A DNA stretch of 64,000 nucleotides, taken from the NCBI GenBank assembly GCA_024195265.1, contig JAJLRJ010000003.1, positions 31,162,143-31,226,142 on the forward strand, written 5' to 3'. Made by a program: the position numbers and the translations under genes. The notes beneath the pieces are model-generated. The model ran no database searches. It was not told the DNA's origin and saw only the letters and a list, made by a program, of their open reading frames with translations. This stretch comes from Dendrophyllia cribrosa. Its lineage: Eukaryota; Cnidaria; Anthozoa; Scleractinia; Dendrophylliidae. Positions 1 to 64,000 of the stretch are shown one piece after another. Position 1 is the first letter of the stretch. Each line of letters opens with the position of its first letter.

Positions 1-600
1 CGCGCGACCACGCAAAGCCGACCTATCTGCCACTGTCGCAAAGCATGTCGGGATATCAATGGCGAAAACGAAAACGGAATGTCCGCCAAACGAAATACGG
101 AAAATATTAGAAGTCTCAAAGCACTTCGGATATCGGGCATTTCGACTACGGCACGGGATGGGAAATGGCCCACAACTCACAACGCTGCCCCTTTTCTGAT
201 CCGAAGTGATTCCTGACTTTCCCGCCGGCTCGCCTTGTCCACCAACGTCTATTTTCACCTTCGAGCGTGAAATAGAGATTTAGGCAAGAAACACGACTCG
301 TTTCTTTGAGAGGTGCTAGAGACTTACGGATTTCCGGACTTAATGATGTCCTTCAATCACCGGACGGGCCTTAAACATATTGGCTCATACGCACGCTACA
401 GACGATGTGTTTGCCGTAGCGAGCTCGCGATCGATAACGAACCAGGCGCGCGTAAATAACGGTATTTTCGTTCATGTCGTTGGCGCGGGTCAGGAGTATT
501 GCGGTCGCATATTCTCGCGGCCAATCTGCTGTAATGGCGTCGAAATTGCGCTCTGAATGTAAACAACCACTAGAAGACCAGAACTCTGCTTTTTTTTCAG
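1..600. other. Non-repetitive flank, no gene supported
   Basis: About 600 bases of balanced composition with several CpG-containing stretches. A short frame starts at an ATG near 534 and closes within about 30 codons. I see no splice-bounded exon and no recognisable protein. It could be promoter or 5' UTR sequence of a gene outside the window, but nothing here proves it. Confidence 0.3.
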
Positions 601-1257
601 GTGAAATTAGTCCAGTTTCTTAGGATTAGTGCAAATTCGACAAGGGTTTGTGATATTATTCGTTGTACGATAAAATTAGGCAAATCTGAGCGAGAAAAAA
701 TAGTAAAACGCTCAAAAAGCAACATAGGCTGGATATGCCCCGACCCCTTCAATTGTCCAAAATACTTTTACATTTTTGCATTTTTATGTTTATGGTAAAT
801 GGTTGAATCATGACATTTATTATTCGACTCTGATGTCATTTTACCTTATAAGGGAAAGAGAACACTCAAAATATCTGAGCATATTACACAGTAGATTGCC
901 GTATTATACCTTAGTGTCCTGGCTTAGAGAAACAGAAGTTATTTTAAAGGAATTTCAGTCAAATAATAAATGCATTATTCGATGGTTTAAGAGTTGATAT
1001 ATGCGGACATTTTACTCATTGCTCACATTTTTTGTTGTCCCTCTGGGGCTTGAAAAAAATCCTACGCAACTCGTAAAATATCCACGTGTATTATCTCTTA
1101 AACAATCGAATAAGATGTATGTATTGTATTGTGCAGGCCCAGTTAATATGAAAATGCTAACACCAGAGAAATTACCCATATTTACAGGGTGGTTGTATTT
1201 ACAGGCCCATGGCCAGACCAAAATAATTAACCAGAAAAAACCAATTGTGTAATTGTA

Positions 1258-1948
1258 CAGTAAACATCTGCGTATAAGAACCTGTGTTTCCAAGTTAGAC
1301 CCCCGGGGGGTGGGGGAAGGCTCTTTTTACAATAATTAAATGGCAGTTTTCCCTACCCTTTCCTATACTCAGTTAAACTCGTGAAATCCCTACCCTTTCA
1401 TATACCTTCAGCCTAAAAAAGGTACACCTTTTAGGCAGAGCATCCCAATATAGCCCATTATAAGGAGTTCTCCCCTCCCCCCCCCCCCCCGGGAATTAGC
1501 TTCAAAAGGTTTTTATATAATTGGTGTTTACTGGGAAATTAGGCTATTTAGGTTCTTAAACAGGTTCTTATTTTCTTAACTGTTATATTGGAATATACGG
1601 TAGTCCAATACAGTGCGAAAACGTGTGAAACTCAAGACTTAGTTGATATTATTATACACTAAAAAGAAGCAACTGTATTTGTGCAGTTACGGTTGTGTTA
1701 TAGTGTTAATTTTACATACATGTATCTGCAATGACCAGGCAACGACATTGCAAGAGATTTTTATTTTCATCGCCCATGAGAGCTTGTTTTATTTGATTTA
1801 TGAATTCTAAGTTTTAAATGAATTCTATAAAATAAGAACCTGTTTCAAATTTTGGGCCTAAACAGGTTCTTATGCAAAGGGAGCCTAAATGGAAATCTTA
1901 ACCTAACAGGTTCTTAAAAATTAGGTTCTTATATGCAGGTTTTTACTG
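1258..1948. mobile_element. TA-flanked MITE with AGGTTCTTA repeats
   Basis: Inverted termini CAGTAAACATCTGCGTATAA (left) and the matching complement ending TTTTTACTG (right) are each flanked by TA, as expected of Tc1/mariner-type non-autonomous elements. The motif AACAGGTTCTTA and its complement recur several times inside. A second GC-rich element sits within it at about 1300-1495. No coding frame. Superfamily is inferred from the TA flanks and CAGT ends only. Confidence 0.5.
1300..1495. mobile_element. GC-terminal MITE nested in TA element
   Basis: A stretch with CCCCCGGGGGG at the left and a C-run followed by CGGG at the right. The middle contains CCCTACCCTTTC-type repeats. The layout matches the better-defined elements at 9055-9404 and 21757-22096, which have 8 bp target duplications. 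Here only TTAG is shared between the flanks, so the exact boundary is uncertain. Confidence 0.35.
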
Positions 1949-2539
1949 TAATTTTAATGAATTATCTATCTAGCTATCAAGAAGAAAACGTTTAAGTTTT
2001 TCACATGCTCGCTTTCTGGTACCACAATATTGCAGTTCTGTTTTTGGATTATTCCAAAGGAGAAAGTGCTTGGTTTCTGCTGATCTAAGAATAAAAAATG
2101 CAGGCCTCCCTGCTATTTTCTAAGCCTCTGAACAGAAATATAACTTTACTGAGGAAGCTCAGCTAAAATCATGCTAGTCTAACAATAAGCAGTTTGACAA
2201 AATTTTGTTAAACTAGATATGCATTTTATTGGACTTAATTTGAAACGTTTCAGCATAGAATCGTTTTTGTAATAGGCTTCAAGCTGAATTGGTTTCCCTG
2301 TGCCAACAAGTTTTTACTTACTCAAAATATAGAAGATAATAGATGGTTGTGCGGAGATATGCAATTACTCTTCGAGTTGAACACGAGAAAAGAAATTTCA
2401 AAGAGCGCTTGCACTATAGGCTAAGAACAATGATCACAATGATGGTCCATAAAAACTCGCCAGAGAAACACAATAAGACTAGTCTTCACGAGCCTTATAG
2501 CTCACAACTGCCGGAGCTTAACCCGGTTGATTGAGAGTA

Positions 2540-2727
2540 AAACTACTCCCCCTGGTTGGGATGCTAGTCCATCGCAAGGTTAACCCCCCAGTAAGAGAGA
2601 CAATGTGGAGCAACGTTTTTTGTCTAAGGAAACAACACGCTCGACCCACTGACCTTCAGGTTTAAAGTCCGACGCGGTTGAAAGTCCGACGTGCTAACCA
2701 CTAGAAAACCGCGCCTCCATGAGATAA
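2540..2727 (-). repeat. tRNA-derived SINE-like repeat
   Basis: On the minus strand the segment opens with a tRNA-like head containing TTTTCTAGTGGTTAGCACG and CGGACTTTCAACCGC, like box A and anticodon-arm sequence. It continues into the conserved-looking tail GGATGCTAGTCCATCGCAAG (read on the plus strand). This organisation is typical of animal SINEs. No intact box B or cloverleaf is present, so it is not a tRNA gene. Confidence 0.35.
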
Positions 2728-3288
2728 CGGCTAAAAAACGCAACGTACTGTACGTTTCACCAGAATGTCCTCTTGCCTCCTGTCACGAAATCAGATTTTA
2801 TGAAATGTAATCTACTAATTCGTGGTGGACCCAAAAAATGTCAGAAAAACCTCCCTTCACAAGATTAGGGAGCGTTCTCCTATCGTGGAACGCAATAATC
2901 AACTATCTAATTAATTAGTTAATTGATAATGAAAAAAAGTGATCTAAAGCAAGCTCTCTCGCGGGCCACCACAGGCAACCCACCCAAACTGTGTGACCGT
3001 TGTATTTTTAAATTTAGAGGAAATGCATGGCAATATCGAAAAGGTTCATATTATCGTAATATACTGCGATGAATATTTACATATAAGATCAAAATAAACG
3101 AATTTTTACCTAAAGTGCGGCAACTGAACCCTTTAAAAACCCCGTGATATTTTGTATTACTTCATTGGGCTTTTTCAGAATGAAGAATATTGTCGGTTAA
3201 GTTTAGTGGGAACTAATGTAGCTTCCTACCTTAGTCAGCTGAGAATGACACAATGTAAGTCGGTAAAGCTTAAAGTGACCGTGTTTTC
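2728..3288. other. Intergenic; one Helitron-like end at ~2865-2896
   Basis: Mostly AT-rich sequence without a coding frame. At about 2865-2896 the sequence resembles the right-hand terminus of the Helitron-like family described at 10952-11300 (GATTAGGAAGCG, then a GCAATA end). It is followed by T on the plus strand, that is, preceded by A on the minus strand. No matching other end was found nearby, so this is a fragment. Confidence 0.25.
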
Positions 3289-3660
3289 ATGAATATGGCC
3301 AGAAGCTTGCTTTACTACCTTGAAATAGAAAGGAAAAAAACACTCCTTGAGCGAGCCAGGCTGCCGTCACTGCAAAATAGGAGATTGCAGGACATTGCCA
3401 TATACATGTATAAAGTGAAAAATCAACTTGCATCTGGCGGTGTAGCAGAAATGTTTAGCCTCAAATCATCGTGTTATTCACTCCGAAACAGTGACTTCGA
3501 TATACCTAGAGCAAATACCGTTAACTATGGTAAGCACTCTTTGCGTCACTTCGTTCGGACCTGTATTATGGTCAAAGTTGAGAAAGGATACCAGACAAAA
3601 ATACGAAAAACAAATATCAGTAGCTTGATAGATAACAATTGTGATTTTGGTGAAAGTTAG
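3289..3660 (+). pseudogene. LINE reverse-transcriptase C-terminal fragment
   Basis: A 123-residue open frame ends in TAG. The segments LPSLQNRRLQDIAIYMYKVK, YSLRNSDFDIPRANTVNYGK and HSLRHF match the pattern I know from the extreme C-terminus of non-LTR retrotransposon reverse transcriptases in cnidarians (R-R-L-Q-D-I, then Y-x-L-R-N, then Y-G-x-x-S-R-R/H-F). No catalytic RT motif is present and no RT domain lies upstream, so this is a 5'-truncated LINE copy. Its stop codon and 3' UTR run straight into the palindrome at 3645-4243. The ATG at the start is incidental. Clade (CR1/L2/RTE) cannot be decided from this piece. Confidence 0.65.
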
Positions 3661-4243
3661 TAGTAAGACTTTATTTAAGTTGTCAAGTATTTAGCTGTCA
3701 GAGCTAATTGTGGACACTATACCAACTACATGATATATTGTAAATTAAAATTATGCTAGCCCTATGTATAAAAGTTACTTTCTACATGTTAAAATGTCCT
3801 AGTTTTAAGAAGAAAAAATAGTTAAAAAAGGAATAAATATATATAAGAAAGTGTTCTTTGTATATGTTGTGGTTTAAATTTTTCTTTGGTTTGAAAATTT
3901 TCAAACCAGTTTAAATTTTGATTTCCTTTGTCTTAGATTATGATAATGAATCAAGGACAAAGGAAAATAAAAATTAAACTGGTTTGAAAATTTTTAAACC
4001 AAGGAAAAATTTAAACCACAACATATACAAAGAACACTTTCTTATATATATTTATTCCTTTTTTAACTATTTTTTCTTCTTAAAACTAGGACATTTTAAC
4101 ATGTAGAAAGTAACTTTTATACATAGGGCTAGCATAATTTTAATTTACAATATATCATGTAGTTGGTATAGTGTCCACAATTAGCTCTGACAGCTAAATA
4201 CTTGACAACTTAAATAAAGTCTTACTACTAACTTTCACCAAAA
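3645..4243. repeat. 599 bp near-perfect palindrome of LINE 3' end
   Basis: The left arm (3645 to about 3930) is the last codons and 3' UTR of the LINE fragment. The right arm (about 3955-4243) is its reverse complement with only a few mismatches near the centre (for example TTTCTTTGG against TTTCCTTGG). The axis is near 3944 and the unpaired loop is about 20 bases. Both arms contain CTAATTGTGGACACTATACC and its complement. The right arm stops within the final five codons of the LINE frame, so the structure is two LINE 3' ends tail to tail, not a classical MITE. Confidence 0.85.
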
Positions 4244-4671
4244 GTGACGAAAGCAAAGAAAATAACGGTTGAAAAGGCCGGCAAAATTCCACAAGCATAG
4301 CATGATTTCTTGACCGCCTGTCACAAAATCAAATTTGATGAACTCAGCAATCCACTTCAATCCTTGCGATCTGATCTCCAAACTATTAGTTTTGTTTTGC
4401 TCTGTAGAATCTTTTTATTCAATTTAGTTGTATGTTTGGTGACTTTGGTGGCATTTGGCGATAAAACATCGAAATACGGTAAGATAATTATTTTTTTTCT
4501 GTGGGACACCGTCTCTTTATAAATTAAGTGAAAACTTGTGTGGCTTCTAATTTTCGTCAGTCGGGAAGGACACAATACACAATGAAATGTATGTAGATCG
4601 CAATTAGTCCTTTTTCGAAGTTTTTTTTTATAGCAAAGACGACGTAAAGGAGACACGAGTTATGTTGAATA

Positions 4672-5148
4672 ATGTTGACCCCGTTGCTTCCAGCTATTCA
4701 GCACTGCTTGATATCAAGACTTAGTCGCTACAATGTTATTCCACCGATTGGAGCACCGATTTACAATTTTCAAAACCACGATGAGAAGGTTTGGGCGACT
4801 TTACAAAATATCAAAGAGATCGAGAAATGTGTTTCACAACAAACAGCGCAAGTATCTCTGACGACAATACAGTTGCATTCATCACTGAGTGAACAACCTT
4901 CGACCTTTGAAAAAACAGAGTCGAGAAAGCCGAGCGAAGAGGTGAACGACAACAGCCTGAATAGTGAACGAGAAGAGGAGACGGACGAAGAGAAACACGA
5001 GGATAAAGTTTTCTCCCAGTGGCATGTTCCATCGAGCTCGAGCGATTCTGAAGTGGAGTTCAGTATTGATATCGGTTCTCAGCTTGTGCTTCGTTATTCT
5101 TCTTCTGACCCAGAATCGTGTTCTGATAGCGAATCTTTTGGCGTGTGA
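4672..5148 (+). CDS. Acidic Ser-rich hypothetical protein, orphan ORF
   Basis: A 158-codon frame opens at ATG 4672 and ends in TGA. I do not recognise it. Residues 1-50 are mixed; residues 60-130 are rich in Ser, Glu and Asp (EREEETDEEKHEDK), and the tail alternates SSSDSE and SSDPESCSDSES, as in disordered acidic tails. The antisense frames across the same bases are arginine-rich shadows of these acidic codons. A possible splice acceptor (TTGCTTCCAG) lies at 4683-4692, so it may be a terminal exon. No polyadenylation signal is evident just downstream. Confidence 0.35.
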   Translation: MLTPLLPAIQHCLISRLSRYNVIPPIGAPIYNFQNHDEKVWATLQNIKEIEKCVSQQTAQVSLTTIQLHSSLSEQPSTFEKTESRKPSEEVNDNSLNSEREEETDEEKHEDKVFSQWHVPSSSSDSEVEFSIDIGSQLVLRYSSSDPESCSDSESFGV

Positions 5149-5462
5149 GGAAACTAAACACTTATCTCGCCAGAAAAAGCTTTCGGCAGGACGGACGTTC
5201 ATGAACTCAAAGGAAACGCACAACTGTAGATATCTCAAGGGGCGCGCGCTTTGACTCGCCATCACACTTCTGTCATGACTGTGCTCCCTCTAAACCGAGG
5301 CGCTTTTTTTCGGAGAGAAAGTCAGCGGAAGAGCGGGGAGAGAAAATCTGGCAACAGCGATGTCATCGTAAAATGTAACCGCATCACAATAATTCGTCAA
5401 GCAGATTGACGCCATTGAAGTTCAAAGACAGCGAATAATCTTTTGAGTGAATAATCGGTACC

Positions 5463-5470
5463 TATAAATG
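5463..5470 (+). promoter_or_regulatory. Possible TATA box
   Basis: TATAAATG sits in CCTATAAATGGTCG. About 95 bases further on there is a plausible splice donor (TTTCAG/GTAACT at about 5556-5566), so a short non-coding first exon is conceivable. No downstream exon could be attached to it. The call rests on the motif alone. Confidence 0.15.
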
Positions 5471-6019
5471 GTCGTGCAAAGAAACCGTTCGCGGTGACAG
5501 TTGATATGTTGTTCATTTATTCTTTAAGTATTTTATTTATTTGGTTGTGAAAGTTTCAGGTAACTTTATTTTTTCTTTTTTTTTTTGTGCTTAATGTCTG
5601 TCATGTAAGTAGATAATAATCCTCAGATATAAGTAGCGAACTACTACGTGACTGTGTTGCTTTCATGTAAGTAATCAGTGACTTTGTACTATCTTTAACT
5701 AAGTTAGTATTCAGTACGTTGTAATGTTGTTACTCAACAATGAAATGTGAAAAAGATACCGTTCGTTGAATTACATTCTACCTGTTCCGAGGTATAGAGT
5801 CTTTTTCCAAACAGATAATTTTTTTATTACATTCTTTTCGCTCGTCCTTCAAGGATTTATGAATAAAATCTCGAAGGGACAAATTTACAGGCGACGACAA
5901 TTCCCTTTGAACATCCAGTGCTGAAACTGTCACATGATATTGGAAGTGTAAAATGTTGAGATCAATAATATAACTCGACCTAAGTGGCCGTTTCTTCCTT
6001 GATTTTTGGAGGGAGAGGG

Positions 6020-6072
6020 TGGTGGTGCGGGGGAAAGGGGGGGGGGGGGCTTAATAAAGAGGGGTGCTTATT

Positions 6073-6106
<34 letters not shown>

Positions 6107-6120
6107 GGGGGGGGGGTTTA
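6020..6120. repeat. Poly-G and (GA)n microsatellite
   Basis: A G-run near 6040-6050, an (AG) tract of about 20 bases at 6075-6096 and a second G-run to about 6116. No gene. These runs flank CTTAATAAAGAGGGG and CTTATTAGAG, which echo the ttaatagagg words of the minisatellite that begins at 6531. Confidence 0.7.
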
Positions 6121-6530
6121 TAATAGAGCGCTCACGTGACTTGCTGTGAAAATCAGGATAGATAAAATCGCAAACTTGTTGCCCTGTGCTGACTGACGTT
6201 ACCACAAGTTTAAAGCTCTAGTCCAATATCAAAATATAAATTCTCCTTTCTTGTCCCTATACATTCCTTACAGCAGTAGCAGGTAGAAGTTGTTAAAATA
6301 TCAGGAGAATTCCTCTTCGGCGATCATATCCTTAATTCTCATGACCTCTCTGATTGATTAAACTTTGATATTACAAGGAGAAATTTGATGCTGATCACTA
6401 CTAGGGCATCAAGGGGTTAACGGACCACTGTGATCGTGGATAGTAATTGCACGTTAACGAATGTACGTTAGCCTTTACATAAAAAATGAGAAAAAATACA
6501 CCTTGCTTGTTGATTTACACTAAAGATATA

Positions 6531-8002
6531 CAGTAGCCCTCTATTACGAGGACACCACCGGCACCAGGAGAAGTGTTCCCTTAATAGAGGTATCTCTTTA
6601 ATAGAGGTGATAATTACAAAGATTATATGAGCGTTTTGCCGGCCGGGACCAGGAGAGGTGTTCCCCTAATAGAGGTATATCTTTAATAGAGGTGATAATT
6701 ACAAAGATTGTATGAGCGTTTTGCCGGCCAGGACCAGGAGAAGTGTTCCCCTAATAGAGGTATCTCTTTAATAGAGGTGATAATTACAAAGATTGTACGA
6801 GCGTTTTGCCGGCCAGGACCAGGAGAAGTGTTCCCCTAATAGAGGTATCTCTTTAATAGAGGTGATAATTACAAAGATTATATGAGCGTTTTGCCGGCCG
6901 GGACCAGGAGAGGTGTTCCCCTAATAGAGGTATCTCTTTAATAGAGGTGATAATTACAAAGATTGTACGAGCGTTTTGCCGGCCAGGACCAGGAGAAGTG
7001 TTCCCCTAATAGAGGTATCTCTTTAATAGAGGTGATAATTACAAAGATTATATGAGCGTTTTGCCGGCCAGGACCAGGAGAAGTGTCCCCTTAATAGAGG
7101 TATCTCTTTAATAGAGGTGATAATTACAAAGATTGTACGAGCGTTTTGCCGGCCAGGACCAGGAGAAGTGTTCCCCTAATAGAGGTATCTCTTTAATAGA
7201 GGTGATAATTACAAAGATTATATGAGCGTTTTGCCGGCCAGGACCAGGAGAAGTGTCCCCTTAATAGAGGTATCTCTTTAATAGAGGTGATAATTACAAA
7301 GATTATATGAGCGTTTTGCCGGCCAGGACCAGGAGAAGTGTCCCCTTAATAGAGGTATCTCTTTAATAGAGGTGATAATTACAAAGATTGTACGAGCGTT
7401 TTGCCGGCCAGGACCAGGAGAAGTGTTCCCCTAATAGAGGTATCTCTTTAATAGAGGTGATAATTACAAAGATTATATGAGCGTTTTGCCGGCCAGGACC
7501 AGGAGAAGTGTCCCCTTAATAGAGGTATCTCTTTAATAGAGGTGATAATTACAAAGATTATATGAGCGTTTTGCCGGCCAGGACCAGGAGAAGTGTCCCC
7601 TTAATAGAGGTATCTCTTTAATAGAGGTGATAATTACAAAGATTATACGAGCGTTTTGCCGGCCGGGACCAGTAGAGAAGGGTCCCCTTAATAGAGGTAT
7701 CTCTTTAATAGAGGTGATAATTACAAAGATTATATGAGCGTTTTGCCGGCCAGGACCAGGAGAAGTGTTCCCTTAATAGAGGTATCTCTTTAATAGAGGT
7801 GATAATTACAAAGATTATATGAGCGTTTTGCCGGCCGGGACCAGGAGAGGTGTTCCTTTAACAGGACTGTCTCTTTAATAGAGTTGATAATTCCAAAGAT
7901 TATATCAACGTTTTGCCGGCCGGGACCAGGAGAAGTGTCCCCTTAATAATAGAGGTGTCCCCTAAATACGAGAGGTATTCCAAAGTAGAACTTCCACTGC
8001 TG
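6531..8002. mobile_element. TA-flanked element built from 85 bp minisatellite
   Basis: Between TA/CAGTAGCCC at the left and CACTGCTG/TA at the right lies a tandem array with a period of 85 bases. Successive GTGTTCCC words start at 6573, 6658 and 6743 and so on to about 7940, roughly 16 copies. Each copy contains two TTAATAGAGGT words, TGATAATTACAAAGATTATA and GCGTTTTGCCGGCC. Copies fall into subtypes (TTCCCCTAAT or TCCCCTTAAT; TATATGA or TGTACGA) that alternate, suggesting expansion by blocks of two or three units. Outermost copies are diverged. Subterminal CTATTACGAGGACACC and GGTGTCCCCTAAATACGAG form an imperfect inverted pair. No coding potential. Confidence 0.8.
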
Positions 8003-8336
8003 TATAAAAAAAGGAACACTTAATTCATCATCAATTTCATTAATTTATAATGTGTAGAGAAAAGTGCATATCTGAGAAACCCTTCACATGGCACTGAAAT
8101 CTTTTGCCAGCAGTGATTTTCAGTTTATGTACCTATCACTCATTATATTTGTCAAGTAAATAATGACAACAAAAGTTCACTTCATACACGTACTGATGAT
8201 CAGTTTTTGAAACAATATCTTTATTAAGAAAACACATTAAAAAAAAATCTCACGATTATAACTGAGAAGAATTACTATGCGGAAAATAACAAAGAAAATG
8301 AACTTTTATCCCGTCCGTAAACTCATTTCACCGCTA

Positions 8337-9551
8337 CAGTCAAACCCGTATTTAACGGACACACTAGCATAGAGCTGTCATACTCCCAGACATTCACTCA
8401 ACAAAAACTATGAGTCGGTTAATTAAACGAAGTCTAACTCAGACCCCGGTTTAAGACAATCAATGGACCTCCACTTCTGTTTATAAGCAAGTCATTTTAA
8501 GTGCATAAATGTTTTTCTACTTTCCTGTGATATTGTTTAGTATTCTGTACGAGTTGGTTCTAACTTTTGAGACTGGATAAAATCCAAAAGTGTGACCATT
8601 CAAATGAAAGCTATTGAGCAGTACTTTCCTGTGGTATTGTTTATTATGATGTACAAGGTGGTTCTAACTTTTTAGTCTGTGGATAAAATCCTAAAGTGTA
8701 ACCATTCAAATGAAAGCTATTGAGCAGTACTTTCCTATGGTGCTGTTTATTATGCTGTACAAGGTGGTTCTAACTTTTGAGTCTGTGGATGAAATCCTTT
8801 AGTGTGACCATTCAAATGAAAGCTACTGAGCCGAGTACTTTCCTGTGGTACTGTTTATTATGCTGTATAAGGTTGTTCTAACTTTTGAGACTGGATAAAA
8901 TCCTAAAGTGTGACAATTCAAATGAAAGCTATCGAGCAGTACTTTCCTGTGGTATTGTTTTATTATACTATACAAGGTGGTTCTAACTTTTTAGTCTGTG
9001 GACAAAATCCTTAAGTGTGACCATTCAAATGAAAGCTACTGAGCAGAGCAGTACCCCCGGGGCGGGGGGGGGGGGGGGGGGGGGGCTACTCCCTTATATA
9101 CGCTATATAGGTATGCGCCACCCGATAGGGTAGGGTTTTTGAGGTGCTCAGTCCTTAAATAGGGTATCCTTTTTGGTATTTTTGGTATTGTAATCCTTAG
9201 ATATTCCATAGATAGGGTCACTGAATTGCAGTACCCACTCTAATGCGCAAAACGAAAAAGATATGGTCTGTTAAAACTGTACTACACGCCTGAATTGGAC
9301 CTTAAAAGGGTATCAAATCTCGATTTTCTACCCTTAAATAGGGTCAGGGTTTAAGAGCCTTGGCGGTGCACACCTATCCTAAATTGTCGGGAGTACCCCC
9401 CGGGAGCAGTACTTTCCTGTGGTGCTGTTCATTATGCTGTACAAGGTGGTTCTAACTTTTGAGTCTGTGGATAAAATCCTAAAGTGTGACCATTCAAATG
9501 AAAGCTATTGAGCAGTACTTAATACATGCCATTTTAATACAGGTTTGACTG
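8337..9551. mobile_element. TIR element carrying ~105 bp minisatellite
   Basis: Termini CAGTCAAACCCGTATTTAA (left, preceded by TA) and the complement of CAGTCAAACCTGTATTAAAA (right, followed by CA, so one TA flank looks mutated). Inside are six copies of a ~105 bp unit containing ACTTTCCTGTGGT, GGTGGTTCTAAC and CCATTCAAATGAAAGCTA, starting at about 8519, 8622, 8729, 8837, 8939 and 9411. The array is interrupted by the MITE at 9055-9404. Tc1/mariner-like by TA/CAGT ends only. Confidence 0.65.
9055..9404. mobile_element. hAT-like MITE, 8 bp TSD AGCAGTAC
   Basis: A 350 bp insertion in the ~105 bp minisatellite. It starts CCCCGGGG with a long G-run and ends CCCCCCGGG. The target duplication AGCAGTAC is exact at 9047-9054 and 9405-9412, and joining the two flanks restores the normal minisatellite unit. 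Internal words (CTTATATACGCTATATAGG, CCTTAAATAGGGT) are AT-rich repeats. An 8 bp TSD fits hAT-type transposition; no transposase is encoded. Confidence 0.8.
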
Positions 9552-9920
9552 CAATTTAAATCAATAATAACAATATAATAAGAATAAGAATGTTATTTTA
9601 CCAGGGTGACCTCATCAGCATAAAAGTGCTGTTATCAATAAGGGCCCTGGAAATTTAAAACAAAAGACAATGCTCTAAAAATTCTGAAACGGTTAAAACT
9701 AAATCAAAATACGAACTATACTATAAAAGCGTTAAAAAGCTAAGCTGAATAAAACTGAAAAAAAAAAAGAACTATAAACTCATAGTGTCGACCTATAAAA
9801 TTCCAGGACACGGTCTTTAAAAAATACAACAGAGTTGCACTCTTTTAAATGGCTTACATTAGACTGTTAAAAAGTTTTGATCCGTTAAATCGACACCAAA
9901 AATACTTTTTTTAAAAATCA

Positions 9921-12900
9921 CTAGTGAACAATCGTTATCAAAGGCGTGACCAAGGCAATATGAACGGTAAGACTAAGCCAAAAATACCAAGCGATAGCTC
10001 CACTTGACCAGGCTAGGTATGGATCGCTATCACCAGTGATGAAAGACCACACATCTCCCTTGTACACCCCGGACGGGCTCATTTCAGCATCCACACGCCA
10101 GTAATACTCTTTTTTAGGATCCAGATTTATCTTTAGGTGGAAGACGTTGCCCTCGTTTTCAACCAACCCACGGTACTCCGGTGAGTGTGGCGTGGCTCTG
10201 CTTACCCCCTCTCTGCTAGTGCCAAAATACACCCGATGAACCGATGCTCCGTAAGCATTCAGCCACATTAGAGTGTCCCTCCTGTCCGGCTTAATGTTCA
10301 CACTGTTATCCGAGGGGACAGGGGTGCTTGTCTTGTAAAGCTGACGCCCTGGAATCCAATAGTGCGTCAATTCGGGGTCATAATTATACGGTCCTGCATT
10401 TTGTTGTAAGTACGTTGAATTGGACAGAGGCCGAAAATCGAAGTTGTCTGGATCAGCAAGCTGCTTGCTGACATTCGAAATCACGTTGTACTTAACGACA
10501 CGTCCCGCGAGCGGGTACAACTTCCCTCCGTGTATGCCACCGTTCGCTACATCAGCCGCATTGTACATGACCACACTATCATTGTTGATGGGCACAGGAT
10601 TTTCGCGCACGTAGCGTAAGACGCACAGAGCGCATTTTGATCTTTGATGGTCACCATGCTTTTCGATCCGCTTCTCAAAGACTAGGTTGTGTAGCACCGT
10701 GTGGTAGTCTCCTTTAACCATCATTCCGCCGCACTTCCAGACCACGTTGCTTCGTAATGTTCCGTTACGTCCAATTCTAGGTGGTTGCCCGTCAAACCGT
10801 AGTCCATATTTGGGACTGGAATGTACCCAGTTTTGCTCTAACAGCGCATGCGTCTGAGGCCCTATCATGGTTTGGACGTGACTGCCGTCATTCTGTAAAA
10901 AAAAAACACAAGCACGCCGTGGTGTTGAAAGAACGGATAAGTTTATCCAAAGAACTAGAAGTAATCACAGATTAAAGTGCGTCGCCTTAGGTACCTCGTT
11001 GTGACATGGCATTCGCGTTTCAGGCATGTTTCTGGTTCAAAACAAGCGCTAAGTATGCGGGATACTATTGTGACGTTTTTCGACGAGCTAAGCATGCTGG
11101 ATACTATTGTGACGTTTCAAGATGGCGCAGATTTGGTACCGACACTTTTCTCGATTCTTTCCGTCTAGACGACGCGCTAAGCATGTTGGATACTATTGTG
11201 ACGTTTCAAGATGGCGCAGATTTGGTACCGACACTTTCCTCGATTCGTTCCGCCTAGCCTACAAGATTAGGAAGCGTCTCCTTCGTCGACGCAATAAAAT
11301 GCAGCATTAATAAATAAACAAGATACTACAAAAGCGCTGTGATCGGTTGAAATCCATTTAGAATAATTCAAAAGAAACACAGAAAATGACAGTAATCACG
11401 GGGTTGGGATGGGGGGACAATTATCGTCCTTATTCTTTAAAATTCACGTTGCCGCAAAACAATGTGGAGTAGTTTGATTAACGGAGTTTTCACATACAAA
11501 AATGACTGGTTATTTTCTCGGGATGAAAAAAGGATTGTAATAACGGGATGGTCGTATTGCGTGGTTGGGGGGGGGGGGGGGGGGGGGGGGGAGAGGGCGC
11601 TTAATACGAGAGTTTCTACTGTTTTACTGTATATTGTAAGCTTTTCTCGTTTTAGCAAACTAATATTTTTTAAGTTTAACCTAGAAATTCCATCGATGGG
11701 CTAGGAATTCCTCTATTAAGTGGGAGATACATCTAAATGCCATTCTTTCGTTACTTGAGATCGGTTTAGGAATTATCTCGTCAACGTCTTAAAGAATCGA
11801 AAAATGCAATCACAGGTTTGTAGACGAATGTTATGTTTAACATTTTGTGACAGAACAGTGGCGTATCCAGTCTCTATCGTAAAAGAGGTGGGGTGGGTGG
11901 GGGGCATTTGTGGGGACTAATCGGGACTTATCGGAAGGGGGGAGAAGGGGTGGGGAGGGGGGGGGGGGGTCTCCCTAGATTCGCCACTGCTGTGTTGTGC
12001 CGTAATTGACGTTTTTATTTTCCGCTCTTCTTGAGTTTCTGTGAGGACATTTTCCTACTCATGCCCGCGGATGAGTAGATAAAGAACGATCACTCCCATG
12101 ATATATATTAAACCATTATACCATATATAACTAGCAGTAATCATAGATTAAAGTGCGTCTCCTTAGCCAACTCGTCTTGACACACCTGCGTAGGGCATCG
12201 GGGAGAGGAGAACTGGGCAGAGGGTGGAGGAGGGCCCCGGGGGAGGGGTTGAAGGACTCTCTTCTTTTTCGCGTGTCGCTCCCCCCTCACGTCCCCTCCC
12301 TGTTTACGCCTGCCACGCAGGTTACCCAGTTTCAGCCATTCCCCCGTTTTTCCTAATCCACGTCGTTCCCCTTCCAGCACCAGCCTTCTATTTCTCTTTG
12401 GTTGATATGTACAGGGGAACCCCGATATGACAACGACCCCAGTATAACGAATGATATTCCTCAGCCCATTAAGCCCATTTATAGTAAAATGTATGGAAAA
12501 GAACTCCGATAAAACGAACCCTTGTTATAAGGAACATATTTTCCCAGACCCTTTGTACTTCATTATGTCGGGGTTTCACTGTAGTACTTCCAAGAATAAT
12601 TGCAACAATTATTTGTTGTATATGGATCAGAACTGTTTATTGTCAATGAGATTTGAATGAATGACTTACTTTAATTTATTAAGAATGAATGAATTTTTTT
12701 AATTTAAAGTGATCAACTAAATCTTGTTTATTGTGTAATTTAAAAAACTTTTAAATGTAAGTGTTATTGATGTCGATTTACGCCCTGCTAAATGTTTTTG
12801 TTCACCCGTAGTGTAATCATCTCGCAAACATTGTGGTTATTGTTGCGGATGCGTAAGAAACAGCGTGACAGCTGCGTTACCTTTATAGAGACGGAACCGG

Positions 12901-15900
12901 TTCGCATTTGCTCAGCTACATGCAAATATATCTGGAAAATTCGAATAGTCATAAGCGAATAACATTAAATATTTGACATACAGGGCAAGCAGCAGCACAG
13001 ATGTAATAAAGATGATGTGATTCAAACGTAAGCTTACTCGATCTTCGATAAATCTTAACAAAATCACAAACAAATCGAATTTTATTTAGTAAAGCAATAA
13101 AGCAAACAAAGGACCGTCTATATTTTTAATGGCAACAACAGCGAGCAAAAATTGAATGCAAACAGAAAAGAAATCCGCTGCAGCCAACCATTACTTTACT
13201 TGCAGTAAGACAGAGACCGGTTAATTGTCCAGGTTTCCGTACCTTTGAAAAGCAAAGTCTCTTTTATGCGCCACATATCAGTGCAATCCTGATATGTTGT
13301 TTAACGGCGTTTAAACAACTTCGTAGGTCTTGTAGTTGTCGAAGCGCAGCAAAGAAGGTGCGCGGGCAGGGCAAAGAGGCGCCCTCGCGCTGGGTATGCT
13401 GGATGCTGGATACTATTGTGACGTTCCAAGATGGGGCAGAAATGGTACCTATGTTTTTTTTTTCGATTCTTTCCGCTTGGAACAAATGTCACAGGACACC
13501 CAACACCAGATTAGGAAGGGTCTCCTTCGTCGACGCAACTCAGGCGGTGTGCGTCACGAGATTTGACCAATAGCAAGCCGTTGTTTAAACAATAGTCCTC
13601 CCGGCAAACAAGAAGCTATTTTAGCGCGTGGAGTTGAAAAAATTGTTCCTTTTCAAGGATTTCAGCGATGTCAATTAAAAATATTTTCAGGCAGAATTAA
13701 AGAGAAATATCCCTTCTTCGTTATGGCTACAATTAAATGTTACATTCGAGCACAATGACTGCCTTAGCTGATCTCAAAGTAAACCTACTCGGTTCAGTTG
13801 CCACATTATCGTAAACTGAACTTTCACACCTTTTCTTAGACTTCTCATTCCTTTACACGTTTGTTTTTCGTCAATAAATTGGGACATACAGTTAATTTAG
13901 CCTTTCTTCGTTGAGAATTTCGGGGTCTACCCGGGTCTACCCCTTTTAGTTTTCTTGGTTGAAGCCGTTCAAAATTGATAAGTTCACCAAATCGCCTAGG
14001 TCTCCTGGTGAGTAACAATAATTTTCTACGCCCACGCGGCGGTCACGCGCGTCCTTTATCATCTTCTTGTTTGATCTTTTTTCGGCCTTTTTTTCCTCAA
14101 ATATAGTTGAAGGAAAAAAACATTCAAATTTTTATAGGTTTTGATGTTCAAAGTGACATCTTTTGTCGGCGTTTGCAGCGTTTATTCTGTATAATACGTG
14201 GAGCGGTCTTTGCGTGATTTAGGTCTCGTGGCGTTGATCCGTGCGTGAATTTGATCTTTCCGGTTGTCTTGTTTATTAACGGATTGTATGTTTCGATTCA
14301 AATCAGAATAGTGTCTCTGAGAAAAAGAAAAGCCGGCCTTTACGAAGTATTTTTGCGTTTGTAGACTTGTATATTTGATTACTTTACCAAAGAAAAGGCG
14401 CTAGATTTAAATTCTGGCTAAATAACGCCAACGTAGGAGATGCTCACTCCGTCGAGACGAAGGGAAAATGAGCCGCTCCACAAATTAACCCGTGGGGCAT
14501 TGCAAGTCGTGACGCACACCGCCTGGACGCAACTATTGTGACGTTTCAAGATGGCGCAGATTTGGTACCGACACTTTTCTCGATTCGTCTCCTTCGTCGA
14601 AGCAAAAATATATGGAACAACTGTTTTTCATAATCAGAGCCAACCGTTATGACTCATGACTATTGAAGAGCGTTTGTGATGTAACAGCTATGGTTCTCAA
14701 CCTCAATAAACGGAAATATTTTCATTTCCAAGTACTGGAGAAGTAAAACTGTCATGGATATGCGCTCTCAAAGGGTCTCAATCTGGTGAAATTTTTATGA
14801 GCATCGACGAGAGTTCTTAAAGAAGGGCTTCGATATCACTTACCTGTATAAGGCCCCAACACTGATGATGTAGATGGTTGAGTCGCACGGTAGGTCGCAG
14901 TCCAGGTCTGATTCCACTGCTAGCTCCATTGTATCTAAGAGTGTTCCTCACGTACACATCACCTACTCCATAAGAGAGAATGGTGCTTATACCACCACCC
15001 CCTAAAACATCGTTAGCTGCCGTCCAATCGTTATACTCGAACAAATTGTTGTCAAGAGTCACGTTTAATCCACTATACTCCAATACGGCGCCGTCCGTGC
15101 CGAAAAACGTGTTGTTGAAAAACGTCAGAGTGTTGACTTCCGTCTTTTTGATATCTGCGTTCACTTTGGTCCACTGAGCCGGCGCTGCCACTTGAAGCAT
15201 GCGCCGTGTGTATGAAGGGTAGCTAAAGTTAAGCGAGTTGAACGTCAGGTTGTTGATAAAGTTATTCTCGGTGTCCAGTGTAGAGGCCCAAAGTGTTGTT
15301 CCAAAGAAGGTCAGTTTTTGGAAAATCACGTGACTGCAGTCGGTAATGTTAAATGCATACGTCATCACTTTACCTCTGACGTCACGTCCTTCGGGGGATT
15401 GGCCATCAGGTGTCATAACGTACACTGTCTGTGTTGCTTTGTCATAAAACCACTCCTCAGGTTGGTCAAGAAACTCCAACTTATCCTCCAGGAAATACTG
15501 GTTCATAGCAGGAATAAACTTGATAGGACCGAAAGTGTCGTGATACATGAAGGATGGAGTACCGGGCGTGTGGCGCTGAACAATGGCGTTGAATGTGTTA
15601 AAGCTTCCAATATTAAGGATTGCCACGGCTCCTGTTGCGTTCAGACCACTTCCTGCTAAGTTCTTTAGGCCATTGTCTACCATGACGCCTCGTGTGGACT
15701 TGTTCGATGATTTTGCCCAGTAACTGGAATTGAAAACTGTTTTATCGGACCACAGTGCATTTGGCCAGCGCGCATTGGTCATCATTTTGCTATCAATGAA
15801 TAACTGCCAGATGTCTTGATCTATGACTGCCTTGTATGCACCGCTATCATCCTTTACCCATCCCCCCTTGGGTTTTAGCTCAATGGTGCCATCAATGATT

Positions 15901-16181
15901 GGATACTCATCTTCAAGTCCCCGGATGACCATGGGCTTGTCAGGGGTGCCATGCTTGTTAGTAACAGTCACGTGTTCATGGTAACGGCCTCCCGGGATAA
16001 GACACTCGTCGCCAGGCTGACTCAGCTTATCAATACAAGACTGAATGCTGGTAAAAGCAGGAGAGGGCTGCCGCACATGTATTGTATCCAGGATATTGGA
16101 ATTGCCATAAACAGTACCCAGTAAGGAAATACACACCAAGGATACAAACAGAAGTGAAGATTGTGTCGTATCTCGAGTCAT
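9921..16181 (-). CDS. Secreted parallel beta-helix protein, copy A (2 exons)
   Basis: Exon 1 is 14844-16181 (446 codons, ends CAG/GTAAGT); exon 2 is 9921-10892 (acceptor TTTTACAG), joined in phase 0 to give 769 residues. Residues 1-26 are a signal peptide (LLFVSLVCISLLGTVYG). Residues about 30-600 look like a right-handed beta-helix of polysaccharide-lyase type: PGDECLIPGGRYHEHV, then KPMVIRGLEDEYPIIDG, then many N-x-x-F/L repeats and N-glycosylation sequons. Residues about 634-733 are an Fn3-like module (VHRVYFGTSREGV, YYWRVD, GDVWSF). A hydrophobic tail (about 738-769) suggests a GPI signal or membrane anchor. Substrate unknown; PL6-like lyase or glycan-binding role is inference, and I cannot assign catalytic residues. 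AATAG/GACGTC six bases before the ATG could be an acceptor from a 5' UTR exon. Confidence 0.8.
10952..11300 (-). mobile_element. Helitron-like non-autonomous element, copy 1
   Basis: Present in the intron of copy A and absent from the matching intron of copy B, where CCAAAGAA runs straight into TAAAATACAG. Read on the minus strand it begins TTGCGTCGACGAAGGAG after an A and ends GATTACTTCTAG before a T. It shows no target duplication and has a small hairpin (TAATC-TGT-GATTA) just before CTAG. A|T insertion, a CTRR end and a 3' hairpin are Helitron hallmarks; the 5' end is not the usual TC and the stem is short, so the class is tentative. It contains 2.5 tandem units of about 89 bp with ACTATTGTGACGTTTCAAG and a YY1-like AAGATGGCG. 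Confidence 0.5.
11300..12128. other. Intron of copy A, shared with copy B
   Basis: No coding sequence. Much of this stretch aligns by eye to 27060-28140 in the other duplication unit (for example GATACTACAAAAGCGCTGTG at 11322 and 27081). It holds a G-run at about 11568-11590 and a small GC-rich element at about 11860-11995 bounded by CAGTGGCGTATCCAG and GATTCGCCACTG. Its counterpart at 27865-27985 in copy B shows that it predates the duplication. Confidence 0.6.
12412..12581. mobile_element. Mariner-like MITE
   Basis: TA-flanked, 170 bp, with imperfect inverted termini CAGGGGAACCCCGATATGAC and the complement of CAGTGAAACCCCGACATAAT. CAGT-AACCCCGATAT termini with TA duplications are characteristic of widespread Tc1/mariner-derived MITEs. 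No coding potential. Confidence 0.65.
13541..14525. mobile_element. TIR element with 9 bp TSD (MULE-like)
   Basis: 985 bp between exact 9 bp direct repeats GACGCAACT (13532-13540 and 14526-14534). The termini are 19 bp perfect inverted repeats, CAGGCGGTGTGCGTCACGA. A 9 bp duplication fits Mutator-like elements, but some other superfamilies make 8-9 bp duplications too. No transposase frame is present. It interrupts a Helitron-like repeat unit. Confidence 0.7.
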
Positions 16182-16697
16182 GACGTCCTATTGAGAAAGA
16201 CAAATGAGACAAAATACATAATTAAACAGTTAAGAACAATTGAAGGTAAAGTCACGTGATCAATAGTCTTTTCTTGAGAGACAGGTTGCAAACATGCGTA
16301 ATGTGAAATTTCTACTGCATTTTTTTCTTAGCCTTTTCGTGGGCGAGTGCTGGATTTAGTGTTTGGTCGCCATTTTGGTTTTGCACAACGTCGGGGGCTG
16401 GAAGGAGTGAAAGGGGGTTAGGAGGGTGATGGAGAAGCTATCCCCCGGCCTTCCCCCTCTTTCGCCTTCCAGCCTGACTCCCACACTCTTGGTCGCATCT
16501 TTTGACTCGCCTCAGTCTGCGGTTTTTAAAACGCAGCGCTCGTTCGTCCCCCAAATACGCCTGCTTTGGAGGCTATTTTTTCTGGGTTGGCTCACTGATG
16601 CGCGCCTTAGAGATGTATCCGCCTTATGAGAGTCACCGCTTTGATAAAACATACTGTATGATGATCTTATTCTACAGAAATTCAATACTACTCCCCC
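16182..16697. other. Upstream flank of copy A
   Basis: No gene. Shared with the other unit: 16182-16490 aligns to 29981-30262, and 16490-16697 aligns to 36775-36972. The two matches are separated in unit 2 by the 6.5 kb insertion. A GC-rich stretch near 16380-16460 may include 5' regulatory sequence, but no core promoter motif is convincing. Confidence 0.5.
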
Positions 16698-19600
16698 TGT
16701 TACGCCACAAAATGTAATAATTGACGCAAAATGTAATAGTAACCCAAAATGTAATAACTTTTGACGCAAAATGTAATAAACTCCGTAACCCAAAATGTAA
16801 TAACTTTTGACGCAAAATGTAATAAACTAAAGTAACGCAAAATGTAATAAATTTGACGCAAAATGTAATAACTTCAGTTTTACAAACGCCACTTATCAAT
16901 CAAGTTGTACACGTCATCGATCACGTGACTAAATCGAAAATCGCTTATATCTCCGTTTCCATTATGCAAGTCAACGTATTAACCAGAAGCACTTGGCAAC
17001 CATATTCAAGAGAGTAATAAGCCCCTTCCAGTAAAATATAAGCTGGATATCGAGCGTTTGCCGAGCGATGAAGATAAACCTGGAACCTTCGAAGTAACGA
17101 ACAGAAAGCTATATCAAAATGGCTACAAAAGGATTAAAAACGGCAATAAAAATAACACCAAACACAATAAAAGTTCACGTTGTCTCCTTCTATGCATAAG
17201 GTAAGATCTGAGAAGTCGAAATCTCTGAGCTTTCCTGGGGGAGGGGGTGAATCGGTCTACGGATCCCATGGACGGATCTGAGGATTGCGGATTCAGAGTA
17301 AAATTTTAACGGATTTTGGGATCATGTCCTGCAAATGCAGCATATTTATCCGTTTTTGGGCCCCAGATTTTCGTTTTTGTTAATTGTAAAGTTCAGGTGG
17401 TGGATTTCAACCCTCTTTAGAAATTTGTTTTGTTTTGTTTTTATTTTCATGGCCGAAACGTTTTGCTAAAACACAATCTCATTCAAGGCTACTGTAAAAT
17501 AATTCGTGGTTTTGGATTTGTGAATTTTATTTTTGTGGATCAACGGATTCAAGTATAAATTTAGAAGGAATCTATGGATTTGTGTACCCTTATTCACTTC
17601 CCTCCTGAGAGCAATGATCAGAAATAGAGCCCACATTCGTGGCAGTTATTCTCGTTTGTCTGTGTTGCGAAATGACTCGAAACCAAGTGAAAGGTGTTTA
17701 AAGTGCCTATGAAATGAATTTTTTTTCTTCGTTTTTCATTAGTTTATTATGTCCAAAGAACGAAAACAATAATCATTTCCCGAGGAAAAGAAAGAAAATC
17801 GGTTTTTTAGCCCCTCGAAGATGCGTCACTTCGGTTGAAAAGTGGCTCCAATTTTTGGAGAGCCTGGGGGCGAGTGGGCGTGCGTGATGACGTAAATTAC
17901 GTAAATAGTATGACACATTGGTTTGTTTACGCTATAATTCCCTTGGAATCCTTTAGCGTGATGGTCATTTTGCCAACGTTTTTGGCTGTACAAATGTCAG
18001 ACAGTGCCTAATTTGTTTCTTTACAGTCCTCTGAAGGTGAAGAGGATCAGTTTCGGATCACTCTTGATCAACTGAAATGATCGTGTCCACTGTAGTTTTG
18101 CCGTAGCGAGACGAACTGACTGTGCCGCTTGAGCGAAGGAAGTGAACATGAAGAAGACGGACTTTGATCATTTAGATTATTGAACGTGAAAGGTAGCACA
18201 GCGTCTCAGTGGTTCGCCAGTTGAGTTGTAAGCTTATTGAACGCAGAGGCGTTTTTGTTATTTCTTTTTAGTGGCTCGTTGACTAGCGTTTATCGAACGC
18301 GAACGATATATTTGTAGTACAAACAATCATGATATTAGCGCATTAGCGACTCGGCCGGTCTTCTCTGAAGTTCATTGATCGCGCGTGGAGGTTATGAACT
18401 TATTTTATCGGCTTGGCAATTCGCTCATCTACTAAAAGTTTTTTTTTCAATGCGAAGGATATGTCTTGGCGGCTTGCTATGTGAAAGTTTCTAAATTATA
18501 CTGATATGTTATGCATATCCGAGGTGGTGTTTTTCAGGCGGCTTGCTGAATTGAATGTAAATGGTGTATTTTTAGCGGCAAGGTGCCTTGATAGCGTATT
18601 TTTTTATTTATTTATTCAAAATGTTTGAACTCAAGTATATACGTAATAATTATGCTTCTTAGTTCAGTGTCTTGCCAGCGATTGATCGTTTCTGGAAATT
18701 TTAACCACTTGGCGGCTTGTTAGTGAGTTCAAAGTATCGTGTTTACATTTATGTCTGATTTATATTTCATTGTATAAAAATTGATCTGATCGCACACGCA
18801 ATGATTCAGCGATGTGTTTTGTTTCGAATAGCAGTTGTACGTGTAGATTTTTGATAGATGTTCCGTAGAATAGACGCCTTCCAGTGAACACTTGCGCTGC
18901 ACTTTGAATTTTATAATTCGGAATACCGTATAAACATTTATATTACTCGCCAGTCAGTGCCGATCGAGTCAGTATATTTTTGTAGGCCTCACTGACTTCG
19001 ACGGCTCTCCAGTCGAGCCGAGGCTTGAAGGAACTTCCAAACACTACAGGATATGGATTGGAAAAATTATGCTTGATTAAACGGCCTCACCGGCCGGAAT
19101 GTTATTTTCTTTTGCAAAATAATATTAATCTTAACAATAAGCGCTTTCATTGAAAACAACATCGCTTGACGTACCCTTTCCGATGTCGACGAACAAATTT
19201 CGTGTATTTCGCCGGCCTATTTTCCTCTGGAGCAAAAAAAAAGCTTTGTTACACCCTCTGTTATCGAAGAATTCTAATATCTCGTTTGTTTGAGGCCGCT
19301 CGCCACATAATATTGGTCCACCTCTAGCGACGTCTCTTGTCAGCTCTCTTGTTCTCTATATTCCCGCAGCAGTTTGTACAACTATTTACGTCACAGTGTA
19401 ATATGACACTGGTTTTGGCCGCGCACAAATTGGAGCCACTTTTTAGCGCCAACAACCTAACTTTGAGACCATAAAAAAAGCATTTCGCATCGTCCCTAAC
19501 ACTTTAAACCTTTTATTCCAAGGTCTAAAAAGGTGAAACTTTCGATACATCAAAAAATAAATTTCATTTCATAGGCACTTTAAGTCAACAGGTAAACACG

Positions 19601-20172
19601 TCTCGCGGCTAACATATCCTGTGACGCAGTCTAGGTTAACAAACATAGATCAATAAACCGGCTGAAACACACTGGCTGGCTGGTTTTTCATAAAGTCAAT
19701 TTACTGGAAGAAATAAGTTTTTCTACAAGCGATCCTCGTTCCTTTTTTTACCACAAAATGTTGTGTTGTATAATAAAACGGAAATGGTAGATTTTTTCGA
19801 TCTAGTCACGTGATCGATGACGTGTACAGCTTGATTGACAGGTGGCGTTTTTCGTTTCCAAGTATAGATGTTCATATGTGTACTGCCCCATTGAGCTAGG
19901 ACAAAACTGAAGTTATTACATTTTGCGTCAAATTTATTACATTTTGCGTTACTTTAGTTTATTACATTTTGCGTCAAAAGTTATTACATTTTGGGTTACT
20001 ATTACATTTTGCGTCAAATTTATTACATTTTGCGTTACTTTAGTTTATTACATTTTGCGTCAAAAGTTATTACATTTTGGGTTACCGAGTTTATTACATT
20101 TTGCGTCAAAAGTTATTACATTTTGGGTTACTATTACATTTTGCGTCAATTATTACATTTTGTGGCGTAACA
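16698..20172. mobile_element. 3.5 kb TIR element with GACGCAAAATGTAATA arrays
   Basis: Ends TGTTACGCCACAAAATG at the left and its complement CATTTTGTGGCGTAACA at the right. Each end is an array of about ten words of the form (G)ACGCAAAATGTAATAA or AACCCAAAATGTAATAA, inverted between ends. An inner inverted pair, TGTACACGTCATCGATCACG and its complement, extends each arm. The element sits at a C-run; unit 2 has only a long C-run at the matching place (36973-37045), so it is a true insertion after the duplication. The target duplication is hidden in the C-run (4-5 C). TGTNR-type ends with a short TSD recall Ginger elements, but no integrase is encoded. Confidence 0.75.
17702..19579. mobile_element. 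Nested element with TTAA target duplication
   Basis: 1878 bp within the larger TIR element. Inverted ends AGTGCCTATGAAATGAA and complement TTCATTTCATAGGCACT are flanked on both sides by TTAA (17698-17701, 19580-19583). TTAA duplications are made by Kolobok and piggyBac-type transposases; the ends lack the CCC/GGG expected of piggyBac, which favours Kolobok or another TTAA family. No frame longer than a few tens of codons is open inside. Confidence 0.7.
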
Positions 20173-21748
20173 CCCCCCCCCCCCCCCCCCCCCTGTTCCT
20201 GTCATTGTCTGTTCTTCTGTCTGTGACGCTTCACAAAGTCACGCGCTCTGACGTCTTGAAATGCGGTAGACCCCGCATAAATAGCCATCCTGTTTTATAA
20301 GAATAAACTAAAAAATAAACCAATAGAATGCAATTGTGTTACAGTTACGGCATTTCTTTATGTAACGGCTTGTATTGCATGCAACATGGTTTGTTTTCGC
20401 AACTTGATAAAGCTCACCGGGTCTTGTTTTAGCTTGGCATAGACGTCTCCAATTTCTTTCCAAGACGTCTGTGCTCAGCTCAGGCTATCTTTGTTTGGAG
20501 ACTATTCAGTTCAATTCAGACCAGTGAAGACTTTTCACGACCAAAGATGGGTGCGAGCTTAAAAGTCTGAATCCCTTACCTTTGTATCGAGGTTGGCATC
20601 GATAATTTCGTGCACATAGCGTGGGGGCGATGTGAATCCGTAATCTTTTTGTGGCACGTGATCTGTCACTTCGGCTATGGATAAAAGCTGGCGTTACACA
20701 AACGAGGATATGTTGCAATGGCCTTTTAGTGAAATGTTTATCACTTGTTGTCTGAAGTCACGTCGAACTTGATACAAAACATAGGACTCCAGTCGAATAG
20801 TACACTCACTGGGAAATCAACATTTTAATTTGCGTATTTCTTGTGAAAAACCGTGAAATCCCGGTAATAAGCCCTGGGCTTATCCAACTTCGTAAGGGTT
20901 TTTTGGCTGGCAAGCAAAAAATATTGTAATAAATAAGCGTTGTTCTACTAAATTTGGTGCAATAATGTTTTGTTACCAAACTGATGGGCCTAAATTAACC
21001 GGTGGGGGGGCTATAACCGGTAACTGAAAAGCGCCTGTTGTCTACCTGCGAAACGTTTCCATGCCCAACGGGGCAACCCCATTATAAATATTATCCCCCC
21101 CCCCCCTTCAATACATAGTATAAAAGCTTTTCATGCCGGGGCGGGAGATTGGGTGATTTTGGGACGTTAGACAGGCTGTTTTGTAGGATAAACATGAGGA
21201 TACTTGCCAAAATTTTTCAGCGTGCCTTTCAAATCCGTTCCTTGTCTTAGAGCCCCAGGTCTAGAAAAACAACTTTTTCAATATAATTCTAATTCAGTTC
21301 AAAATTTTTCAACGTGTAGAGCCCCAGATCTATAAAAACAACCATTTAAACTTTATTCTAATTCAATTCAAAATGGAACTCTTCCCGCTTCAGCCGTAAA
21401 ACTACACTGTGTCACAGATAAACCAATTATCTTTTATTGAACTACTTTATACAGTACATGGTATCCTGTGCTCTATGCTAGGCTCTCAAATGAGTAACAC
21501 TTCTAATCTTAACTACCTAAAGAATTCAAAAATACATTGTATTTATGCATAACATTCAAATTTCTCTTTGTATACATTTCCTACACTATAAAATTGTTGC
21601 AAAATTATCATTGCTAGGCACAGATATCCGCCTAAGCCCTGTGTTGTAAATGAGAAAATAATATTCCTACTTTTAAACAGTTGTAGTCAAAGCTAATTTG
21701 GAATTGGCCTGTGTAGCAAGGGCTGGTTTATTGATAGCGTGTCCTCAA
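20173..21748. other. Duplicated flank, unit 1
   Basis: Aligns to 37046-38540 in the second unit, interrupted there by the LINE end at about 37455-37640. The only coding hint is the candidate exon at 20580-20687. The segment 20410-20480 contains an inverted pair AGACGTCTCCAATTTC and CCAAGACGTCT. The poly-C at 20173-20193 is a length variant of the 73-base C-run at 36973. Confidence 0.55.
20580..20687 (-). pseudogene. Candidate conserved exon, unit 1
   Basis: Minus-strand frame with EVTDHVPQKDYGFTSPPRYV followed by HEIIDANLDTK, ending at a good donor (AAG/GTAAGG). The unit 2 counterpart at 37406-37690 keeps the frame as HEIIDANPARYNG and ends at AATG/GTAAGT. Unit 1 is therefore missing about five bases, giving a frame difference just before the donor. 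Acceptor is uncertain (GCCAG near 20688 or CCATAG near 20675). The reading suggests an old protein-coding exon decaying in both copies, or a 5' exon of the beta-helix gene. Function not recognised. Confidence 0.25.
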
Positions 21749-21756
21749 CATTTTAG

Positions 21757-21757
21757 C

Positions 21758-21793
<36 letters not shown>

Positions 21794-22096
21794 GGGGACT
21801 CCCATATAAAAATGACGGGGGTGCTCGTCGTACCTTTTAGGGGTTAAAATTTGTAGATTGGTACCGCTTAGGGTACTAAAATCTAAAATGACCACCGTTA
21901 GACTCATCGCGGTACCTTTTAGGGTATGAGCCAAAAAATATGACAATATGACATGTGCTGTTTTAGAATTGGTACCTCTTAGGGGTAAAATTGTTTTGAG
22001 CCACGCCCATCAAACGAGATTCTGGTACCTTTTAGGGTGTTTTTCTAAAATTTCCGACGAGCACCCCCGTCATTTTTATATGGGAGTCCCCCCGGG
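21757..22096. mobile_element. hAT-like MITE, 8 bp TSD CATTTTAG
   Basis: 340 bp between exact duplications CATTTTAG (21749-21756, 22097-22104). Perfect inverted ends start CCCGGGGGG with a long G-run. Inside them the arm ACTCCCATATAAAAATGACG and its continuation GGGGGTGCTCGTCG are matched in reverse at 22050-22090. Repeats of GGTACCTTTTAGGG fill the middle. Absent from the equivalent part of unit 2. No coding potential. Confidence 0.85.
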
Positions 22097-22295
22097 CATT
22101 TTAGCCCTATAAATAAACCAGTGCCTGCTCAGAGACTAATTAGTAATAGCAGCAAAAAAAGAAATTCAAAATGACAATTTTACAAGAATATTAGTTAATA
22201 ACTAACAATGCAACTAGAATAACTGGGGGCACTCAGTTGATAAAAAAAGCAGAACAGAAATGAAGAATTCCAACATCAATTATTTGAGCAAATAA

Positions 22296-22582
22296 GGGAA
22301 AGTTCATTTAATATGACAGGGGGGGGGGGGGATGAAGATATTGAGGGGGGGGGGGGCTCCAAAAATTTTTAGACACCCGAAGGGGGGCTCTGAAAAAATT
22401 GTTGGGCTAGGAAGGGGGCTAGGAGGGGGTCTGAAGTTTTTACGACTACCAAGGGTGGGGGGGGGGCTCCTAAAAAATTGAACCGCAAGCGAGGGGGGGC
22501 TGCTAAAATTTCAAGCTTCGAGTTTCAATATCTTCACCCCCCCCCCCCCCCCCCCCCCTTGTCATAATAAATGAACTTTCCC
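22296..22582. mobile_element. Harbinger-like MITE, TAA TSD
   Basis: 287 bp with inverted ends GGGAAAGTTCATTTA and complement, flanked by TAA on both sides (22293-22295, 22583-22585). Unit 2 has the uninterrupted site GAGCAAATAAGTGTTAG at about 38573-38590, with one TAA. A 3 bp TWA duplication and GGG termini fit PIF/Harbinger. The interior is dominated by G-runs followed by C-runs. Confidence 0.85.
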
Positions 22583-22804
22583 TAAGTGTTAGTGGAAAAC
22601 AATATTCCAACTTTGACTTAAAAGTTGGAATTGTCTAAAAATGCTCTGCAATGGATTTGGTTTTCACTGTCTAGAGGTCCATTGTGGTAATTACACTGTA
22701 AGTTAACTCTGACAGGTAAAAAAACATCTAGCGCCGGTTATTTCAACAAAGTTTAGACTGTGTTTAGCAATGTTTAATAAAACCGTGGTCTAAATCACTT
22801 TTGA

Positions 22805-23125
22805 CATAAGAACTATAGTAAACTTCATTGTTCTGTGGCTTTGGCTCTTTCCCACATAGATGGTTCATATAAAAATATTATTAAAATAAAGAAAATCCAT
22901 TTGCGTCAAATAAATTTTAGGAAATGTTCGTGCTTAACCAATCAGAATAGCAGAAGACAACAGCTAATTATGTTGCTTCTTTGATGAAGTTCCCCAAATC
23001 CAATATCTTTTAAAATTTGCATGCTGTGCGATTGGGTCTTAAATTACTTGAAACCTTACAAAAATTGGACAAAAAGCACCTTGAACCTTAACTTTTGAGC
23101 AATTTTTTAGTCTAGGCCAATGAGT
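22805..23125 (+). repeat. Interspersed repeat family X, copy 1
   Basis: Highly similar by eye to 51238-51612, including AAATCCATTTGCGTCAAATA, AGGAAATGTTCGTGCTTAAC and GTGCGATTGGGTCT. It begins where the homology between the duplication units stops, so it marks the unit 1 edge. No coding frame and no visible terminal repeats; class unknown. Confidence 0.6.
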
Positions 23126-23129
23126 TCTT

Positions 23130-24560
23130 ATTAAGGAGAACCTTATGTCGTAGATGGGCATGGGTAGCTTTTAAACATCGAGATGACGCAAAGGGTGACT
23201 TTTTGTGTCCAATGACAAATTTTGATATCCATCACCAGGAGCCCATCTGATGGCTCATCTGAAGAGTGTAAGTCTAAGTGTTAACTATCTTTTTTGAAAT
23301 GTAAGGTAAGCATTAGTGTTAGTGTTGTTTTTAGGTTAGGGTAAACGCACCTGTTTATCTTTACTTAAAGAGCAGAATTTCGGGGACACTTCGTGACGTT
23401 TATTGTCTGAATTTTTGAAAACAAGTGATGTTGAAGTTGAGTTGAAGAGCAAGAGGACACTTTGTGACGCTTATTAAATTTGTCATGCATCTAATTATCT
23501 GCAATCCTGAACATAATTTGTGTCGGGGAGGGTAATTTTTACTCCAGTATAAAAGGGACGACGATATGGTAGGGATATTAGAGAAAATCACTGCTGTCAA
23601 TGTTATTCCGATACATTTTAGGAAGGAGCGGAATTACTCCAGAAAAAATATGCTGACAGGAACAACTTTTCAGAAAGAATTGTTACCTCTTAGAGAGTGA
23701 TCAGCATCAAATTTCTCCTTGTAACATCAATGCCTTATCAATCAAAAAGGTCATGAGAATTAAGGACATGATCACACAAGATGAATTCTCTTGATATATA
23801 AACAATCTCTCCCCACTACTTCAATAGGAAATGTATAGGGACAAGAAATAAGAATTAATTTTTTTTAAAGGGTTAAAGTAAGTATTTGTATTGGGGGAAC
23901 TCTGTAAACATAACAATAAACTGCAAGGTAGTTTTCAGTTCTTGCCGTCGTCTTTACCTTGCTACACCGTGCTGACGAGCTCCAATAAGGGCGAAACAGC
24001 TGTTCACGGTTGCAACCCTACTTTATCGATTTCTGTCGTATTGGTGTCTCGCAAAGTCAACTTCTTTACGTAGTCAGATCAGCTTTGCAGTTTATTGTTA
24101 TGTTTGTTCATTTTTCGGCTGATTAGGTCTTTTGTAGATCCCTCGTATCGTTAGCAGCATTATCGTTTGCAGTCCTTTGCAGATTTTACTTTTGGAACTC
24201 TGCAATTCGGCCAGGAATATTATTGGAGAGAACCTTATGTCGTAGACGTGCATGGGTAGCTTTTTTAATATTCAGATGTTGGTGAAAGGTCAGATCTGCG
24301 ATCAGGCGCCCCTTTTTGGAGCGAAAGTCGGCGGAAGCGCGAGAAGGGAAAAAAAAAGAACGCGTAGACGTGCATGTGTAGCTTTTTTTAATATTAAGAG
24401 GTGGTGAAGGGCGACTTTTGTGCAAGGGGAGGGTAAGTTTCGAACATTAAACGGTCGTCGTTTTACCAGCAGATAATCTTTTAAAGAGCAAGTCAGCGCC
24501 CTGGATTTTGAACAGTACCATTTTAACTTGGAAGCCTTGTTCCTTTCCACGATGATCACA
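23130..24560. other. Repeat-derived intergenic sequence
   Basis: No gene. GAACCTTATGTCGTAGA(C/T)G(T/G)GCATG with the following GGGTAGCTTTT recurs at about 23138, 24228 and 24361 (partial) as short direct repeats. 23930-24190 contains a dispersed repeat (GCTACACCGTGCTGACGAG, then CGAAACAGCTGTTC, then TCTGTCGTATTGGTGTCTCG) that also occurs at 44093-44262 (reverse) and 44325-44485 (forward). Confidence 0.45.
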
Positions 24561-24570
24561 TGTGAACTAG

Positions 24571-24848
24571 AGCGGTTTTCATTTGAGTGTCATTAAGCCA
24601 AAAACCAAAGTTATTACTCTGACTAATCACAAAACACGTCGCCAGACAATCCAATGAACCAATCAGAACTCGAAGCAAATACAAGTTGACGGCGCCAAGC
24701 GCGGAAAAACGCGTGTGACCAAGTCACAATTAGGTTTGATATTACTTCTGATTGGTTGATAAAGCGGCGCGAGATTTTTTAGCAAATCACAAAGCATAAT
24801 AATGCGAAACCAAACCAATCGCGAAATTACTTTCGACAATTGAAAAGA
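24571..24848 (+). repeat. CCAAT-rich MITE family, copy 1
   Basis: One of four copies in the window (also 47044-47299, 50978-51227, 58741-58972). Shared words are AACCAATCAGAACTCGAAGC, GCGGGAAAACGCG (here GCGGAAAAACGCG), GGCGCGAGATTTTTTAGC and CAAATCACAAAGC. This copy has left end AGCGGTTTTCATTTGAGTGTC and right end TTTCGACAATTGAAAAG, an imperfect inverted pair. It carries several CCAAT and ATTGG words. Non-coding. Confidence 0.7.
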
Positions 24849-24859
24849 GAGATTGTTCA

Positions 24860-26024
24860 TACTTCTGCCCTTTAATTGCCGGTGTACTCCAGAAAACTGT
24901 ATTGTATTGAACTTCTATACAATGAAAAGACAGTGTTCTGTACAAATGCTTCATAGATTTTACTATACTAGCTGCCTACTCAACAATTTCTTAGAGTGAT
25001 TTTCCTCAGACCGTGAAACAGTTTCTAGTAGTTAGCGTATAATAGTCAAATAGACACAAAAGAAAACAATGGAAATAAGATCTACTAACCTCTATTAGTG
25101 TACTAACTATTTCACGGACTGAGGAATAATCACTCTATTGCAATGTGAATTTGTCAAATTTCTCTATCCGCTACCGATGTATTTGTAAACTACAAAATTT
25201 GAAAAAAATATCATAGCAAGCACAGCTATCTGCAAACCCTGAGAATGGAACAAAGTTTCTTTGTTACTTACTTTACCTATGTGTATGGAGGGCACCTGCC
25301 TATACCGGCTGTTGTAAATATACCTACTCTTACGTTTTTCTTATCTTTTTATCTAGTCCAGACTTAAAGTTTTGTGTATTGAGTTGAAGTGTAAACTGAT
25401 AAAAAACATAAAAATCCAAACACAACATTTGTATTCAAATAGAAGACAGAATATACTGCGGTTAGTGGCTTGGTCTAACCAGGGATAAAAGGTAATGGTC
25501 ATGTTTTCTTTGATATACTTGTAAATGCATTAAAATATGTATTATCCATGCCTAGTTTCCAGGCGAAACTGCTATTCGTTTCGGATCACCGAAATACTTA
25601 GCCGTGAAGGCCTGTGAAAGCTAAAAAACCCGTACATTTCCTGGGTAATATTATACGTACCGTATTGTGCCGTCACTCTTCATAAATCGGATGATAGACA
25701 AGTCTCCTTTTAAAAATGCACCTCTACTAAGGGTTAAGCGGACGTAGACACCTAAATAGTAGCTAAAATAGTAATGTATACTGTGAATAGGAACAGCTGT
25801 ATTAAACACACACTTATAACTGAAATTTTCGCCAGTGAAGAGGAATTCTAAACCAAACGAAAAAGAAAAAAACACAATAAGGAGAGGTCTTTCTTGTCAA
25901 TCTCAATAACAATTGTGAAGCAATGTTAACAAGGAGCCTAGGCATCCGATACCAACAAGTTTTCGTATTTTAAAACAACAGAACATAATGTCATCAACTC
26001 CTAATGTACATGCTTGAAAACCAT
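24860..26024. other. Intergenic between duplication units
   Basis: AT-rich, no supported gene. CACTCTATTGCAATGTG at 25131-25147 and TTAGAGTGATTTTCCTCAGACCGTGAAACAG at about 24990-25022 form a loose inverted pair (AGTGATTxxTCCTCAG against CTGAGGAATAATCACT). This suggests a small MITE at about 24992-25136. Confidence 0.35.
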
Positions 26025-27270
26025 CTAGTGCATAACCAGGTACAGTGATGTTACCATAGTAACGTGAAAGTTACGACTGAGCGACAAATTCCAAGCGATA
26101 GCTCCGCTTAACAGTGTAAGATCGCTATCACCTGTGATGAAAGACCACACATCTCCCTTGTACACCCCGGACGGGCTCACTTCAGCATCCACACGCCAGT
26201 AATACTCCTTTTTAGGAACCAGACTTATCTTTAGGTGGAAGACGTTGCTCTCGTTTTCAACCAACCCACGGTACTCCGGTGAGTGTGGCGTGGCTCTACT
26301 TACCCCCTCCCTGCTAGTGCCAAAATACACCCGATGAACCGATGCTCCGTAAGCATTCAGCCACATCAGAGTGTCCCTCCTGTCCGGCTTAATGTTTACA
26401 CTGTTATCCGGGGGGACAGGGGTGCTTGTCTTGTAAAGCTGACGCCCTGGAATCCAATAGTGCGTCAATTCGGGGTCATAATTATACGGTCCTACATTGT
26501 GCTGTAAGTACGTTGAATTGGACAGAGGCCGAAAATCGAAGTTGTCTGGATCAACAAGCTGCTTGCTGACATTTGAAATCACGTTGTACTTAACGACACG
26601 TCCCGCGAGCGGGTACAACTTCCCTCCGTGTGTACCACCGTCTGCTACATCAGCCGCATTGTACATGACCAAGCTATCATTGTTGATGGGCACAGGATTT
26701 TCGCGCACGTAGCGTAAGACGCACAGAGCGCATTTTGATCCTTGATGGTCACCATACTTATCGAACCGCTTCTCAAATACTAGGTTGTGTAGCACCGTGT
26801 GGTAGTCTCCTTTGACCATCATTCCGCCGCACTTCCAGACCACGTTCCTTCGTGATGTTCCGTTACGTCCAATTCTAGGTGGTTGCCCGTCAAACCGTAG
26901 CCCATATTTGGGACTGGAATGTACCCAGTTTTGCTCTAACAGCGCATGCGTCTGAGGCCCTATCATGGTTTGGACGTGACTGCCGTCATTCTGTAAAGAA
27001 ACCACAAGCACGCCGTGGTGTTCAAAGAACGGATAAGTTTATCCAAAGAATAAAATACAGTATTAAGAAATAAACGGCAAGATACTACAAAAGCGCTGTG
27101 ATTGGTTGAAATCCATTTAGAATAATTTAAAAGAAACACAGAATAATCACGGGGGTGGGAATTCTTTAAAATTCACGTTGCCGCAAAACAATGTGGAGTA
27201 GACTGATTAACGGAGTTTTCACATACAAAAATTGTTTTTTTTCTCGGGCTGAAAAAAGGATTGGTCGTAT

Positions 27271-27579
27271 TGGCCACTCCGAAAAATACCATAATACTCT
27301 TTTATGTGCAGGCTCAGCCTCGCCGGGGTGTAATTATTCAAGTCTCCTTTGTTAGAATGGCACAATGGAATTCAGAGTACATGTAGGAATGCTAGGACGT
27401 AGCATTGTGTCTTCGCATACAAATGTGCACCGTATGCAAATTTCTACGAAGTTGAAGCATAGCACGTGCAGTTCGTGCTGAAAACAAAAGAAATTGGAAA
27501 AATGAGGCTTACATCGAGTACCACCCAAACCTGCACTTTAAAGAGTATTATGGTATTTTTAATCGTTTCTGGAGTGCGC
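27271..27579. mobile_element. MITE in copy B intron, absent from copy A
   Basis: About 309 bp with inverted arms AAAATACCATAATACTCTTT and its complement, and outer CACTCC/GGAGTG. Copy A's intron has GGTCGTATTGCGTGG uninterrupted at about 11548. Flanking duplication is not exact, so superfamily is open. No coding frame. Confidence 0.6.
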
Positions 27580-27602
27580 AATTGCGGGATTGGGAGGGGT
27601 GC

Positions 27603-27634
<32 letters not shown>

Positions 27635-28365
27635 ACGAGGGGTTCTACTGTATCTTGTAAGCTTTTCTCGTTTTAACAAACTAATAGTTTTTAACTTTAA
27701 CCTAGAAATTCCATCGATGGACTAGGAATTCCTCTATTACATCTAAATGCCATTCTTTCGTTACTTGGGATCGGTTTAGGAATTATCTCGTCAACGTCTT
27801 AAAGGATCGAAAAATGCAATCACAGGTTTGTAGACGAATGTGTTTAACATTTTGTGACAGAACAGTGGCGTATCCAGTCTCCATCGTAAAAGAGGTGGGG
27901 TGGGTGGGGGCATTTGTGGGGGACTTATCGGGGGGGGGGGGGGGGGGGGGGGGGGTAGGGGGGCTCCGTAGATTCGCCATTGCTGTGTTGTGCCGTAATT
28001 GATGTTTTTATTTTCCGCCCTTCCCGAGTTTCTGCGTGGACATTTTCTTACTCACGTCTTCGGATGAGTAGATAAAGAGCGATCACTCCCAGGATATATA
28101 TTAAACCATTATAGCATATATATAAATACATCATAAATATATACCATAATATAAATATATCATAATCAGAGCCAGCCGTTATGACTTATGACCATTAAAG
28201 AGCGTTTGTGGTGTAACAGCTGTCAACCTCACTAAACGGAAATATTTTCATTTCCAGGTACTGGAGAAGTGAAACCGTCATGCATATGGGCTCTCAAAGG
28301 GTCTCAATCTGTTGTAACTTTTATGATAATTGACGAGAGTACTTAAAGAAGGGATTCGATATCAC

Positions 28366-28801
28366 CAAGAGAGGATGAACTAAGAGAAAACTAAGATTGA
28401 AGAAACACATGAATATTTATTGAATATACTTTTTAATGATATTCCTGTGATTTTTACATATTTTTATAATAATTAGTTTTTTCATTGATGTTTATTTTTA
28501 TTTATTTATTTATTACTGTAGTGATGTATATTTTTTATTTATTACTAGGAGATCCTTAATATAGGGTTAACCTCTGGGTTTCCTTTTTCATTATATCCAT
28601 TCTAGGTATTTTGAAATAAAGTATTGTATGTAGAACAAATCCCCCATACATGGGCCTCTTTCAATGATAATTTTTTTTCAATCTATTTTTAGCGCGTAGT
28701 CATACTGCGCGGCTATTTTAAGGAAGACACCTGATTGGTCAGTTGTAATGACGTAATGAAATTTAAGAGTTGGCGGCTTTGCTGTTCTGGGCCCCATTTC
28801 T
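28366..28801. other. 436 bp replacement segment in copy B exon 1
   Basis: Identity with copy A stops at CGATATCAC (28365) and resumes at AAAACATTG (about 28802). Between them copy A has 162 bp of exon and donor and copy B has 436 bp of AT-rich sequence including TTTATTTATTTATTTATTAC. No inverted termini or target duplication were found, so it looks like an indel or gene-conversion scar, not a clean transposon insertion. Confidence 0.7.
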
Positions 28802-29980
28802 CAAAACATTGTTAGCTGCCGTCCAATCGTTATACTCGAACAAATTGTTGTCAAGAGTCACGTTTAATCCACTATACTCCAATACGGCGCCATCCGTGCC
28901 GAAAAACGTGTTGTTGAAAAATGTCAGCGTGTTGACTCCCGTCTTTTTGATATCTGCGTTCACTTTGGTCCACTGAGCCGGCGCTGCCACTTGAAGCATG
29001 CGCCGTGTGTATGAAGGGTAGCTAAAGTTAAGCGAGTTGAACGTTAGGTTGTTGATAAAGTTATTCTCGGTGTCCAGTGTAGAGGCCCAAAGTGTTGTTC
29101 CAAAGAAGGTCAGTTTTTGGAAAATCACGTGACTGCAGTCGGTAATGTTAAATGCATACGTCATCACTTTACCTCTGACGTCACGTCCTTCGGGGGATTG
29201 GCCATCAGGTGTCATAACGTACACTGTCTGTGTTGCTTTGTCATAAAACCACTCCTCAGGTTGGTCAAGAAACTCCAACTTGTCCTCCAGGAAGTACTGG
29301 TTAATAGCAGGAATAAACTTGATAGGACCGAAAGTGTCGTGATACATGAAGGATGGAGTACCGGGCGTGTGGCGCTGAACAATGGCGTTGAATGTGTTAA
29401 AGCTTCCAATATTAAGGATTGCCACGGCTCCTGTTGCGTTCAGACCACTTCCTGCTAAGTTCTTTAGGCCATTGTCTACCATGACGCCTCGTGTGGACTT
29501 GTTTGATGATTTTGCCCAGTAACTGGAATTGAAAACTGTTTTATCGGACCACAGTGCATTTGGCCAGCGCGCGTTGGTCATCATCGTACTATCAATGAAT
29601 AACTGCCAGATGTCTTGATCTATGACTGCCTTGTATGCACCGCTATCATCCTTTACCCATCCCCCCTTGGGTTTTAGCTGAATGGTGCCATCAATGATTG
29701 GATACTCATCTTCAAGTCCCCGGATGACCATGGGCTTGTCAGGGGTGCCATGCTTGTTTGTGATAGTCACATGTTCATGGTAACGGCCTCCCGGGATAAC
29801 ACACTCGTCCCCAGTTTCACTCAGCTTATCAATACAAGACTGTATGCTGGTAAAAGCAGGAGAGGGTTGTCGCACATGTATTGTATCCAGGATATTGGAA
29901 TTGCCATAAACAGTACCCAGTAAGGAAATACACACCAGGGATACAAATAGAAGTGAAGATTGTGTCGTATCTCGGGTCAT

Positions 29981-30264
29981 GACGTCCTATTGAGAAAGCC
30001 AAAAGCACAGTTAAACAAATAAGAACGATTGAAGGTAAAGTCACATGATCAAAAGTCTTTTCTTGAGAGACAGGTTGCAAACATGTGTAATGTGAAATTT
30101 CTACTGCATTTTGTTTTTTTGGTGGGCGAGCGCTGAATTTAGTGTTTGGTCGCCATTTTGGTTTTGTACAACGTCGGGGGTTAGGAGGAGGGGGGGGGGG
30201 AGGGGGGGGGGGGAAGAAGCTCTCCCCCTCCCTCCTCCTTCGCCTTCCAGCCTGACTCCTACAC
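29981..30264. other. Upstream flank of copy B
   Basis: Aligns to 16182-16490 upstream of copy A, including TTGAAGGTAAAGTCAC, AGTGTTTGGTCGCCATTTTG and CGCCTTCCAGCCTGACTCC. It is interrupted at about 30265 by the composite insertion. A G-rich run lies at about 30185-30215. Confidence 0.6.
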
Positions 30265-30797
30265 GGTCAAGCCCAAATCATGCCGTCCAGAAGGACGTCG
30301 GACACCTTATTCAGACTTATATAACGGAGTAACTGGTTAGCTTTCAGTTGAGGTTAGGGGTAGCAGTTTATATAGTTAAATTTAGGACTAAGCAACCCGA
30401 GAAGCTAGGTGGTACAGTGGTACGGTAGGCTATGTAAGCCTAAAATATAAACTATCAGCAAAACCACAGCGACAAACCGTTGAATGGTGCCGGATTTCCC
30501 AGTTGTAGACTTGGACATACGAGGGGGAGGGGCTGGGGGGGCTGCAGCCCCCTCCCCCAGTCGTAAAAAATATAGTATTATTCGGGCAAAACTGGTCGAC
30601 TATTCGGGAGCACCACAGACACAGAAAAATTACTGAATTATTTTGTGATTCAATGTCTTAAATTAATTGTTTTTATTTCATAACTCACATTACCCACTCA
30701 ACTTTCTAACCGAGCTCTATACTACATCGATCATATCAATAATCATTGATGTGATAGCTCCACCCCCCACAAGATGCTAACCGCGTGAGCAGACATA

Positions 30798-31322
30798 GGC
30801 CCTATTTACATGGAAAGGGGATGATCCTAGTGCTAGGATCCTCCCAGCGCAACATGTTTTCTACTTTCAGATTACATGCGAAGGGTTGCACTTGGCCCTA
30901 GCGCTAGGATCATCCGAGCTCCATGTAAACGACCTCGGGAGCCCCAAGGTTTAAATCTTTGCTTTTGTTATTGTCGCCCACCGTCTTGGTTTGCAACCGC
31001 GCCGAACTCAAAGGTACAGGGGCCACAGGGCCGTAGCCAGTATGAGGCAAACCGAGACGCTTGCCTGAGTCATTTTTTCATTTTTTTTTCCGGGAAAGTG
31101 TTTTTTTTAAAGGAGAAAGTAAGGCACTACCAGCAAATAACCATGGATATTGCCTCAGTCCTTATTTTTTTTCTGGCTACGGCCCTGAGCCATCCTGCCG
31201 AATTTTTCACGTAAACCAAATGAAAAGTTGATCCTGGATGCCGCATTTACGCATGTAAACAAAGTGAACCTTCTAGGATCATCCTAGCATTAGGATAATC
31301 TTCTTTCCATGTAATTAGGGCC
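30798..31322. mobile_element. MITE with GATCCTAG repeats
   Basis: Inverted ends GGCCCTATTTACATGGAAAG and complement CTTTCCATGTAATTAGGGCC. Multiple GATGATCCTAG / CTAGGATCATC words lie in both subterminal regions. A second element (31026-31187) sits inside. Confidence 0.65.
31026..31187. mobile_element. CAGGGCCGTAGCC MITE (hAT-type ends)
   Basis: 162 bp with inverted ends CAGGGCCGTAGCCAG and CTGGCTACGGCCCTG; subterminal TGCCTGAGTC pairs with the right-hand TTGCCTCAGTCC region only loosely. Such CAGGG(C)CGTAGCC ends are common among hAT-derived MITEs. An exact 8 bp duplication is not visible. Confidence 0.6.
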
Positions 31323-32676
31323 ATTAAGAACGACAAATTTGCGTTGTGGTCCGCCAAAGGTGGGAATGATATTGTATACCGCGCAGGGGCTGAAACTAAG
31401 TATAACATTTGGCGACCATCTTGCTTAGGACAGTATGTGTGGTTGGTATCTGGTCGTTCAAAGTAAAATATATCTTATCGGTACCGTGTGAAGTGCGAAG
31501 ATACGAGATGTAGAAGCTCATGACGTCACGAGTTTCATTCGCGGAAATTAAGTTCAGCCCCCCGACAAAATTTTTCCCGTACGCCGATCGACCTGGATCA
31601 GTACAATAATTACTTGTAGAAAATCAGAAAACGGCAAACTGATCCTAACGGCAAGGCGATGAAGGAGTAAATAAATGAATAAAACAAAATATATATATTC
31701 AAACAAACTTGCCCAATATTTCGGTTTGAAAACAAACCTTCTTCAGGGGCTAACAGAAAATGAAGATAAAACTAAAAGTTCGTTACAAATAAGGGTTTGA
31801 AATTATGAAAATAAAAATAATAGATTGTTATTGTATGGCGCGTTTTCAGGATCAAAATTAGATATGTGTAACTTCTGCCTTCTGACTTTCTAAATAAAAT
31901 CTTTTTAAACCCGCTACTTCTTTTGTTTCATACTTGTAAAGCCGTATGATGTCACGCAACACTCCATGATGACTTGCGAACTCTCAATGACTTGCGAACA
32001 CTCAATGACTTGCGAAACACTTTTCGCCAGGCGTTCCTTGTCCTACTTGATCACGTGATCAAGGATCCACAGGATATAGGACCGACTTTTTGTGTAAAAA
32101 CATGGCGTCATTTTAGTGGCATAAAAAAGGACAGGCTAAACACGCCTCCCACTCGTCGCAAAAAAGTATTTTAAAAGCCTAAAGTATAAAGCTTTCCCAG
32201 TAAGACTTCAGAGAGGATTGTGCCTTAAGATCACAGTAAAGAATTTGTTTTCTTCGCTGTTGGCATACATTGTGGTTTCTTGGGTTAATCTTAATTCTTG
32301 GGTTTATCTTGCAAGATAAATACTTATCGGCTAAAGTTTGTTATCGCTTTGAAAGTGCCAGGATCGTTAAATTTCTCGACCCGTGATTTAATGTCTAAAG
32401 TCTGCGGCGTGCAAGACTTGAGAAAAAGTGTTTCCGACATCACGGATATAGGCGTCTTAGATCTGACTCTCAAAAAGCCGTAGTCTATAATTCCACTGCA
32501 GTGAAATCACGAATTCTTGCAATAATTTTAAGTTCCTAAGTTAGTTCTGTAGTTGAGTAGTGTGTCTCAGTGGAGCTAGGATAAACCTCCGTTGCTTTGT
32601 AATAGCGTTTGATTTGGCATCCAATAGATAATCCGCAGCATAGTTGCTGTCATCATTGTTAATCTCACGGATGCTA

Positions 32677-34207
32677 GGGACCGTTCATAATTTATGGGTT
32701 GGGAGGGGGGGCTATGGGGATTTGGGGGGGGGGGGGGGCATTAATTTTCATCCAAAACACTTAGGGGGGGGGGGCATCAAAATTCAATTGGTACTCTGTA
32801 TCGGGGGGGGGGGGGGGGGGCACTTAAAACTTACTTTAATAATCGGTCCGGTTTAGAGAAGTATTTTAACGAATAAACTTTAGGTCCACTTAAAGAAGAT
32901 ATCGATACATTCCAAGTGAAATCCGAGCGCTTTTTAACATTTAACAGAATATAATTACGAGACTGAAATAGGATATCGATGTTTATTATATAAACTCCGA
33001 TGAAATATCAGGTGATCTCCCGCGCGAAAAAGTGATATCTTCACATGTGAAAATAACATGTTACCATGGATACCCATGCAAAGGCGTCAGTGCCGTGTTT
33101 GGTTCGAATTTGTTTGTGATAACGCTCACATCTTGAATAAAGAATTTTATTTGTTACATAACATCACAAAGTCTAGCAAATACATTCACATTAATACGTG
33201 AAAACACCTTCTATTCAACCTGGAAAACTCTGACACCTGTGGTCATAGGAGGAAGCTCGTGGCTCTTCGACCACTTCTAGTATTTGTTGTAATGAGCGGC
33301 CAATTGTACCCATTTGTACCCACTGTCATCAGATTCCGAGTCAGATTCAGAACCTGATGAGTCAGAATCACTCAACGTTTCTTGGTATATTTCTTCTTCA
33401 CTTTCATCCGACTCTTCTGACTCATGAGGTTCGTCTGCTTGACGTAGAAGTTCCTTCCCTGTGACTACTACATCACAAAGGGCGTCTCCTTTTATTTCCC
33501 ATACATGGGTCGTGATCGTGGCAATTTTCTCTTACTTCAACTTCTTTTTTCCATGTAAGGTTATATTTTTGTAGGTATATATTTGTCAAGTTCGAAGACG
33601 TATAATGTATTCAAACCACCTGTTAGAACAAGCTGCGCGCAGTTGTAGTACTCAAACGTTTTGGCTGCCCTGCGTTCGTTCTTGGTCGATTTGCTTCTCA
33701 ATTGTTTTGTGAATTGTAAGTGTTTCAGATGCTCAATGTATTTTGTTACCAGTTCCACTGAAACGATGTACTTTTTTGAGAAATGCGATATTTGATCCTC
33801 GTTTTGTAGTTTTCCGTCACTGAATTCCATCAGCAATTTGAAGTCATAATAAATAATCTATTGTGCAGGGTTATTTTATGCAATATTAAGTTAAAGTTTT
33901 AAAAAAGACTTCATTGTTGAGACCTATATGGTGTTTGTATCAGCAATTCAAAGGTATGTTAAAACAAACATGGTAGATTGTTGGTGATAGCGGTGGTGGT
34001 AGAGAGCATGGGGGAGGATGGGGGCGGGGGGGGGGGGGGGGTGGGGGGGTCATGGTATTTTACCTTCGTCCGCAAGCTCTCATGAGGGGGGCCAGAAAAA
34101 AATATCTTACATCATCGGGGGGGGGGGGGGGGGGCTAGAAAAAATATTTAAGGAAAAAAATTAAGATCCCATAGCCCCCCCCCAACCCATAAATTATGAA
34201 CAGTCCC
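32677..34207. mobile_element. TA-flanked element with decayed ORF
   Basis: Inverted ends GGGACCGTTCATAATTTATG and complement CATAAATTATGAACAGTCCC lie between TA dinucleotides, 1531 bp in all. On the minus strand, 33561-33836 is an open frame (91 codons) ending LVLTGGLNTLYVFELDKYI, which looks like a small SAP-type DNA-binding helix pair. Upstream of it (about 33310-33480, minus) an acidic Ser/Asp/Glu stretch is interrupted. I read this as the relic of the element's own gene; ISL2EU-type elements also make 2 bp duplications, but the identity is unproven. Confidence 0.5.
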
Positions 34208-35360
34208 TAGTTAATTCTTGAGTCCTTTCCTTAAGCAAGGAACCAACACAATTTAATGTCTTTAAGCAAGACTCGAGTTTCGGTTCTTTGGCGAACCTCG
34301 TCAGTTGCTACCATGTAAAGGTCTTGTGGAATGATATGAAACCATTCAGTTAAAATGAAATGTCTGTCGCTTTTGTATTTCTGGGGATCGAATTTTTTGT
34401 TTTCTCGCTGGCTTTCCTATTGTCTCTCCAATAGGATTGTTGTACTTTCGATCCGACGTTGTATTGTGTTTCTTCAGAAGGCTTTTTTGTGATTTCTTGT
34501 GCATGTACAGTACTTTTTCACACAAAGGATAGCTCTTGTAGAGTTGTACAGAGGTGGTCTCGCAAATGTCTCAATAAATAAGACATTATTTATGTATCTT
34601 GTAGAACAAGAGTGTGATCCTCGTGTAGTAGTGTTGTGCCACATGCGTTCAGATGTAATCTCGCGCGTCGCAGCGGGACGGAGCACTGTCAAAAAATCAT
34701 AGATAGTGGTATAAAGCTAGTTGTCAGATTTGGCGTACTCGTACTCGGCCGCGTTTTAGTTGATGCTGTCGTAGTAGACGCGACAGCATTAGTCGATGAA
34801 GAATTTGTAATTCGCTCAGCAGTTTCAATGAGGCGCTGAGCGCACTCTCCGAGAACGTTTGAATCCATTGAAGATGTGCTCTCCGAGATCGAGAGACTGT
34901 CAGCTTATAGAAACGTGGGTTTTATCGATCACGTGATCAAGTAGGATAAGGAACGCCTTGCGAAAAGTGTTTCGCAAGTCACTGAGCGTTCGCAAGTCAT
35001 TGAGTGTTCGCAAGTCATCACGGAGTGTTTGCAAATCATGGAGTGTTGTATGCGTGACATCATACGGCTTTACAAATATGAAACGAAAGAAGTAGCGGGT
35101 TTAAAAGTCGACCGAGCCTACAAACTTGTTTCATAAGTAATCTTACAAAGAGTAGTGTACTAGTGTGTTTTTAAAAGTAGTAATGCACAAAGTAGCGGGT
35201 TTAAAAATCGGCACGAGGCTGTAAACTTGTTTCATAAGTTACTTTACAAAGAACGACGTGTTTTTAAAAGTAGTAATGCATAAAAAGATTTTATTTAGAA
35301 AGTCTAAAGGCAGAAGTTACACATATTTATTTTTGACCCTGAAAACGCGCCATATTATTA

Positions 35361-36203
35361 GTGTAGGAGAATAGGTGTCGTATGTCAATGAGTTTCGTCA
35401 CGTCTATTTATTCCTAGAGGAGATAACGTTAACGTTTGAGCCTCTCTCGCGTAGCCTGCGTAGCTGGCGGGATTATTGTACCGGGGGTACTATTTTGGCC
35501 GCTGTTTTTCATTGTACCGGGGTACTGTTTTGGCCGGGTTTTTTCGCGGCGCGATCCAGAAGAATTTGGCGGCGGAGCCGCGAGGCGGCTTCGCCGCCAA
35601 AACAGTACCCCGGGTATAATAATCCCGCCAGCTACGCAGGCTAAGTGTGGTCTGCCTGTGGTCGCTCACGGGTACAGCTCCTTGTGAAGAGAAAACAAAA
35701 ATCAGCTGCGTCCCAGGCAAACCACCAAGAAGCTTATTAAAAGGCGATTCAACTCATCCAAGACATGTAAAGCTTTTACGCATTGAATTGACAAGTTGTT
35801 TACACGCGCATTCGCCAAGGATTCTGAGAAATATTTCATATGCTCGTTTACAAATCGATACAAACGATCTCGTGTTTCCTTTGAGTGACAGTTTTCTCGC
35901 CCAACGCGACCACTTATTCCCTCGGGAGCCTCTCAACCAATAGGCTAATTCTCTCCTCGCGTGTCTCTCTCGCGCACCACGTTCTTTCTCGCGCCCATAT
36001 TTATTTTCATGCGCCTGCTACGCAGGCTATGGACATTCAATCAGTGATGTTCTTCTAATCCCACTTGAACTCATACGCAGCAACCGTGACGCAGTGAGAA
36101 AGGCGAGAGAGGCTCATTTGATACACAAGGGAAAACGTTATCTCCTCTAGGAATAAATAGACGTGACGAAGCTCATTGACATACGACACCTAGTCTCCTA
36201 CAC
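35361..36203. mobile_element. TIR element nested in right arm
   Basis: Inverted arms GTGTAGGAGAATAGGTGTCG (left) and complement ending TCTCCTACAC (right). They continue through TCGTATGTCAATGAG, CACGTCTATTTATTCCTAG and GAGATAACGTT, about 70 bp per arm. It splits the long inverted repeat, whose left arm has the uninterrupted site. The interior includes the palindromic element at 35454-35641. The longer frame in the interior (35647-35943) has no recognisable protein. Confidence 0.65.
35454..35641. mobile_element. Palindromic GC-rich MITE, TA TSD
   Basis: 188 bp flanked by TA. Inverted ends GCCTGCGTAGCTGGCGGG and CCCGCCAGCTACGCAGGC are perfect. Inner GTACCGGGGTAC-type and GGCGGCGGAGCCGCGAGGCG palindromes give strong hairpin potential. 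The same CTACGCAGGCT word recurs alone near 36015. Confidence 0.75.
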
Positions 36204-36332
36204 CAATAACAATCTATTGTTTTTATTTTCATAATTTCAAACTCTTATTTGTAACGAACTTTTAGTTTTATCTTCATTTTCTGTTAGTTCCTGAAGAAGG
36301 TTTGTTTTCAAACCGAAATATTGGGCAAATTT

Positions 36333-36479
36333 CAAGAATTTGCTTTTATCGACTGAGTCGATAAGGTAAATTAGCCACCGTAAAAAGATTCGAGAAAACT
36401 GACGTTTCGAGCGCTAGCCCTTCGACGCTAGCGTGGCTATAAATTTACCTTCGACTCAGTCGATAAAACCAAATTCTTG
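36333..36479. mobile_element. GACTGAGTCGATAA MITE, copy 1
   Basis: Inverted arms CAAGAATTTGCTTTTATCG and complement, then GACTGAGTCGATAAGGTAAA with its complement. The middle holds CGCTAGCCCTTCGACGCTAG. It is followed by CACCCCCACCGACGCAGCAC and CCACAGTTTCTA, whose complement precedes the related copy at 43562-43672. Non-coding. Confidence 0.7.
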
Positions 36480-36971
36480 TGCTTCACCCCCACCGACGCA
36501 GCACCACAGTTTCTAACCACATTCATTTATTGGGCAAATTTGTTTGAATATATACATTTTGTTTTATTCTTTTATTTACTCCTTCATCGCCTTGCGGTTA
36601 GGATCAGTTTGCCGTTTTCTGATTTTTTATGTAAGCCTAAGCCTAGCTGAGGTCGCATGTTCAATCCTGAGTGGCCATTTTAGATTTTCTCAGTTTACAC
36701 TTACAACATTTATTGAAAATAAGTGTCGACATTATGTTATATAAGTCTCAATAAGGTGTCCGACGTCGTTCACCCTTGGTCGCATTTTTTGACTCGCCTC
36801 AGTCTTTTTAAAACGCAGCGCTCGTTCGTCTCCCAAATACGCCTGCAGCACAGGATATTTTATCTGGGTTGGCTCACTGATGCCCGCCTTAGAGATGTAT
36901 CCGCCTTATAAGGGTCACCGCTTTGATAAAACATACTGTATGATGATCTTGTTCTCCAGAAATTCAACACT

Positions 36972-36972
<1 letters not shown>

Positions 36973-37045
<73 letters not shown>
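36973..37045 (+). repeat. 73-base poly(C) tract
   Basis: Uninterrupted C-run at the duplication-unit position that carries the 3.5 kb TIR element in unit 1 (16693-16697 and 20173-20193). Could include assembly artefact; runs this long are prone to copy-number error. Confidence 0.8.
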
Positions 37046-37046
<1 letters not shown>

Positions 37047-37405
37047 TTCCGTCAGTCTGTTCCTCTGTCTATGACGCTTCACAAATCTGACATCTTAAAA
37101 TGCGGTGGACCCCGCATAAATAGCCATCCTGTTTTAAGAATAAACTAAAAAATAAACCAATAGAATGCAGTTGTGTTACAGTTGCGCCATTTCTTAATGT
37201 CATGCCTTGTATTGCAACATGGTTTGTGTTCGAAACTTGATAAAGCTCACCGGTCTTGTTTTAGCTTGGCACAGACGTCTCCAATTTCTTTCCTAGACGT
37301 CTGCGCTCAGGCTATCTTTGTTTGGAGACAATTCAGTTCAATTCAGACCAGTGAAGGTTTTCACGACCAAAGATGGGTCCGAGCTTAAAAGGCTGAATCA
37401 CTTAC

Positions 37406-37690
37406 CATTGTATCGAGCCGGGTTGGCATCGATAATTTCGTGCACATAGCGTGAGGGCGATGTCCAGGGCGATGTAAAGGGATCTATAACTTCAAGCATT
37501 TTTTTGCTTTTCTATAGACTCCCTCATCACTATTATTTATCTTGTATTGTATAGTTACCATGAACTACAATGTATTAGTGATGGAAGCAATAAATTGAAA
37601 TTGAAATTGAAATTGAAATTGATGTGTTGAGGCTGTTTATCCGTGATCTTTTTGTGGCACGTCATCTGTCACTTCGGCTATGGATACAAG
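37406..37690 (-). pseudogene. Candidate exon, unit 2, split by LINE end
   Basis: Counterpart of 20580-20687. Minus-strand reading gives EVTDDVPQKDH, then about 180 foreign bases, then TSPSRYVHEIIDANPARYNG ending at AATG/GTAAGT. The foreign part is the LINE tail at about 37455-37640. The uninterrupted unit 1 version shows the original join. Protein identity unknown. Confidence 0.25.
37455..37640 (+). mobile_element. LINE or SINE 3' end with (ATTGAA)n tail
   Basis: Inserted between GGGCGATGT and GTGATCTTTTTG, relative to unit 1's uninterrupted GGGCGATGTGAATCCGTAATC. It ends in four to five ATTGAA hexamers, typical of CR1/L2-type 3' tails. The preceding TTGTATTGTATAGTTACC resembles a 3' UTR. 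A short GGGCGATGT duplication occurs at the left edge (37446-37471). Confidence 0.55.
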
Positions 37691-38110
37691 CTGGCGTTAC
37701 ACAAATGAGGATGTTGTAATGGCGTTTTGTGAAATGTTTATCATTTGTTGTCTGAAGACACGTCGAACTTGATACAAAACATAGGACTCCAGTCGAATAG
37801 TACACTCACTAGGATATCAACACTTTAATTTTGCGCATTTCCTGTGAAACACCGTAAAATCCCGCTTATAAGCCCTGGGCTTATACAATTTTGGCTGGCA
37901 AGCAAAAAAATATTGTGATATTAAATAAGCGTTGATTTGATGCAATAATGTTTTGTTACCAAACGGATGGGCCTATAATCGGGGAGAGGGGGCTTATCAC
38001 CGGTAAAAAGCGTCTGTTGTGTACCTGCGAAACGAAAAACAAATTTATCGTTTCCATCTGCGACCAGGGTATAAAGGGCCCAACGGTGCAACCCCATTAT
38101 AAATATTAGC

Positions 38111-38806
38111 CCCCCCCCCCCCCTCCTCAATACATAGTATATAAAAGCTTGTCATGCCGGGGCAGGAGAATGGGTAATTTTGGGACGTTAGACAGGCTGT
38201 TTTGTAGGATAAACATGAGGGCACTTGCCAAAATTTTTCAACGTGCTTTCTCAAATCCGTTCCTTGTCTTAGATCCCCAGATCTAGAAAAACAACCATTT
38301 AAATTTTATTCTTATTCAACTCAAAATGGAACTCTTCACATTTCCTCCCTCCCTCTTAATGCTTCAGAAAACTACTGTGTCACAGGTCAACCAATTCTCT
38401 TTTATGGAACTACTTCATACAGTACATGGTATCCTGTGCTCTGTGCTAACTACCGGTACCTAAAGAATTCTAAAATATTATGCATAACATTCAAATTTCC
38501 CTTCGTATGCATTTCCTACACTATAAAATTGTTGCAATATTATCGTGGCTAAGCAATTCCAACTTCAATTATTTGAGCAAATAAGTGTTAGTGGAATTAA
38601 ACAATATTTCAACTTTGAATTAAAAGTTGGAATTTTCTAAAAATGCTCTGCAATGTATTTGGTTTTCACTGTCCAGAGGTCCATAGTGGTAATTACACTG
38701 GAAGTTAATTCTGACAGGTAAAAAAACATCTAGCGCCAGTTATTTCAACAAAGTTTAGACAGTGTTTAGCAATGTTTAATAAAACTGTGGTCTAAATCAC
38801 TTTCGA
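38111..38806. other. End of duplication unit 2
   Basis: Aligns to 21100-22803, without the MITEs at 21757 and 22296 and without the intervening ~650 bases. Homology ends at CTAAATCACTTT (38794-38806 against 22792-22803). No gene. Confidence 0.6.
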
Positions 38807-38809
38807 TAT

Positions 38810-41272
38810 GGCCAAACCTTGATAATTTTACTGCAAACAGTATCAATAACGCATATACCACAGACCAGTCAAAAAAATTTATCTACTGAAAATGACCCAG
38901 TTATAAACAGATGTGACTGGATGCACACTATCGCTACTTTATTACACCTTTAGTCTTTTTATCACCCTTGCATTATCTTTAAAATACCTTTCATGCCCAA
39001 GAGTGACAAAAATCAAAATATTTTCAAGAAAAATGCCAAATTTTACTTTGTAAAATATTGAAAAACAAATGGTACCATGCAAAAATACTGCTGACGAGGT
39101 TTCATCTGAATGGTCACATCATAGGATTTCATCACCAGACTCAAAAGTTAGAACTACCCTACATGTCTCTATAATTGACTCTGGCAGTGAAAGGGTTAAA
39201 ATAGAAATCTCAGCTACATATTTCTTCTCAGTGCATAGATCTGTTGTATAAATGTACTGAGATATCATCTAATCTTGTAATTTAGAATGGTTGCTTATTA
39301 TCTAGACTGTTTACACACATTATTAATTAAATAATTCCAAACTTTACAGTCCTTTTTATTAACAGAGAAATAAAGATCTTTATGACTAAGTTTTTTTTAT
39401 GTCCACATGTGGAAATACAATCCTTGTTCTTTTTTGTAGTTGTGGACTGTGATCCCATGTGAACAAAGAAAAGAACTCAACCAAAATTTCTACACTTGAG
39501 AATGGTGAATAAAAACAATGGTGCATCTTGACCAGCTGTATTCCTTTGTGGCTTCTATACCACTGTACTTGTTTTTCTATTGTTGTGGAAGATTTGCTCT
39601 ACCACTCATAAATACAAAAATACAAAATCTAGCCTTTATAAATATGGCTCAATAGCTTGCTAGTCAACATCAACTAGTGAGCTGCCAAGTGGAGAGCAGA
39701 CACCACTGAGAGAAAAGACACTTTTCTTAGTGTACTGGTATAAGCCATGACCTTGACTGGCAATCTGCTGAGCCATAAGAAAACAAATCTAACATCTTAC
39801 TTGTTCTGGAAGTGTGACCTCAATAATATTATTATTGGCAAATCACAAGGACATACACCTTATTTGATGGTTTAATAGATAATACGGGTGGATATTTTAC
39901 GAGTTGTGTAGTATTTTTTCGAGCCCGGGCAAGAAAAAATGCAAGCAATGAGTAAAATGACTGCACATATTCTGTTCAACCATCGAATAAGGGATTTACT
40001 ATTCGACTAAAATTCTTGTATATAAAACAGATTGTGTCTTGAAACTGGGATGCTAAGGTGTAGTACGGCAATCTACTGTGTAATATTCTTGAATATTTTG
40101 CTTGTTCTCTTTCCTTATAGGGTAAAATGACATCACAGTCGAATAATAAATTAAAATATCTTGCCTGACTTTACTTCCTTTCAGAATTGGACATTATTTT
40201 TTCTCATGACTCTACTTTTCATTTCCTTAAGCAAGAGTTAAGGAGTTAGCCAGCCTAAAGTCAGCAACATGCTAGAAGTTTTTTTATGCTCATCACAAGT
40301 GAATTTTTCCAATGCCTACTGCATGCACATTAATAAAAAATTATTGGCGATTTTTCTGGCAATTCTGTTTTTCAATCCATCCACCATATTGAAGGTCCCA
40401 TGAATTTGAAATTTTGTGTGATGCAATCACAAATTGTGATTTCTTAAATAAGTTGACGATTCCTTAATACTGTAAGTTGATAATTCATAAATTTAGTTGC
40501 AGTATTGGACACACTTGACAATTTATTATTGATATTTGACATGTTAGATATTGGGGATTTTGAACACTGGTCCTGGTGTTTAGGATAGCTGGTGACAATC
40601 ACTGTCGCAGTGAGCACACATGTCAATTTTTGCCAATTGCTTTATACTTTAATGATATACTCCAAAAACAGAAATGGTACTATCCTAGGAAAAAATTGCA
40701 AATCACTGCCATGAGTCTCGCAATCGAACAGAATTTCAATCGAACTCAATCCATGGATTGAAACGAATGAAATCCAACTCACACAAAAAAGATTGTACAA
40801 TCAAACTCAATCGAATGTTCGATTTTCAAACTCTTGATTTTTGTAAAACTAGTTTTGAAAATCAATGACTTCTTGGAGGCTCGAGTTACCTCAGTATATC
40901 CGGGAGTAAAGCACGTGCAGAAATTCCGGAGAGATAGCTTCAGATGGGCTGTGGGTTGTTAGTTTTAACTGCATAGTAAAAGGCTACCAGGATTGCCGCT
41001 TTGACGTGGAAAAACAGAGAAAGCGGGCAGTCAGACCACACAACATACAATCTTTGTTCAAGCGAATTTATTCACCGAACCCAATGGATTGTGTTAGATT
41101 GAGTTTGGTTGCCGAACTACGTAGACCTAAAAATTCAATGATCCCTAGACATGCATTGGCGTTTGAAATCTACAATGTATCACTGCATTCTGTACATGTA
41201 GCTTCTACTATTTTTCTGTCAAGTTATTGTTTGGTTTAATGTTCTGAAAATATCATACACTTCATACCGACT
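38810..41272. other. AT-rich intergenic sequence
   Basis: No coding frame or convincing repeat structure. Short frames of 60-77 codons occur but show no protein-like composition. An isolated minus-strand polyadenylation signal for the DHHC gene was not pinned down. Confidence 0.4.
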
Positions 41273-42127
41273 TTACAGATCCTTGCTCTCCTCTATATAC
41301 GTCTTCTTGAAATTCGTCCCATCTCCTGGCAAAGACGAACTTATGGTGGGCCATATCCACGCCAAATACCACCTCTCCCCGAATATCTCGAGGAAGTTCT
41401 TCCTCCAGCCACGGTCATATTCTCTCTTCTTCTTTTTACGCTCGTAGGACGTCTGACCTCGAAAAATGATTCCAGTTTGGAAGAACAGCAGACCACTGAA
41501 AAGAAGCAGGGTGAAGACAGACATTCCGGCCATAATGGAGACTACAATTCCGTAGAGAGAGGTGTAGCCCAGCAGCCACATGACAACTGGTGTAAACATT
41601 GTTAGCAAAGTCCAAAAGCCTACACCGCCGATTTCGTCCGTTACATATTCGTGGTGGAAAACATTGGCATAAACAGCTCCCATCCAAAGATACAACGCTA
41701 GAAACATGTAGTAACGATAGTTTTTAAAACCGACGCATTTGCCAGCGAAGACACAATGGTGATCTCTTTTCAAGACACATTCATCGCACACTTGACAATG
41801 GTGGGCTCTGGGTGGTGAGTTCAGCTGACAAAAGGGACAATACGTCCACCCTGGTTTGAGCACAGACGGCATTCCTAGGTTCTTTCCTGTCGTATCGGTC
41901 GTAATCAGCATGAAGAAGTTAGCAAAAACGTTGAGCCACATAAAAAATCCACAACCCACGTGTATGCAGTACCACATCGAGAAGGGAGCATGGTAAATCG
42001 GTAACACAATGAACAACTCGAAGAGAGCTATCAGCCATAGCATGGCGATCATAAACATGAATGCTACAAAATCGGAAGATTTGCTAGGCTTCAGACCTTC
42101 AAACCAGCCTCTTTTGTTTCCCTCCAT
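41273..42127 (-). CDS. DHHC palmitoyltransferase (ZDHHC22/24-like)
   Basis: Single-exon 284-residue protein, predicted S-acyltransferase that moves palmitate from CoA to protein cysteines in endomembranes. Two hydrophobic segments (about 20-43 and 52-75) precede a cytosolic Cys-rich domain (about 95-145) with CPFC, HHCQVCDECVLKRDHHC and CVGFKN spacing. The active-site DHHC is at 122-125, and all zinc-ligand Cys/His positions expected of the family look present. Further membrane segments are about 138-160 and 170-220. The C-terminal tail is basic then acidic (KKKKREYDRGW). Length fits the short ZDHHC22/24 group, but I assign the subgroup only tentatively. The true ATG and a single open frame make it a plausible intact gene. 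Confidence 0.85.
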   Translation of the reverse strand: MEGNKRGWFEGLKPSKSSDFVAFMFMIAMLWLIALFELFIVLPIYHAPFSMWYCIHVGCGFFMWLNVFANFFMLITTDTTGKNLGMPSVLKPGWTYCPFCQLNSPPRAHHCQVCDECVLKRDHHCVFAGKCVGFKNYRYYMFLALYLWMGAVYANVFHHEYVTDEIGGVGFWTLLTMFTPVVMWLLGYTSLYGIVVSIMAGMSVFTLLLFSGLLFFQTGIIFRGQTSYERKKKKREYDRGWRKNFLEIFGERWYLAWIWPTISSSLPGDGTNFKKTYIEESKDL

Positions 42128-42959
42128 AATCCCTGAGAAATTACAGTTTTAACCAGCTCTAATAAAAACAAAACTGCTCCGAAGTTCTTCCGAGGTTCAA
42201 AACTCTTCCAAACTGACAACCTTTGTAACCGCGCCAGGGCTGCCTCTCGCCAAGAAAGACTGGGAATAGGGTGTGGCGATCTTCTTCTGTCCAGGGGGCC
42301 GAAAGTAAGCTGTGACAAGACTCTATTTTCGTTTCGCTTGTAAACCATTCTCGGAACGAAAAATAGAGTCTGATCCAAACGAATCTTTTACACAACGTAT
42401 GAAAGCGTAAGCTTACGTAAAACCGAAAGCCATTCCATAGAGCCAAAGAAATGATTGCAATTCTCCAAAAACGATGAGAATTATCGACAAGTCGAGTCAC
42501 TTTGCAAATACCACCGTAACGATGATATGATAGAGCCCAAACTGAAGATTCTACGCGAGTTGTGTTTACTAGGTTTACTGAAACGTGACGCTTGAGTTGT
42601 CCCGGGTAGTAGGGTAACCTTAGGTCATAAGCTGAAAAAATGCTCTGCTGATCCACCTCTACATACGCATGCCGTGGGAGGACGGCCGTGCTGTCCCCAG
42701 CCAACAGCTACCACATGTGTTGTGTGGAGCTGGCGCTTAAATAGCATCCGCCTTGGCAGTAAAGTAGTGGGGTCGATGATTTTATATGATGATGATCTTA
42801 TCTGATGAGTCTTAACTAGGACGAAACAGCTGTCCATGGCTGCCACTGCCAGAGTGATATGGCTGTGCGCATGCGTAAGGTACTGGCCAGGTCACGGGGT
42901 TGGTGTTCGAGTGTGTCACTTGCTTTTTTTTGTATTTTAATAAACTCGGGACGACTTTG

Positions 42960-43480
42960 ACTCGGCTGCTATGGTAACCGGCTAGTAGTCCTAGTGGTAG
43001 GGCTTACACTACCTCTTCGTAAACAGGCCCTTAGCGAGGGTGAGATTACCGGGAGTTAAAAAAATACGTTAGAATGAGTATCGAGAAATGAAATGATCAG
43101 AAAAAGATATAATAATAATATAATATTTTACATTTTTATATAGCGCGAACTTCTACATAACATAATCAGTTGCGCTTTACATTTTACGAGAATGAGATCG
43201 GACGTCAGCTCATGAAGGCGCCTACGGCAGCCGCTATCAGTCCATTATTGATCTCATCTCCCCACCCCACCCATAAAGGAAGATATAACACTGAGGGTGG
43301 ACACAGCCAGGGTTTTGTTACGTCCTCAGTGGTTCTTTAACGTCCCCTACTATTAGTGTGATAAGATGCAGGAGACAAGGTTAACGGCTTAACGTCACCG
43401 CCCAATGACGTGATCATCTGAACTGAGGCAGATGTTGAGCACACAGCTAGCATGATCTAGTTAGCATGATCTAGTTATCT
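42960..43480. repeat. Dispersed SINE-like repeats
   Basis: Contains a TTTTATATAGCGCGAAC ... TTGCGCTTTACATTTTACG segment and a later GGTTCTTTAACGTCCC segment, both of the type widely dispersed in invertebrate genomes. Also AGCATGATCTAGTTA repeated twice near 43450-43475. No gene. Confidence 0.4.
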
Positions 43481-43561
43481 AACTAGCATGACCAGTTATT
43501 TTAAGAATGGGGTTAGTTTCTAGAGAAACTGTGGTGCTGCGTCGGTGGGGGGATGAAACAC

Positions 43562-43672
43562 GAGAATTTAGTTTTATCGACTGAGTCGATAAGGTAAATT
43601 GACCACCGTAAAAGGAATCCTTTTACGGTGGTCAATTTACCTTATCGACTCAGTCGATAAAACTAAATTCTC
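43562..43672. repeat. 111 bp perfect palindrome (MITE copy 2)
   Basis: From GAGAATTTAGTTTTATCG to its exact complement at 43655-43672, with the axis at base 43617 (GTAAAAGGA-A-TCCTTTTAC). Fifty-five bases pair on each side with no mismatch I can find. Same family as 36333-36479 (shared GACTGAGTCGATAAGG) but without its loop. It lies inside a SINE-like repeat: AGTTATTTTAAGA occurs on both sides (43493 and 43674). Confidence 0.9.
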
Positions 43673-43696
43673 AGTTATTTTAAGACCCTAGTTTTT

Positions 43697-43772
43697 GGTC
43701 CGGCCGGGGTTCGAACCCGCGACCTCCCGCACGGTAGTCCGGCGCTCTACCAACTGAGCTGGTCGGTCGGTC
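43697..43772 (-). repeat. tRNA-like head of a SINE
   Basis: Minus strand carries a box A-like AGCTCAGTTGGTAGAGCGC and box B-like GGTTCGAACCCC at about tRNA spacing. The acceptor ends (GACCGAC against CCGGACC) do not pair properly and the anticodon stem is poor, so it is a tRNA-derived SINE promoter and not a functional tRNA. It is followed by a TCTTAAAATAACTGA-type tail into which the palindrome is inserted. Confidence 0.6.
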
Positions 43773-44092
43773 ATTGTAGGGAAATAAGCTTGGTAGAATG
43801 AAAAACCAAAAATATAAAGAGGTGTGTAGAGTGACATGGATAGCAGGATAAAAATTAAGTAACTCCAGAACTTAGTTTCTAAATGATGTTTTCTTAGTCC
43901 GCAGACATCAAGTTTGGTCATGGCGCCAACCAAAGCACACGAGGCAAAGCAACAAGGATCATCACTCAGACGCTACTGGGAGTAATCTCCAAGAACATAC
44001 TCAAGGAAGTGCTTAGAGCGGGATGGTCATAGAACCTTTCCTGTGATGCGACAACGACAACGACAGTTTCTAAAGAAACATGAAAATTTGGA

Positions 44093-44485
44093 TTAAATGA
44101 GTTGATAAGGTAACCGACAAACTGCAAGGCTGATCTGACTACGTAAAAAAGTAGATTTTGCGCGGAGACACCAATACGACAGAAACCGATAAAGCAGGGT
44201 AGCAAACGCGGACAGCTGTTTCGTCCTGTTTGGGACTCGTCAGCGCGGTGTAGCTTGTACAAAACTAAGAACGACTACAAGAAAGCAATCACAAATAGAT
44301 TGCACAATGACCCGTACACAATAATTTGGTGTCTCGCAAAATCTACTTTTTTAAGTAGTCAGATCAGCCTTGCAGTTTAATTTGTCGGTTATGTTTGTTC
44401 ATTTTTTGGCTGATTAGGTCTCTCGTAGATCCTACATATCGTTTACAGCATTATCGTTTGCGGTCCTTTGCAGATTTTAGTTCTT
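44093..44485. repeat. Inverted pair of a dispersed repeat
   Basis: GGCTGATCTGACTACGTAAA (44129, plus) is mirrored by AAGTAGTCAGATCAGCCTTG (44355), with TTGGTGTCTCGCAAAATC against ATTTTGCGCGGAGACACCAA. A third copy lies at 23930-24190. A partial GATAAGGTAAGTTGGCCACCG from the palindrome family is attached at about 44490. Confidence 0.55.
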
Positions 44486-45587
44486 TTTTGATAAGGTAAG
44501 TTGGCCACCGTAAAAATTCAGTTGATTAAGCTTAATGTTGTCAGTAGGTAATTTATATGTTAAAAAACTTAAAATAAGTTAGCAACGCGCAATTTGGAAA
44601 TCTAATTAGCAGATAAATTAATCTTGTATCAAGGGACAAACTAACTTCTCATAATTGACAATTCCCATAAAAATAAGCTACTAAAAATAGGGCTTTATCA
44701 AAAACGTCAAATTTGACCAATATCACAAAAGGAAGTAAACAAAAGTATTTCTTGTCAAAAAGTTTTTTTTTACTATTAGCCAGGCCGGAATTGCAACATA
44801 TATATTTATATTTATATTTATATATATATATTTGTTTAAGCTGTTCACCAATTGTATCTTGACACGCGTCACGCTAGAAGGTATTGTTCCTAATTTTCAA
44901 ATTTGTATTTCTTGAATGTATCCGTTATTTTTGGGCAGTTGCCTGATGATTGCTTCGAGAGAAGCATGAAACTCGGAGTTGCAAATATATGTGTTTGAAC
45001 TAGTCCATATTCTTTCTTTCTATACAAAGCTCTGGATTATATCCATTGAGCACTTTTATAGCAGATGAAGGAGTTCAATTTTTCCTCTACTAGTTATATA
45101 TATATATATATTTTTTTTTTTGAATATCACGATTTAATTGCTTTTAGTTAATTTAATTAACTGAAACCATTCTAAACGTGATGGAAGGACTCAGTAAAAG
45201 TGTATAGTATTTACTTGTAAAAAATTACTAAACAAAAATTTATATGGTCTTTTCATGCCAGCTTTTAATACGAGTTCTAAAATCTTGCCTACTTGATATA
45301 CCAAAACATTGCGTTTGATTGTTTAAAGTTGCAACGACTGAATATTTTTATTACATGTACTTTCAGAAATGTGGTACTTTATTGTAGAGCGCTTTTTAGG
45401 CAGTACGCAGCTCTTACAAGGTCTAGCTTCTCAGATTTGCTGAGAAAACAATAGAACAAACAACACATAATGGAGGAACAACAACAAGTAGCTTTATTTG
45501 CATGACTATAAATCCTTAATGCACCTTTTCATTGTTTTGAATAGGTTCTTATTTTTAATAACCATGATTCTTCTCATTGTTTTAGAA
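44486..45587. other. Intergenic, AT-rich with LINE/SINE debris
   Basis: AT microsatellites at about 44803-44832 and 45095-45112. GCCTGATGATTGCTTCGAGA with GAAGCATGAAACTCGGAGTT (44940-44985) is a tail motif seen in cnidarian retroelements. No coding frame. Confidence 0.35.
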
Positions 45588-45666
45588 CCGAGCAGGTCAT
45601 TATTGTGGTCTGTGATGTGGAACAGGAGGTCATTATTAAAAATAATGACCTGATCGCAATAATGAC
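45588..45666. repeat. Small palindromic MITE
   Basis: GAGCAGGTCATTATTG (left) and CAATAATGACCTGCTC (right) are exact inverted ends, with AGGTCATTATTAAAAATAATGACCT as a second palindrome inside. Flanked by TAGAACC and GATTCTAC. Confidence 0.6.
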
Positions 45667-45916
45667 CTGCTCGATTCTACTTTTTTTTTATTTTTTATTT
45701 TTAGGATTGCGTTCTTCGAACGCGATTTTTTTTTATTTTATTGAAATCAACAATACTTACGGCTCGATTCTACTTAGTTGACCACAATAATTTTTAGGAC
45801 AACCAAAATTGAAGAGCCTTCATTATTTCTGTCACTTAGTTTACAAAAGTTCTTGCATTTGTCATTTATAACTTAGCAATTACAAACTTTTTCTAGCTAT
45901 TGTTAATGGTAATATT

Positions 45917-46581
45917 TCAATTTCCACCTGAAATATTCAAAGTAATTGACCCCAAAGCATTTGCAATCTGCGTAGCAGCAACATTTTCTCTGGTTGTGGT
46001 TTCACTGGACTGGCCTTGCACTATTTTTGAAACTTTAACTAGTTGTTCATTTGTTTCCCGTTTGTAACTTTGAAGAGCTTCCAATCGATGTCCAGTAACA
46101 CCCCGAATCAATTTGTCGTTTACACCTTCTTGAGACAATCTCGAGACCGCTGTTGCTCGCAAAGAGTGATTAGTGAAATATCCCTTAATTCCAGCTTCAG
46201 CCATCATCATTTTAATCATGGAATTGAGTTTATTATGACCCAAAGGGACAATAGAAAACCAAGCATTGTTACTTTCGTACATTCGCAATGGCTTCAAGTA
46301 AAAAGCTTTATCTAGAGATCCTTCAGGATCACATCGCTCAATATAAGTCTTGACAATTCTTACAACACATCTCTCATGACATTCAACGTTAGCATACGCT
46401 AAGTTCTCGGGCATAATTTTCTATGTTTTAACCCACCCTGGTTCGTTTTACTTACTCCTTCGGAATAAAGTAAATATTCCCTGCCCTCCACATCAGTGTG
46501 AAACGAAAACCTATTTGCACTCAATTTGCGGTGTTCATCCACCGCCTGCGACAACAAATCATCTAAACCATCGCTCATCAT
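45917..46581 (-). pseudogene. Crypton-type tyrosine recombinase, frameshifted
   Basis: Two minus-strand frames belong to one protein. 46399-46581 reads EGREYLLYSEGVSKTNQGGLKHRK; 45917-46414 continues MPENLAYANVECHERCVVRI to the C-terminus. The join is a missing base in an A-run near 46420-46425, after LKHRK. The second part holds the recombinase core: NHSLRATAVSRL (His-x-x-Arg), VTGHR and the nucleophile candidate in LQSYKRE. This arrangement matches the DUF3504/KIAA1958-like Crypton domain of animals. The N-terminal part is missing. I call it a dead Crypton copy; a domesticated gene split by an assembly error is the alternative. Confidence 0.65.
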
Positions 46582-47043
46582 CTCGAATGAACGTTTTTAA
46601 TTCCAAATAACTGGACATATTGGCAGTAAAAGCAATATCGACTAAAGCGTTATGGAACTCAGCTGCTGAACTGAAAGAAAAGCCGACAAACACTAAACCC
46701 CTTGAGAAAAGGCAGATATTCAAATTGTAATACATGAGGGCTGCAAATCCTAACGGGATTTCATACAGTGTTTCTCGACTCTTTAATTAGCAAACCATTC
46801 AAGCTATTCTTGGCTTCCCTTGTTCTAAAACAATGGAAAGGTGCATTAAATCGCATAATGCCCTCGCTCCTCGGCCTCGGTCATTATTTTTAAGAAGGCC
46901 TCGGAGCTCAGGCATTATCCTATATTTACAGTATTGCAAAAGCATTATTATGGACCTCAGCTCTGAAAACAATAGAGCTGCGTGATACTCAGGTCCAATG
47001 AAATTAGAGGTTGTAAAGAGCTGTGTGGCATCTGTGTTTTTAC

Positions 47044-47299
47044 TTGAATGTCGTATAACCAAAACCAAAGTAATTACCCTGACGAATCACAACAGTCACA
47101 GACACTCCAATGAACCAATCAGAACTCGAAGCAAACATATGTAGCCGGCGCCAAGGTAAGTGCGGGAAAACGCGTACGAGTAAATGGTTTTGGTTTTACT
47201 TCTGATTCAGGGTTGAGAAATTTAGCCAATCACAAAGCATAGCAATACCAAACCAAAGCGATCACGAAATTACTTTCGACACTCAATTGACAACTACTC
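47044..47299 (+). repeat. CCAAT-rich MITE family, copy 2
   Basis: Has AACCAATCAGAACTCGAAGC, GGGAAAACGCGTACGAG, TTTAGCCAATCACAAAGC and the right end TTTCGACACTCAATTGACAAC. It lies just downstream of the TPST stop codon, within about 200 bases. Confidence 0.65.
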
Positions 47300-47492
47300 T
47301 TTTTCATCGTTTCTCTGTACTCGTAAATAAAGTGGAATCTCCCACAAGTAGACACCCAGGAGTTAAAGTTACATTGTCTGTCTAGGAGAGGTGTCCACAT
47401 TTGTGAGACTGACAATGCAGTGCTTGTATATGTGGCTGGGAACACAACCACAGGAAGTTTCCGTCAGCCAAAGTTCGACTTTGTACTACGAT

Positions 47493-49843
47493 TCATGATT
47501 TTGTAACAACAGACTCCATTCTACGATAGTCAGGCCACTTTTTCCATGTATCATAACCCAGCTTTTTCATGATAGGAGCAATTCTGTCTGTACGTTCCAG
47601 CACAGACGGCGGTAAATTGTCACACCATTTGTATAAAGCTTTAACATTCACAGCCTCTTTCACTTGATCTGTTGACTTCTCAAGGCTAAAACATGTGACC
47701 AAAGGAAGAAAAAAAGATTCAAGTTAAATAAGCATAGAAAATAATGCACGAAGATGCTATATTCAGTGGTTCTGGCAACAATAAAAAGGCACTCAAGGGG
47801 AAAATCGGTGGAAGTTCATTGGGAAGTGCTAAACAAAACTAACTACAATTTGAACACTTCCAACCATTTTGGAGTAGGGTCGAATTGAGGGGCAATAACG
47901 AGCAGTATTTGAGAATATGTTTTGAAAGGGTTACGTATTTCAGAGGGGAATTGCAGAAAAAAATAAACATGTAAGTTACATGTTAGATGTTTATTTTGTT
48001 TTTTTGTCAATACCCCTCTGAAATCCTGAAGCCTTAAAAAAACTTATCCTTATATATTACTCGTTAATGCCCCCTCAATTCGACCCCATCCACATCTTCC
48101 CCTTCCCTCCCCTCCCTCCCAAAGAAAAAAAGCAACAAAAACTAATTAACACATTTCTGTAACTTTTGTAGACCATTGTATTAATTGCATTATGGATAAT
48201 TAAGATTAATTAAAACAGCGCGGCGAGACTGATCAGTTCAAGGATTGTATATGTATATTACATATGAAAAAATAACTCGGTATTTACCTTTATATCTATT
48301 TTCGCGACTTTTTTCTTCAAGGCACATGACCTTACATATGGAGACTATTTGAAGATCATATCTGTTGTTGAAATTTTGTTACCAAACGTGGTTGCTTCCA
48401 TACACCATTGTCCATAAATACCTTCGGTGAAATTTGGCAGCGCAAAAATGACAAAAAAAAACATGTTTTGCGTTAAGAATGAAATTTTAAAGAATCAGGG
48501 ATGTTGTCTCCAAATTTAATCTTTTGCTTTGTTGAACTGATACGTTAGGTTTTACTGAGAAGAATGCCACGAACACTTAATTAATGAATAGTGTTTATAG
48601 CTTCGTATTTTTTATACAGACCTTTGAATATCCTGCCATGTTGTTATGATTATCCACGACCTAATGTCAACGGGTCTAATATTGCATATGAAACTGACTG
48701 CAAGGAATATTCTTACTATAAAGCGAATCAGACATATTTCATATCCCAGGTGATGGCACATAAAATGGGATAGATCGGGATAGAACGAAGAGAATAGACA
48801 TGAGAACGATTTGTAGTTTATAGTGCAAAAACATGAGGATTCCCTTGGAATTATCTGTCTGGGATGGCTGTTGATAAGGGCCGTCTTGAAAAGTCTTTTA
48901 AGCTAATTAGGTCTCCGTAATTTTGAGTGTTAACCGTTTGTTATTTTTTTGGGGAAATTGAGCTGTAATTAGCTTACCGTGAAAGAATAACCCCACCAGG
49001 TTTGCCTATTTCGGTTTGATGATGTAACACCACATCGTTCCAAATAACACCTAGAAATTCCAAGACGATCTCCATGCAATGTGACGGAAACAATACCAGA
49101 TGTTCATAGGGAATTCTCAGACACCTGGCTTGCCCTAACTCTTCGCATTGTGCATTCATGCTGCTGACGGCCACATTCCAAGCTCTTAGCAAACCTTCAG
49201 GGTCGTTTTTCTCAGTCCTTCGGGGGCTGTACATCCCGCGGATTGCAATTTTTCTTTGTATAATAGAGTTTAGGACTGCGCGCCCGTCTCGCACCATGAA
49301 AACGAACTTCGCCTTGGGAAATAGCCTACCTAAATAACTAAGATTCCTAAACGTTAGAGGATCTTTGTTGCACAATCTTGGAGCCGGATCTCCATGTTTT
49401 GCTATGATCTCTGCTATGAGGGCCGCTATAGCAGAATCTAAGAGTTCTTGAGTGACGCCAGCTTCCTCTCGGCGGGTATTTTCAACCTTGCTAAACATAT
49501 TCAACATCCTGGGAATATTGAGAAGTATTTTCGGGATGACCCTAGTTTCTTGCCCGCATCTGATATCGGGATGCGCGTCTAGCATTGCTCGCATCAAAGT
49601 CGTTCCACTTCTGGGAAATCCTCCGACAAAAATAAACGGCGTTGAACGATCCACGTGGTCCGCTTGCCTCCTGGAAAGATTCTCATAAGAGCCGTTTGTT
49701 GACACAATGGCGGTATCCTTCAGTTTTTCATCCCAACATTTGTACAAAGATAACAGCCTTGAACTGAAGAGGGTCAATAAAGATATTATACAGACGCACA
49801 AGAGAGCAAAACACTTAGCGATTGTTCGTCGAGACATAAACAT
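47493..49843 (-). CDS. TPST: Protein-tyrosine sulfotransferase, 2 exons
   Basis: Exon 1 is 48978-49843, exon 2 is 47493-47685, joined in phase 2 (CG/GTAAGC donor, GTTTTAG/C acceptor) to give 352 residues. TPSTs transfer sulfate from PAPS to tyrosines of secreted proteins in the Golgi. Residues 10-33 form a type II signal anchor. The 5'-phosphosulfate loop is GGFPRSGTTLMRAMLDAHPD (74-93), followed by RCGQETRVIP with the likely catalytic Glu99. NKDP (159-162) and VFMVRDGRAVLNS (181-193) supply the other cofactor contacts known from human TPST2. Exon 2 (LEKSTDQVKEAVNVKALYKW) is the conserved C-terminus. Length is close to human TPSTs (about 370). All key residues I can check are present, so it looks functional. 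Confidence 0.92.
47703..48977 (-). other. TPST: TPST intron
   Basis: Between the two TPST exons, bounded by GTAAGC and TTTTAG on the minus strand. Contains an inverted pair TTTCAGAGGGG...CCCCTCTGAAAT at about 47938-48022, AACATGTAAGTTACATGTT, and a TTGAGGGGCAATAACGAG / CTCGTTAATGCCCCCTCAA pair. Together these form a ~200 bp foldback MITE at about 47870-48085. Confidence 0.6.
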
Positions 49844-50977
49844 GTTCTGATATAAGTCTTCTTAGATAAAGGTTATCTTAGGGAGTCCATAACGTCTTTG
49901 GATTTCATCCTTTAACAGCACACAACAACACGACTGAAAATAAGAAGAATCACAACTGCAGATGTCAAATAAATTACCTTGAATCGCAGTGTTGAAATAT
50001 CGATAATTATCGCTCTCCATCTCAAATAAATTATGGCAAGTATGTTATCACCACACTGGATGGATTCACCGCAATTGTAGGTAGCTATGGTGATACACTT
50101 TCAACTTAAATAATTTATCAGAAGATTCCAAATATCACAACTAAATCCATGGCTAACATGAAAAGCGTTAATATATGGATTTCTTTAAACGCATTCTTCA
50201 AAAGTTTGCAATTTTGTGCATTTATTGTCGTATCAAAATTTTGAAAAACCTATTGTCAAACGCCCACAGTAGCACAATAAATTAAGTCTTTTTAGAAAGC
50301 CGTAAAAAATCGCATCAAATAACAACTTGCTCGTACATAAAGTGCCGCGACCTGTTCTTCCACCTGCCTGCTGCAGGTGGAGGGGTGTTTATCAAACTTT
50401 AGGTTTGGCTAGGTTTTCTTTGTTCTCTCCACGCGAATTCATTCAATAACCCCTCACAATTAACGACATTCTGAAAAGCTGATGGCGGGTTTGTAACTGG
50501 CAAGTGTGGGCCAAAACAGGAAGGGATTTCAAAGACTCTCTCCACTGTCTTCTCCACATTCAAAATGGCGACAAGAGAAGACATCACGAGATCTGCTATT
50601 CTCACCGCCATTTTGAATATGTTACTAATCCCGACATTGCCAAGAGCTTATTATTTAATCATAGGTAGCTTGCTTGTAGAAATAGGACAAAATAGAAAAC
50701 GAGAGATTTTAGAACGGTGAAATCGCGCCACAACGGGTTGCTCCTTGTTTGCCTGCCTTTCCGCCATTTTTATTCAGTTTTTTGGGCTAAGAGCGGAAGC
50801 CCGTGCGGAAGTGACACAAGATTGCGCGGGAGTATTCTTCCTAAAAATAGCCTAAGGTGTAAACGATTTGACAAAAAAGCAAGGCTGATAAATGGTACGG
50901 AAACGACTATATTTGTAAAATATCCAATATTTCGTAAGGCACAGCCTTTCCTAATTATAAGGAGATGAAGGCTCCGG
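49844..50977. other. TPST upstream region
   Basis: Contains the TPST promoter presumably, but no core motif stands out. At about 50570-50610 the minus strand has ATGGCGGTGAGAATAG with an open frame of 70 codons (MAVRIADLVMSSLVAILNVE...). Its composition is protein-like, but there is no family match and no splice support. The ATTCAAAATGGCG motifs at 50560 and 50610 are YY1-like in opposite orientations. Confidence 0.35.
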
Positions 50978-51227
50978 AGTAAGTTATTACTCTGACCAAT
51001 CACAGCAGTCGTAAACAATCCAATGAACCAATCAGAGCTCGAAGCAATTACATGTCGGCGGCGCCAAGCGCGGGAAAACGCGTGCGAGCAAGTCACGATT
51101 GGTTTTGGTTTTACTTCCGATTGGTCGAGAAAGTGGCGCGAGATTTTTTAGCCAATCACAAAGCGTTGCAATGAAAAACCAAAGCAATTGTATGTAATAA
51201 CTTTTCACACTCAGTTGAAAACTGCTT
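50978..51227 (+). repeat. CCAAT-rich MITE family, copy 3
   Basis: Shares AACCAATCAGAGCTCGAAGC, GCGCGGGAAAACGCGTGCGAG, TGGCGCGAGATTTTTTAGCC and the right end CACTCAGTTGAAAACTGC. Its left terminus is truncated relative to copy 1. Confidence 0.65.
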
Positions 51228-51237
51228 TATTGTCCAT

Positions 51238-51612
51238 TAAGTATTGTTCCACATAAGAACGATAGCAAACTTTATTGTTCTGCGGCATTAGCTCTTTCCT
51301 ACATAGAATATCTTTGATTTCAAGAATAGAGGAGGAGCCGATGGTTAATAATTATATTTCATTATAAAAATAAAGAAAATCCATTTGCGTCAAATAAATT
51401 TTAGGAAATGTTCGTGCTTAACCAATCAGAAGAGCAGAAGACAATAGCTAATATTTTTGCTTCTTTGATGAAGTTCCCCAAATATAATTTCTTTTAAAAA
51501 TTGTATGTTGTGCGATTGGGTCTCAAATTACTTGAAACCTTAAAAAAATTAGACAAAATGCACCTTGAACCTTAACTTTTTAGCGGTTTTTGAGTCTAGG
51601 TCAATGAGATCA
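51238..51612 (+). repeat. Interspersed repeat family X, copy 2
   Basis: Matches 22805-23125 closely, including AAATCCATTTGCGTCAAATA and GTTCGTGCTTAACCAATCAG. It contains an extra ~40 bases near 51310-51350 compared with copy 1. Both copies adjoin other repeats; the class is unknown. Confidence 0.6.
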
Positions 51613-53089
51613 CTAGTTGTAACAATGAAAAATCTTGACATTCCATCGTGTTTGACATTCCATTGCCGTTCAGCGCTATCCTTCTTATGCGGATCATTAC
51701 TTAATAACAAATTACACACACAAAAAAAAACACAGTTTACTGGGCGATATTCGTAATTTACAGCAAGAAGGCGACAGTGATATTCTCAATCTCATTGCTA
51801 CATTTAAACTAATTTGGTCGTCGGGTCGAAACTGCCCGATTGTGAAGCGGAAAAAACTACTTGTTTTTAGTAAGTAAGGAGTGGATGCGGGCAGTCCGTT
51901 TTCCAAGGGAAACAGAAAAAAAAATATTCGTGTTCAAAAGTAAAGGGGAGAAGCGATACTTCATTGAATGGAAATAAATCGAGACAAATATGATTCTAAC
52001 GCATATTGTACAAATTTTTATTTTTATTTCGAGGTGCCCACTTGGCTGCTTCCAGCCAAACTCATTTTTTTGCGAGACAGTCTACAGTTCGCAAACCAAC
52101 GATTCGTCCGCCACGACTAATAAATATTCCACGTGTGAAATAGGCGTAAAGTGGGTTGGGATGGTGACATGACACTGCCTGTCGTTTCACAGTACGTACT
52201 GTTTTGCTTAGAACCGGAAGTTTACTGTTGGCAGCACGATAAACGTAAGCCCGGGGTTGGTCGCCCAGAGTAAATATTGGTCGGATTTATGAACCGTCAT
52301 GTCGCCGGTATTGGCACCGCCCCGGCAAATAAACACAGTATAAACAAGAAGACCGGGTTCAGAGTGCATTTTATTGCAAAATTTATACATCGTATTTACC
52401 GATATAATATGCTGTCTTTGTAGGATTATATTATCTAGCAACCAATATATTTTTGTTGGGCCAACATTTAGCGCAGAGCTTTTCCAATCCTTCTTAATGA
52501 TTTATTGCTATTTATTTTAGGGTTAGACTCCAAATAGATAGTAACCTATAAAGCCTTTTAAAAACATAACTAAAATGTCAAAATGACTGATCACGTTTCA
52601 GACATACGGATTCTTATTCCAACAAAGCTACCCTAATCACCCGTAACACTACTGAAATAAATATTTTTCAAAGTATCCTACTTAATTAATATGTACGTAC
52701 ATGTGTATAATTTTGTCCATAATTTTTATGTATGCATATAACCTTTACAGAACAGACGTTTTTGCCTAGTTTTTTGTGTTTTTGTCTTTCCATCTCTTTG
52801 GAGCGGGGTCAGTTTCTCGAAAATCCCGATAGTTTTTCGGGCACGGAGCTATACATTAAAATCACAATCTATAGATGTAGTTTTTTAGCCCGCAAACCAG
52901 CCCGACTTGTTTCGTAAACCTTTTTTTAAAATGCTTAGCTTTTAAAACCAACAAAATTTGGGACTTTTGAGAAACGGGCCCCAGATCCGTGGAGGCACAA
53001 CAGTGCTACGTCACCATTTCAATGTTCTCTCAGTTTATTGTTTAGATGTTCATCAGGGTTCTTACAGTAATTAAGCCCCATAAACACCA
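51613..53089. other. Intergenic sequence
   Basis: No supported gene. Short frames are uninformative. A few TTAATTAATATGTACGTACATGTG-like AT-rich palindromic words occur near 52682-52705. Confidence 0.35.
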
Positions 53090-53093
53090 ACAG

Positions 53094-53304
53094 TTAAACA
53101 TGTTTAAATGTTGTTTAGCTTAACTACGTTTTTAGCCTGTATGTAACGTTTTAACATGTATATGAATCAAACTACCTGAAATGGTAATAAAAGTCAATAA
53201 AGTTTCTTTTAGTAAAAATTTCACTCCAAATATTACGGGAGGTTAGGAGGTATTTTTCTAAACCTGTTTTAAACTAAACAACATTTAAACACGTTTAAGC
53301 GCTG
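53094..53304. repeat. Inverted repeat (MITE) beside the transposon
   Basis: Arms GTTAAACATGTTTAAATG then TTGTTTAG (left) and CTAAACAACATTTAAACACG then TTTAA (right) pair with few mismatches. It ends about 50 bases before the integrase-HECT transposon. Confidence 0.55.
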
Positions 53305-53373
53305 GTGTGATGCTTGACACAAAGTTTCCTATTTTTTTTCCACCAGCTGAAAACTACGATGGCCCAGAAGGGT

Positions 53374-53590
53374 CACAGTTCAGTTGTGATTTTTCACAGT
53401 TCAGTTGTGATTTTTCACAGTTCAGTTGTGATTTTTCACAGTTCAGTTGTGATTTTTCACAGTTCAGTTGTGATTTTTCATAGTTCAGTTGTGATTTTTG
53501 AAACAGTTCAGTTGTGATTTTTGAAACAGTTCAGTTGTGATTTCCCACGTAGTTCAGTTCTGACTTTTCATAGTTCAGTTGTAGTTTTTT
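53374..53590 (+). repeat. Left subterminal 21 bp repeat array
   Basis: Five near-identical tandem copies of CACAGTTCAGTTGTGATTTTT, then five diverged ones (GAAACAGTTCAG..., TAGTTCAGTTCTGAC...). Mirrored at 58275-58450. Likely binding sites for the element's own integrase HTH domain (inference). An apparent open frame through it encodes only HSSVVIF repeats and is not a gene. Confidence 0.9.
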
Positions 53591-53683
53591 TGTTGACGTG
53601 TCAATTTGCCCCAGGTCCTTGTTATTGACATCCGGGCTTCTTATTCCAGAGAAAGCGGGAATTTGAAAATTTCATAACAGACG

Positions 53684-53692
53684 GCCATCTTG
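53684..53692 (-). promoter_or_regulatory. YY1-like site before integrase
   Basis: GCCATCTTG, complement CAAGATGGC, lies about 43 bases before the integrase ATG. A matching AAAATGGCGGGA lies about 60 bases upstream of the HECT gene's ATG (58206-58217). AAnATGGCGG is the YY1 consensus, often near TATA-less starts in animals. Role is inferred. Confidence 0.35.
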
Positions 53693-53734
53693 AAAAGTTT
53701 GAGGTTCCTTAAAAGAAGAAGAGGTCAGTGCAAA

Positions 53735-54946
53735 ATGCCGTTGCCAGTTTACACAGCCTGTATGAATTTAAATAGTGCTGCAGGGGATGATCAATTGGAA
53801 CTGATATCTAACTATTTTAAACAGGGATACACTAACTTAGAAATTCTAGAGTTTTTAAAACTCCACGGAATAACTGTTAGCTTGTCAACTGTGAAAAGAC
53901 GCCTTCGAACCTTAGGCTTCTCAAGACGACCAGCCAATATACCTCGTGATGAGCTGAAGGAGGCCATAGAGAAAGAGCTTGGTGGTAGTGGTTGCTTTGT
54001 TGGCTACCGTAGGCTTTGGGCCAGGCTCCGAAGAAAAGGATATTTTGTAAAGAGATCAACAGTCATGACACTTTTAAGACAGCTTGATCCAGAAGGAGTT
54101 GAAAGTAGAAAAAGGAAGAGACTTCGCCGGAGAACATACCAAGCTAAAGGGCCAAATTACGTTTGGCACATAGATGGTTACGATAAACTCAAACCCTATG
54201 GATTCTGTGTGCATGGAGCCATCGATGGATTTTCAAGGAGGCTTATTTGGCTCGAGGTTGGTCCCACAAATAACAACCCTGAAGTTATCACTAAATTTTA
54301 CCTTGATGCTGTAAAACAAGTCGGTGGTTTACCGAGAAAAGTGAGATCAGATGACGGAACTGAGAACAGCATGGTTGCTGCAGTACATACATTTTTGCGG
54401 TCAAGCCACAATGACGAGGATGCAGGTCTTGGGTGTTTTCTCACTGGCAGGTCCACAGCAAATCAGAGGATTGAGGCCTATTGGTCCCATCTAGCTAAGG
54501 ATGGTCCTGGTTGGTGGATTAATTTTTTTAAAGATCTGCGTGACTTGGGTCTATTTGTTGACTCAGATCCAGTCCATGTTGAATGCATTCGATTTTGCTT
54601 CATGCCTATTCTAAGGAGCGAGCTATATCAAGTGGCAGAATTGTGGAATCAACACAGAATATCATCAAGCAAATTTGGAAACAGCAGTGGTCCACGAGGA
54701 CGACCTGATTGCATGTTTTTTCTACCGCATCTGTACAGTACAGATGACTACAAAACGGATGTAGACGAGGATGACGTTCAGGAGTTCTATGATCACTCCA
54801 CAATGTGTCCACCTGACTATAGTGAAGATTTTAAAGAATTTGCTCTTACTGTTATGAATGAGCATCACCTTCCAGAGCCACACAATGTTAGCTCTGCTCT
54901 TGACCTCTATATGGAACTCCTTAAAGAGGTGGAAGCGTTAACATAA
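53735..54946 (+). CDS. DDE integrase of the transposon
   Basis: 403 residues from ATG 53735 (CAAAATGC); the open frame extends 15 codons upstream but only to a TTG. Predicted to cut and join the element's ends in the nucleus. Residues about 18-65 are a helix-turn-helix (YFKQGYTNLEILEFL ... STVKRRLRTLG). Residues 75-130 resemble the IS3-type HTH_21 linker (GYRRLWARLRRKGYFV) and end in a basic run (RKRKRLRRR). The rve core follows: HIDGYD (D147), VRSDDGTEN (D206), NQRIEAYW (E247), about 40 residues between the last two. Acidic C-terminus (DVDEDDVQEFYD). All three catalytic residues are present and there is no frameshift, so it may be active. Proteins of this type are common in fish and cnidarian genomes. 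Confidence 0.88.
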   Translation: MPLPVYTACMNLNSAAGDDQLELISNYFKQGYTNLEILEFLKLHGITVSLSTVKRRLRTLGFSRRPANIPRDELKEAIEKELGGSGCFVGYRRLWARLRRKGYFVKRSTVMTLLRQLDPEGVESRKRKRLRRRTYQAKGPNYVWHIDGYDKLKPYGFCVHGAIDGFSRRLIWLEVGPTNNNPEVITKFYLDAVKQVGGLPRKVRSDDGTENSMVAAVHTFLRSSHNDEDAGLGCFLTGRSTANQRIEAYWSHLAKDGPGWWINFFKDLRDLGLFVDSDPVHVECIRFCFMPILRSELYQVAELWNQHRISSSKFGNSSGPRGRPDCMFFLPHLYSTDDYKTDVDEDDVQEFYDHSTMCPPDYSEDFKEFALTVMNEHHLPEPHNVSSALDLYMELLKEVEALT

Positions 54947-55164
54947 TTTTTTCCAGAGCAGTTTTGTAACCAAGAGCACGACCTATTGCCACTTTTTGAA
55001 ATTGCACGTCACCTATATTATGTACAAATTTGATTTAAGTATCCCACCTCTCTCACTGAGAATGTAGTCTTTAATAACATATCTCTTAGAAGGGAAGGCA
55101 AGAGTTGTCAAAAATTATCTTCCATCTTGAATTGTCTAATGTGAGTAATGTCATGGTTTTCACA

Positions 55165-55190
55165 AATAAAACAGGAAGAAAATCAATAAA
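55165..55190 (+). terminator. Polyadenylation signals, integrase gene
   Basis: AATAAA at 55165-55170 and again at 55185-55190, about 220 bases after the integrase stop. The opposing gene has its own signal (TTTATT, AATAAA on the minus strand) at 55279-55284, so the two transcripts converge without overlapping coding regions. Confidence 0.5.
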
Positions 55191-55643
55191 AACATCTTAT
55201 AACAGCTTGCCTGGTCACCCACCCTGTAATAAGCACTGACCAGGGATGGAATGAGGACACAAATTCAACAATAACTATTTTATTGAGCAAACGACAATTG
55301 TGTTTTTGTCTACACTGAAATAACTACTTACAGCTCTATGTGTAAGCTACTCTAAATTTTAGAACCGAAAAAGCCTAATATGTACCTAACTAGAGTACAA
55401 TGGTGTGTGAACTGAAACTGGCAAAAGCTATAACTCAACACTTTTAACTTATAGTTTAACCTTAAATCAGAACTTTATACTTGAAATACAACAGACTAAC
55501 ACAATATTCTACCCAGCTTGAAAACATGGCTAACACAGACCTCTGGTTCTGAGGCTACATTAGTTAAAACTACAACAGTATAACTTTGTTGAGAACAGAA
55601 AAATGTGAGATTGTAGGTCATTTCTTGGCCAATTAAGTTTCGT

Positions 55644-58145
55644 TCATACAATATCCATTTCCCAGTTGTCCCGATTAAGAATGTACATGAAGTCTTCCCT
55701 TAACTCCACATAGTTAGCATATGTAGATGGGATTTCTAAAAGGGGTCCACAGGTGTGGGCAATGGGTCTTGCACTCAAGCTCTCAGACTTAATGTAAGTA
55801 ACTTCTATCTTCTTGCTAATCATAATATCCGTAGCTGTTGTAAATCGCAAAAACAGCAGCAGTTTTGGCATCTCCAGACCTCTTACCAATCGCTGCAAAA
55901 ATTTAAATGCATCTCTTTCCCCTTCATTTTGTGGATTTGAGGTGAGACAAGAAAGCACCTTTTTTGTCGTAGGTTTAAGACTATCATAGAAGCCCTCAAC
56001 GGCAGAAATAGTTTGAAACTGGGGATACTGCTTCAACTGCTGTAAAAAAGGTTGCAAAGATGAAATCATGAGATGCGGTTTCTGAACCAGTTCCTGCTTG
56101 GAAATTTCAAGAATGACTTGGCTAAGGTTTTCAGTGTTAACCACCCTTCCACATTTGAATCTTTCAAGAAAATCAGTTAACTCATCTTCATCATCTGGAA
56201 GCTGATTCTTTCCTATAATGTCTACAATGAACTCTTCCTCTACTGGGGATAGGTATTTTTTGAATGAATCAACAAACATGGAATCTGGAACTTGGTTGCC
56301 AAAGAGGCAGTAGCATAAAAACGCCTTTGACAAGAAGGTGGGGAAATAAGATACAGACAAAAACCCTTTAACTAAAATCCTCCCCACAGCCTCCCACTCC
56401 TTAACAAAGTGGTCATGTCTAACAAAGGGAACCCTTTCTCTCTCTCCAATAGTCATAGAGAGAGAAAATTCGCTCCAGAATAAAGTGTACACTTCACGAC
56501 TTACCCCAACACCCACACCCTGTTCAAAATCTCCCTTTTCATTAACCACCTTAAAATCAATATTACAGTTCATTACACTTGGGTCTTTAAAATGTTCGAT
56601 CAATTCAGTTCTTATGCATGATCGGTGAACTGTGAGAACTCTATCTGGAAGATCTCTTGATGAAGAGGGACTTGGAGAATCCTGCTCTACTGAGCCTTGA
56701 TCAAGACTGCAATTCTCTTCATTTGTAAGCCTTGGGGAACTGGTTTCATCGGCCACATTGCTATGTGATCCATCTGCGTCTATTTCAGCCATGCCATTTG
56801 AAAGTACTGCTACACGCATTGATCTTATTTCATCCATAGTTAGGGAGACTGGGGTTTCTGGTGTTTCTGTAGTAGATGGATTCCCTCCATCAGCGATCCT
56901 AGAAAGCTCATATTCTCTGTTCTGCTCACATCGAAGACATTCTTCACCTTCCAAATACGTACAGCTACATACTGAACAAACAACACGCCTACCAGCATCT
57001 GATGTTACCTAAAATAATAATAATAATAATACTGATTTTATATAACTTCACTGCTCGACGCTAACTTTTTTGACACTAAACAGGGGGCTAGTAAGCAAAA
57101 TAAATCACTATTTGAAAAATACAAGTTACAAAAAAGTAAGTGTAGTGAATTTATTTTTGTATGGAACTAATAAGTCTAGAGGCTAGTAGAAGGTCCGAGG
57201 GTCCAATGGAGTTTCATATTGTGAGCCTGATACTTACACCCCAAAAAGTACCTGGCACAAAAATTTCCTTCTCAAAAAATACTTATTTTATTTTATTCAA
57301 TTCAACGAAGAAACATTTCTCTTGAAGATTTGTAAACCCCCCAAAATATGTGGCAGATCTCTTGCCCCCCCAAAATACCAAGGACCCCCCAAATACGTCG
57401 GACCTCCCCATCATGAATATTGCTAGCACCCCCCCCCCCCCCCCCTTGGGGCACTGTAAATTCAAAATAGCACCCTAATACCGAAATACATTGAAAACTT
57501 ACAAAAACAAAAGTAAAAATATTGAAAACTTAGCATTACCTGAGAATCATTCAGGTTGACAGGCGGCGGCGGTTCAAATGTGTCCTCGTCTAGTTGTGAC
57601 AAGAATGTGTCTTGGTGCTGTGATCTTAGATAGAGGTAAGTTGTCGACGGATAAAGACCATTTTCCTTCAAATAACTTTCAATAGTTCCTTCACCAGGAA
57701 AACGAGAAATGGCCATTTGGGTTGTGTCGCAGATATCCAGGAGCATATCGTCAACAGAGCCAGCAAAAGCACTTTTCCCGTCAGGGAAAAACAAAGCAGC
57801 GGCTTTTTGCTTCAGTTCGTGAACTGTGGGAGGCTCCGACGCAGTATAAGCAACAAACCGGTTTCCGCCACCTTTTTTCTGACGAACTGGAACAAAACTC
57901 TCTGACTGCTCGTCGTAATGAATCCAGCGCACTTGGATTCGATGTTCTTTGTCGGTCTTTCTTTTCTTCCCTCTTGACTGACCTCTGATGCGGTCGAGCA
58001 ATCCAGACAGTCGGCTTGCGGTTCGTTGGTTTCCTTCACGGGACGCTGCTTTAGAACTTGTAGAGGCAGATTCAACACGTTCGCTGTTGTTCTGATCCTG
58101 ACGTCTTATTTCCTCTCGTACCGTTTGCCTAATTATCGCATCCAT
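55644..58145 (-). CDS. HECT ubiquitin-ligase-like protein of the transposon
   Basis: Exon 1 is 57540-58145 (CTCAG/GTAATG), exon 2 is 55644-57008 (TTTTAG/GTAACA); joined in phase 0 to give 656 residues. Residues 58-63 are a basic NLS-like run (RGKKRK). Residues 69-176 form a ubiquitin-like or adaptor domain (VRWIHYDEQSESFVPVRQKK). A Cys cluster follows (C213, C216, C218, C226, C229: VVCSVCSCTY ... CLRC), a probable zinc knuckle. An acidic, Ser-rich linker leads to a HECT domain (about 327-652). That domain has FKVVNEKGDFEQGVGVGVSR, then FLSKAFLCYCLFG, and at the end RPIAHTCGPLLEIPSTYANY, where Cys622 is in the classical AHTC catalytic context. It is thus a candidate active E3 resembling the divergent G2E3 type. 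GTG upstream is not used; ATG 58145 is the first in frame. Confidence 0.82.
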
Positions 58146-58274
58146 CGTTAAAACGCCAAGCACTGCCACACAACAACCTCGAAAATCAAGACCTTACCGC
58201 CTTCCAAAATGGCGGGAGAAAACTCGCCTGTCTCAGTTCCCGTATGTTAGGTTCCAGTCTCTTTCGTCCAACCG

Positions 58275-58450
58275 AAAAAATCACAACTGAACTGTGTCAA
58301 AAATCACAACTGAACTGTGAAAAATCACAACTGAACTGTTTCAAAAATCACAACTGAACTGTGAAAAATCACAACTGAACTGTTTCAAAAATCACAACTG
58401 AACTGTGAAAAATCACAACTGAACTGTGAAAAATCACAACTGAACTGTGA
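58275..58450 (-). repeat. Right subterminal 21 bp repeat array
   Basis: Eight copies of AAAAATCACAACTGAACTGTG with TTTC or TGTC joints, the mirror of 53374-53590. The outer end continues into the exact 25 bp terminus. Confidence 0.9.
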
Positions 58451-58740
58451 CCCTTCTGGGCCATCGTAGAAAACAACTTTTGTAAAAATTTGAAATTCAT
58501 GGATACGTTTCCATGACCAAAACACCTCTTTCTAAATTCCATGACTTTTCCAGGCCCGGAATGCAATTTTCAAATTCCATGACTATGTGAACCCTGCTCA
58601 TTTTGGATGGCAATGCACTGCATTGGAGAAAAGTCGTCTGTTCCATTAGCTTATAGGACCTCCAGACTTGAGTAGGAGTACAAGATTGGGTTCCAGTAAG
58701 AATTTCGAATTTCAAACCAAACACGTCCGCAGATGATTAG

Positions 58741-58972
58741 CGCGGTTTTCATTAAGTGTCGTAAAACCAAAACCAAAGTAATCACTCTGGCCAATCACAA
58801 CAGAGGCAGTCATTCCAATGAACCAATCAGAACTCGAAGCAAAAACATGCAGCTGTCACCAAGCGCGGGAAAACGCGATGCGAGCAAATCACGGTTGGTT
58901 TTGATTTTACTTCTGATTGGTTGAGACAGTGGCGCGAGATTTTTTAGCCAATCACAAAGCGTAGTATCAAAG
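58741..58972 (+). repeat. CCAAT-rich MITE family, copy 4
   Basis: Best preserved left end: CGCGGTTTTCATTAAGTGTC. Contains AACCAATCAGAACTCGAAGC, GCGCGGGAAAACGCGATGCG, GGCGCGAGATTTTTTAGCC and CAATCACAAAGCG. The right terminus is lost. Confidence 0.65.
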
Positions 58973-60345
58973 TTGTATCGTAGTCAGGTCTGAAGACCTC
59001 CAATAAGTAACTGAAGGGTTCCGAGCAATTGATCCATCTTATAGATGCCAAATTAGACAGAAAAAACAGAATAGATTAAATTAGTTTTATTAGTTCCTGC
59101 ACATAGCCCTTCAATCAAATAATTGGACTACAATACTGAAATGCTACCAAAAGCTGAGAACTTTAAATTGATATATCTGATAATTGCCCATATTCATTTT
59201 TATTTCTTTTATAACATTATTATAATCAAATAAAATCAACTTTTGATAATCACGATGAATGTATACCATAGGACAAAATTAATCAACATAATTATAAAAC
59301 TATTTTGTGAAGCATTTTTCACCATAAAATACTAAATAATGTGGATTTTTCTGTTCATGTAGCCTTTTAAAAAATGCAATTCAACTGTAATTTTAACACC
59401 TTAATCATGTCGATTCAAGCGGTTTTAGTTTCAACTTCTATTTGATCAATAGAAAGCGCACTGGTGTGTTTTCTAAACACTCAGTCTTATTTGTAATAAC
59501 AATGATTGTTATTGTTATTCAATCTTACCTGGATTTCACCTCATTGTATGTAATAAATTAAGTGACAATATATGTGTAGCCTGCGAATACAGCCCCTCTC
59601 ATCGCTCCAGGCCACTAGGCAAGACTCCCTAACATGTTAAAAGCCAACATCAAAATGCCAAGTGCTGGATGATGAACATAGTAATATTAGGGTTAAACAC
59701 TCCTCAGCATTATTTAAGTTCAAACACTGATTCTATAGACAGTGAACTTGTGTACAGTGCGACACGCCTTACCATGAGCACCCTTCGTTTACAAGTTTTG
59801 TAACTAACTTTACACTCTTGTGATAAACACCAAGCAACAAGATTACATGTGATCGTTTGTCACTTCATGTTTATCACAGGAGTGCAAAGTTAGTATAAAT
59901 ATATATAAATATAATATAAAAGTGTATTAAGTTTGAATAATTTGAAATTCTGGCTTGTATATATGTTTTATAGTAGTATGTATAATTATGTCCCCAATTA
60001 GTGCCCAGAGGCGCTAGAACGCTTAGACACTTTAATAAGGGTTATGTTATGTTAGTTGCAAAACTTGTTAACAAAACTCGTAAAAAAGTTTGTTGAGTGC
60101 TCACGGTAAGCCGCATCGCACTGTAATTATTACAAATATAATCAGGACAGACAATGGTGGTAACTGTCTGACATTAGGGGGTGAGATGTTGCAATATAAG
60201 CAAGCTAGCTGTCTGAGGTAGCAAATTGACTAAAGCATGACAAGAAAGGGGTAGTTCTGTTTCCCAAATAGACATGTCCCCTGAGGTTTGTCAGAAGTGG
60301 AAGGTAACCATGGCAACATTATGGTGGTTTGTCTGATCCCACATA
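58973..60345. other. Intergenic with one mariner-like MITE
   Basis: No gene. AT-rich sequence; a repetitive GTGATAAACACC / TTTATCACAGGAGTGCAAAG pair lies inside the MITE at 59755-60123. The 3' UTR of the coiled-coil gene (ending at 60346) must lie at its right edge, on the minus strand. Confidence 0.4.
59755..60123. mobile_element. TA-flanked MITE
   Basis: 369 bp. Ends CAGTGCGACACGCCTTACC and complement GGTAAGCCGCATCGCACTG with TA on both sides (59753-59754, 60124-60125). Internal inverted pair AACTTTACACTCTTGTGATA and ATCACAGGAGTGCAAAGTT. Tc1/mariner type by ends. Confidence 0.75.
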
Positions 60346-62040
60346 TCAAAAGATTTTATTTCCCTTCTTTGGGTTGAAGCCATTTTTCCCTGTCGTCTTG
60401 TTGTTGAACAAGTCGCGAATGAGTGCAGACTTCTCGTTTTCCAGCTGAGTGATTTTGCTGCCCTTGTCGGAAACCTCCTGAAAAACAATCACAAAGAACA
60501 TTGATTGATTAATAAATGCTCAAGTTTTTAGGTAGAATCAGACTTTTCAACTTCAATGGAACCCCTGCCACCATTATGATTACCCCATTTACTAATTGGC
60601 CAAACCAATGCAATAATAAACAGCCTTTTTTAACTTGCACCAGTACAAGAACACTCCCTGTGTTGACTACATAGTGTTGTACATGTATTTAAAAAAAGTC
60701 GTACAACAACAAAAAGTCTTCATTTAAAAAAAAAACAGTTACATTTTAGCTGCACCACACCCATTAACCAAAAGGATTTTATTTTTGTTAAGCTTGAAAT
60801 TCAGACATGCACACAGAATGTTACTTTTGTCTGCTTAAGTATTAACTAATGCGTTTGGGAATTTTTTAACAGACCTTTCTTAGACGTTCCACTTCCTCTT
60901 GGAGCCGTCTTCTTTCCTCGTCAGCTTCTGAAGTTGCATTTGAGGATGCCTAAACAGAGAAATAATATAATATACTTATATAATAAACATACAGAACTGT
61001 TGGTGTTTCTAGCATGGTTGGTTTTTCATGGGGGAGACAGGTGGGTTGTCCTTCAGGGTTTCTACACTCTTCCCAGGATCCCAGCCCTTCTTTTGCAGAC
61101 CCCACCTCGTTTTGCATTTGCTGTTATTAGCCATTATTTGCAATTATCATTATTGTGATTTTGTTCTCATTTCTCCTGCTTCTCAGCTCCCAAACGACAG
61201 CATCTATCATGGTCTCCACATCCTCACTTCCAGTTATGCTTTAATTTACAATCCATCCTTCAGCTTCCATGTAACATCATGTTAACATCCTTTGATTTAT
61301 TACCCAGAGTTTTAAAAACAGATCTCATGTAAATGTAAAGCATAGTGTGTACAAAGTACCTTTGCTGGTGATTTTCCTTCTATGATTCTTGCCAGACACT
61401 CATTGATCCCTTCAATGTGGTGCCTGTGTTCCTTAAAAGATCCATCATCCAAACCAAGCTCTTTTCTTCTTGTTTTGTGAAGCAAAAGCTCATACTGAAA
61501 CTAGTCAAGAACAGACAAACAATATCAGCATATACCAAACCAGTGTACAGTGTTGTTCATGAACTCTGATTGGCTACTCAACCCCCCTAGGAGGATAGGG
61601 CCTTTGGCCAGGGGTTTCAATAGAATTCGGCTACCGGCGGTGTACCGCCGCCTACTTTGCCTCTCACCGCCGGTTACCAGATTGCCCTAGCGGGATGGGG
61701 CCTTACGGCCCCTTATCTGTCACAGCCGCCTATTATACCTTGGCCAGCCGCCTACTTCAATTCTTATTGAAACCCCTGCTTTGGCCCTATCAAAATTGGT
61801 GGACGCCCACTACTGAAATCCTGGCTAAAAGCCTGAAACCCGATCTATGGAGACAAGGGACTCCTTCCCTGTGGTGACAGTTACCTGTTCCAAAGAATAC
61901 TGCTCTTCATTTTGGAGATGCAACTTCTCTTCCTGAATGGCAGTGATCCTTTTAAAATACCATTTTCTTGCTCTTTCAATGACCTGAAGACCACTTTGTA
62001 AAAGATGGTGTTCTTCATCCAGCTCTTGTAACCGAGCTTC
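60346..62040 (-). CDS. Coiled-coil protein 3' end (SAPCD2-like), 4 exons
   Basis: Four phase-0 exons: 61885-62040 (EARLQELDEEHHLLQSGLQV), 61360-61494 (YELLLHKTRRKELGLDDGSF), 60875-60949 (ASSNATSEADEERRRLQEEV), 60346-60477 (EVSDKGSKITQLENEKSALI, ends NKIF stop). All acceptors are good (GCAG, TTCAG, TTTAG, TTCAG). Donors are CAG/GTAA, AAG/GTAC and AAG/GTCT, the last being weak. They give 165 C-terminal residues, mostly amphipathic coiled coil. RARKWYFKRITAIQEEK after a LLQ-GL-V-ER stretch recalls the Suppressor-APC domain of SAPCD1/2, which act in mitotic spindle orientation in vertebrates; that identity is tentative. Upstream exons must lie beyond about 62.1 kb, and none could be recognised before the window ends. 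Confidence 0.7.
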
Positions 62041-62384
62041 CTGCAATAAAATAGACAATAAATTAATAGTAGATTGAGGAGTTTTAAATAAGAATACCTT
62101 ATTATAGGAAATTAATTCTTGTGTATATCACCATATTTGAAAATTTTTAACATGACTTAAAAAAATGCAAATATTGAAGGAGAACCTACATGTACTCTAG
62201 AATATTGGAAATTAATGCAAAAAGACTCTGGGGTGGGAATTAAATTACTTCAATTATAGTACACAGTGTGAAATGTACTAAGGAAAGAAACCCCGTCTTT
62301 CAGTAGGTACAGCTAAGGACATGATTCAGAATTTGAGGCAAAATGAAAGGAATTAATGTCGTGGAAATTAACGTTTCATTAAAC

Positions 62385-62425
62385 TAGTAGTAATCATAGA
62401 TTATAGTGCGTCTCCTTATCCCGTG
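62385..62425 (-). mobile_element. Helitron-like element end, copy 3
   Basis: Plus-strand CTAGTAGTAATCATAGATTA followed by TAGTGCGTCTCCTTA is the same terminus as in copies 1 and 2. Read on the minus strand it ends GATTACTACTAG with T next. The other end was not located downstream within the window; the element may extend towards about 62.8 kb. Confidence 0.45.
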
Positions 62426-62429
62426 GCCC

Positions 62430-64000
62430 TCGTCTTAGCCTAGTACCTCAGTTTCATGAATTCATTCAGCTACTGTTGAAAAGGGCTATGTCGCGAGATA
62501 TGTCATGCAGGCAAAAACGTCGGGCCGTCATCAAACAAATTCACGCTATCGCCGTGGAATCGGGCAAAATCCTGCCATGCTGTGTACTCCGAAAGGTCTC
62601 AGATTTTTCCGACATATAAATAGTATATTTGTCTTGATTTCATTTCGGTTATTTCTCCGATTCTGAAATCATACCCTCAGTACATGTACCAATACCGGAA
62701 CCGGAAATGAGAAATTTCGACGTTTAAGTCACGCAACATTCAACGTGAAATTTCGCAAGATTTTTCGGATAAAATTACAACTACCAATTGGGTTATTCCA
62801 GAAAAAATCCACACCCCCCGACGGATGGCATGCTGGAAATTCGCGCGGGAGGGGGGGTTTGAGGGCTGACGGGAGGGGGGTCTGGACCTAAAAATCATTC
62901 CTCAGGGGTCGATTTTTTTAAAATGATTTGAAGAGAACACTTTGTGTTCAAAGCAATTAGTTAAGGTTTAACTTCGTCGGTTCCACATTATTCATAGAGA
63001 ATAAACCGGATGAAAGGGAGAAAATACAACTCAAATATGGAGAAAGTCAGTGGTTAACGTAACCGGAAGCGTGCTTCGGTACCTTGCAACAAAGCTCGTG
63101 TCCGAGTTCTTGCCAGCAACAAATTGTCAGGGAAAGGTTAAAAAGTATCAGCCGATTTGAAAAAGGACAAAAGATTTTTGACAAAAACAATCAATGTACC
63201 GTTATGCAAGTACGCATTGTTTTCTATTTGTAGAATTGTTTCAGCTTGCTTTCGTGCACGTTCCCTGTAATCTGATATAAGCTTTATACGGCTTACGCAA
63301 ATGTCCAAACTTTTATGCCGCTCTTCCTAGTGTACTATTTAGTTGATGCGTTAAACCTTGAAGGAAATATAAAATAATTGGAAGAAGCTTTCCAATTTAA
63401 TACTTAAAGGCAAATTGCGATCAAACTTGTTCGAATGTTTTCTTCGTGAAGCCAATAATCACGGTAAAGGCGCTAGTAAATATAATTAAATTAAATAGCG
63501 CTTTCTGAATTTGTTTGCTTTCAAGATTTTTTTGATTCGCGTATTACATTATGTGAATCATTCTTACGGATAAGAATGGCATTCTATATACACAGGAAAA
63601 GTCGGAAATTTTAGAAAACACTAGATGTAATAAAAATAGGTTGCTGAATTTAAATAATATTTTGTGATGTTTACAATATTTCGCAGACACAAGCGCTCGG
63701 CGCGCAATTAGGATAAATGTCATAAATAAATCGCCAAGCCTTCCGGAAGCAGAAAATCACTGAATTCTGACAAGTGTAAGACATTTTCATTCAAGGAAAT
63801 ATGACTTTCATTCAAAAGTTTTGACCTTAAGAAAAAATGTTTTGGATTCATGATCATGAAAAAGCTGGGTGCGATCAAATTACATTTTACACAAAATTTG
63901 CATGAAACAAAATTGTGTATTTGCGACAACACTTTGAAGAAACTGTGAAGCCTGGAAAAAATTAAAACATACCAAAATCAAAGCAGTTATTTAAGGAACT
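62430..64000. other. Intron or intergenic sequence to the window end
   Basis: Presumably intronic for the gene at 60346-62040. A G-rich, pyrimidine-asymmetric block lies at 62850-62885. The frame at 63720-63932 (minus, 70 codons) is AT-driven with no recognisable domain. I see no exon that splices in phase to 62040. Confidence 0.35.

Follow-up and report, generated by a model that had tools for sequence, protein, structure and literature searches.

A predicted HECT ubiquitin ligase gene faces the transposase gene in an IS3EU/GingerRoot-like transposon of the coral Dendrophyllia cribrosa

The described transposons most like the element reported here are those of IS3EU/GingerRoot. Complete IS3EU families always have TA..TA termini and usually 6-bp target-site duplications (TSDs) (PMC10045372, section 3.3), their IS481/IS3-related DDE transposases place the first catalytic Asp 100 to 300 residues from the N terminus, IS3EU/GingerRoot proteins lack an HHCC motif upstream of the core, and Ginger1 TSDs are 4 bp long (PMC10045372). 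Our element shares these IS3EU termini, TSDs, DDE type and Asp position, a likeness of descriptions rather than of trees; it also has a HECT gene, whereas the word ‘ubiquitin’ occurs 0 times in the main text of that paper. Fungal IS3EU elements bearing a TET gene carry an alpha-kinase opposite the transposase, as set out in section 4.1 of PMC12730594, and what that source says of them includes three features found in our element: a terminal inverted repeat (TIR) of over 30 bp, a 6-bp TSD and a facing gene for an accessory enzyme. Their ends, given there as TAYGG..CCRTA, compare with TACGATGG in our element and with TACGG..CCGTA in a relative from the same genome (L028). The accessories named in those passages are an alpha-kinase and a TET dioxygenase, whereas ours is a HECT protein; an alpha-kinase does appear at another coral locus (L033). 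Kolobok lineages, in the excerpt of PMC9587614 consulted, are likewise DNA transposons distinguished by an accessory protein, but their transposase belongs to another superfamily and their accessories are nucleases, a helicase and KolX. UBR5 and HUWE1 resemble our HECT protein in their two-lobed fold (predicted here) and in the context of the catalytic Cys, but identity over the aligned fold is about 15%, and our protein has a predicted N-terminal beta-grasp domain and a zinc-like motif.

In the full-text literature, among the matches listed, there is no HECT-bearing IS3EU element and no other DNA transposon carrying a HECT gene, and a search for alpha-kinase, transposon and ubiquitin together returned nothing. 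G2E3 is a HECT-type ligase, and its combination with transposon in the literature led to no description of such an element. A preliminary description of this locus knew of no described family with such a layout; by its termini and target duplication the element does fit IS3EU/GingerRoot, so what stands of that claim is the HECT-bearing member, which is absent among the matches listed from the literature, though Repbase may already have an entry annotated with HECT. In the section seen of PMC5638112, a fish study, unclassified repeats are mentioned that include some whose blastx matches are to G2E3, described as ‘a ubiquitin-protein ligase’; they are perhaps elements of the same kind. Two other candidates from the literature, judged on the portions seen, were set aside: the coral MITEs of PMC2872659 are unrelated TTAA piggyBac MITEs, and G2e3 figures in PMC9243025 solely as a heat-related gene.

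The window, by which we mean the whole 64,000-nucleotide stretch of DNA that was analysed, contains an IS3EU-type DNA transposon of 5114 bp at 53355..58468, with ends TACGATGG..CCATCGTA. It is flanked by identical copies of the TSD GAAAAC, the left at 53349..53354 and the right at 58469..58474. Its extremities, TACGATGGCCC..GGGCCATCGTA, match exactly over 82 bases when inverted, forming a left TIR at 53355..53436 on the plus strand and a right TIR at 58387..58468 on the minus strand. Exact inverted termini had been recognized before, with each end placed one base too far out; the outer C/G match lies outside the termini because it is part of the 6-bp TSD, which that account lacked. Mirrored 21-bp arrays had also been reported, correctly: the left array has 10 units with the core AGTTCAGTTGTGA (53373..53590, plus strand) and the right array has 8 units mirrored to them (58276..58450, minus strand), spaced by 21 or 23 bp on both sides. 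In the window there are 10 occurrences of the imperfect dyad TCACA-N7-TGTGA, all of them inside the arrays, which are probable transposase-binding sites.

The transposase gene (53735..54946, plus strand) has no intron and encodes 403 residues, with an HTH_21-like N-terminal part (27.9 bits, the cut-off being 28.1) and a DDE core matched by the Pfam models rva_4 (E 1.1e-34) and rve (E 5.8e-8). The NCBIfam models for IS481 (E 2.2e-14) and IS3 (E 1.9e-11) also match, each below its own cut-off, and a profile of the integrase found no PDB sequence at E 0.01. The rve-type catalytic residues noted earlier hold up well: D147 (54173..54175), D206 (54350..54352) and E247 (54473..54475, giving DD40E), all on the plus strand, are unchanged in all 24 aligned rows, and all three are present in 112 of 120 integrase relatives by pairwise alignment. 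With an IS3/IS481-related DDE domain whose first Asp is at 147, TA..TA termini in all 11 complete elements (found with a query bearing these ends) and a 6-bp TSD, perfect in nine of the 11, the element fits IS3EU/GingerRoot by its termini and target duplication. Ginger1 is ruled out, as the TSDs here are 6 bp and not 4 bp.

Facing the transposase on the minus strand is a gene of two exons that encodes a protein of 656 residues. Exon 1 begins with the ATG at 58145 and has 202 codons (57540..58145), a GT-AG intron of 531 bp follows (57009..57539), and exon 2 supplies 454 codons and the stop (55644..57008). The two genes are thus convergent, as the preliminary description stated, but only the transposase is uninterrupted. 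From its N terminus the protein has a domain with a predicted beta-grasp (ubiquitin-like) fold (57603..57953), a CxxCxC...CxxC motif that is probably a zinc site (56928..56978) and a HECT catalytic domain (55647..56642), in which the codon of the catalytic residue C622, in an AHTC context, lies at 55749..55751 (all minus strand). The Pfam HECT model gives the window protein 16.0 bits, under the cut-off of 23.9, so relatives and fold were used for its identification. With E allowed up to 0.1, this model matches 25 of the 26 rows aligned; P0001 and P0242 are unmatched at E up to 0.01 and P0268 and P0261 fall below the cut-off, while the match spans both lobes in P0255 (39.8 bits) and P0241 (39.1 bits). 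Against PDB sequences, P0255 alone has zero matches, the profile of A1 has five weak ones, of which four are HECTs (E 0.09-0.21), and the profile of A3 has three weak ones, including a single HECT (E 0.19-1.4). The predicted structure has a two-lobed HECT fold with the catalytic Cys in the C-lobe, in a block with a pLDDT of 55, and this Cys is kept in 124 of 125 covering homologues (148 rows). The HECT domain and AHTC context proposed before are therefore borne out by Cys conservation, relatives and predicted fold, and we take the protein to be a predicted ubiquitin ligase, one that would ubiquitinate its targets.

Other copies of the element were sought in the genome assembly (627 Mb, 22 contigs) with a terminus query that skips common words, so that the counts are lower bounds. 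Paired ends were found at several genomic sites: 15 regions were retrieved by terminus match, 10 have both termini, and with the window there are 11 complete elements, eight of family 1 (the window included) and three of family 2. The family-1 elements lie at separate sites and are 99.2 to 99.8% identical, with changes that are mostly private, and six of the eight have perfect 6-bp TSDs that differ in sequence; family 2 is 66% identical to the window in the transposase and 54% in HECT exon 2. Among the 11, L010 has a TSD with 5/6 bases matching and none is seen at L009. In five further regions (L018, L019, L021, L022 and L023) the stretch read lacks at least one gene as well as one terminus or both, and a stop or frameshift interrupts one gene in some copies of family 1. 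Because the HECT and transposase genes are convergent in all 11 complete elements, including 10 besides the window, the arrangement is not a chance one, and the ligase moves as part of the transposon, which confirms its proposed membership of a mobile element. The element is a recently mobile cut-and-paste transposon. It had been asked whether HECT might instead be a single-copy host gene with termini and integrase around it by coincidence; eight near-identical family-1 elements at different sites, six with differing TSDs, refute this reading, nothing was found in its favour, and we give it practically no weight.

The same pairing extends beyond these two families. Genome queries gave 73 HECT matches and at least 109 transposase matches (103 of 732 transposase candidates were scored), which cluster into at least 57 HECT loci and at least 101 integrase loci. 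At least 23 HECT/integrase pairs lie within 6 kb of one another, against about 0.13 expected at random, and 23 of 23 are convergent; they are not independent events, since copies of families 1 and 2 account for 11 of them. By this 6-kb measure, and among the matches listed, 34 of the 57 HECT loci are without a partner, as are 78 of the 101 integrase loci. The pair count is nevertheless a lower bound: L026 and L029, left unpaired by the searches, proved to have partners when compared directly. Of about 20 further HECT loci, six were read directly, picked mainly as the closest and most open; they are 25 to 41% identical, some being near-copies of one another, and four already count among the 23 pairs. 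All six have a convergent integrase (whole at L025, with stops at L024 and in pieces at L026-L029) and a visible catalytic Cys. L028 is a complete element, with a 22-bp exact TIR, the TSD GGAGGT and the ends TACGG..CCGTA. When contigs of the same size are compared between 148 HECT rows and 120 integrase rows, there are seven exact coincidences (control mean 1.14, maximum 6), five of them at 5 kb or more, against 0.04 in the control. The genome itself has since superseded this comparison, in which one coincidence, at 5507, joins discordant proteins and may be a chance pairing.

Whether the HECT gene has a function can be approached through the selection acting on it. Comparison of family 1 with family 2 gives the transposase a dN of 0.22 and a dS of 2.7 (dN/dS about 0.08) and HECT a dN of 0.32, its synonymous sites being saturated. 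HECT identity is 0.60 in the N part of the catalytic domain (25 of 25 aligned relatives) against 0.27 in the linker (23 of 25), and over all covering rows 0.56 in the catalytic part (138 of 148) against 0.37 in the linker (65 of 148). From this divergence and conservation we read a probable long-term purifying selection. In recent copies there is no sign of purifying selection on HECT. Transposons do capture gene pieces, and HECT could be a functionless gene captured once and carried along; recent copies without purifying selection, stops or frameshifts in some of them and the many integrase loci lacking HECT among the matches listed would all suit such an origin. The conservation of the catalytic site, however, strains this reading: across families 46% different in HECT exon 2 the frames stay open and the catalytic residues are retained, the catalytic Cys persists in nearly every homologue, and the convergent layout is identical in every pair. 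We consider it improbable. As a separate observation, private changes in HECT among the eight near-identical copies comprise 27 nonsynonymous, one stop and two synonymous, against an expected synonymous share of 28% (P 0.004), a deficit of synonymous changes; the transposase has six nonsynonymous changes and one synonymous, a count that leaves out eight columns at the L014 indel.

If the ligase is functional, it can be asked what it modifies. We suppose, with somewhat more belief than doubt, that this is an IS3EU/GingerRoot-type transposon whose facing HECT ligase most likely modifies a host factor acting to silence or limit it. The transposase would bind the 21-bp terminal arrays and mobilise the element; the ligase would accept ubiquitin from a host E2 and hand it to a nuclear protein, selected through the beta-grasp domain and zinc motif; and modification of the host factor would favour expression or transposition. 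Alternatively, the ligase could target its own transposase, for turnover or release from DNA, and so limit or time transposition. A long partnership of the two genes would suit this alternative, and their divergences do agree, a question that the preliminary description had posed: pairwise identities correlate with r 0.53 over all eight pairs (a value reached in 1679 of 40320 permutations) and with r 0.87 (4 of 5040) when the doubtful 5507 pair is excluded post hoc, while an earlier set of seven pairs, including the window and 5507, gave a weak r of 0.41 (777 of 5040). Eight of the 112 integrases placed in a tree have a known HECT partner; a single 41-row clade (SH-aLRT 88), which includes an octocoral, takes in seven of them, and the eighth belongs to the 5507 pair. 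Over the whole tree the HECT-partner label shows no more clustering than when shuffled (8 changes against a shuffled mean of 7.8), a result to be read with care in that unlabelled rows may have a HECT partner and the HECT query favours near kin. The HECT-partnered integrase of L025 is 54% identical to P0178 and 44% to that of the window, and its nearer rows lie outside the 41-row clade, so HECT pairing is wider than this clade.

Related loci bear on the same question. Four of the 78 unpaired integrase loci were read (L030-L033). L033 has a 141-bp exact TIR with TGTACA flanking each side, its exact border being unsure because TGTACA is palindromic, an integrase that scores 23.5 bits with rva_4, slightly short of the 26 required, and, facing it, an alpha-kinase matched by Pfam with E 3.3e-30. 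At L030 the gene convergent with the integrase is a Ser/Thr kinase (Pfam E 1.1e-33), and element ends searched for at this locus were not found; L031 has no clear facing partner in the locus read, and half of the L032 locus is masked. Upstream of the L030 kinase, on the same strand, is a stretch like the HECT N-terminal domain, which matches that of the window with E 9e-8 in a locus-only search and at least 24 of 30 other family members with E up to 1e-3. The window's N-domain found no match in L031-L033, and a shared domain in the L033 alpha-kinase is not supported, as its hhalign score of 11.9 compares with a mean of 12.3 and a maximum of 18.5 in 60 shuffles. With kinases at the facing place in two of four related loci, this place seems to hold protein-modifying enzymes in general. 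It is about an even question whether IS3EU elements possess a dedicated slot of swappable effectors (HECT, Ser/Thr kinase, alpha-kinase), with an N-terminal targeting domain common to at least two of them, and so modify their host post-translationally as viruses do.

An N-domain common to HECT and kinase loci would suit a host target or a transposase target alike; the stretch beside another enzyme in L030 is what a transposase-docking module might look like, but kinases occupy the same place in relatives and the L033 alpha-kinase protein shows no N-domain homology. A host target, in counter-silencing or licensing, is preferred because of these kinases, a judgement by analogy, and the transposase as target seems to us unlikely, though worth keeping in mind. 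If a host factor is indeed the target, this would be a cut-and-paste element able to act on host proteins via the ubiquitin system, and the kinase-bearing relatives suggest a general rule across the superfamily; in either case, a ligase carried by a transposon may alter host or transposon proteins. Near-identical recent copies with open genes make a heterologous assay feasible.

Beyond this coral, the viral contigs scanned hold no relative of either gene and no instance of the array pattern, and prokaryote genomes and phages, scanned with the integrase alone, hold no relative of it. Among named proteins, the nearest are those of Stylophora pistillata, Oculina patagonica and other cnidarians. 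By gene names, LOC114515611 of Dendronephthya (HECT, P0068) adjoins LOC114515612 (integrase, P0149), and eukprot gene1011 (HECT, P0242) adjoins gene1012 (integrase, P0166). Multicopy ‘HECT domain-containing’ annotations in cnidarian genomes may be transposon genes. Among the matches listed (120 rows each), the named HECT relatives are all cnidarian and the named integrase relatives include an oyster, Saccostrea.

Among the near-identical copies of the HECT gene, namely that of the window (55644-58145) and those at seven further loci of the same genome (L009-L015), private changes are nearly all nonsynonymous, with 27 nonsynonymous changes and 1 stop against 2 synonymous ones. A dispersed repeat at 58738-58966 lies a short way to the right of the transposon and has further copies at 24568-24838, 47036-47281 and 50981-51226.

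Two integrase loci of this genome carry a kinase gene convergent with the integrase. At L033, an IS3EU-like element (308-7152 of the locus; contig C12) has exact TIRs of 141 bp and TGTACA at either side, a palindrome that leaves its precise border uncertain. Its diverged integrase (rva_4) faces an alpha-kinase gene on the minus strand (5668-6969), and its integrase score is common to 7 rows, L033 included, among the matches listed for the genome integrase query. The second locus, L030 (400-3822; contig C2), bears a Ser/Thr kinase gene, upstream of which, on the same strand, lies a stretch resembling the N-terminal domain of the HECT protein.

Elsewhere in the window, self-comparison revealed tandem arrays with units of ~85 bp (6558-7968) and ~105 bp (8518-9520). 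A block is duplicated at 9921-16486 and 26025-30264, with ~94% identity in the two longest pieces and 81-88% in the others; one of its ORFs has a weak, below-cut-off match to GH141_M. The minus strand holds a type I hammerhead ribozyme (44205-44249; Rfam, 51.1 bits) and a tyrosine recombinase fragment (45917-46420) matching DUF3504 and Phage_integrase.
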